Assembly: GCA_020725805.1 (NCBI GenBank)
Contig: DYEF01000032.1
Span: 1 to 35,170, forward strand
Direction of reading: 5' to 3'
DNA from: Bdellovibrio sp.
GTDB lineage: Bacteria > Myxococcota > SpSt-1050
DNA length: 35,170 bases
Of this stretch, positions 1-35,170 are shown one piece after another. The notes beneath the pieces were generated by a model that saw only the letters and a list, made by a program, of their open reading frames with translations, was not told where the DNA came from and searched no databases. The translations under genes and the position numbers were made by a program. Every line of letters starts with the position of its first letter. Position 1 is the first letter of the stretch.

Positions 1-1250
1 GGCCAGTATTCGCAGCCGATATATGATTTCTCCGCCTCCGCCCTGTCACACAACGTCATACACCTCCCGTTTATACACTGATTACCAAGATTGTTCGGGT
101 CCGTACACTCCTCCACCTGTATAAACCCAGTCCCCGTATCATTGCACTTCATCACCTTGTTCCCTTCACACTTTTTATACCCAACAGAACATACCTTCTC
201 TACACACCCGCTCCCGATACATATCATACCCGCCCCGCATCCCTTCAGCTCCCACTCCGTACCCAACTCATTGCATATCTTCAAAGTGTTCGCATTGTTT
301 GTATCACACTCCTGATTCCCCGGCTGACATATCCTCGGTACACAATGATTGTTTATACATACCGCATTCTTCCCCTCACAGTCCTCCTTCAACTCATAAT
401 TAGCTCCCTTATCATCACATACCTCAACCCTCTTCCTGTCTGTTGAACACCTCTCCGTACTCGGTATACACTGCTGCTTCAGACACGCATATACCGCATC
501 CCCGTTCCCGTCAGTTCCAGCCCTGTCACATACATACCCGGCCCCACATCCCCTGCTCTCCCACTCTGTCCCAGCATTGTTGCACGTCTGAAGAAACATA
601 TTGTCACCACTGCACTCCGTCGACTTCGGCTTGCATATTATATCCTTGCAACTACTTAAATCACATACCTGATTCTTCGGACACTCCGTCGTCACAAATC
701 CCGTCCCCTTCTCATTGCACGTCTGCAACCTCCCGTCCCCGCTACACCTCGTCTCACCCTTCGTGCATATCACGTTTATACATACATTGTTCAGACAATA
801 TGTGTTCGGCGGACAGTTGAATGTGTCAAACTTCTTCGTCGTCGCATTGCATATCTGTAACCTCCCGTCAGATGTGCACTGCCTCTCCCCGGGTATGCAC
901 TTCGCACTCGTACACTCCCCGTTCTCACAATACTCCCCGCTCGGACAAGGTGTAATCTCCCACTCTGTCCCCTCTTCATTACACACCGATAAATACTGAT
1001 TGTAACAACCCCTGTCACCGGGATTGCAGACCTTCTTAGGTCCTGAATCATTACCCGTATACTTTACACATCTGTTAAGTGATTTATCGCAGAACTCATC
1101 ACTTCTGCATTCGGAATTTGACGAGCATCTTACACCGGTTCCGGTATCATTCCCATTCAGATTATCAGTTGCGCTGTCACTACAGGAAGCAAAAGCAAAA
1201 AAAATCAGACTTGTTAGAACAGGATAAGACAGAGAAGACAATTTTAACAT
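1..1250 (-). CDS. Cys-rich repeat lipoprotein, IgGFc-binding type (3' end outside window)
   Basis: This reading frame is open from an ATG at 1250 to the left edge of the window, giving 416 residues with no stop. It begins with a lipoprotein signal: a hydrophobic stretch ends in FASC, so Cys23 is the probable lipid-modified residue. A short Asn/Asp/Thr/Gly linker follows. Then come about seven cysteine-rich repeats of roughly 45 residues with the shape CxxG..C....L..CN..GT.WE..C..G..C....C. The last residues visible, CDRAEAEKSYIGCEYW, match the entry to the IgGFc-binding domain that follows such repeats in myxobacterial surface proteins. The start has a strong Shine-Dalgarno sequence (AGGAGG, about 6 bases away). 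The product is probably anchored in the outer membrane and exposed to the outside. The ligand is unknown. The domain call rests on the boundary motif only, because the domain itself is cut off. Confidence 0.8.
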   Translation of the reverse strand, partial: MLKLSSLSYPVLTSLIFFAFASCSDSATDNLNGNDTGTGVRCSSNSECRSDEFCDKSLNRCVKYTGNDSGPKKVCNPGDRGCYNQYLSVCNEEGTEWEITPCPSGEYCENGECTSAKCIPGERQCTSDGRLQICNATTKKFDTFNCPPNTYCLNNVCINVICTKGETRCSGDGRLQTCNEKGTGFVTTECPKNQVCDLSSCKDIICKPKSTECSGDNMFLQTCNNAGTEWESRGCGAGYVCDRAGTDGNGDAVYACLKQQCIPSTERCSTDRKRVEVCDDKGANYELKEDCEGKNAVCINNHCVPRICQPGNQECDTNNANTLKICNELGTEWELKGCGAGMICIGSGCVEKVCSVGYKKCEGNKVMKCNDTGTGFIQVEECTDPNNLGNQCINGRCMTLCDRAEAEKSYIGCEYW

Positions 1251-1269
1251 AAAAACCTCCTGAATATAT

Positions 1270-1299
1270 ATTATACCAAAATTTAAGGGCAATTGACAA
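1270..1299 (-). promoter_or_regulatory. Promoter of the Cys-rich IgGFc-type gene
   Basis: On the minus strand TTGTCA (1299-1294) and TATAAT (1275-1270) are 18 bases apart. The -10 is a perfect consensus and the -35 matches five of six. The predicted start near 1263 leaves a leader of about 13 bases that contains the AGGAGG site of the gene starting at 1250. Confidence 0.5.
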
Positions 1300-1319
1300 T
1301 ATTAAGAGTATTTTATGTT
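1293..1319 (+). promoter_or_regulatory. Weak candidate promoter for the first radical SAM gene
   Basis: TTGACA at 1293-1298 is a perfect -35, but the best -10 (TATGTT, 1314-1319) is only 15 bases downstream. The -35 overlaps the -35 of the divergent promoter on the other strand, so only one polymerase could bind at a time. The -10 is weak and the assignment is tentative. Confidence 0.3.
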
Positions 1320-1355
1320 GAAATAAATGATTGGAGGTCATATCATACTTAAGGT

Positions 1356-2369
1356 ATGAAAAAAATATTTGTAGAAATCAGCCGCAGGTGTCACAAAAGC
1401 TGTTATTACTGCTATAACAACAAGAAAACCGATAAAGAAGTCAGACCCGACATCAAAAGAATTATCGAATCAGTTATAGCCCTCGCAGGAGATGAGAAAA
1501 GACTGTCCCCCGTATTCTCCGGCGGAGAACCGGTATTTTCATTAGATGAGATTGAAAAGATATTGCTGCAGCTCAGAGAATCAGGATATATCCTGTATCC
1601 TGTACTAATCACAAATACAGAGCATATTTCAACGGATTTTAAGGAATTTATAATTAGGTACAAACCATATCTGGTCCTGTCGTTCAACAAAAAGACAAAA
1701 ACTCTTTTAAATGAATTCAAACTCCTATGTCCCCAAAAAAACCTGTTTATAAGATTCACCATTACACCAAAGAACTTAGATTCGGTTTATAAAAACATTA
1801 AAGTGCTTACAGATAAAATGTATTCTGTGGGTATATCTCCTGCCTATGGAATACTATGGACTGATCATTCACTTCAAAAACTTGGAAGACTTTATTTAGA
1901 ACTTTTGAATCTCAGGAATATAGAACTTATATATGATTTTCATAAAATACTACATACGAGAGACAAAAATCCGGAATTATGCAATTCGCTCATGACCAGT
2001 AATGCAGTTGATATCTATGGAAATATTCACTCCTGCCACAGAGCTATATATTTTCCTGAAAGGGATATTCAGGAGAGCCAGTTCAGAGAAGACTGCGAAT
2101 TATGCCCCGCCTACAGATTCTGTACACCGTGTATATTCAAGGATATTCCGGGGGAAGGATGTAAAATAAGAGTTGCAATATCGCCTGCATATGAGTTATT
2201 ATATAACCTACGGAGGTCCGGGATGAAGAAGAAGGCAAAGATATCCTATAAAGGGAAAAAATACGAGATTCCTGAGACAGTACTGAAAAAATACACGAAA
2301 GGGAAAAGATCTCCCACAAAAAGGAATCCGAGAAACTTTTACGAATTGGGTGAGTCCGACTGCTACTGA
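1356..2369 (+). CDS. Radical SAM/SPASM-domain protein, possible peptide or protein maturase
   Basis: This 337-residue protein has the radical SAM cluster motif CHKSCYYC (Cys12, 16, 19), which binds the [4Fe-4S] that cleaves SAM, and a GGEP motif at 56-59. Its C-terminal half carries seven cysteines (209, 227, 247, 250, 256, 259, 269) in a SPASM-like pattern, which in known maturases binds auxiliary Fe-S clusters. A Lys/Arg-rich tail of about 45 residues follows. SPASM enzymes commonly modify peptides or proteins, but no obvious precursor peptide lies nearby. It is flanked by two Cys-rich exported proteins, which are conceivable substrates (inference only). An in-frame stop at 1350-1352 fixes the start at or after 1356. 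The nearest good Shine-Dalgarno (GGAGG, 1333-1337) is too far for this ATG. Its stop overlaps the convergent neighbour by 7 bases. Confidence 0.85.
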   Translation: MKKIFVEISRRCHKSCYYCYNNKKTDKEVRPDIKRIIESVIALAGDEKRLSPVFSGGEPVFSLDEIEKILLQLRESGYILYPVLITNTEHISTDFKEFIIRYKPYLVLSFNKKTKTLLNEFKLLCPQKNLFIRFTITPKNLDSVYKNIKVLTDKMYSVGISPAYGILWTDHSLQKLGRLYLELLNLRNIELIYDFHKILHTRDKNPELCNSLMTSNAVDIYGNIHSCHRAIYFPERDIQESQFREDCELCPAYRFCTPCIFKDIPGEGCKIRVAISPAYELLYNLRRSGMKKKAKISYKGKKYEIPETVLKKYTKGKRSPTKRNPRNFYELGESDCY

Positions 2370-3355
2370 CAGATACACTGCCTGAATTGTGTATCACAGG
2401 CATTACCGAAGCAATCTTCCACAGAATAACACTCTACTCCGCAGGTACCACCCTTGAACGGATTCATGGGGTCAATGGGCTGGCATTCAAGCGGCGAGGG
2501 ACAGTTATTCAATGTAACAGAACAACTTTTACAGAGATCGGGATTCTTCGGCTGGCAACTCGGGGGATTGGTCTTTGTACTGCAGTACTGCTTTGTATAA
2601 TCACAACTGCCGTTGCAGGCATCCTGAATCTTCTGACAGGTCTTGGAGACTATCTCACAGAAGTACCCCTTTGTCTGGTCACAGTGTGAATTAACGATAC
2701 ATTCCTTGCATTCAAAGGAGTCTCCGATATCGCAGTGTTTGTTTACAGGATTACTCGCACACTCCTGGTCGCTATGGCAGATTGTATTTACTTTGCAGGT
2801 CTTTGTATTGGTGTCGCAATACTGTCCGGCACAGCAATCAGTAGTCTTGAGACATCCGGTCTTACACTCTGCCTTATTGTTCACAACAACGCAATAGCTT
2901 CCGCAGTCGCATTTATAATTGTCGCAGGGGGTTCCGGCATCATAACCGGTATCCGTAATCTGTTCAACACCTGTATCTGTAATACCTGTATCTGCTGTAT
3001 CAACCGGATTAACGTCCTTTGGGACATCCGGTAAATTTGTGTCCTGATGGACATCATACGCAACATCCTCTGTTTCGGCATCCTTCACACAGACATAACA
3101 CTGGTTTTTCAGCGTATCGCAACACATACCGGTCCCGCACTCTTTATCTTCTGTGCAGAATCCTGCGGATTTACACTTGCATTTACCGCCGGAACAGATT
3201 CCTCCGTTGCAGTCGCTGCTCTTTTTACAGGCCGCACCTTCTTCGCAGACACCGGGACCTGCGTCCTCCGTGGTCTGACCACCTCCGCAATAGGACAGAA
3301 GAGTTGTTAATAAAGCAAAAATTAAAAGACTAAGAATTTTGATAATCTTACTCAT
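2363..3355 (-). CDS. Cys-rich lipoprotein with Asp/Thr-rich linker
   Basis: This 330-residue product starts with a typical export signal (MSKIIK, then a Leu/Ile-rich core) ending LLSYC, so Cys23 is the likely lipid attachment site, although Tyr at -1 is unusual. After it come a Cys-rich block (about residues 35-90), an Asp/Val/Thr-rich linker with repeated DTG and DV pairs, and a second long Cys-rich region to the C-terminus. All Cys are in CxxxxxC- or CC-type spacings that suggest disulfide-bonded modules outside the cytoplasm. The frame is open up to an ATG at 3436, but that start would lie upstream of the promoter at 3366-3394 and would bury the signal peptide, so 3355 is preferred. There is no Shine-Dalgarno, consistent with a leaderless mRNA. 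Function is unknown; similar lipoproteins are common in myxobacterial-type genomes. Confidence 0.75.
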   Translation of the reverse strand: MSKIIKILSLLIFALLTTLLSYCGGGQTTEDAGPGVCEEGAACKKSSDCNGGICSGGKCKCKSAGFCTEDKECGTGMCCDTLKNQCYVCVKDAETEDVAYDVHQDTNLPDVPKDVNPVDTADTGITDTGVEQITDTGYDAGTPCDNYKCDCGSYCVVVNNKAECKTGCLKTTDCCAGQYCDTNTKTCKVNTICHSDQECASNPVNKHCDIGDSFECKECIVNSHCDQTKGYFCEIVSKTCQKIQDACNGSCDYTKQYCSTKTNPPSCQPKNPDLCKSCSVTLNNCPSPLECQPIDPMNPFKGGTCGVECYSVEDCFGNACDTQFRQCICQ

Positions 3356-3365
3356 AGTGAAAATA

Positions 3366-3394
3366 ATTTTATATATCTTTTTTAACTTCGTCAA
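3366..3394 (-). promoter_or_regulatory. Promoter of the Cys-rich lipoprotein, nearly leaderless
   Basis: TTGACG (3394-3389) and TAAAAT (3371-3366) on the minus strand are 17 bases apart and each matches five of six consensus bases. The predicted transcription start is near 3359, about four bases before the ATG at 3355. This supports the shorter start and a leaderless transcript. Confidence 0.55.
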
Positions 3395-3407
3395 TAATAA
3401 AAGTTTG

Positions 3408-3526
3408 CAAAACCGGTTATCTGTATAATCTGACATACCGAAACAGAATATGAAGCAAAAACCAGATGAAACTTATTTCGAATAAATACTTTACAAAGAT
3501 TTACAAAACAGTTATCTGTAATCTGT
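3408..3526. repeat. Pair of imperfect direct repeats between divergent genes
   Basis: Two copies of a roughly 22-base motif lie at 3408-3432 and 3504-3526. Both contain CAAAAC, then GTTATCTGTA, then AATCTG or ATCTG; they differ by one or two single-base indels. They sit about 96 bases apart, upstream of both the lipoprotein (minus) and the second radical SAM gene (plus). They could be binding sites for one regulator or a short duplication. Confidence 0.5.
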
Positions 3527-3544
3527 ATTGCTATTGGAACCTAT

Positions 3545-4813
3545 ATGAAACAGACCTTCTTAAAACCAGTCTTTTACGATAAGAGAGGGAATATCTGTTC
3601 AGACGAAAGATTTATTGCTGCGGGCAGGTATTCAGGGTCATTTACACCTCTGCTTCTCAAAGACCTTATACCAATCCCAGAGGATACAATTCTATTTCAG
3701 ATGCCCGGAAGGCATCCTGTTGTCTTCACTGAAAATCTTCAGCCACTTATTCTTGAAGACAGGATTCCTGTTGCTGCGTTCATACCGCCCGGATATACCC
3801 AGACACTTCTGTGTTCTGCGGTCAAACATAAAAAATCCGAAATAATTCTCCCTCTCTTTTCCTATACAGCTGTCGGGATGTACAGAGACAAATTATATAT
3901 TGCGGCCATACATATTGATAAAGATATCCGTCATAAAATTTCTGCGTTCGATGATGCAACGATTTCGAGAAGAGGTGCAGATCTTATGAAATTATTCCCG
4001 CAAAACAGACTCGTTGCACATCTGGTTGAAAAATGCGCAATCGGATACAGATGCCCCAACGCCAGAAATCTTATTATGAAAAGATTCGAGGCCCCGCTAC
4101 CTGTCTCACCTAAATGTAATTCCAGATGTATCGGCTGTATTTCATTCCAGAAAAACTCATCAAAGGTAATTTCTCCGCAGAACAGACTCGGTTTTGTACC
4201 TTCGGAAGACGAACTGTACGAAATTGCAGAATATCATATAAGGAATGTCAGAAAACCCATACTCAGTTTCGGTCAGGGTTGCGAGGGAGAACCTCTGCTC
4301 GAAGCGGAGAGAATTTCAAATGTAATAAAAAGGATTAAAAAGAGATACAAAGGAGTAACTGTCAACATAAATACCAACGGGAGCAACCCGGATGCTCTCA
4401 GATATCTCTTTGAATGCGGGCTGGATTCCGCAAGAATCAGTATGAACAGTGCACAGGAAGAGCTTTATACAAAATACTATAAACCTGTCGGCTATTCCTT
4501 TTCCGATGTAATCAAATCAATCTCTCTCGGTAAAAAACTCGGGAAATGGATATCGATTAATTATTTCGTATTCCCCGGCATAACTGACAGCGAGGAGGAA
4601 TTCAGGCATTTTCACAGCTTAATACAAAAACATACCCCTAAAATGGTACAGTTCAGGAACTTCAATATTGACCCGGACTGGTATCTGGATTCATTAAATA
4701 TAAAAAAGACAGGCAGAGCTATCGGTATCAAGAAACTCATAACTCTGCTTAAAGAGAAATTTCCCTTCCTCCGGTTTGGCTATTTCAATCCGTTCATCAG
4801 CAGGAGTACCTGA
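3545..4813 (+). CDS. Radical SAM protein of unknown function with ~180-residue N-terminal domain
   Basis: The 422-residue protein has a canonical radical SAM motif CNSRCIGC (Cys191, 195, 198), preceded by PLPVSP. It is followed by the conserved block FGQGCEGEPLL and later a TNGSNP strand, both typical of radical SAM barrels. The N-terminal 180 residues form a separate domain with two further cysteines just before the barrel (CAIGYRC, 164-170). I recognise this as a family of uncharacterised radical SAM proteins found in deltaproteobacterial-type genomes; the reaction is unknown. There is no SPASM-type Cys-rich tail, unlike the radical SAM gene at 1356. The ribosome-binding site is weak (GGA about 8 bases upstream). 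It is transcribed away from the Cys-rich lipoprotein, sharing the region with the direct repeats. No convincing terminator follows before the topoisomerase operon. Confidence 0.8.
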   Translation: MKQTFLKPVFYDKRGNICSDERFIAAGRYSGSFTPLLLKDLIPIPEDTILFQMPGRHPVVFTENLQPLILEDRIPVAAFIPPGYTQTLLCSAVKHKKSEIILPLFSYTAVGMYRDKLYIAAIHIDKDIRHKISAFDDATISRRGADLMKLFPQNRLVAHLVEKCAIGYRCPNARNLIMKRFEAPLPVSPKCNSRCIGCISFQKNSSKVISPQNRLGFVPSEDELYEIAEYHIRNVRKPILSFGQGCEGEPLLEAERISNVIKRIKKRYKGVTVNINTNGSNPDALRYLFECGLDSARISMNSAQEELYTKYYKPVGYSFSDVIKSISLGKKLGKWISINYFVFPGITDSEEEFRHFHSLIQKHTPKMVQFRNFNIDPDWYLDSLNIKKTGRAIGIKKLITLLKEKFPFLRFGYFNPFISRST

Positions 4814-4869
4814 ATCGTTAAGCTGCTGCTTTTGCCTCTGACTATTTTGAACTATTTATATGTTTTTAC

Positions 4870-4898
4870 TTGAAAATTCTGCAAACTGAGATTATAAA
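4870..4898 (+). promoter_or_regulatory. Promoter of the topoisomerase VI operon
   Basis: TTGAAA (4870-4875) and TATAAA (4893-4898) are separated by 17 bases, a good sigma-70-type match. The predicted start near 4905 gives a leader of about 54 bases with a hairpin at its very 5' end. Confidence 0.55.
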
Positions 4899-4904
4899 AA
4901 CAGG

Positions 4905-4932
4905 GCGCAGCGAGGGACACATATCACTGCGC
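4905..4932 (+). promoter_or_regulatory. Inverted repeat at the 5' end of the topoisomerase VI mRNA leader
   Basis: GCGCAG (4905-4910) and CTGCGC (4927-4932) are perfect complements with a 16-base gap. In RNA they would form a 6-bp GC-rich hairpin starting at about the predicted transcript start; in DNA they could be an operator with two half-sites. There is no U-tract, so it is not a terminator. Confidence 0.4.
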
Positions 4933-4958
4933 AAGAAAAATCTGGAGGAATTTTAGGA

Positions 4959-6671
4959 ATGGTTAAGAAAACGGCTGTTCAGATGGATATTTTTAAAGAG
5001 ATTCCGCAAACCGGTGAAAACATCAAAGAAAATCCGGTCTCTGAGAAGAGAGACGAAAGACAGGTAAAGGAGTCCAGAAAGCAGACTCAGGATACGGCAC
5101 ACATTCTTGCACAGAAACAGAGGGAGATATCGATATCCGAGTTTTTTCTGAAGAACAGACACCTTCTGGGATTCGATAACCCCTCGAAGGCACTTCTGAC
5201 AACCGTCAAGGAGGCAGTTGACAATTCACTCGATGCCTGTGAAGAGGCCGGTATCCTGCCGGAAATAATAATAGTTATCAGACAAATTGCCGAAAACAGG
5301 TTTTCCGTATCAGTCGAAGACAACGGACCGGGTATTGTAAAGAATCAGATTCCCAAAATCTTCGGGAAACTCCTTTACGGTTCAAAATTTCATACTCTGA
5401 AACAGGCAAGAGGCCAGCAGGGAATCGGTATAAGTGCCGCGGGTATGTATGCCCAGCTTACAACAGGAAAACCTATCAGAATTCTGTCGAAGATCAGGAG
5501 TCAGCAGGAGTCCCATCAGTTTGAAATTCAGATAGATGCGAGAAAGAATGCACCGGTTGTTGTCCGGGAAGATACGATCATCTGGTCCAACAATGATGTA
5601 CTTAAAGAGCACGGGACGAAAGTCGAGATGGAGATAGAGGCAAATTACAAGAAGGGCTCCCATTCAGTCGACGGATACATCTTTCAGACAGCCCTTGCCA
5701 ATCCCCACGCCACCATTATCTATTATCCTCCCGAGGGCGAATTCGTAAAATATGAAAGGGTCAGCAACGAACTTCCGGTCGAATCAAAACCTATAAAACC
5801 ACATCCGTACGGAGTTGAACTCGGTATCTTCATTAAAATGATTCACGAGACAAAGGCAAAAACCCTAAGACAGTTCTTTACCTCCGAGTTCTCAAGGGTC
5901 TCTCCGAGAATAGCCCAGCAGATTGCCGAGAGTGTAAACCTGAATGCCGACCAGAGAATTTCCTCACTCTCCCCCTCCCAGATAGAACTTCTCTACCAGA
6001 GTATCCCCAAGATAAAGATAATGGCTCCTCCTTCTAACTGCCTCTCTCCGATAGGAGACCAGCTTATCATATCTGCGCTCAAGAGGCAGTTTAAGGCAGA
6101 CCTCTACTATGCAGTTACAAGACCTCCCACGGTTTACAGAGGGAATCCGTTCCTTATCGAAGCCGGAATTGCCTATGGCGGTGAATTGCCGTCAGAAGAA
6201 CCGGTTGAGATAATGAGATTTGCCAACAGGGTACCACTGTTATACCAGCAGTCTGCCTGTGCAATGACAAAAGCAATAGTCTCTACTTCGTGGAGGTCCT
6301 ACAATCTTCAGCAACCCAAAGGTTCACTGCCGGTAGGACCTATGGTGATATTCATACATATTGCATCTGCATGGGTTCCGTTTACCTCCGAGAGTAAAGA
6401 GGCAGTAGCCCATTATCCGGAGATTCTCAAAGAGATAAGACTCGCACTTATGGAATGCGGAAGACAGGTATCCATACATATCTCCCGCACAAGAAGATTT
6501 ATGGATCAGGAGAAGAAAAAATCCTATATAGAAAAATATATTCCTCATATCGGTGAGGCATTAAGGGAGATACTCGAACTCAACAAGGCAGAAGAAGAGA
6601 GAGTCAATAACACCCTTCGTGAAACGCTGGAAAAGTCCAGAACCAAGATTGTCCTCAAGGAGGCTGACTGA
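4959..6671 (+). CDS. top6B: DNA topoisomerase VI subunit B (type IIB, GHKL ATPase)
   Basis: This 570-residue protein is the ATPase and strand-passage subunit of topoisomerase VI, which relaxes and decatenates DNA by double-strand passage as an A2B2 tetramer. The GHKL (Bergerat) fold motifs are all visible: the N box EAVDNSLDA (85-93, with Asn89 for Mg-ATP), DNGPG at 121-125, and the glycine-rich lid GQQGIGISAA at 152-161. The transducer has the family blocks WRSYNLQQPKG (446-456) and PFTSESKEA (475-483). The N-terminus has about 55 charged residues before the family core, so the protein is somewhat longer than archaeal subunits of about 530 residues. The Shine-Dalgarno is GGAGGA at 4944-4949. 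It is followed by subunit A after only two bases. Topo VI is sporadic in bacteria, so horizontal origin is plausible but not tested here. Confidence 0.95.
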   Translation: MVKKTAVQMDIFKEIPQTGENIKENPVSEKRDERQVKESRKQTQDTAHILAQKQREISISEFFLKNRHLLGFDNPSKALLTTVKEAVDNSLDACEEAGILPEIIIVIRQIAENRFSVSVEDNGPGIVKNQIPKIFGKLLYGSKFHTLKQARGQQGIGISAAGMYAQLTTGKPIRILSKIRSQQESHQFEIQIDARKNAPVVVREDTIIWSNNDVLKEHGTKVEMEIEANYKKGSHSVDGYIFQTALANPHATIIYYPPEGEFVKYERVSNELPVESKPIKPHPYGVELGIFIKMIHETKAKTLRQFFTSEFSRVSPRIAQQIAESVNLNADQRISSLSPSQIELLYQSIPKIKIMAPPSNCLSPIGDQLIISALKRQFKADLYYAVTRPPTVYRGNPFLIEAGIAYGGELPSEEPVEIMRFANRVPLLYQQSACAMTKAIVSTSWRSYNLQQPKGSLPVGPMVIFIHIASAWVPFTSESKEAVAHYPEILKEIRLALMECGRQVSIHISRTRRFMDQEKKKSYIEKYIPHIGEALREILELNKAEEERVNNTLRETLEKSRTKIVLKEAD

Positions 6672-6673
6672 TT

Positions 6674-7762
6674 ATGGCAAGGGAATCAATACTCAGGAAG
6701 ATAAAGGAATCATCAAAGGAAATATACTCCGATATAATCCATCGTAAAAGTCCCAAAATGGCATTCCCGCTCAGATCCCTTCAGAACGTAAAATACGACC
6801 CGAAGATAGGTTTTTTCGAACTTAAGGGGAGAAAAAAGTCAAGGACGCTTACTGTCAATACTGTCAAGACATTTGCCCAGACACTCAGAATGGTTGCACT
6901 CTCCAAGGAACTTATTTCAACTGACGATATCGCTACCAAGAGAGAGGCTTACTATGTTTCCAAAAACTGGGGCGATGCACGTTTCAACGAACAGGTTGAA
7001 TCGGACACAGTAATGGATGATGTGGAGGCATTCTTTCAGGTAAACAGGGAACAGCTCGGATTTATACCGGAGGAAAAAGGCGGGGATGTGGCCGGCAAAT
7101 TATTTATAATTGACGAAGACAGAAATACAAAGAAGAAGTTGAGGATAGACTGTACAAAATTCGGTTCGGGGGCGTACTCAATTCCGATATACGTTGAACA
7201 CCTTCAGTTCGAAACAGATGCAAAGTTTATTCTTGCTATAGAGACCGCCGGTATGTTTCAGAGACTCGTCAAGCACAATTACTGGCAGACGGCCAACTGC
7301 ATTCTCATCAGTATGGGAGGTGTTCCTACAAGGGCGTGCAGGAGATTCATCAGAAGGCTATCCGATGAAATGAAACTTCCGGTCTACGTCTTTGTGGACG
7401 GCGACCCCTACGGAATCGGCAATATCTACCGTACACTCAAGGTAGGTTCGGGAAATGCAGCCCATATCAACGAATTCTTCTGCGTTCCGAAGGCAAGATT
7501 TCTGGGCATAACACCTCAGGATATCATCGACTACAAACTTCCCACTCACCCCCTAAAGGACGTGGATATCAAAAGGGCAAAGGACTCAATCAAAAATGAC
7601 CCGTTTTTCAATCATTACCCTGAGTGGAAAAGGGCGATAAATCAGCTGATAGATATGGGAGTCAGGGCAGAACAACAGGCACTCGCAAAGCACGGTCTGA
7701 ATTATGTCATTGATGTATATCTGCCCGAAAAGATTAAGAATTCGTCAAAATTCCTGCCATAA
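6674..7762 (+). CDS. top6A: DNA topoisomerase VI subunit A (Spo11-like cleavage subunit)
   Basis: This 362-residue protein is the DNA-cleaving subunit of topoisomerase VI and a relative of eukaryotic Spo11. The 5Y-CAP/winged-helix domain has the catalytic tyrosine motif KREAYYVSKNW, in which one of Tyr93/Tyr94 forms the covalent 5'-phosphotyrosyl bond. The Toprim domain shows its metal ligands: Glu190 in AIETAGMF and Asp242/Asp244 in VDGDPYG. Length and motif spacing agree with archaeal subunit A, and nothing suggests loss of activity. It starts two bases after the subunit B stop, so the two are almost certainly translated together at matched levels. No clear terminator lies between it and the kinase gene 64 bases downstream. 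Confidence 0.95.
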   Translation: MARESILRKIKESSKEIYSDIIHRKSPKMAFPLRSLQNVKYDPKIGFFELKGRKKSRTLTVNTVKTFAQTLRMVALSKELISTDDIATKREAYYVSKNWGDARFNEQVESDTVMDDVEAFFQVNREQLGFIPEEKGGDVAGKLFIIDEDRNTKKKLRIDCTKFGSGAYSIPIYVEHLQFETDAKFILAIETAGMFQRLVKHNYWQTANCILISMGGVPTRACRRFIRRLSDEMKLPVYVFVDGDPYGIGNIYRTLKVGSGNAAHINEFFCVPKARFLGITPQDIIDYKLPTHPLKDVDIKRAKDSIKNDPFFNHYPEWKRAINQLIDMGVRAEQQALAKHGLNYVIDVYLPEKIKNSSKFLP

Positions 7763-7769
7763 CGGGATT

Positions 7770-7797
7770 TTGATTTTTCTGTTTTCTGTGATATTAA
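7770..7797 (+). promoter_or_regulatory. Weak candidate promoter of the Ser/Thr kinase gene
   Basis: TTGATT (7770-7775) and TATTAA (7792-7797) are 16 bases apart in the AT-rich gap before the kinase. The match is only moderate. Read-through from the topoisomerase operon is an alternative. Confidence 0.3.
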
Positions 7798-7826
7798 TAT
7801 AAATCAACCGGTATGGAGTTGTCTTT

Positions 7827-9752
7827 GTGAAGCTATGTCCGAAATGTAACAGAAAATTTGAAAACAGCGAGAATATTTGTCCGTTCGACAACATTCCGCT
7901 CGCTGAAACCGCAGAAGACCCTCTGATAGGGACAATCCTTGACAAGAGATATAAAGTTACCGAAAAAATCGGTGAAGGCGGTATGGGGAAGGTATATAAG
8001 GCCGAACACACAATACTCGGAAAACCCTTTGCCTTAAAGATACTGAACCCCGAACTTGCAAAGAGAGAGGATTCCCTCAAGAGATTTGTAAATGAAGCCA
8101 AACTTACTTCAAAGCTCGGGCATCCGAATATTGTTGAGGTGACTGATTTCGGCAAGACACCGACCGGTTCTTTCTATTTTGTAATGGAGTATGTAAAAGG
8201 GAAGACTCTCTTTGACCTTTTATGCCAGAGCAAAACCATACCGGCAGAGAGAACGGCAGATATTCTTACACAGTGTGCAGATGCCCTTTATGCAGCCCAC
8301 AACGAAGGGATAATTCACCGTGACCTCAAACCGGACAACATAATGCTTACTGACAAGGGTGATGGCAGTTATTTTGTAAAAATTCTCGATTTTGGTATCT
8401 CGAAGATCGCCGGCGACCTAAATCCCAGACTAACCTCCTCCGGTGTAATTATCGGGACACCTGAATATATGAGCCCCGAACAGGCGTCACAGGAGAACGT
8501 AGACCACAGAACGGATATCTACTCGCTGGGCGTTATTATGTATCAGATGTTGACCGGAAATCTGCCATTTGTCTCATCCAATCCCCTAAACCTTCTTATG
8601 ATGCACAAGACGAAGTCGCCGAAACCTCTTAAATCATACAACCCGTCTGTTTCTCCTCTTTTCGAATCTATATGCCTGAAATGTCTTGCAAAGAATCCTT
8701 TAGACAGATTTCAGAATATGAAAGAGTTTATTAATGCCCTTCAGGATGCACTTAAGGGGAAAGCTGTCAGCCCGGCCTCAAAAGCAGGTCTTGATTTTCT
8801 GAAGGATATAACTCCCGTACAACCAGATGTCCCTCCTGCAGAGATTCCGCCGGAAAAGATAGATGAAGTCAGAAAAGAACTCTTCGCCGACAGCAACAGT
8901 GTCTGGTTTGACCCGTATTCAAAACCGAAGGAATCAGAAGAAGATAAACCGGTCGAAAGCAATGAAAAGCCGTCTTCCATTATCATAGACGTCTCCGCCG
9001 CAGAGAAGCCCATAGACCCTGAACCGGTCAGGAAGAAGACAGCAAGACCCGAAAGTGAGGAACTACTCCTTGTAACTGAAGTACCTAAACCAAAATCACC
9101 TGTACCCAAAGTTCATATACCCTTAAAAGAGAAGACATCGGCAGTAAAAGAGGAAGAGACATTAAATCTGGAAAAGTATCTCAATAAGCAAAATCTGATT
9201 ATCGGATTTTCTGTATTGCTTACAATCGGTTTTATTATAGGAATTATCATCTACAAAAGCGTGATATCCGGAATCGACAGTGACTTAAAGAAAGAGATAA
9301 CTTTCAATACTCCTTCACCCGTCAATCCTGTGGCAGTAAAACAGGAGCCAGCAAAATCTGATGCCGAGAATAAAGACGAGCAGAATCAGACAGACAGGAA
9401 AACCGATGCGAATACACAGGATAGAAAAGCAAAGGCTCAGGCACCGAAACCTGAGAAGCCCCTGTCAGCCAGACAGGACAGGCCGGAGAGTGCAAAAGAT
9501 TATTTTACAGAAGCAAACAACTACTTTAAGCAGGGTAAATATGACATCGCCGCAGAATATTACAAGTCTGCAATAAGGCTCAAACCCGACTTCGCAATGG
9601 CATACAGAGGGCTTGGTGCCTGTTATGCAATGCTCGGGAAGGCAGATCTGTCTATCAAACAATACGAAAAGTATATCGAACTTGACCCGAATGGCCCTGA
9701 TGTCGATAAGGTCATCAACATAATCAACGAATACAGAAACAGGAAAAAATGA
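7827..9752 (+). CDS. Membrane Ser/Thr protein kinase with N-terminal zinc ribbon and C-terminal TPR
   Basis: This 641-residue protein starts with GTG (GGAG about 11 bases upstream). Its N-terminus MKLCPKCNRK...CPF looks like a small zinc ribbon (Cys4, Cys7, Cys18). The Hanks-type kinase domain spans about 42-310 and looks active: glycine loop GEGGMGKVY (49-57), Lys71, HRDLKPDN (164-171, catalytic Asp166), DFG (188-190) and a GTPEYMSPE activation segment. A Pro/Glu/Lys-rich linker leads to one transmembrane helix at about 456-476, then a charged linker and a TPR region (about 555-622). The kinase would be cytoplasmic and the TPR periplasmic. This architecture is common in myxobacterial-type genomes; the input signal and substrates are unknown. 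Its TGA overlaps the 3' end of the convergent rnpB. Confidence 0.9.
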   Translation: MKLCPKCNRKFENSENICPFDNIPLAETAEDPLIGTILDKRYKVTEKIGEGGMGKVYKAEHTILGKPFALKILNPELAKREDSLKRFVNEAKLTSKLGHPNIVEVTDFGKTPTGSFYFVMEYVKGKTLFDLLCQSKTIPAERTADILTQCADALYAAHNEGIIHRDLKPDNIMLTDKGDGSYFVKILDFGISKIAGDLNPRLTSSGVIIGTPEYMSPEQASQENVDHRTDIYSLGVIMYQMLTGNLPFVSSNPLNLLMMHKTKSPKPLKSYNPSVSPLFESICLKCLAKNPLDRFQNMKEFINALQDALKGKAVSPASKAGLDFLKDITPVQPDVPPAEIPPEKIDEVRKELFADSNSVWFDPYSKPKESEEDKPVESNEKPSSIIIDVSAAEKPIDPEPVRKKTARPESEELLLVTEVPKPKSPVPKVHIPLKEKTSAVKEEETLNLEKYLNKQNLIIGFSVLLTIGFIIGIIIYKSVISGIDSDLKKEITFNTPSPVNPVAVKQEPAKSDAENKDEQNQTDRKTDANTQDRKAKAQAPKPEKPLSARQDRPESAKDYFTEANNYFKQGKYDIAAEYYKSAIRLKPDFAMAYRGLGACYAMLGKADLSIKQYEKYIELDPNGPDVDKVINIINEYRNRKK

Positions 9753-10099
9753 AGTGGTACTGTAAGCCGGGTTCTGTACTCACAAAGGAGCGGTAATCAT
9801 TTATCTGTGCGGCCTACCCGTTCTGTATGTACAGAGTACAAGGAGGCGGGCAACCTCATCTTCCAGAACTGTTTGGCCTTGCTCCGGGCGGGGTTTACCC
9901 TAAGATACCGTCTCCGGTATCAGATGTGAGCTCTTACCTCACAATTTCACCCTTACCTGCCATAGGCAGGCGGTATCGTTTCTGTGGCACTTTCCTTACC
10001 TCACGGTATCCGCATATGACGGACGCCCTGCCCTTGGGAGCCCGGACTTTCCTCTGACTCAGAAACTTAATCTGAATCAGCGATTACCCGTACCACTTC
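9751..10099 (-). ncRNA. rnpB: RNase P RNA, bacterial A type
   Basis: The minus strand encodes the catalytic RNA of ribonuclease P, which removes 5' leaders from pre-tRNAs. The ends GAAGUGGUAC and GUACCACUUC form a perfect 10-bp P1 helix and define the gene limits. Conserved blocks appear in order: GAGGAAAGUCCGGGCUCC near the 5' end, GUAAACCCCGCCCGGAGCAA in the middle, CGGGUAGGCCGC, and ACAGAACCCGGCUUACA near the 3' end. The resemblance to the E. coli RNA is close, so it is A type, about 349 nucleotides. Transcription heads into the kinase gene; a run of six Ts just past the 3' end, inside the kinase coding end, may help terminate it. The two genes overlap by two bases. Confidence 0.97.
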
Positions 10100-10106
10100 A
10101 TCGAAT

Positions 10107-10134
10107 ATTTTATTACGAATATCCTGTTTGTCAA
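10107..10134 (-). promoter_or_regulatory. Promoter of rnpB
   Basis: TTGACA (10134-10129, perfect) and TAAAAT (10112-10107, five of six) are 16 bases apart on the minus strand. The -10 ends seven bases before the first base of the P1 helix, exactly where the RNA should start. Confidence 0.75.
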
Positions 10135-10154
10135 TCCGGCAATATAAAAGGCTT

Positions 10155-10186
10155 AAAAAATGATATCTGTTATTTTTTCAACAGAT
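10155..10186 (-). terminator. Rho-independent terminator after the glycosyltransferase gene
   Basis: On the minus strand ATCTGTT and AACAGAT form a perfect 7-bp stem with an 8-base loop (10186-10165), followed after three bases by six Ts (10160-10155). The stem contains the stop codon of the glycosyltransferase gene. It is AT-rich, so probably of moderate strength. It would insulate rnpB from the upstream operon. Confidence 0.5.
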
Positions 10187-11285
10187 TCTCACATATTCTT
10201 AAGAACAGGTCAGCGGACTTTTTAAGACCGAACTCCTGTGCAACTCTGTTATGTATATCTTTCCTCAGACTATTATCTGCAAAATCACGGACAGATTCAA
10301 TTGTTTTTGCTATGCTTTGGGTATTACTGACATCAGAGAAAAAACTTCCGTATCCGGTTGTCTCTATAAGTCTGCTTGCAGGAAAATTTTTATATGTCAG
10401 GATATATGTCCCGCAGGACTGAGCCTCATACAGCATTCTGAGGGAAGAATCGTGTCCGCCCCTTAAAAGGACGAATACATCCATCGCATTGTATGAATCC
10501 ACAAGTTCATTCTCCCCGACAAAACCTGTAAATACAATATCTCCGGTATCAGCCTTTCTGCGCGCATATCTCTTTATATCTTCGAGAGTTTCTCCCGAAC
10601 CTACCATCAGAAGACGGGAATTTTCACTGCCCTTTTTCACCCTGATAAAGGCATCGATGAGCTCCCTGTGCATTCGTCCCTTCTGAAACATACCCACATA
10701 TCCGATTACAAAAGAAGCCCCTTCAAGACCAAACCTTTTTCTGAATTCTGCACCGTCTTTCGGAACAAATATTTCTGTGTCGATACAGGAAGGAAAGAGA
10801 AATAATCTCTCCCTGAGGCTGTTGTATCGTGATTTGAATCCGGCATAGATATCATAGTCATAGAAAATGAATACATCAGTCTTTTGATAGAGTGATTTGT
10901 GAAGAAAATCCCCTCTAATCCCCGGGCTATGGAAAAATCTTATTATCTTAGGTTTCTTCTCAAGGTTTTTTAAAGCAATACCTGCCGAAAAGTGGTCATT
11001 CGAAAAAGATGAAACCACAAAATCAGGCCTCATATCCAGTATGACCGAGCGGAGAAGATTTATCTCCCTGCTCTTTCCGAACAGTTTATTCTTATTGGAG
11101 ACGGAGACATCTCTTATCAGAACGGCCCCCGATTTTTCAATTAGTGAATTCAGGTCACCGGTCCTGTTCTGGTCTGCTACTGCAAAGACCTTATGTCCCG
11201 TTTTTACCAGAGAGCGCAGGATATTAAAGGACTGTGCGGCCTGTCCCGTGAGTGTGGAAGTCGAAAATAGGAATAAGAACCTCAT
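10170..11285 (-). CDS. Glycosyltransferase, GT4-like (GT-B fold)
   Basis: This 371-residue protein looks like a GT-B fold glycosyltransferase. The N-terminal half starts MRFLFLFSTSTLTGQAAQ and has the usual strand-helix pattern with a G-Q-A loop. The C-terminal half begins at about VIGYVGMFQKGR, contains a 'VGSGE' nucleotide-binding strand, and ends with the donor-site block YEAQSCGTYILT, typical of GT4 family members. The sugar and acceptor are unknown; lipopolysaccharide or another surface glycan is likely. The start is the ATG at 11285, whose A is the last base of the upstream gene's TAA, rather than an in-frame ATG seven codons earlier. It is the last gene of the unit and ends in a hairpin terminator. 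Confidence 0.8.
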   Translation of the reverse strand: MRFLFLFSTSTLTGQAAQSFNILRSLVKTGHKVFAVADQNRTGDLNSLIEKSGAVLIRDVSVSNKNKLFGKSREINLLRSVILDMRPDFVVSSFSNDHFSAGIALKNLEKKPKIIRFFHSPGIRGDFLHKSLYQKTDVFIFYDYDIYAGFKSRYNSLRERLFLFPSCIDTEIFVPKDGAEFRKRFGLEGASFVIGYVGMFQKGRMHRELIDAFIRVKKGSENSRLLMVGSGETLEDIKRYARRKADTGDIVFTGFVGENELVDSYNAMDVFVLLRGGHDSSLRMLYEAQSCGTYILTYKNFPASRLIETTGYGSFFSDVSNTQSIAKTIESVRDFADNSLRKDIHNRVAQEFGLKKSADLFLRICENLLKK

Positions 11286-11977
11286 TATCCCCTGTAATGT
11301 TTGCAAAACCTGTTTTTACATTCACTGCAGAAAATAAAATATTTTCTGAACTTCATTGCATACTCTTTCTTCATCCTGAAGAAAAGACCTGAAATACTCT
11401 TTTCGGGGTACATCTGAAATGATTCACTGAGAGTGACACAGTCATTCTCTTCTTTCATAAGGTCGAAAATTACACTTTGCTGTGAGATATTTATATCGCA
11501 GTAACCCGGGGAATACGGAGCAGAGAGTGAGAATCCGGCAGGATTTATCTCATCCTCGATTCTGTTCATAATATAATCGAGGGTCGCCTCTGCGTACACA
11601 GAACCGTATCCGTCTGCAATCTGGGATAGAAAATATTCTCCGTCTTCATAATACTTTCTGCATTCTTTCTCTATTTTGTCTCCGTTTGTCAGTATAAAGA
11701 CAAACACGGATTCTGCATTTAAGGATATTTTTGCCAGCACACCGGATTTGATTTCATGATTATCTATAAGAATTCCGTCATTTGATGCCGTAAAATCCTT
11801 AAACTCCCTGATTATCACGCAGGGAGAAACCAGCTCAGATAATTTTTTCCCCGAATCATCTATTAATTTTCTTATATGCTCCGGAAATTTTTCTTTATCT
11901 GCAATCTGAAGATATCTGTACAGATTATCGGCCCTGAGATACCTTACTATATCATCACCTGATGGCTTGATTATCAT
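11285..11977 (-). CDS. Stand-alone MetH-reactivation-domain-like protein
   Basis: This 230-residue protein resembles the SAM-binding reactivation domain of B12-dependent methionine synthase, present as a separate polypeptide as in Thermotoga TM0269. The diagnostic blocks are SPGYCD (156-161) and LSESFQMYPEKSISG (183-197). The C-terminus has CSECKNRFC (Cys217, 220, 225), a cysteine tail I associate with stand-alone members of this family. In full MetH an arginine precedes the PGY motif and contacts SAM; here the matching position appears to be Pro154. No metH or other corrinoid gene lies in the window. The ATG at 11977 overlaps the upstream TGA (TGATG) and is preferred over the longer frame to 12037. 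It could reactivate a MetH encoded elsewhere or be a divergent relative. Confidence 0.7.
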   Translation of the reverse strand: MIIKPSGDDIVRYLRADNLYRYLQIADKEKFPEHIRKLIDDSGKKLSELVSPCVIIREFKDFTASNDGILIDNHEIKSGVLAKISLNAESVFVFILTNGDKIEKECRKYYEDGEYFLSQIADGYGSVYAEATLDYIMNRIEDEINPAGFSLSAPYSPGYCDINISQQSVIFDLMKEENDCVTLSESFQMYPEKSISGLFFRMKKEYAMKFRKYFIFCSECKNRFCKHYRG

Positions 11978-12576
11978 CAGTCTTCCATAATATGAGGCCT
12001 GAACTGCAGGTCGATATTCTCCTCGAAACTCTTCCACAGATTGCCGAGATGGTTTGCAAATACAAGGATATCCCTCTTCGTCCCCTTCTCGTCCATAAAG
12101 AATTCGGGCAGAACTGCTATCTGTTCAAAATCGAGTTCCTCAATCTCCTTCTTATGTTCCTTCATTTCAGGGAGAAGTTCTACCACCACTCTCTCCTTAC
12201 CATCTTCCATACTCAGATAAACGAGTTCTGAAATCAGTTCACGGGTGAGCCCCGTTCCCCAGAAAGACTTGTCAATACAGATATAAAATCTCTCGATATG
12301 TCTGAAATAATATTCGTCGTATTTTTTTGAAAGACCTATACCTACAACCTTGTCCCTGCAAAAGGCAACTATTATGTAATTACCTTTTTCGAGGAGCTGC
12401 CTGAACTCGTTCAGAATATCTTCCGGTTCCCTGTGCATCCAGAAGAATATCCTTTCATAAAGATTCTGATTCGACAGAAATGCTGCCAGTTCCTTTCTGT
12501 CCTGCTGGTCCCTGTAATTCTTTATTTCTATTCTGCTCTGATTCTCCAATGTAATAATCTTAAAAATATTCTTCAC
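11977..12576 (-). CDS. GNAT-family N-acetyltransferase
   Basis: This 199-residue protein has the GNAT core. A strand IIVAFCRDKVVGIGLS is followed by IERFYICIDKSFWGTGLTREL (about 94-114), where W-G-T-G-L is the acetyl-CoA pyrophosphate-binding loop (Q/R-x-x-G-x-G/A type). The first 60 residues form an N-terminal helical region. The substrate cannot be inferred. The start is GTG with a strong AGGAGG site six bases upstream, 12 bases after the outer-membrane protein gene. Its stop overlaps the next gene's ATG, so it is translationally coupled to the MetH-reactivation-like protein. Confidence 0.75.
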   Translation of the reverse strand: MKNIFKIITLENQSRIEIKNYRDQQDRKELAAFLSNQNLYERIFFWMHREPEDILNEFRQLLEKGNYIIVAFCRDKVVGIGLSKKYDEYYFRHIERFYICIDKSFWGTGLTRELISELVYLSMEDGKERVVVELLPEMKEHKKEIEELDFEQIAVLPEFFMDEKGTKRDILVFANHLGNLWKSFEENIDLQFRPHIMED

Positions 12577-12588
12577 GTTCTCCTCCTG

Positions 12589-13884
12589 TTAATAAAAAAT
12601 ACTCAGAGAAATTCCTCCTCCGTATCCAAATCCCGACATAGTAAATCCCGGATAACCCGGGTTTTTACTCTGAAGTCCGTCAGTATATTTATCTTCGTCG
12701 ATAACCGGTTCAGCAGCAGTTTCGCTCTTTTTATTCTCCCGCTTTTCAAACAGCATAAAGAGAGAATATATATCCAGATGAAGTCTCCACCCCTCATAAT
12801 TCCATTTGAGTCCGGCCCCGAGTGTTATATAGTGAGTATCAGTATCTGCATAATTCGTCCTTCCGTTCTGCTCAGGGACAGGGGTCGGGTGATACACATA
12901 TCCTCCCCTGAGAAGCAGAAAATCATTCAATGTATATTCCGTGCCGAAATGAACTGATACAATATCATTGAAAGGGACCACAGGTTTCTGATTATGTGAG
13001 TCCTGATATTCGGAATATTCCTCGTATACGATATCCGTTGTAAATACCCAGTCATCAAATCTATAGGTCAGGGAACCGGAATATTCGGAAGGGGTATACT
13101 GAAAATTGAAAATCTCCTCCGAAACATTCGGTTGTCCCGGCTGAGTAAGGCCTTTCACCTCCGTATATGAACGGGAAATAATCTTGAAATATGTATTTGA
13201 CCTGTATGAAAAGCCTATACTCAGATTATCAAGCGGTCTGTAATATATGCCTGCCATCGGAAAAAGTTTGATCTTCTCTTCGGCAGCCAGATTCAGATAC
13301 ATCTGGTCTGTCTTTGTAATCGAGGGGAGATACTGATAGGAAGGGGCATTTGAATTTATCTTCATAATCGCACCGGCACCTATGCTGAGATTACTGAATA
13401 TCCTGTAAGCAGCCGCAACATATATAGATTCCCCTTCCGACCTTACACCATAAAGTTCGGGGTGAATCTTATTTGTAAAAAAACGTTCCCTCTCGTCAGG
13501 GAAGAAACTCCTTTCGAGATGAATCCTGTTGGTCGGCAGATAAATTCCGAAACCGAATGCAAAATTGCTGAACTTTAGATTATGCCTTCCGCTGATATAA
13601 AGACCGTACATATTTGTAACACCACCGTAGCTTTCGCCGGTGCTTCCTTCGAATGGGACAATATCGATATACATGTCTGTCAGTGTCGTTCCCAGCATAA
13701 GATGATTCCCGGTCTCTGTCAGAAGTGCTGCATTATAGAAGACCACCGAAGAATCATTGCCGGCAGAGACACCGGTATTCCCCATAGAAATTCCTCTGGC
13801 ACCGAAGCCGATTATATCGGAGCCGGAAGCATAAAGAGAGCCGGAATATATAAGCAATAATATCAGAAACAGTCTCTTTCTCAT
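12589..13884 (-). CDS. Outer-membrane beta-barrel transporter, OMPP1/FadL/TodX family
   Basis: This 431-residue protein has a cleavable signal peptide (MRKRLFLILLLIY..LYA, cleavage about residue 19). The mature N-terminus reads SGSDIIGFGARGISMGNTGVSAGNDSSVVFYNAALL in pieces that match the hatch region of FadL-family proteins (GxGARxxxMG...A..D.S...YNPA.L). Alternating amphipathic strands rich in Tyr and Phe follow, and it ends in FY, typical of outer-membrane barrels. FadL relatives import long-chain fatty acids or other hydrophobic compounds; the substrate here is unknown. It has its own promoter at 13911-13939 and a GAGG ribosome-binding site, and heads the unit that continues with the acetyltransferase, the MetH-reactivation-like protein and the glycosyltransferase. 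Confidence 0.85.
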   Translation of the reverse strand: MRKRLFLILLLIYSGSLYASGSDIIGFGARGISMGNTGVSAGNDSSVVFYNAALLTETGNHLMLGTTLTDMYIDIVPFEGSTGESYGGVTNMYGLYISGRHNLKFSNFAFGFGIYLPTNRIHLERSFFPDERERFFTNKIHPELYGVRSEGESIYVAAAYRIFSNLSIGAGAIMKINSNAPSYQYLPSITKTDQMYLNLAAEEKIKLFPMAGIYYRPLDNLSIGFSYRSNTYFKIISRSYTEVKGLTQPGQPNVSEEIFNFQYTPSEYSGSLTYRFDDWVFTTDIVYEEYSEYQDSHNQKPVVPFNDIVSVHFGTEYTLNDFLLLRGGYVYHPTPVPEQNGRTNYADTDTHYITLGAGLKWNYEGWRLHLDIYSLFMLFEKRENKKSETAAEPVIDEDKYTDGLQSKNPGYPGFTMSGFGYGGGISLSIFY

Positions 13885-13910
13885 AACATCCTCAAATACA
13901 GACCATCAAT

Positions 13911-13939
13911 CTTATATATTTTCAAAGGCAGTATGTCAA
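13911..13939 (-). promoter_or_regulatory. Promoter of the OMPP1/FadL-type gene
   Basis: TTGACA (13939-13934) and TATAAG (13916-13911) are 17 bases apart on the minus strand, close to consensus. The -35 and the first spacer bases, TTGACATACTGCC, recur exactly upstream of glyQ (35120-35108). Confidence 0.65.
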
Positions 13940-13946
13940 AAAAAAA

Positions 13947-15395
13947 TCATCCTTTTAATACGGCAATGGGCTTCATTACAGCAACTATCCTTGCAATACC
14001 CGCTCCGACCACGACATTTATTACTTCATCTATATCCTTGTAGGCCGCAGGTGCTTCTTCCTTTACCGTTCTCCTGTCTTCACAGATAAGGAATATACCC
14101 TCCATCGATTTTCTGAATTCCTCATCTGAAATAAGCGATGATCCCTGTTTACCCCGCCTGCCTATACCGGAGGCCGCCGTACGGCTCATTACCCTGCCCG
14201 CCCCGTGGTTTACAGAGAACAATGTCTCGGCAGACTTCTCTGTCCCCACCAGAAGATATGATTTCGTCCCCATTGACCCCGGAATCAGGACAGGCTGTCC
14301 CAGATCTTCGAAAACCGTCCTTTTCATCCTCGACGGGGGATAGGCACGTGTCGCACCTTTTCGGTGAACAAGCAGCTGCTCATCCGATATGCTTTCGTAC
14401 TTTGCGATATTATGCGGGACATCATAAAGGATATTTATTCTGCCCTTTTTACAGACCTTCGAAATGATATCCCCTGTAATCAGGGATATAAGATGCCTGT
14501 TGACAAACGCAAAATTTGCTGCGGCATACATAGCCTTTATATAGTTCTGTCCCTCCGTATCACGGGTATAAAAATATGCTAAATTATTATTGGGAAACGG
14601 CAGATTTTTACGCCTGCAGTATTCAACGGCAGACCTCATATAATAATCTCCGATCTCGTGTCCGAGTCCCCTTGAACCGCTGTGTATCATAACCGTAAGT
14701 TCATCTTCGAATATCCCCCATCTCTCTGCGACTAATGAATCACATACAGAGATAACCCGCTGAAGTTCGATGAAATGATTCCCGCCACCCAGTGTTGCAA
14801 ACTGGTTATATCCTCTCTCGAGAGCCTTTTTTGGCACTGAATTGATATCCGTTTGTATAGAACCATTATCTTCAATATGCGATGCTACGGTTTCATAATC
14901 AGATTTTTCAAAGAGCTCCGATAAATCCGGATACTTCTTCCGAAATGACCTGTTTGAACTGATATCATACAACCCCCTTACCCCGAATGAGAGAATTCTG
15001 CTCAGGTCCTCGCCCTCAAATGAGATATTATGCTTGCCTTCACCAAGAGGAATTCTGTTGTAAATAAAGTGGGCTATCTTTTCCGCGGATATTTCATTAT
15101 ACTTCAGGCCGGTCGTCAGCATACTCATACCACAGTTGATATCATATCCGACTGCCGAGGGAATAACGGCATTCTCAAAAGCGGCAACCGTACCTATCGG
15201 GACACCGAATCCGATATGGATATCCGGTGTGCAGAGAACTCTTCTGATATCAGGAACAGTCGCCGTATTGTACAGCTGTCTTATTGCCTCTGTCTCCAGA
15301 TGTATATTTTCGCTTGCATAGATAAAGGCATCTGTCACCATTTCCCCTTCTCTTTCGAGTTTCAGTCTGTATTCGTCAAGACGGATAAGTTTCAT
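13947..15395 (-). CDS. rtcB: RNA-splicing ligase RtcB (3'-phosphate/5'-OH RNA ligase)
   Basis: This 482-residue protein is a full-length RtcB, which joins RNA 2',3'-cyclic phosphate or 3'-phosphate ends to 5'-OH ends using GTP and Mn2+. The active-site residues are all in place: Asp85 and Cys88 in GYDINCGM, Asn206/His207 in GGGNHFIE, His238 in HSGSRG, His328 in DVPHN, and the guanylylated histidine His397 in NHGAGR. The C-terminus (AYKDIDEVI...VMKPIAVLKG) is the usual family ending. The ATG overlaps the TGA of the phosphatidylserine decarboxylase gene by four bases, so the two are translationally coupled. No archease or RtcA/RtcR gene is present nearby. A T-run follows the stop but has no convincing hairpin. 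Confidence 0.97.
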   Translation of the reverse strand: MKLIRLDEYRLKLEREGEMVTDAFIYASENIHLETEAIRQLYNTATVPDIRRVLCTPDIHIGFGVPIGTVAAFENAVIPSAVGYDINCGMSMLTTGLKYNEISAEKIAHFIYNRIPLGEGKHNISFEGEDLSRILSFGVRGLYDISSNRSFRKKYPDLSELFEKSDYETVASHIEDNGSIQTDINSVPKKALERGYNQFATLGGGNHFIELQRVISVCDSLVAERWGIFEDELTVMIHSGSRGLGHEIGDYYMRSAVEYCRRKNLPFPNNNLAYFYTRDTEGQNYIKAMYAAANFAFVNRHLISLITGDIISKVCKKGRINILYDVPHNIAKYESISDEQLLVHRKGATRAYPPSRMKRTVFEDLGQPVLIPGSMGTKSYLLVGTEKSAETLFSVNHGAGRVMSRTAASGIGRRGKQGSSLISDEEFRKSMEGIFLICEDRRTVKEEAPAAYKDIDEVINVVVGAGIARIVAVMKPIAVLKG

Positions 15396-16204
15396 ATCCC
15401 GGTAATCCCTGTACCCAGCTTCAGATATTCTCCTTTCAGTCTGCGGTCCGGTTCATAATTACTGAAAATAAGAACAACAGTCGAACCCAGTGCAAAATAT
15501 GCCAGCTTTTCTCCCTTTGATATTTTTATAGGGTCAATATTGAGGTCAACCGGGCCGTCTGTCTCATTATGTTTCAGTATTTTATCGGAGGCTATAATAT
15601 TACCGACCCCCATTGCCGCAACCATAGAGACGCAGATCCTCAGCTTGTCGTTTCGTATAAACACATTATACCGCTCATTTATGCAGAGAATATCCTTTTT
15701 TTTGTGAATCATTTCGTTGAATACAGGATACAAATCTCCTCTCATTCTCTCCATCCTGTATATCTCACCGTCAACCGGCGAATGTATCCAGTGATAGTCT
15801 CTGGGACTCAGATAGTGAACTGTAAAGTACCAGTTCTCTGTATCACCGAAAAATTCATCGAATGCTATAAGGTCCCTTGCCGAAAGCAATTCACCCTTAC
15901 ACTCGAATCTCTTGTCAGTTATACTGCCGCATTCGGTCATAATACCATCGACCGGTGCAACTATAGTCTTTGAATCGATTGGTCTGGCCGACGGCTTAAG
16001 TTCCCTGATAAAAAAGTGATATAGTTTTTTGTAATGCCCGACCGGATAGAGCATCTCCTCGGTATTTACATTATATTTTCTGATAAACCAGTCAATCAGT
16101 CTTCTCTGAAATCTCTCGTTCCCGAGATTTGATACCCATCCGATTAAATCTGTAACTTTCTTCCTCGGGAGATATCTGAACATATAAGGCAGTAATTTAT
16201 TCAT
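15392..16204 (-). CDS. psd: Phosphatidylserine decarboxylase proenzyme
   Basis: This 270-residue protein converts phosphatidylserine to phosphatidylethanolamine at the cytoplasmic membrane. The self-processing motif LGST (239-242) is present; cleavage before Ser241 would create the pyruvoyl cofactor and the alpha and beta chains. The Asp-His-Ser triad can be placed at Asp86 (PVDG), His141 (YHWIHSPVDG) and Ser241. Length and the N-terminal FIREL region fit E. coli-type Psd (about 320 residues), slightly shorter. The Shine-Dalgarno AGAGG overlaps the stop region of the preceding lipoprotein gene, four bases away. The overlap with rtcB downstream looks like dense packing rather than shared function. 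Confidence 0.93.
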   Translation of the reverse strand: MNKLLPYMFRYLPRKKVTDLIGWVSNLGNERFQRRLIDWFIRKYNVNTEEMLYPVGHYKKLYHFFIRELKPSARPIDSKTIVAPVDGIMTECGSITDKRFECKGELLSARDLIAFDEFFGDTENWYFTVHYLSPRDYHWIHSPVDGEIYRMERMRGDLYPVFNEMIHKKKDILCINERYNVFIRNDKLRICVSMVAAMGVGNIIASDKILKHNETDGPVDLNIDPIKISKGEKLAYFALGSTVVLIFSNYEPDRRLKGEYLKLGTGITGI

Positions 16205-16208
16205 AAAA

Positions 16209-16865
16209 TTACCTCTTTATACAATCCGACGGCTGTCCCGCCTTCTTTGCCTCCTCGATGATCTTCGAAATATCTTCATTATATTTGCTGATTTTCTGCA
16301 GCAATTCGTTTTTGCGGGCATTCAGTGTACCGAACTCCTTTGCAGGACCTTCTGCTATCTCCTTCTGTTTTTCGGGAGGTGTATCTGCGGGGACCGCAAT
16401 ATTATAAACACCATCCTTGCTGACAACCTTGTATTCGGAGGTAATCTTTGAAAGTTTCTTTTCTATTTCATTGAGTTCATCCTGATACGGTTTCATCTCA
16501 TTTTTTACATTCTCTATTCTCTCGTTGTAAGTGTTGTCGCACCTCGAGACCTTAAACTCGGTACTCTGGACGGGAGTTGCAGGCTTATTCTGTATCTCAG
16601 ATGGTTGCTGCACGGCCTTAGTTGCGTTTGCCTCTGCCTTCAGTTTCTCCTCTGCAATCTTCGAACTGACATATCTGATCCGCTCCTGAACTATCTCGGT
16701 CTTATAATCACGGCTCTTCAGCTCGACGTAAATATCGAAAGCCTCCCTGTACATATTCAGTTTAAGAAAACCTTCTGCTTTCAGAAACAGTTCCTCACTG
16801 TCGTCCTGCTTCTGACAGGAAATAAAAAGAAATGCAATCAGGACAATCATTACTGCTCTTTTCAT
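16209..16865 (-). CDS. Putative lipoprotein with coiled-coil segment
   Basis: This 218-residue protein has a lipoprotein signal MKRAVMIVLIAFLFISC (Cys17). A short helical repeat-like region follows (EELFLKAEGFLKLNMYREAF), resembling one TPR-type hairpin. Next are an Ala/Gln/Pro-rich linker, a charged helical segment likely to form a coiled coil (about 120-150) and another near the C-terminus (about 185-215). The start at 16865 is chosen over the longer frame because it has a good Shine-Dalgarno (AAAGGAG) and begins the signal peptide; the longer frame would overlap the upstream gene. I do not recognise a specific family. It lies between the SDR gene and psd and is probably co-transcribed with both. 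Confidence 0.7.
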   Translation of the reverse strand: MKRAVMIVLIAFLFISCQKQDDSEELFLKAEGFLKLNMYREAFDIYVELKSRDYKTEIVQERIRYVSSKIAEEKLKAEANATKAVQQPSEIQNKPATPVQSTEFKVSRCDNTYNERIENVKNEMKPYQDELNEIEKKLSKITSEYKVVSKDGVYNIAVPADTPPEKQKEIAEGPAKEFGTLNARKNELLQKISKYNEDISKIIEEAKKAGQPSDCIKR

Positions 16866-16878
16866 CTCTGTATCTCCT

Positions 16879-17826
16879 TTAGTCAAAAAATGTAATATTT
16901 TCAACAATATCCCTGCATCTGTACTCCGGTTCATATCCGAAGTCCTTTCTCGCCTTATCTATAGATAAAAGACACGGGAATGAGAGTATGTCAATAAGTT
17001 CTGAATTGTAAATATCTGATTTAAATAGCAGCTTTGCCGAACCAAAGATACTTCTGGATACGCCTTCGGGCAAATAAATAAAAGGTTTATTCAGGTGAGA
17101 TGCAATCTCGCTTAGTCTTATGGTATCAGATGACGCAATATTGTAGACCCCGCCGGAGGAGAGCAGAACCGAATTGAGTATATAATTGATGACGTCACTG
17201 AAATAGAGGAACTGAAATTCGGGGTCTCTTCTGGCAATCGAATAAATAACAGGTGTCTTTTTCAGGAATTTTATGAGTATATCTTCCGAAAAATTATGAT
17301 AGACAGGGACTGTCCTGAAGAGGAACAAACCTTTGTTTTCATTCTGTGAAAAATAGCCCGAGAGATAACGTTCTATAATAAGCATATCATTCAGATAGGC
17401 AACCGATGAAGCTGAGATGAGCACATCCGACTCAACATATTTCCTGCTGCTTGAGAAGTTTACCCCGTATACAAATGAAGAAGAGAAGAGATAAAGTTTT
17501 TCAAAGAGATTTTCCCTGAAAAACCTGAACAACCTCTCGAATCTGATGAAATTATTACGGTTGTAGGGATGTATTTCGGAATATATGTCGTAGTCGAACA
17601 TAAGATGTATTACAACATCCGTATTTTCCGATTTGCAGATTTCCTTTATGTTGGAAAGATACGGGTCTGTCTCGTAAAACTTCATCCCGGGCGGATTATA
17701 TGAAGGAAATCTTGTATCTACCCCGACTATATCAATTTTCTGCTCTGTAAAATATTTTACTATTTTCGTAGCGGGGAATTTACTGACTCCGGTTACCAGA
17801 TATTTTTTGCTTCTGATTCTCTGCAT
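16879..17826 (-). CDS. SDR/NAD-dependent epimerase-like protein, probably degenerate
   Basis: This 315-residue protein has the fold of extended short-chain dehydrogenases (sugar-nucleotide epimerases/dehydratases): a first strand YLVTGVSKFPATKIV, an acidic strand end IDIVGVD, DVVIHL, LYLFSSSFVYG, and the later motif GGVYNIASSDTIRLSEI. Two hallmark features are damaged. The glycine-rich NAD loop (TGxxGxxG) reads TGVSKFPA (12-19), and the catalytic YxxxK reads YLNDM (144-148), so the lysine is missing. It may be a non-catalytic member, or use a different chemistry. It is the first gene of the unit followed by the lipoprotein, psd and rtcB. The ribosome-binding site is weak (AGGA). The frame is intact, so it is not a pseudogene. 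Confidence 0.75.
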   Translation of the reverse strand: MQRIRSKKYLVTGVSKFPATKIVKYFTEQKIDIVGVDTRFPSYNPPGMKFYETDPYLSNIKEICKSENTDVVIHLMFDYDIYSEIHPYNRNNFIRFERLFRFFRENLFEKLYLFSSSFVYGVNFSSSRKYVESDVLISASSVAYLNDMLIIERYLSGYFSQNENKGLFLFRTVPVYHNFSEDILIKFLKKTPVIYSIARRDPEFQFLYFSDVINYILNSVLLSSGGVYNIASSDTIRLSEIASHLNKPFIYLPEGVSRSIFGSAKLLFKSDIYNSELIDILSFPCLLSIDKARKDFGYEPEYRCRDIVENITFFD

Positions 17827-17836
17827 AAGTCCTGAT

Positions 17837-17865
17837 TTTATATCACAAAAGGAGAATTTAATGAA
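17837..17865 (-). promoter_or_regulatory. Weak candidate promoter of the SDR-lipoprotein-psd-rtcB unit
   Basis: TATAAA (17842-17837) is a good -10 on the minus strand, but the -35 17 bases upstream is TTCATT, a poor match. The start would leave a leader of only about four bases before the ATG at 17826. Confidence 0.3.
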
Positions 17866-17881
17866 TAAAAATTATTTTATA

Positions 17882-17909
17882 TTGAACCTGTTACAAATCC
17901 TGATATAAT
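17882..17909 (+). promoter_or_regulatory. Strong extended -10 promoter of the 1185-residue lipoprotein gene
   Basis: TTGAAC (17882-17887) and a perfect TATAAT (17904-17909) are 16 bases apart, and TG at 17901-17902 makes an extended -10 element. The predicted start near 17916 leaves a short leader containing AAGGAG before the ATG at 17931. Confidence 0.7.
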
Positions 17910-17930
17910 TTAGATATTCAAGGAGATTAT

Positions 17931-20900
17931 ATGAAAAAGGTGATAGTAATTTTACTAATAATATCAGTTTTTAACTGCATTAATCAGCAGGATTTCTACT
18001 TTACGAACAGCAATGATACAGGGGATACTGATTCAAATAATACAGATTCTGAATCTGATGCATATGTTGCGGATTCTATAACCGATATCAGTAACACATC
18101 AGATTATTTTGAACTCATAAATCTTAATCCCTATGACACCATATGCGGGACATATTACTTGCTGATAGAAAGCAAAAATACAGATAAGATCACAGGTATC
18201 GGTGTCTACCTTGACAGCATACCGGTTCTGAACAAATACAGCATCTTTAACAGAAAGATAATAGCCGAAATCAATGTAGAGAATTTCCGCAATGGTTCCT
18301 ATTTCCTAAAAGTAGAAATTAATAATTCGTACACTGAGTTTGAAGTTAATATTGATAATAGCGAAAAATGTGACAATCCGCCTGTCGTTATCATCACTGA
18401 ACCTGAAAATAACAGTTATATCTCGAATAATAATATTATCAGGGTAAAGGCCTATGATGATATCGGAGTCGTAGGTGTCTCTTTCTATGTAGATAATAAT
18501 CTCATTCTTTACGATACATCTGCCCCTTATGATATATCAATCAATACTGAAGGCTTTGAAGAGGGTCTTCATTTCATCAAGGCAGTTGCCTTCGATTCTT
18601 CGAACAAAAAGGCAAAAGACACAATCAGACTCTTCTTTGACACCAAGGCCCCTGAGATAGAAATATTAACTCCGTCAGATTATGAGATTTATAATAATAA
18701 ACTCAATATTAAGGTAAGAATTGCTGACAATACCATAACGGATTCAGTTACAATATATCTTCTGAATTTTCTGACTAACGAGAAATCAATACTTTATAAC
18801 GGCGAACAGATAAATGATATCAATCTGATATCCGGAACCGAAAATATAAAAAACGGATTTTATTCATTAGTTGCCGAGGCATCCGACAAAGCGGGAAATA
18901 TTGGTCGGGCAAGTAAGGTTATTATTATTGGGCATAATGAAGTTGTAAAATATTATAGATGTAGTTCAGATTATAAAGAATGTGCTGACCTATTCAGTTC
19001 GCCTGTAAGGGGAATACTCTATCTTAAAACCGAACCCGATATTGCTTTTGGTCAGTTTTTTTACAGTACAATATTTCTTGGAAACGAATATTTTAATAAT
19101 AGCAATAAGATTGAAATCGATACGAGATATTCATATGACGGATTATGGGATTTTTTCACCGTACTTAAATTCAAAGAGGACATCATAAAGATAAGCAAAA
19201 GCGTAATTGTTCAATCCTGTGATCAGGACAGAGACGGATATCTTGATACCAGTCCGGAATGCGGCGGAGACGACTGTGATGACAGAAGACATTCCGTAAA
19301 CCCCGGAATGCCGGATTTTCAGGGAGATGGAAGAGATACAAACTGCGATGGTATAGACGGGACAGACCTTGACAGAGATGGATTTGTTGCACAGCAATTC
19401 GGTGGTAATGACTGCAACGACAATAATAATAAGATTAATCCGGCAGCAAACGACATACCCGGAGATGATATTGATTCAAATTGTGACGGCATTGACGGAA
19501 TCGATAAGGACGGCGACGGTTTCATTTCAAATTCATATAACAATAAACTGAGAGACTGTAACGACAATGACCCTGATATACACCCCGTTAGATTTGACCT
19601 TGCCGGTGACGGAACTGATTCCAACTGTGATGGTATCGACGGCGAGGATTATGATAGTGATGGTTATGCCAGCACAGAATCAGGGGGAAATGACTGTGAT
19701 GATAGCAATTATTATATCAACCCCGGCAGATACGACTATTCCGGAAATTATATTGATGAAAACTGTGATGGTATCGACGGCACAGATAATGACAGAGATG
19801 GTTATGCATCCAATCCCAATTATTCATCGTTGAGAGACTGTAACGATAATGACCCTGATATACACCCCGGTGCAACTGATATGCTGGGAGACGGAGTTGA
19901 TTCAAACTGCGACGGGATAGACGGGATTGATTATGACCAGGATGGATATTCCAGTATTGAATCAGGCGGAGATGATTGCAATGACAGTGATCGGAGTATA
20001 AATCCCAGAAGAACTGACATATATGATAATGGTATAGATGAAAACTGCGACGGGGTTGATGGTGTCGACAATGACAGAGACGGTTATGCAAGTATATTAT
20101 CAGGTGGCAGCGATTGTAACGACTACGATAAAAATATTAACCCCTCTTCTTCTGATTTATATGGTGACAAGATTGATACAAACTGTGACGGTATTGACGG
20201 AGTTGACAATGACAGAGACGGTTATATAAGCAGGGAGAACGGCGGTAACGACTGTAATGACAATGACCCAAAAATAACATTGCCGGATTGCTTTAATAAA
20301 TGTACAGGATATTACAGTGATTGCGACATTATTTGCGAAAACGGATGTCTTAACGGATTTAACTGCATCAGCAATATATGTCAGAGTAATATATGTCCGG
20401 AGTTTATTTCGGTCGACCCAAAGGGAATTTATCCTGTCATCGGATACTGTCCGGCTGTCACGGGAGTTTCACCTTATAAAGGCCCCGACAGACCAAAACA
20501 AATCAATTCCAGAACGACTTCCTATACTATGTATTATTCTTCATACAGGGATACAATGCCTGTCGTCGATGAAAACGGATTCATTTATATGGTTGCAAAC
20601 GGTAAATTTATAATCTTTGACAACAAACTTATGATTAATAACACACCAAGTAATATCGGAGAGTCATATAGTACACCCGTAATAGGTGCAAGCGGGACGA
20701 TTTATGTAAGTAGTTATTACGGTGACCTCTATGCACTAAGAAAAAACGGTTTGGTAAAATGGATTTTCTCAACATATTCCAATATTGTTACTTCACCTGT
20801 CCTTGGAAGTAACGAAAATATTTATATTACTTCATCCAACAGAAGCCTGTACAAGATTTCCAGCAATGGGCAGCTTATATGGGAATTCATAACGGGAGGC

Positions 20901-21488
20901 AATATAGAGGCTCAGCAGTTCATTGACAGAGACGAAAACATTTATATCTATTCAAATGATACATTCTTATATAAAGTTTCCAAAAACGGCGAACAGATTT
21001 ACAGATATCAGGCAAATTCTGTTACCAGAAAAATGGCTATTGATGAAAATTCAAATATCTATTTCGTCAATAAGGACAATAAACTCGTCTCCCTTAATGC
21101 TGACGGGAATAAGATATTTGATATAAATCTGCCGTTTTATACAAATAAGAACTACCTCATTTATCACAATAAAAAGTTATATTATTTATCAAATACACGA
21201 TATGCACTATTTGATATCGGGACAAAAACTCTTGTCTGGGAGAGAACACCTGCCGGCTCGGGTGGCAATGCACAGATGCCGCTTCTCGATTCAGTGGGAA
21301 ATCTGTTTGTCATCTATAATTGTACACTAGAAAAATTAAGCGGAATAAACGGAGAAAATCTTTTTCTGTTTGTTACTTCTTCAAGTGACTGCACCAATTA
21401 TATGACAACACCGGTTATAACTCCGGGTGGAAACATTATACTATACACCGACAGAGGCAAATTATTTATTATTGGTGATGTGCGGTAA
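17931..21488 (+). CDS. Large lipoprotein: Ig-like domains, MopE-type metal-binding repeats, PQQ-like propeller
   Basis: This 1185-residue protein starts with an export signal ending VFNC (Cys16, probable lipidation; Asn at -1 is unusual). An Asn/Asp/Ser/Thr linker follows. Two bacterial Ig-like domains lie at about 148-335; the first has PVVIITEPENNSYIS and the second PEIEILTPSDYEIY. Residues 430-787 are seven complete and one partial repeats of 46-48 residues, each with D.DxDGy, GGnDCnDnd, iNPg and DxNCDGIDG: the MopE-type putative metal-binding motif, rich in EF-hand-like Asp clusters. A short Cys-rich module follows (about 790-825). The C-terminal third (about 870-1185) has repeats such as GTIYVSS...LYAL..NG...W, a PQQ-like beta-propeller. 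It is probably a surface, Ca2+- or metal-binding protein involved in adhesion or scavenging. It has a strong own promoter and stands alone. Confidence 0.85.
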   Translation: MKKVIVILLIISVFNCINQQDFYFTNSNDTGDTDSNNTDSESDAYVADSITDISNTSDYFELINLNPYDTICGTYYLLIESKNTDKITGIGVYLDSIPVLNKYSIFNRKIIAEINVENFRNGSYFLKVEINNSYTEFEVNIDNSEKCDNPPVVIITEPENNSYISNNNIIRVKAYDDIGVVGVSFYVDNNLILYDTSAPYDISINTEGFEEGLHFIKAVAFDSSNKKAKDTIRLFFDTKAPEIEILTPSDYEIYNNKLNIKVRIADNTITDSVTIYLLNFLTNEKSILYNGEQINDINLISGTENIKNGFYSLVAEASDKAGNIGRASKVIIIGHNEVVKYYRCSSDYKECADLFSSPVRGILYLKTEPDIAFGQFFYSTIFLGNEYFNNSNKIEIDTRYSYDGLWDFFTVLKFKEDIIKISKSVIVQSCDQDRDGYLDTSPECGGDDCDDRRHSVNPGMPDFQGDGRDTNCDGIDGTDLDRDGFVAQQFGGNDCNDNNNKINPAANDIPGDDIDSNCDGIDGIDKDGDGFISNSYNNKLRDCNDNDPDIHPVRFDLAGDGTDSNCDGIDGEDYDSDGYASTESGGNDCDDSNYYINPGRYDYSGNYIDENCDGIDGTDNDRDGYASNPNYSSLRDCNDNDPDIHPGATDMLGDGVDSNCDGIDGIDYDQDGYSSIESGGDDCNDSDRSINPRRTDIYDNGIDENCDGVDGVDNDRDGYASILSGGSDCNDYDKNINPSSSDLYGDKIDTNCDGIDGVDNDRDGYISRENGGNDCNDNDPKITLPDCFNKCTGYYSDCDIICENGCLNGFNCISNICQSNICPEFISVDPKGIYPVIGYCPAVTGVSPYKGPDRPKQINSRTTSYTMYYSSYRDTMPVVDENGFIYMVANGKFIIFDNKLMINNTPSNIGESYSTPVIGASGTIYVSSYYGDLYALRKNGLVKWIFSTYSNIVTSPVLGSNENIYITSSNRSLYKISSNGQLIWEFITGGNIEAQQFIDRDENIYIYSNDTFLYKVSKNGEQIYRYQANSVTRKMAIDENSNIYFVNKDNKLVSLNADGNKIFDINLPFYTNKNYLIYHNKKLYYLSNTRYALFDIGTKTLVWERTPAGSGGNAQMPLLDSVGNLFVIYNCTLEKLSGINGENLFLFVTSSSDCTNYMTTPVITPGGNIILYTDRGKLFIIGDVR
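19218..20291 (+). repeat. Tandem MopE-type repeats inside the lipoprotein gene
   Basis: About 1.07 kb of tandem coding repeats of 138-144 bases, seven complete plus one truncated. The most conserved part codes for NCDGIDG. Two period lengths alternate: copies with 46 residues, and copies (third and fifth) with a two-residue insertion and RDC in place of GGNDC. That pattern suggests duplication of a two-repeat unit. Confidence 0.8.
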
Positions 21489-21493
21489 ATATT

Positions 21494-22981
21494 CTACCTG
21501 ATTAAAAAATGTGTCAGAAGTCCTACTATCCTGTCCGGCAGGATACCGGCAAAAATAATGACCAGAACGAGAATCCCTATGACAATATTAAATAGTACGT
21601 TACCCTCATATCTTTCTTCGTTGTTAGGTTTCTTCAGGAATAATACCAAAACGAAGTTCAGGTAATAATAAAGTGAAACTATTGTCATAAGTATTGCAAT
21701 GACAGAAATCAAAATCAATCCGGAATCTATAGCGGACTTGAAGATAAAGAGTTTGGCAAAGAAACCACCTGCGGGCGGAAGTCCGGCAAGTGAGAAGAGA
21801 GAGACGGTCAGAGCTACTGCCAGAAACGGGTTCTTATAATACAATCCGTTGAAACTGCCTATCAGCTGATTCTCCCCTCCTGCCTTTTCGAGTCTCGAGA
21901 AGATACCGAAAGCCAGCAGATTCATAAGTGAATAGATAAAGACAAAGAAGAGGATATTGACCTTAATGGTCTCTCTAAGCTCCCCGGAGGCGACCAGATA
22001 TGAGAGAATTCCGAGCATTATGACGGCCGCATTCGCAATACTGGAGTAGGCAATAAGCCTCTTTGCATTTGTCTGATGAAGTGCGATAAGCGTTGATATA
22101 ACAATGGTAATAATGGTCAGGATTTCGAGCAATCTGTATGCAATATGATAATCGGATACCAGAGGAGCAAAAAACATCTTCGAAAATATATTCAGAAGGA
22201 CTACAACAGAAGCCACTTTTACTGATGTAGATGCAAAACCTGACACACAGGAAGGAGAACCCTCGTAGAAATCCGGAACCCACATATGAAACGGGACAAT
22301 TCCCAGTTTCAGCAGAATAACGGCTATAACAAAAATATATGCGGTTATTAAAACAGTATTACCTGCATTGATACTCTTCCCGATAAACCCCAGATTGTGG
22401 AAGCTCAGCATATCCGAATTTACACCGATGGAGAGCATAAAGCCGTATATCAGGGCAACGCCAAGGAGCGTAACCGCAAAGAAGACAGAACTGAATATTA
22501 GATATTTTAGTGTTCCTTCGATTGAAAGTCTTGAGCGGTTGTTCTTCGAGGAGAGGACAAAGAGTGACATAGAAGTGATTTCGAGACCTATCAGCATCAG
22601 AATCAGCTCTGATGAAATTACCATAATCTGCATCCCGCACACCGAGAACAAAATAAGTAGAGACGCATCCCCCCTGTCCTCTGTCATAAAACCTTTGAAT
22701 GAATCGGTTATCAGGATACTTACTATGGCCGTAATATACAGAATTATTGCCGAAAGTGAGGTCAGGGGATTGACTGTCACCATATGACCCAGATATTCAC
22801 CCCTTCCGGATGCGAGTTCATTTGCCTCCCAGAAGGCTGCGGCAAGAAGTGAAATAACGGAAAGTATATTGATGAACGAACCGCTGCTCTCCCTCTTCTT
22901 GAAGGAGAGAAAGACCAATAGTAATATCGCCGAAACGAATATAACGATGAGCGAAGCTATGTTTGAGAGTAATTCTGTCAT
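21494..22981 (-). CDS. nuoN: NADH-quinone oxidoreductase subunit N
   Basis: This 495-residue protein is one of three antiporter-like, proton-pumping membrane subunits of complex I. It is almost entirely hydrophobic with about 14 predicted helices. Conserved sites include Glu in MLIGLEITSMSLFVL (channel glutamate), a lysine region PFHMWVPDFYEGSP, and SVKVASVVVLL. The frame is open for 68 codons further upstream, but the ATG at 22981 overlaps the nuoM stop (TAATG) and starts the first helix, so it is the true start. It is the last gene of the nuo unit. Its stop is five bases from the stop of the convergent lipoprotein gene, with no terminator visible between them. Confidence 0.93.
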   Translation of the reverse strand: MTELLSNIASLIVIFVSAILLLVFLSFKKRESSGSFINILSVISLLAAAFWEANELASGRGEYLGHMVTVNPLTSLSAIILYITAIVSILITDSFKGFMTEDRGDASLLILFSVCGMQIMVISSELILMLIGLEITSMSLFVLSSKNNRSRLSIEGTLKYLIFSSVFFAVTLLGVALIYGFMLSIGVNSDMLSFHNLGFIGKSINAGNTVLITAYIFVIAVILLKLGIVPFHMWVPDFYEGSPSCVSGFASTSVKVASVVVLLNIFSKMFFAPLVSDYHIAYRLLEILTIITIVISTLIALHQTNAKRLIAYSSIANAAVIMLGILSYLVASGELRETIKVNILFFVFIYSLMNLLAFGIFSRLEKAGGENQLIGSFNGLYYKNPFLAVALTVSLFSLAGLPPAGGFFAKLFIFKSAIDSGLILISVIAILMTIVSLYYYLNFVLVLFLKKPNNEERYEGNVLFNIVIGILVLVIIFAGILPDRIVGLLTHFLIR

Positions 22982-24480
22982 TACTTTAACCCGGCATAAA
23001 ATATCTGTATCAACCTGTCTGCTGACGGCATAACCCTTGAAACAACAAATTCGGTATTGACCCCCAATACAATCATAAGAACCGCATAAGGAATCAGAAC
23101 CATATACTCCCTGAAACTCAGATCCTTCAGGTTCTGGTTTTCGGGGTTTATGTTCGGACCGAATATCACCTTCTGATAGACCCACAGCATATATACGGCA
23201 CCGAACAGCATACCTGTTGCGGCAATATATACAAAAATCCTGTGATACTCAGATGAGTTCTGCATAAACTCCGATGAATATGAACCAAAAAGTATCATAA
23301 ATTCACCTGCAAAACCGGAGGTAAAAGGAACTGCAACTGATGTCAGCGCTGCAATCATAAAGAAGACCGAAAAGGCAGGCATTACGGAGGCTATGCCGCC
23401 GTATTCAGATATGAGTCTCGTATGTCTGCGTTCGTAAAGAATTCCGACAATCAGAAAGAGCGTACCTGTCGAAAGGCCGTGGGATATCATCTGATATACG
23501 GCACCGCTTAGGGAAACCCTGCTCAGGGCAAAGAGACCAAGCACAATCAGACCCATATGTGAGACCGAAGAGTATGCGACGAGTTTCTTGATATCCTTCT
23601 GAACAAAAGAAGCCATTGCAGCATAGACGACACCGGTTACGGCAAGTATAAAGACTGCCGGAGCAAAAATCAGGGTTGCATTCGGAAAGAGCGGAATGAC
23701 AAATCTCAGCATTCCGTAGGTCCCCATTTTGAGAAGGATTGCCGCAAGGATTACAGAACCGCCTGTCGGTGCCTCCACGTGTGCATCGGGTAGCCACGTA
23801 TGAACCGGAAATAAAGGGACCTTTATGGCAAATGCCAGAAAGAACGCCCCGAAAAGTAATAACTGTTCCTTGACCGAAAAATTAGTCCCGTATATCTCGC
23901 TGACCGAGAAACTCCCCGCAGCGTTACCTATATAAAAAATACCGATAAGCATCAGGACAGAGCCGACCGAAGTGTATATCACAAACTTAAATGTGGCATA
24001 GACCCTGTTCTCTCCTCCCCACATTGCAATGATAAAATACATTGGTATCAGCATCGCCTCCCAGAAGAGGAAGAAGAGGACGAGGTCCAGCGCAAGGAAT
24101 GTCCCGAGCATTGCCGTTTCCAGAAAAAGCAGCATCATATAGTAGAGTTTTTCGTCTGTCTTTATGTAATTGAATGACGAGACAACAACTACCGGTACAG
24201 ATAATGTTGTAAGCAGAACCAGAAAGAGACTTATCCCGTCGACACCGGTATGGTAATAGATATTCAGCGGACCTATCCATCTGATAAGAGTCTCGAACTG
24301 GAATCCCGCATTGCTCCTGTCGAACAGTATTAGCATTAGAACAGATAATGCCAGCGGGACCAGCGACAAGATGAATGTAATATTCTTTATCAGTACCTTC
24401 TCATCCCGTGGTATAAAGAGAAGGATAAGCAGTCCTATGACCGGAGAAAATATTATATATGTAAGAAGTACCGATTCCAT
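22981..24480 (-). CDS. nuoM: NADH-quinone oxidoreductase subunit M
   Basis: This 499-residue integral membrane subunit of complex I is a proton-pumping antiporter homologue. Key blocks are LFWEAMLIPMYFIIAMWG, with the channel glutamate, and HTWLPDAHVEAPTGGSV followed by LLKMGTYG, with the lysines of the half-channels. The length matches E. coli NuoM (509). The ATG directly abuts the nuoL stop codon with no gap, and the stop overlaps nuoN by one base, so it is translated as part of a coupled series. Confidence 0.95.
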   Translation of the reverse strand: MESVLLTYIIFSPVIGLLILLFIPRDEKVLIKNITFILSLVPLALSVLMLILFDRSNAGFQFETLIRWIGPLNIYYHTGVDGISLFLVLLTTLSVPVVVVSSFNYIKTDEKLYYMMLLFLETAMLGTFLALDLVLFFLFWEAMLIPMYFIIAMWGGENRVYATFKFVIYTSVGSVLMLIGIFYIGNAAGSFSVSEIYGTNFSVKEQLLLFGAFFLAFAIKVPLFPVHTWLPDAHVEAPTGGSVILAAILLKMGTYGMLRFVIPLFPNATLIFAPAVFILAVTGVVYAAMASFVQKDIKKLVAYSSVSHMGLIVLGLFALSRVSLSGAVYQMISHGLSTGTLFLIVGILYERRHTRLISEYGGIASVMPAFSVFFMIAALTSVAVPFTSGFAGEFMILFGSYSSEFMQNSSEYHRIFVYIAATGMLFGAVYMLWVYQKVIFGPNINPENQNLKDLSFREYMVLIPYAVLMIVLGVNTEFVVSRVMPSADRLIQIFYAGLK

Positions 24481-26442
24481 CTACCTTCCCACCATAAAAT
24501 ATAGTATTATGCCCAGACCGGTTATGCCGATGCATATAATCTTATACAGATATCCGTTCTGAAAAACCCTTAGCACAAAACCTGTTACATATACAATCTT
24601 GACCAGCAGCCCTATAAAGACAAATTCGATGATAAAACGGTCGATCAGGCCATAAAGTCCCTTTGAAATATAAATATAAGGTCTGACTATAAGGAATTCA
24701 TAGATTTCGTCGATATAGTATTTTTTGTAAAGAAGATTATGCAACGGATAGAATTTACGGTTGAAGGATTCAACCACAGGTGATATCTGCTGGTAATACA
24801 GATACCTTCCCGAAAACCAGCCGGCAAATGCCACAGCCACGGATACGAATATCAGCAGAATCTCTGTAGATACATCGGAACTTACCGAACCAAAGGAGGC
24901 TATGGACGGTTCAAGTATTCGTTGAAATGTATTAGTTAAGTGTATGTTTTTAATGAATATTTTGGCAGGCATTTCCATAATATGTGCAATTCCTCCGCCC
25001 ATCCCGAAAGGACCCGAAATAGCAAACAGGATTGTCAGGATATATAGCGGGACAATCATTATGCGGGGAGATTCGTGAGGATGTTTCTCGCCCTTATAGT
25101 CACCCGAAAATACCTTAAAATAGAGCCTTGCAATATAGAATGCCGTCATAAACGAGGTCAGAAGAAGCATTATATAGGCAATCTTGGGGGCAAAATGTGC
25201 AGCCGGATTTTCGTTTATGAACACCTTATAAAGAATCTCATCCTTCGAAAAGAAGGCAGAGAACGGGGGTATTCCAGCAATCGTAAGGGAGGCAAGCCAG
25301 AACATAAGTGATGTATGCGGAAGATGTCTTTCGAGCCCGCCCATACGGTTTATATCCTGTTCTCCGGATAAGGCGTGGATGACGGAACCGGCAAGCAGAA
25401 AGAGTGCAGCCTTGAAGAATGCATGCGTTATCAGATGAAACATAGCGGCACTGAAGGCAAATGCTCCCGCCGCCGCAAACATAAATCCCAGCTGGCTTAT
25501 CGTCGAATATGCAAGAATCTTCTTTATATCGTTCTGTGTTGTGGCAATCGTAGCGGAAAAGAGGGCTGTAAATGAGCCTGTGAGCATAATTACTGCGAGT
25601 GTCATATCCGACATCATAAAAAGGCTTCCCAGACGTGTAATCATATACACACCCGCCGTAACCATCGTAGCGGCATGAATGAGGGCTGAGACAGGTGTCG
25701 GACCTGCCATTGCATCGGGGAGCCAGACATACAGAGGAATCTGGGCGGATTTGCCGGTTGCACCTATAAATAGCAGCAATGTAACGGCAAAAGCCGTCAT
25801 CTCAGGTATTTTATACGAGTTTGCATTTATGCTGATAAATGAGGCGGAATTGAAGTATCCCAGAATCAGGAATATCCCTATAATGAATGCAAGGTCGCCG
25901 ATTCTGTTGACTATGAAGGCCTTCCTGCCGGCATTAGCCTTCTCTTCCTCCGAGAACCAGAAACCAATTAAAAGATATGAACAGAGTCCGACGCCCTCCC
26001 ATCCCACAAACATCAGCACAATATTCTCTGCCATCACAAGAATGAGCATAAAACCTACGAAGAGATTCAGATACGAGAAGTACCTGTTGACTCCCCTGTC
26101 ACCACCCATATAACCGATAGAGTAGAAATGTATAAGAGCGGAGACTCCGGTAACCATCAGAGCCATAATCAGCGAAAGTCTGTCTGCGATAAAAGAGATA
26201 CCGGCATTGAAATCACCCAGAAAGAGCCATGGTGCCACCTGAACCACATAAGGTATTCTGATGGCATTCCCCGCGGCTATATATACAACCGCAAAGAGCA
26301 GAAAGGAGAACGTAATTGTACAGGAAGCAATGATACCCGAGATTTTTCTGGGCATATATCTTACCAGCAGTCCGTTTGTCAGCGCACCGGCAAACGGCAG
26401 CAGAACGGCAATAACCAGAAGGCTGGACAACTTATCAGTCAT
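24481..26442 (-). CDS. nuoL: NADH-quinone oxidoreductase subunit L
   Basis: This 653-residue protein is the distal proton-pumping subunit of complex I, with the long lateral helix at the C-terminus. Conserved features are the glutamate in MFVGWEGVGLCSYLLIGFW and the block WLPDAMAGPTPVSALIHAATMVTAGVYMI. The length agrees with E. coli NuoL (613) plus a slightly longer C-terminal segment. Its ATG overlaps the nuoK stop by one base (TGATG). Nothing unusual is seen in the sequence. Confidence 0.95.
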   Translation of the reverse strand: MTDKLSSLLVIAVLLPFAGALTNGLLVRYMPRKISGIIASCTITFSFLLFAVVYIAAGNAIRIPYVVQVAPWLFLGDFNAGISFIADRLSLIMALMVTGVSALIHFYSIGYMGGDRGVNRYFSYLNLFVGFMLILVMAENIVLMFVGWEGVGLCSYLLIGFWFSEEEKANAGRKAFIVNRIGDLAFIIGIFLILGYFNSASFISINANSYKIPEMTAFAVTLLLFIGATGKSAQIPLYVWLPDAMAGPTPVSALIHAATMVTAGVYMITRLGSLFMMSDMTLAVIMLTGSFTALFSATIATTQNDIKKILAYSTISQLGFMFAAAGAFAFSAAMFHLITHAFFKAALFLLAGSVIHALSGEQDINRMGGLERHLPHTSLMFWLASLTIAGIPPFSAFFSKDEILYKVFINENPAAHFAPKIAYIMLLLTSFMTAFYIARLYFKVFSGDYKGEKHPHESPRIMIVPLYILTILFAISGPFGMGGGIAHIMEMPAKIFIKNIHLTNTFQRILEPSIASFGSVSSDVSTEILLIFVSVAVAFAGWFSGRYLYYQQISPVVESFNRKFYPLHNLLYKKYYIDEIYEFLIVRPYIYISKGLYGLIDRFIIEFVFIGLLVKIVYVTGFVLRVFQNGYLYKIICIGITGLGIILYFMVGR

Positions 26443-26738
26443 CAGTTCCTGAGCTCCCTTATATCATTACTCTTAACCGAGCCAAATATCCTGAACATAG
26501 CCACAACGACCGAAAGACCTATTGCCATTTCACACGCAGCAATAAGCATAATCACAAGCGTAATGAACTCTCCCGAATAGTTATTATAAAACCTCGAATA
26601 GGTAACAAACATAATACCTGCGGCATTCAGCATAAATTCTATGCCCATCAGAACCACAATCAGGTTCCTTCTCACGATTACGGTAATCAATCCGATAAAA
26701 AAGAGAATAAGTGATAAAACAATATACTGGTAAATCAT
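26442..26738 (-). CDS. nuoK: NADH-quinone oxidoreductase subunit K
   Basis: This 98-residue, three-helix membrane subunit sits in the proton path between the antiporter modules and NuoJ. The two conserved membrane glutamates are present, in GIEFMLNAAG (second helix) and AACEMAIGLSVV (third helix). Length is standard (about 100). Its ATG directly follows the nuoJ stop. Confidence 0.95.
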   Translation of the reverse strand: MIYQYIVLSLILFFIGLITVIVRRNLIVVLMGIEFMLNAAGIMFVTYSRFYNNYSGEFITLVIMLIAACEMAIGLSVVVAMFRIFGSVKSNDIRELRN

Positions 26739-27221
26739 TTAAGACTTCCTCTTTGCAACAAGAATTGCAGACATAATGCTTACAATCAGAATCACCGAGA
26801 GTGCCTCGATGTGGAGCAGATAATCGCTTACCATCAATCTGCCGAGTTCCGAAGTATCCGAGAGGGCGACTCTGCTGCTACCCGAAAACCTGACAATACG
26901 AATCAGGATATAAATGGTATATAGTACAGAAATAACCGCAAGTGATTTTGTAAATAATCCGTGTACAGGAAGTTCATACTTCTTCTGCTCATCTATCATC
27001 ATTATTGCAAATACTATAAGGACTGCAACTGCCCCCGAATAGAGGAATATCTGTGCAAGAGCCAGAAAGGGGGAAGAGAGTGAGAGATAAATACCGGCCG
27101 TAGCAACGAATGCCAGAAGGAGCCCCATAGCGCTGCCGACAGTATTTTTCGAAAAGAGCATAATGAAACCGCCCGATAAGGCCAGAACTGCCGACATATA
27201 AAAAAGCAGGGCCGAACTCAT
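26739..27221 (-). CDS. nuoJ: NADH-quinone oxidoreductase subunit J
   Basis: This 160-residue membrane subunit of complex I has five predicted helices. The third contains the family block ALAQIFLYSGAVAVLIVFAIMM. It overlaps nuoF by four bases (ATGA). In the common gene order nuoG, nuoH and nuoI lie between F and J; here they are absent, and nuoJ is coupled directly to nuoF. Confidence 0.93.
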   Translation of the reverse strand: MSSALLFYMSAVLALSGGFIMLFSKNTVGSAMGLLLAFVATAGIYLSLSSPFLALAQIFLYSGAVAVLIVFAIMMIDEQKKYELPVHGLFTKSLAVISVLYTIYILIRIVRFSGSSRVALSDTSELGRLMVSDYLLHIEALSVILIVSIMSAILVAKRKS

Positions 27222-28516
27222 ACCATAGACCTCCCCTCGAGCACAGGCGCAAGCGGCAGATTGTCGAAATAACAGCCCTTTCTTTTGATATGCTCTTCGA
27301 ACTCCTCCCTGAATTTCGTAACGATAGATATTGCCGGCATTGCAGCGGCATCTCCGAGCGGGCAGATAGTATTACCCAGAATATTTTCGGATACCTCGAG
27401 CAAAAGGTCGATATCCTTTGGCTCTGCCTCACCCTTCTCTATCCGTCTTGTAATCTTGTATATCCATGGGCAGCCTTCACGGCAGGGTGTACACTGACCA
27501 CAGGACTCATCGGCATAGAATTCGAGGAGGCTTTCGAGAGCTCTTACCATACAGGTCCTGTCATCCATAACTATTATTGCCCCCGAACCCAGCATAGAAC
27601 CGATCTTCTTTACACAATCGAAGTCCATATTTACATTACATTCATCTGCTTTTATTACCGGCGTTGAAGACCCTCCGGGAAGAACAGCCTTCAGATTTCT
27701 GCCCGATACAATGCCGCCTGCATAATCAAAAATAATATCCCTGAGATTCGTCCCCATAGGAAGTTCGAAAAGCCCCGGTTTTTTTACATGTCCGCTGACG
27801 CAGTATAGTTTCGTACCGCCGTCCGTCGGAGACCCCAGCGAGAGGAATTTCTCCGCACCAAGCTCAAATATCGCAGGGACAAGCGCAATGGTTTCGACAT
27901 TATTCACTACAGTCGGGCTCTTATAAAGTCCGGAGACTGCCGGAAAAGGTGGTCTCAGTCTCGGTCTGCCTGCCTTACCTTCGACAGATTCTATAAGTGC
28001 GGTCTCCTCACCGCATATATACGCACCGGCACCGCGAATCAGATGAATTCTTAGATTATGTTTTGAGCCCAGTATACCCCTGCCAAGAAATCCCCTCTGC
28101 TCTGCCTCTTCAATGGCAGACTTTAGCCTCTCATAAGCCTTCTGAAACTCACCTCTTATATATACGAAGGCAGTTTCAGCCCTTATGGCATAGGAGGCGA
28201 TGATAATTCCTTCAATGAGCATATGAGGGGAACGTTCCATAATATATCTGTCCTTGAATGTCCCCGGCTCGCCCTCGTCGGCATTTATAACCAGATAATG
28301 AGGTTTATTATCATCGGGGACGAATGACCACTTCTGTCCTGCAGGGAAACCCGCTCCCCCGCGTCCTCTGAGTTTGGCCTTCTTTACCTCCTCAATAATC
28401 TCCTGAGGTCTGAGCGCAAGTGCCTTTTTTGCAGACTGATAGCCGCCGGATTTCAAAGCAACATCTATACTATGGGAATCCTTTTCATCCCAGTATTTTG
28501 TCAATATCCTTACCAC
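27218..28516 (-). CDS. nuoF: NADH-quinone oxidoreductase subunit F (NADH/FMN-binding)
   Basis: This 432-residue protein binds NADH, FMN and one [4Fe-4S] cluster, and carries out the first electron transfer in complex I. The glycine loop GRGGAGFPAG (51-60), the FMN site GAGAYICGEETALIESVEG (163-180) and the cluster ligands Cys339, 342 and 345 (SCGQCTPCREG) and Cys385 (NTICPLGDA) are all present. It starts with GTG, with AAGGA eight bases upstream, inside the 3' end of nuoE (32-base overlap). The C-terminus is of typical length. There is no HydB/HoxF-like N- or C-terminal fusion, so it belongs to a standard diaphorase module. Confidence 0.95.
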   Translation of the reverse strand: MVRILTKYWDEKDSHSIDVALKSGGYQSAKKALALRPQEIIEEVKKAKLRGRGGAGFPAGQKWSFVPDDNKPHYLVINADEGEPGTFKDRYIMERSPHMLIEGIIIASYAIRAETAFVYIRGEFQKAYERLKSAIEEAEQRGFLGRGILGSKHNLRIHLIRGAGAYICGEETALIESVEGKAGRPRLRPPFPAVSGLYKSPTVVNNVETIALVPAIFELGAEKFLSLGSPTDGGTKLYCVSGHVKKPGLFELPMGTNLRDIIFDYAGGIVSGRNLKAVLPGGSSTPVIKADECNVNMDFDCVKKIGSMLGSGAIIVMDDRTCMVRALESLLEFYADESCGQCTPCREGCPWIYKITRRIEKGEAEPKDIDLLLEVSENILGNTICPLGDAAAMPAISIVTKFREEFEEHIKRKGCYFDNLPLAPVLEGRSMV

Positions 28517-28979
28517 TCTTTATTCCTTCGATTATGGCATCGATCTTTTCAAAGTTGAGGTTTTCGAACAATACATTATTTATCAGCATTGCCGGAGCCG
28601 TCCCGCAGGAACCCAGACACCCTACTCTATTAACCGAAAATTCATTCTTTCCGCCTCCGCTTCCCGGCTGGGAGAGTCTCCTTTTCAGATAATCGTAGAT
28701 ATGTTCACTCCCCAGAAGCGAACAGGATATCGAACTGCAGACCTCGATTCTGTACCTTGCCTGAGCTTTTTCGGTAAAGAAGTGATAGAAACGGGCGGCA
28801 GAGAGAATCTTTACAGGCGGGATATTAAGATTTCTCGAAATCTCCTCAATTATATCATCATCGACCCTGCCATACTTCTCCTGCGCAAATCTGAGTGCGG
28901 GCATAATAATCGTACTCTTTTCTGCAAAAACACTCTTCAGCTCACTGATATAATTTTTTAGCTCAGTATTATTTTCCAT
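28485..28979 (-). CDS. nuoE: NADH-quinone oxidoreductase subunit E ([2Fe-2S])
   Basis: This 164-residue protein is the thioredoxin-like subunit holding the [2Fe-2S] cluster N1a next to NuoF. The four ligands are Cys81 and Cys86 (CSSISC), and Cys121 and Cys125 (CLGSC). The N-terminal helical bundle carries the usual LPALRFAQEKYG-like segment (MPALRFAQEKYG). It is the first gene of the nuo unit. No Shine-Dalgarno precedes the ATG, and the promoter at 28992-29020 predicts a leader of only about six bases, so the mRNA may be leaderless. Confidence 0.95.
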   Translation of the reverse strand: MENNTELKNYISELKSVFAEKSTIIMPALRFAQEKYGRVDDDIIEEISRNLNIPPVKILSAARFYHFFTEKAQARYRIEVCSSISCSLLGSEHIYDYLKRRLSQPGSGGGKNEFSVNRVGCLGSCGTAPAMLINNVLFENLNFEKIDAIIEGIKSGKDIDKILG

Positions 28980-28991
28980 AAAATCAGAAAG

Positions 28992-29020
28992 TTTTTAGTT
29001 TATTTCAAAGGCGATGTCAA
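28992..29020 (-). promoter_or_regulatory. Promoter of the nuoEFJKLMN operon
   Basis: TTGACA (29020-29015, perfect) and TAAAAA (28997-28992) are 17 bases apart on the minus strand. The spacer starts TCGCCTTTGAAA, similar to the spacer of the promoter at 13911-13939. The predicted start near 28985 is about six bases before the nuoE ATG. Confidence 0.5.
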
Positions 29021-29115
29021 ATAAAAATATGAAATATACAACATAAACAAGGCATTTTCTCTTTACCAGATACCTAAAATATATCCGGACCCGTTCTGTG
29101 GTCCGTGAACTATGT

Positions 29116-29282
29116 ACTATGGACTATTAAAAGGATATTGAGTAGGCAAAGCCGTACCGAAATGTCCATTTTAAGTGGTAGCTTCGATACGCTAACGCTA
29201 CTCAGCCACCTTAATAGTCCTATCGCCTTCAGCACTTCAGTCTTCAGCACTAAAAACCTATAGACAATGGACTGTGGACTAT
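29116..29282. repeat. Short direct repeats around the palindrome
   Basis: ACTATGGACTAT (29116-29127) and ACTGTGGACTAT (29271-29282) differ by one base and lie on either side of the palindromic element. A second pair, CTTCAGCACT, occurs at 29227-29236 and 29242-29251. The rest of the 315-base gap (28980-29294) holds only the nuo promoter; no gene is seen. Confidence 0.55.
29121..29220. mobile_element. MITE-like imperfect palindrome in the nuoE-ppdK gap
   Basis: A 100-base non-coding unit has perfect 10-base terminal inverted repeats, GGACTATTAA (29121-29130) and TTAATAGTCC (29211-29220). A second matched pair, TGAGTAG (29139-29145) and CTACTCA (29198-29204), lies inside, with partly matching arms between. 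TAT flanks both ends, a possible 3-base target duplication. It encodes no protein. It could be a non-autonomous mobile element or a REP-like hairpin, and may also serve as a transcription barrier between ppdK and nuoE. Confidence 0.5.
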
Positions 29283-29294
29283 AAAACTATCACT

Positions 29295-32042
29295 CTATCT
29301 TTTTTTCTTCTTCTTTTTGGAAGGCATATCATACTTTACAACAGCCTGAGCCGCAGCCAGTCTTGCAATAGGCACTCTGTAAGGGGAGCAGGAGACATAA
29401 TTCATCCCTACTCTGTGACAGAACTCCACAGATGAAGGCTCACCGCCATGTTCGCCGCATATTCCTACCTTGAGCGCCGGACGCACCTTTCTGCCTCTCT
29501 CGATACCAATCTGAATCAGTTCTCCTACCGCCTCCTGATCCAGTATTGCAAACGGGTCATTCTCAAGAATCTTTCTTTCAATATATTCGGGCACAAACGC
29601 TCCGATATCATCTCTTGAAAAACCAAATGTCATCTGCGTAAGGTCATTTGTCCCGTAAGAGAAGAATTCTGCAACCTCTGCTATCTTGCCGGCGGTGAGT
29701 GCCGCTCTCGGTATCTCAATCATTGTCCCGAACATATACGGAATCTTTCTGAGATTATATTTTTTGAGGACTTCCCTGTAAACCCTCTCTACAATCTCTT
29801 TCTGGTTTTTCAGTTCCGTTACAACAGAAACGACAGGAATCATTATTTCGGGGAATACCTTTCTGCCTTCTTTCAGAAGTTCCGCCGTCGACTCGAATAT
29901 GGCTCTTACCCACGCCTCTGTAATCTCACTGTAAGTAATACCAAGTCTGACTCCCCTGTGTCCCATCATAGGATTGGATTCGTGAAGCTCCTCTGCTCTC
30001 TTGTCAAACTCCCCGATACTGATTCCCAGACTGTCCGCAAGTCTTTTACGCTCGTCCTCCCTGCTGGGTATGAATTCGTGAAGAGGCGGGTCGAGAAGTC
30101 TTATTGTTACCGGTTTGTTCTCCATAACCTCGAGGGTTCCCTTGATATTCTGCTTGATGAAAGGATACAGTTTGCCAAGAGCAGCCTCTCTCTCCTCCTT
30201 CGTCTTCGATGAAATCATCTTTCTGAGATAAAAGAGAGGTTCCTCGGAGCCCTTCCCGTAAAACATATGTTCGGTTCTGAAAAGACCGATTCCCTCTGCA
30301 CCAAATTCTATTGCCTTGGCAGCATCTTCCGGTGTATCCGCATTTGTCCTGACCCTGAGTTTTCTGATTGAATCAACAACCTTCATAAATCCTACAAAAT
30401 TCGGATTTTCCGTATCACGAACCATATTCATTTTGCCGGCATATACATTACCTTTACTGCCGTTGAGAGTAATATAATCTCCTTCATTGTATCTGTTTTC
30501 ACCTATGATGAGCACCTTTGCCTCTGAATCGACTTTAAGGGCGCTGCACCCGACGACACAGCATTTTCCCCAGCCTCTGGCAACGAGTGCGGCGTGACTC
30601 GTCATACCGCCTCTTGCAGTCAGAATTCCGACTGCCGCCCTCATTCCTTCCACGTCTTCAGGATTAGTCTCCTCTCTCACAAGTATTACCTTCCTGCCCT
30701 GTTTAGTCCACTCGACGGCGTCCTGTGCTGTAAATACTATCTGACCCGTTGCGCCGCCGGGACCTGCCGGAAGACCCTTTGCAACAGGTTTTACCTTCTT
30801 CTCCTCCTCGGGGTCAACAACCGGATGTAAAAGTTCATCAAGCTGTGACGGGGAGACTCTTGTTACAAGTGTGTATTGATCTATGAGCTTCTCCCTGAAC
30901 ATATCCATTGCGATATTCAGTGCCGCCTTTCCCGTCCTCTTACCGACTCTGACCTGAAGCATCCAGAGTTTGCCTTCCTGAATGGTAAATTCTATATCCA
31001 GCATATCCCTGAAATACTTTTCAAGCCTGTCCCTTATATCGGATAACTGTCTGTAGACCTCCGGCATATACTCTTCGAGTGTAGGTAAGTCCCTGTTATG
31101 TTCGCTCGATGACTCTTTGTTTAAGGGATTCGGTGTCCTGATTCCTGCAACCACATCCTCGCCCTGTGCATTCGGAAGCCATTCGCCGTAGAAGAAATTC
31201 TCCCCGGTTGCCGCATTGCGTGTAAATGCTACCCCTGTTGCCGAATTATTACCCATATTTCCGAAAGCCATTGCCTGAACGTTTACTGCCGTACCCCAGT
31301 CATCAGGTATCCCCTCGATTCTTCTGTATGCAACTGCCCTCTTCCCGTTCCAGCTTGCAAAAACTGCTCCGATTGCCCCGTTCAGCTGCTCCATAGCGTT
31401 GTCGGGGAATTCCCTGCCCAGAACCTCCTTTACCCTTACCTTGAACTTTTCACAGAGAGCCTGCAGTTCCTCAGCCGGTATATCTGCATCAGTCTTATAT
31501 CCCCTGCTCTCCTTAAGTTCGTGCAGCATTCTGTCGAGCTGAACTCTTATACCCTGTCCGTCCTTCGGTTCGATGCCCGCTGCCTTTTCCATAACGACAT
31601 CAGAATACATCATAATCAGTCTTCTGTAAGCGTCGTATACAAATCTTGCATTATTCGTCTTGTTGATGAGACCCGGAATCGTCTTACTGCAAAGACCCAC
31701 ATTGAGGACGGTCTCCATCATTCCCGGCATAGATTTGCGTGCCCCTGACCTGACCGAGACAAGGAGCGGATTCGAGGCATCTCCGAATTTTGCGCCCATA
31801 GTCGTCTCTATGTGCCTTATCCCGCTTTCGATCTGAGGCCTGAGTTCCTTGGGAAATTTCCTTCCGAGTTTATAATAAAGCGTGCAGACCTCGGTGGTTA
31901 TAGTAAATCCGGCCGGAACGGGAATCTTCAGTTTTGCCATTTCTGCAAGACCTGCGCCCTTCCCGCCAAGCAGATTCTTCATCTTCTCCGAACCCTCTGT
32001 CTTCTTTCCGCCAAAGAGGTAAACCATCTTGATTTTTGCCAT
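29295..32042 (-). CDS. ppdK: Pyruvate, phosphate dikinase
   Basis: This 915-residue enzyme interconverts pyruvate + ATP + Pi with phosphoenolpyruvate + AMP + PPi in the cytoplasm, serving gluconeogenesis or PPi-dependent glycolysis. The nucleotide-binding domain begins GGKGAGLAEM (26-35). The swivelling phosphohistidine domain has GGMTSHAALVARG with catalytic His483. The C-terminal PEP/pyruvate barrel has GTNDLTQMTFGFSRDD and GICGEHGGEPSSV. The start has AGGAGG seven bases upstream and follows glyS by 21 bases, so it is co-transcribed with glyQ-glyS, an order seen in deltaproteobacteria. The protein ends in SKKKKKKR, an extra basic tail not needed for the fold. A regulatory kinase (PDRP) is not in the window. 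Confidence 0.97.
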   Translation of the reverse strand: MAKIKMVYLFGGKKTEGSEKMKNLLGGKGAGLAEMAKLKIPVPAGFTITTEVCTLYYKLGRKFPKELRPQIESGIRHIETTMGAKFGDASNPLLVSVRSGARKSMPGMMETVLNVGLCSKTIPGLINKTNNARFVYDAYRRLIMMYSDVVMEKAAGIEPKDGQGIRVQLDRMLHELKESRGYKTDADIPAEELQALCEKFKVRVKEVLGREFPDNAMEQLNGAIGAVFASWNGKRAVAYRRIEGIPDDWGTAVNVQAMAFGNMGNNSATGVAFTRNAATGENFFYGEWLPNAQGEDVVAGIRTPNPLNKESSSEHNRDLPTLEEYMPEVYRQLSDIRDRLEKYFRDMLDIEFTIQEGKLWMLQVRVGKRTGKAALNIAMDMFREKLIDQYTLVTRVSPSQLDELLHPVVDPEEEKKVKPVAKGLPAGPGGATGQIVFTAQDAVEWTKQGRKVILVREETNPEDVEGMRAAVGILTARGGMTSHAALVARGWGKCCVVGCSALKVDSEAKVLIIGENRYNEGDYITLNGSKGNVYAGKMNMVRDTENPNFVGFMKVVDSIRKLRVRTNADTPEDAAKAIEFGAEGIGLFRTEHMFYGKGSEEPLFYLRKMISSKTKEEREAALGKLYPFIKQNIKGTLEVMENKPVTIRLLDPPLHEFIPSREDERKRLADSLGISIGEFDKRAEELHESNPMMGHRGVRLGITYSEITEAWVRAIFESTAELLKEGRKVFPEIMIPVVSVVTELKNQKEIVERVYREVLKKYNLRKIPYMFGTMIEIPRAALTAGKIAEVAEFFSYGTNDLTQMTFGFSRDDIGAFVPEYIERKILENDPFAILDQEAVGELIQIGIERGRKVRPALKVGICGEHGGEPSSVEFCHRVGMNYVSCSPYRVPIARLAAAQAVVKYDMPSKKKKKKR

Positions 32043-32063
32043 ATATTCCTCCTGAAAAATCGT

Positions 32064-34169
32064 TTACATCGAACTTATATAAGAAAGGTCGATTATCTTT
32101 CTGAACATTACCACAACATTCTTCAAAAGAGCAAGCCTGTTATTTCTTATACTCTCGTTCTCTGCCATTACATAGACCTTATCAAAAAAGCCAAAGATCG
32201 GGCCGTAGAGGTTCTCTTTCAGAAGTCTCATAGCATTGAAATAATCCCTCTTACCGATGAAGGAGAGAAACTCACTTTTTATCTTCTCGACGGAATCATA
32301 GAGAGCCTTCTCCTCTTCATATTCGAACAGGGAAGTGTTTACGGAGAGCGATGTAAAGTCCTTTGTAATATTGCTCGCCCTTTTATAGACAACCGAAAAT
32401 TTTTCGAAATCAGACTCCTTTATATACTGACCCAGTGCCTCTTTTCTCTCGAATATGGATGAAATATCATCTATGCCCGATTCTGCATTCAGAAGTGCTT
32501 CTGCCACATCAGGTTTGATCTCTTCGGAAAGCATTGCCTTAATTCTGACACGGATAAACTCCAGAATCTCTTCCTTTGCATTGCTGTTTATGGTTATTTT
32601 GGAATCACTTGCCTTTATTTCGTCAGTATTATAACCGGAAATGGCACAATCGATAAGAGCACTGACCGACAGATTCCTGAAACCTGCGTATCTGATAATC
32701 TCGATTATACCCGATGCAGCCCTTCTTGCGCCAAAGGGGTCGGATGAGGCGGTCGGCTTCTGATTTATAAGAAATAATCCTGCCAGATGGTCCGCCTTGT
32801 CGGCTATTGCGACAATCTGTCCGATTATTGTCTGCGGGAGCTCTCCGCCTGACTGAACCGGTCTGTAATGCTCTTCTATCGCATCTGCAATCTGAGGTGA
32901 AAGACCGGAATTCAATGCAAAATATTTACCCATAATACCCTGAAGCTCGGGAAACTCACCGACAGACTGCGAGACAAGGTCTGCTTTTGCAAGTCCGGAT
33001 GCGGTCCTGATATCATTCAGAAGAGTATCACCGGCACCAATTCCTTTACCGATAAACTCGGCAATTCTTCCGATTCTTACAGCCTTTTTATCATAATTGC
33101 CAAGTCCCCTCTGATAGAGAACCATATTCAGGGCGGAGGCCATATCCCCGATGCTCTTCTTCCTGTCCTCATTGTAGAAAAAGACAGCATCATTCAACCG
33201 GGCTCTCAGAACCTTCTCCATCCCTTTTCTGATTAAATCCTTATCACCGAACGGATTATTGGCAAATGCAACGAAATGCGGCAATACCCTTCCGCCCTTC
33301 TTCATAGGAAAGTATCTCTGGTGATGTCTCTGGACAACTTCAAGTAATTCGGACGGCAACGACAGATATGCATCTTCAAAACCACCGGCAATCGTAACAG
33401 GATACTCGAGAAGATTTACGACTTCATCAAGCAATGACTTATCAAACGACTCATCTGCCTTATATTCCGAAAAGACTCTTTTCAATTCAGTCTCAATATA
33501 CATTTTCCTTTCAGCGGCATCATACATTACATACTTTTCCCTGAGATTCTTCAGAAAATCATCTTTGCTTCTGACCTCAAAGCCCTCGGAATCAGCGTTG
33601 TAATTGCCAAAGGACCTTCTGCCGGATTTCACACCGGCAAACTCGAAGGGGATTATCTCTTCTCCGAGAATGGCCACAATCCACCTCACAGGCCTGACAA
33701 AAGAGATATCATTATTTCCCCACCTCATAGATTTCCTGAATTTCAGCGAGGAGAGAATCTGCAAAAGCCCTGTTTTCAGAAGTTCTGATGCCTCCATTCC
33801 CTTTATCTTTATCTTTGCAGCAATAATCTCACCCTTATCCGACTGAACTCTGTAACAGTCACCTTCCGTAATTCCGTATTTCTGCAGAAAAGAATGGAAT
33901 GCCTTCTGAGGTTTTCCGTCCTTATCAAAACATATCCTTACCGGAGGGCCTGATACCTCTCTTATCTCATCTTCCTGTCTGGTCTTTACACCATCTTTTA
34001 TAAAAATTACCCTTCTCGGGGTATAATACAGTTCGCACTCTTCAGAACCTGTCAGACGGCTGTCGGATAAAAAAGCCGTAAGTTTTTCCCTCAACTCACA
34101 GGCAAAACCTTCAATGAAACGGGCCGGTACCTCTTCGGTTCCGACCTCAAAAATCAGACTTTTCTCCAT
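32064..34169 (-). CDS. glyS: Glycyl-tRNA synthetase beta subunit
   Basis: This 701-residue subunit of the bacterial alpha2beta2 glycyl-tRNA synthetase binds tRNA-Gly. The N-terminus has [11 protein letters not shown]. The central HD-type region has the strongly conserved stretch [17 protein letters not shown], followed by YFALNSG. The C-terminal anticodon-binding domain ends with [18 protein letters not shown]. Length matches E. coli GlyS (689). It begins inside the 3' end of glyQ with a 16-base overlap, which couples the two subunits. Confidence 0.97.
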
Positions 34170-35065
34170 CTGTTAATCCCTTTATCATCTCTTAAAACCG
34201 GAAATCCCATACTTTCACGGAGCTTCATATAGGCATCTGCACACATATTTGCAAGTTTTCTGACTCTCAGGATATATCTTGCACGTTCAGTCGTGGAAAT
34301 TACACCCCTTGCATTAAGGAGATTAAAAGTATGTGATGCCTTCATACAGAAATCGTATGCCGGAAGAACGAGCCCTTCTGCGATAAGTTTTACCGCCTCC
34401 GCCTCGAACTCATCGAAGTACCTGAAGAGTTTCTCTGTATCTGCCTTCTCAAAATTATATTTTGAAAACTCTTTTTCGTCTTCGTGATGAATCTCTCCGT
34501 AATAAAAGCCATTTCCCCAGTATATATCATAGACATTATCCACACCCTGCAGATACATACAGATTCTTTCAAGACCATATGTAATCTCGACCGTAACGGG
34601 CTTAAGTTCTATTCCTCCGCACTGCTGAAAATATGTAAACTGTGTTATCTCCATACCGTCAACCCAGACCTCCCATCCGAGCCCCCATGCCCCGAGTGTG
34701 GGAGACTCCCAGTCGTCCTCCACAAATCTGATGTCGTGTTTTTTTGTATCTATCCCGATGGAATTCAGACTCAGAATATATGTCTTCTGGATATCATCGG
34801 GTGAAGGTTTTATTATGACCTGATACTGATAGTATTTCTGGAGTCTGTTGGGATTTTCACCATATCTGCCATCTGTGGGTCTGCGTGAAGGCTGAACGTA
34901 TGCAGCGGCAAAGGGCTCAGGTCCGAGGGAACGTAAAAATGTTGCCGGATGAAACGTCCCTGCCCCTACCTCGAGGTCATAGGGAAATATTCTGAGACAG
35001 CCTCTTGATACCCAGAACTGTTCAAGACTCAATATAAGATTCTGAAAACTAAGTTTTTCATCCAT
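34154..35065 (-). CDS. glyQ: Glycyl-tRNA synthetase alpha subunit
   Basis: This 303-residue class II catalytic subunit activates glycine and charges tRNA-Gly together with the beta subunit. The N-terminus [18 protein letters not shown], the block [12 protein letters not shown], and then [21 protein letters not shown] are diagnostic of bacterial GlyQ and include the motif 2 region. Length is standard (about 300). The Shine-Dalgarno is AGGTGGT about seven bases upstream. It heads the glyQ-glyS-ppdK unit behind its own promoter near the right edge of the window. No T-box leader is present in the short upstream region. Confidence 0.97.
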
Positions 35066-35090
35066 AAAAGGACCACCTGAATAAGCGGAT

Positions 35091-35120
35091 TTTGTATTAC
35101 ATCAGAGGGCAGTATGTCAA
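35091..35120 (-). promoter_or_regulatory. Promoter of glyQ-glyS-ppdK
   Basis: A perfect TTGACA (35120-35115) on the minus strand is followed by TACAAA (35096-35091, spacing 18) or TAATAC (spacing 15) as -10. The -35 plus the next seven bases are identical to those of the promoter at 13911-13939. Beyond it, to the window end at 35170, no gene can be supported. Confidence 0.5.
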
Positions 35121-35170
35121 GTTAATTATGAGTCTGGAAATACCCCAAAATTTTTCATACATCCTCCGCA

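Follow-up and report, generated by a model that had tools for sequence, protein, structure and literature searches.

A reactivation-type gene between acetyltransferase and glycosyltransferase genes

The window analysed here is the whole stretch of 35,170 nucleotides from a Bdellovibrio species. Its minus strand carries an open reading frame of 230 amino acids, with an ATG at 11977 and a stop codon ending at 11285, that lies between two other genes on the same strand. The features considered are as follows.

11977..12576, minus strand: GNAT acetyltransferase on the upstream side; its stop codon shares 1 base with the start codon that follows (TGATG)
11285..11977, minus strand: stand-alone MetH reactivation-type protein, 230 aa (PF02965, phmmer match to 1j6r, AlphaFold model, TM0269 fold match)
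11516..11518, minus strand: codon of Pro154, which corresponds in position to E. coli Arg1134 (phmmer alignment)
11498..11512, minus strand: SPGYC block, residues 156-160; Tyr159 corresponds to E. coli Tyr1139, and Cys160 is typical of tailed stand-alone proteins
11303..11329, minus strand: cysteine tail C217-x2-C220-x4-C225, a possible metal site, invariant in alignment A2
10170..11285, minus strand: group 1 glycosyltransferase, downstream; its start overlaps the reactivator stop by 1 base (TAATG)

An earlier note on this DNA had placed the gene between an acetyltransferase and a glycosyltransferase with no corrinoid enzyme nearby. Pfam confirmed both neighbours, and the window as a whole was found to be free of MetH-like domains of the homocysteine, pterin or B12 type. 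Because the reactivator gene overlaps both neighbours by one base, the three genes are probably co-translated. The order of the GNAT and reactivator genes is kept at the same-genus locus L006/L013, and that of the reactivator and group 1 glycosyltransferase genes at L006. The same-genus relative is 47% identical across residues 1-227, and codon positions 1, 2 and 3 of the two genes differ by 38, 33 and 66%, respectively. Judged by this substitution pattern, the reactivator is evidently a constrained coding gene and not a chance reading frame.

Relationship to MetH reactivation domains

The assignment to a stand-alone reactivation domain, originally made from the SPGY and PEKSISG blocks (the latter at residues 191-197), holds. 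PF02965 is the sole Pfam match of the protein; its score of 33 bits exceeds the cut-off of 25, although the match covers residues 156-204 only (49 residues). The best solved relative by sequence is TM0269 of Thermotoga maritima (1J6R), with a phmmer E-value of 1.7e-15, or 5.2e-25 with the family profile. An AlphaFold model with a mean pLDDT of 91.6 (below 50 for residues 218-226 and 228-230) matches TM0269 in VIA-align with a Z score of 21.4 and an rmsd of 2.1 over 193 residues, and MetH activation domains with Z scores of 17-19, while the first unrelated fold scores 6.1. Nitroreductase entries at a Z score of about 6 were treated as background. The protein thus belongs to PF02965 both by profile score and by its activation-domain fold.

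Residues of the SAM site could be located by alignment with 1MSK, whose residue numbers we took as chain index + 896 (our own arithmetic). phmmer pairs S156 with chain position 240, which is Ala1136, and therefore Pro154 with Arg1134 and Tyr159 with Tyr1139. Asp134 falls at the place of Glu1101 and Glu130 at that of Glu1097. PMC1282579 gives the SAM contacts in 1MSK as Asp946, Glu1101, Arg1134, Tyr1130, Tyr1139, Tyr1189 and the main chain of Tyr1190, with Arg1134 contacting the ribosyl moiety. PMC10567725 describes the chemistry of reactivation, in which a universally conserved tyrosine is said to be important. By alignment, Tyr159 is the equivalent of Tyr1139 over the cobalt. The earlier note had also held that an arginine expected before PGY is replaced by Pro154, and had proposed aligning the protein with TM0269 and MetH domains; this alignment agrees, setting Pro154 against an arginine in both TM0269 (FRISPGY) and 1MSK.

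TM0269 and the window protein have in common that they are separate proteins with the same fold, an SPGY loop and a PxK(S/T)I block, but TM0269 has an arginine before SPGY, a glycine in place of Cys160 and no cysteine tail. A title cited in PMC7857596 states that reactivation of TM0268 requires TM0269; going by that title, TM0269 is encoded downstream of metH, whereas the window gene is unlinked to metH and overlaps GNAT and glycosyltransferase genes. The fused C-terminal domains of MetH (E. coli 1MSK, Thermus 8SSC and human) are alike in fold and in the equivalents of Tyr1139 and Glu1097. Compared with them, however, the window protein is separate, has proline for Arg1134, and carries both Lys193 in its PxKSISG block and the cysteine tail.

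The only MetH of the genome ends after its B12 domain

The proposal that the protein serves a MetH with no reactivation domain of its own gains support from the genome search for metH that the earlier note had called for. A metH profile finds one MetH, matching profile positions 2-860 of 1182. This protein of 799 amino acids consists of homocysteine, pterin, B12-cap and B12 domains with nothing after them, and a full-length MetH with its own domain, which would have spoken against the proposal, is absent. The gene lies on contig C2, unlinked to the reactivator gene on C27, and runs into the start of the gene that follows it. The window protein gives the only PF02965 match in the genome. A reactivation domain hidden behind metH was considered and rejected, as the next gene begins at the metH stop and no genome frame yields a further PF02965 match. 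At an E-value of 1 or better, TIGR02082 matches only MetH, the window protein and the B12 domain at L003, which we read as methylmalonyl-CoA mutase.

Other routes to active methionine synthase were also sought. PMC5764234 states that the MetH reactivation domain can be a separate protein, and describes corrinoid activators of the RamA/RACo type (DUF4445), for example in Phaeobacter and Desulfovibrio. These activators answer the same need, that of a MetH devoid of a reactivation domain, but they form an unrelated, ATP-dependent family. Their ATPase domain, RACo_C_ter (PF14574), is missing from the window protein and has zero matches in the genome at an E-value of 1 or better, and RACo was ruled out as the reactivator. 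At the same threshold there are zero matches to MetE (Meth_synt_2) and to Flavodoxin_1, the search covering this one flavodoxin family. With 115 contigs and a completeness of 97.9%, the assembly may have missed a gene.

A sample of 123 genomes from the phylum, 107 of them with a MetH match at an E-value of 1e-60 or better, points the same way. Counting PF02965 in the MetH frame or, where contigs are broken, on a different fragment of MetH, 104 of these 107 have a fused reactivation domain. In the remaining three (G000, G001 and G005), the MetH match stops close to position 860 and a fused domain was not found. By a profile of the stand-alone protein, run over an equal number of genomes, all three carry a stand-alone protein, versus 2 of the 104 others (G017 and G041; Fisher p 5e-5), although G000 and G001 are one genus and the domain-less cases therefore number only two independent ones. 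One further genome, G034, has a stand-alone-like protein and no MetH at the 1e-60 threshold.

Most probably, the genome has a split cobalamin-dependent methionine synthase for which this protein serves in trans as the reactivation module, its gene being unlinked to metH. The computed basis comprises the fold, Tyr159, Glu130, the domain-less MetH, and a 98%-complete genome with no second PF02965, RACo, MetE or Flavodoxin_1. As with TM0269, a separate protein accompanies a partner MetH without the domain; a gene adjoining metH, typical of that type but in our view not defining, is not seen here. On this reading, the protein is a tailed, arginine-free variant of the TM0269 type whose function is ordinary.

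Recurrent loss of the SAM-contact arginine

All 44 fused MetH loci taken from the phylum sample, counted after removal of two spurious frames, have arginine at the Arg1134 position. Among 112 stand-alone rows, this position is arginine in 85, proline in 14 and another residue in 13; of the 31 profile-found rows, which are free of pattern bias, 16 have arginine. A quick tree, many of whose forks are weak, needs nine changes between arginine and other residues, with starred branches requiring at least five of these, and seven changes for proline. From this contrast between fused and stand-alone proteins, and from the recurrence of the loss, we conclude that fused MetH is constrained to keep the arginine, a residue often lost from stand-alone proteins. 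The window protein lacks the arginine before PGY that marks the canonical fused type, and the residue does not define stand-alone proteins. Hence the place of Arg1134 is free to vary in them.

These counts bear on the suggestion, also made in the earlier note, that a missing arginine signals a different role. That note had itself named an arginine not conserved in stand-alone members as the contrary finding, and this is what the alignment gives (27 of 112 rows without it). Proline and other residues recur in these proteins, and a different role was dropped as the main reading. The Pro-type loci found by pattern number 11, one of which is the window's genus mate. Seven of the other ten have a corrinoid-type gene in their flanks (L014, L015, L038, L039, L053, L064 and L090), and three do not (L016, L059 and L068).

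It is nevertheless conceivable, if improbable, that the protein has left corrinoid repair, with Pro154 abolishing proper SAM binding and the protein working with the co-translated acetyltransferase and glycosyltransferase. The one-base overlaps with both neighbours, a gene order kept in a second genome of the genus, the lost arginine, the absence of a corrinoid gene from the window, and a long branch joined in the quick tree only by the genus mate would all fit such a departure. However, the only MetH would then be left without a reactivator in a genome with no MetE, RACo or second PF02965, while Tyr159, Glu130 and the fold have been kept, and Pro-type relatives mostly stand beside corrinoid genes, as counted above.

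Genomic context of the stand-alone class

A pattern scan gave 144 matches, of which 116 were confirmed and 80 loci kept. A MetH-like gene of B12/corrinoid, pterin or homocysteine type lies in the flanks of 62 of these 80 related loci. All 40 of the genomes tested among the 80 have a metH-profile match, and in 11 of them it exceeds the TIGR02082 cut-off. In many cases the class therefore acts on separate corrinoid proteins instead of on MetH. Moreover, since many genomes that bear a stand-alone protein have a full-length MetH, the class taken together has other corrinoid proteins among its targets as well. The window genome is unusual in having a reactivator with no corrinoid neighbour and, by the metH profile, no other methyl-corrinoid target.

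As seems true of most of its tailed relatives, the window protein might reactivate another methyl-corrinoid protein, with MetH repaired by something we did not recognise. The prevalence of separate corrinoid or methyltransferase-type genes at the related loci is in keeping with this, as is the presence of a stand-alone protein beside a full-length MetH in G017 and G041. We regard it as highly improbable here, given that MetH and the mutase-type B12 domain are the only metH-profile matches in this genome besides the window protein.

A proposed route of reactivation in trans

If the protein reactivates MetH in trans, the following sequence can be envisaged. Accidental oxidation of cob(I)alamin in the 799-aa MetH would yield cob(II)alamin, whereupon the reactivator would dock in trans on the B12 domain of MetH and its PGY loop would set Tyr159 over the cobalt. 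An electron from a presumed donor would reduce Co(II), and SAM held in the groove would then remethylate the cobalt. Docking in trans, the source of the electron and the binding of SAM without the arginine are the conjectural steps of this scheme. Such a reactivator would complete methionine synthesis in a genome whose MetH otherwise seems unrepairable.

Several observations count against an in-trans reactivator of MetH: the gene is unlinked to metH, proline replaces Arg1134, the branch is long, the domain-less cases are few, the tail is modelled at low confidence, and 11 of 40 genomes bearing a stand-alone protein exceed the TIGR02082 cut-off, that is, have a full-length MetH.

The cysteine tail

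The C-terminal CxxC...C tail had been cited as one of the marks of a reactivation domain. The tail is indeed present, but it does not mark reactivation domains generally, being absent from all 44 fused MetH loci and from TM0269. It occurs in all 80 pattern-found loci. SPGYC was imposed by the scan pattern, as was P, E or R at the arginine place, and Cys160 counts from these loci were therefore set aside. The 31 profile-found rows comprise 26 tailed and five tail-less proteins. Cys160 occurs in 15 of the tailed rows and Cys98 instead in seven, never both, and four have neither. A fourth cysteine at one or the other place is thus found in 22 of 26 tailed rows versus 0 of 5 tail-less ones (Fisher p 7e-4, for rows that are not independent). 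In the Cys98 rows PGS(L/I) replaces PGY, so the tyrosine is lost.

It is plausible that the tail, probably together with Cys160, forms a metal site whose fourth ligand can be exchanged. This candidate four-cysteine site is drawn from co-occurrence and would fit either an iron-sulfur centre or zinc. The tail region has low confidence in the model of the window protein; in a Dehalococcoidia relative the tail-bearing residues 211-230 reach mean pLDDT values of 87 and 71, above those of the window protein. A sequence search found no solved structure bearing the tail, and no account of it was recognised in open-licence papers, which is no proof of absence from the literature.

Hypothetically, the tail could be a redox iron-sulfur centre acting as a built-in electron relay. 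A broader proposal, which we advance as a rather doubtful one, is that tailed reactivators are an iron-sulfur form of the MetH activation domain, in which the three tail cysteines and Cys160 (or, in the PGS class, Cys98) would hold a cluster by the SAM/cobalt site, and a single small protein would both deliver the low-potential electron and present SAM without flavodoxin; besides split MetH, the class would serve many methyl-corrinoid proteins, and it would tolerate loss of the arginine. A redox centre of this kind would explain how split MetH and other methyl-corrinoid proteins are reduced in organisms lacking flavodoxin or RACo, a question that can be addressed in many bacterial phyla. Alternatively, the assignment as a reactivator may be right and the tail a structural zinc site or a docking element, the electron coming from ferredoxin or another carrier. 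We give this a substantial chance, somewhat short of even: CxxC pairs commonly bind zinc, four tailed proteins lack both Cys160 and Cys98, and we found nothing that argues directly against it.

The PGS(L/I) class, made up of stand-alone reactivator-like proteins, was seen in the phylum sample around Desulfatibacillum (G095) at L158-L162, L166-L169, L171 and L172. Here the SAM-site tyrosine is lost in 11 of 11 proteins and the arginine in 9 of 11, while the tail is kept in all 11 and Cys98 gained in 7. Two genomes, G195 (L151 and L165) and G197 (L152 and L164), each pair a tailed stand-alone protein with a tail-less one, which may reflect a division of labour. The tail-less proteins at L164 and L156 adjoin a homocysteine and pterin piece of MetH.

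Other features of the window

Genes for the B and A subunits of topoisomerase VI, an enzyme that is mainly archaeal and uncommon in bacteria, lie back to back at 4959-6671 and 6674-7762 on the plus strand. The minus strand carries complex I genes at 21494-28979 (NuoE/NuoF-like, chain 6-like and three antiporter-like). A plus-strand gene at 17931-21488 encodes a protein of 1185 amino acids with seven MopE-type metal-binding motifs, a Big_7 domain and propeller-like matches. Two minus-strand open reading frames, at 2363-3436 and 16209-16934, have no Pfam match at an E-value of 0.001.
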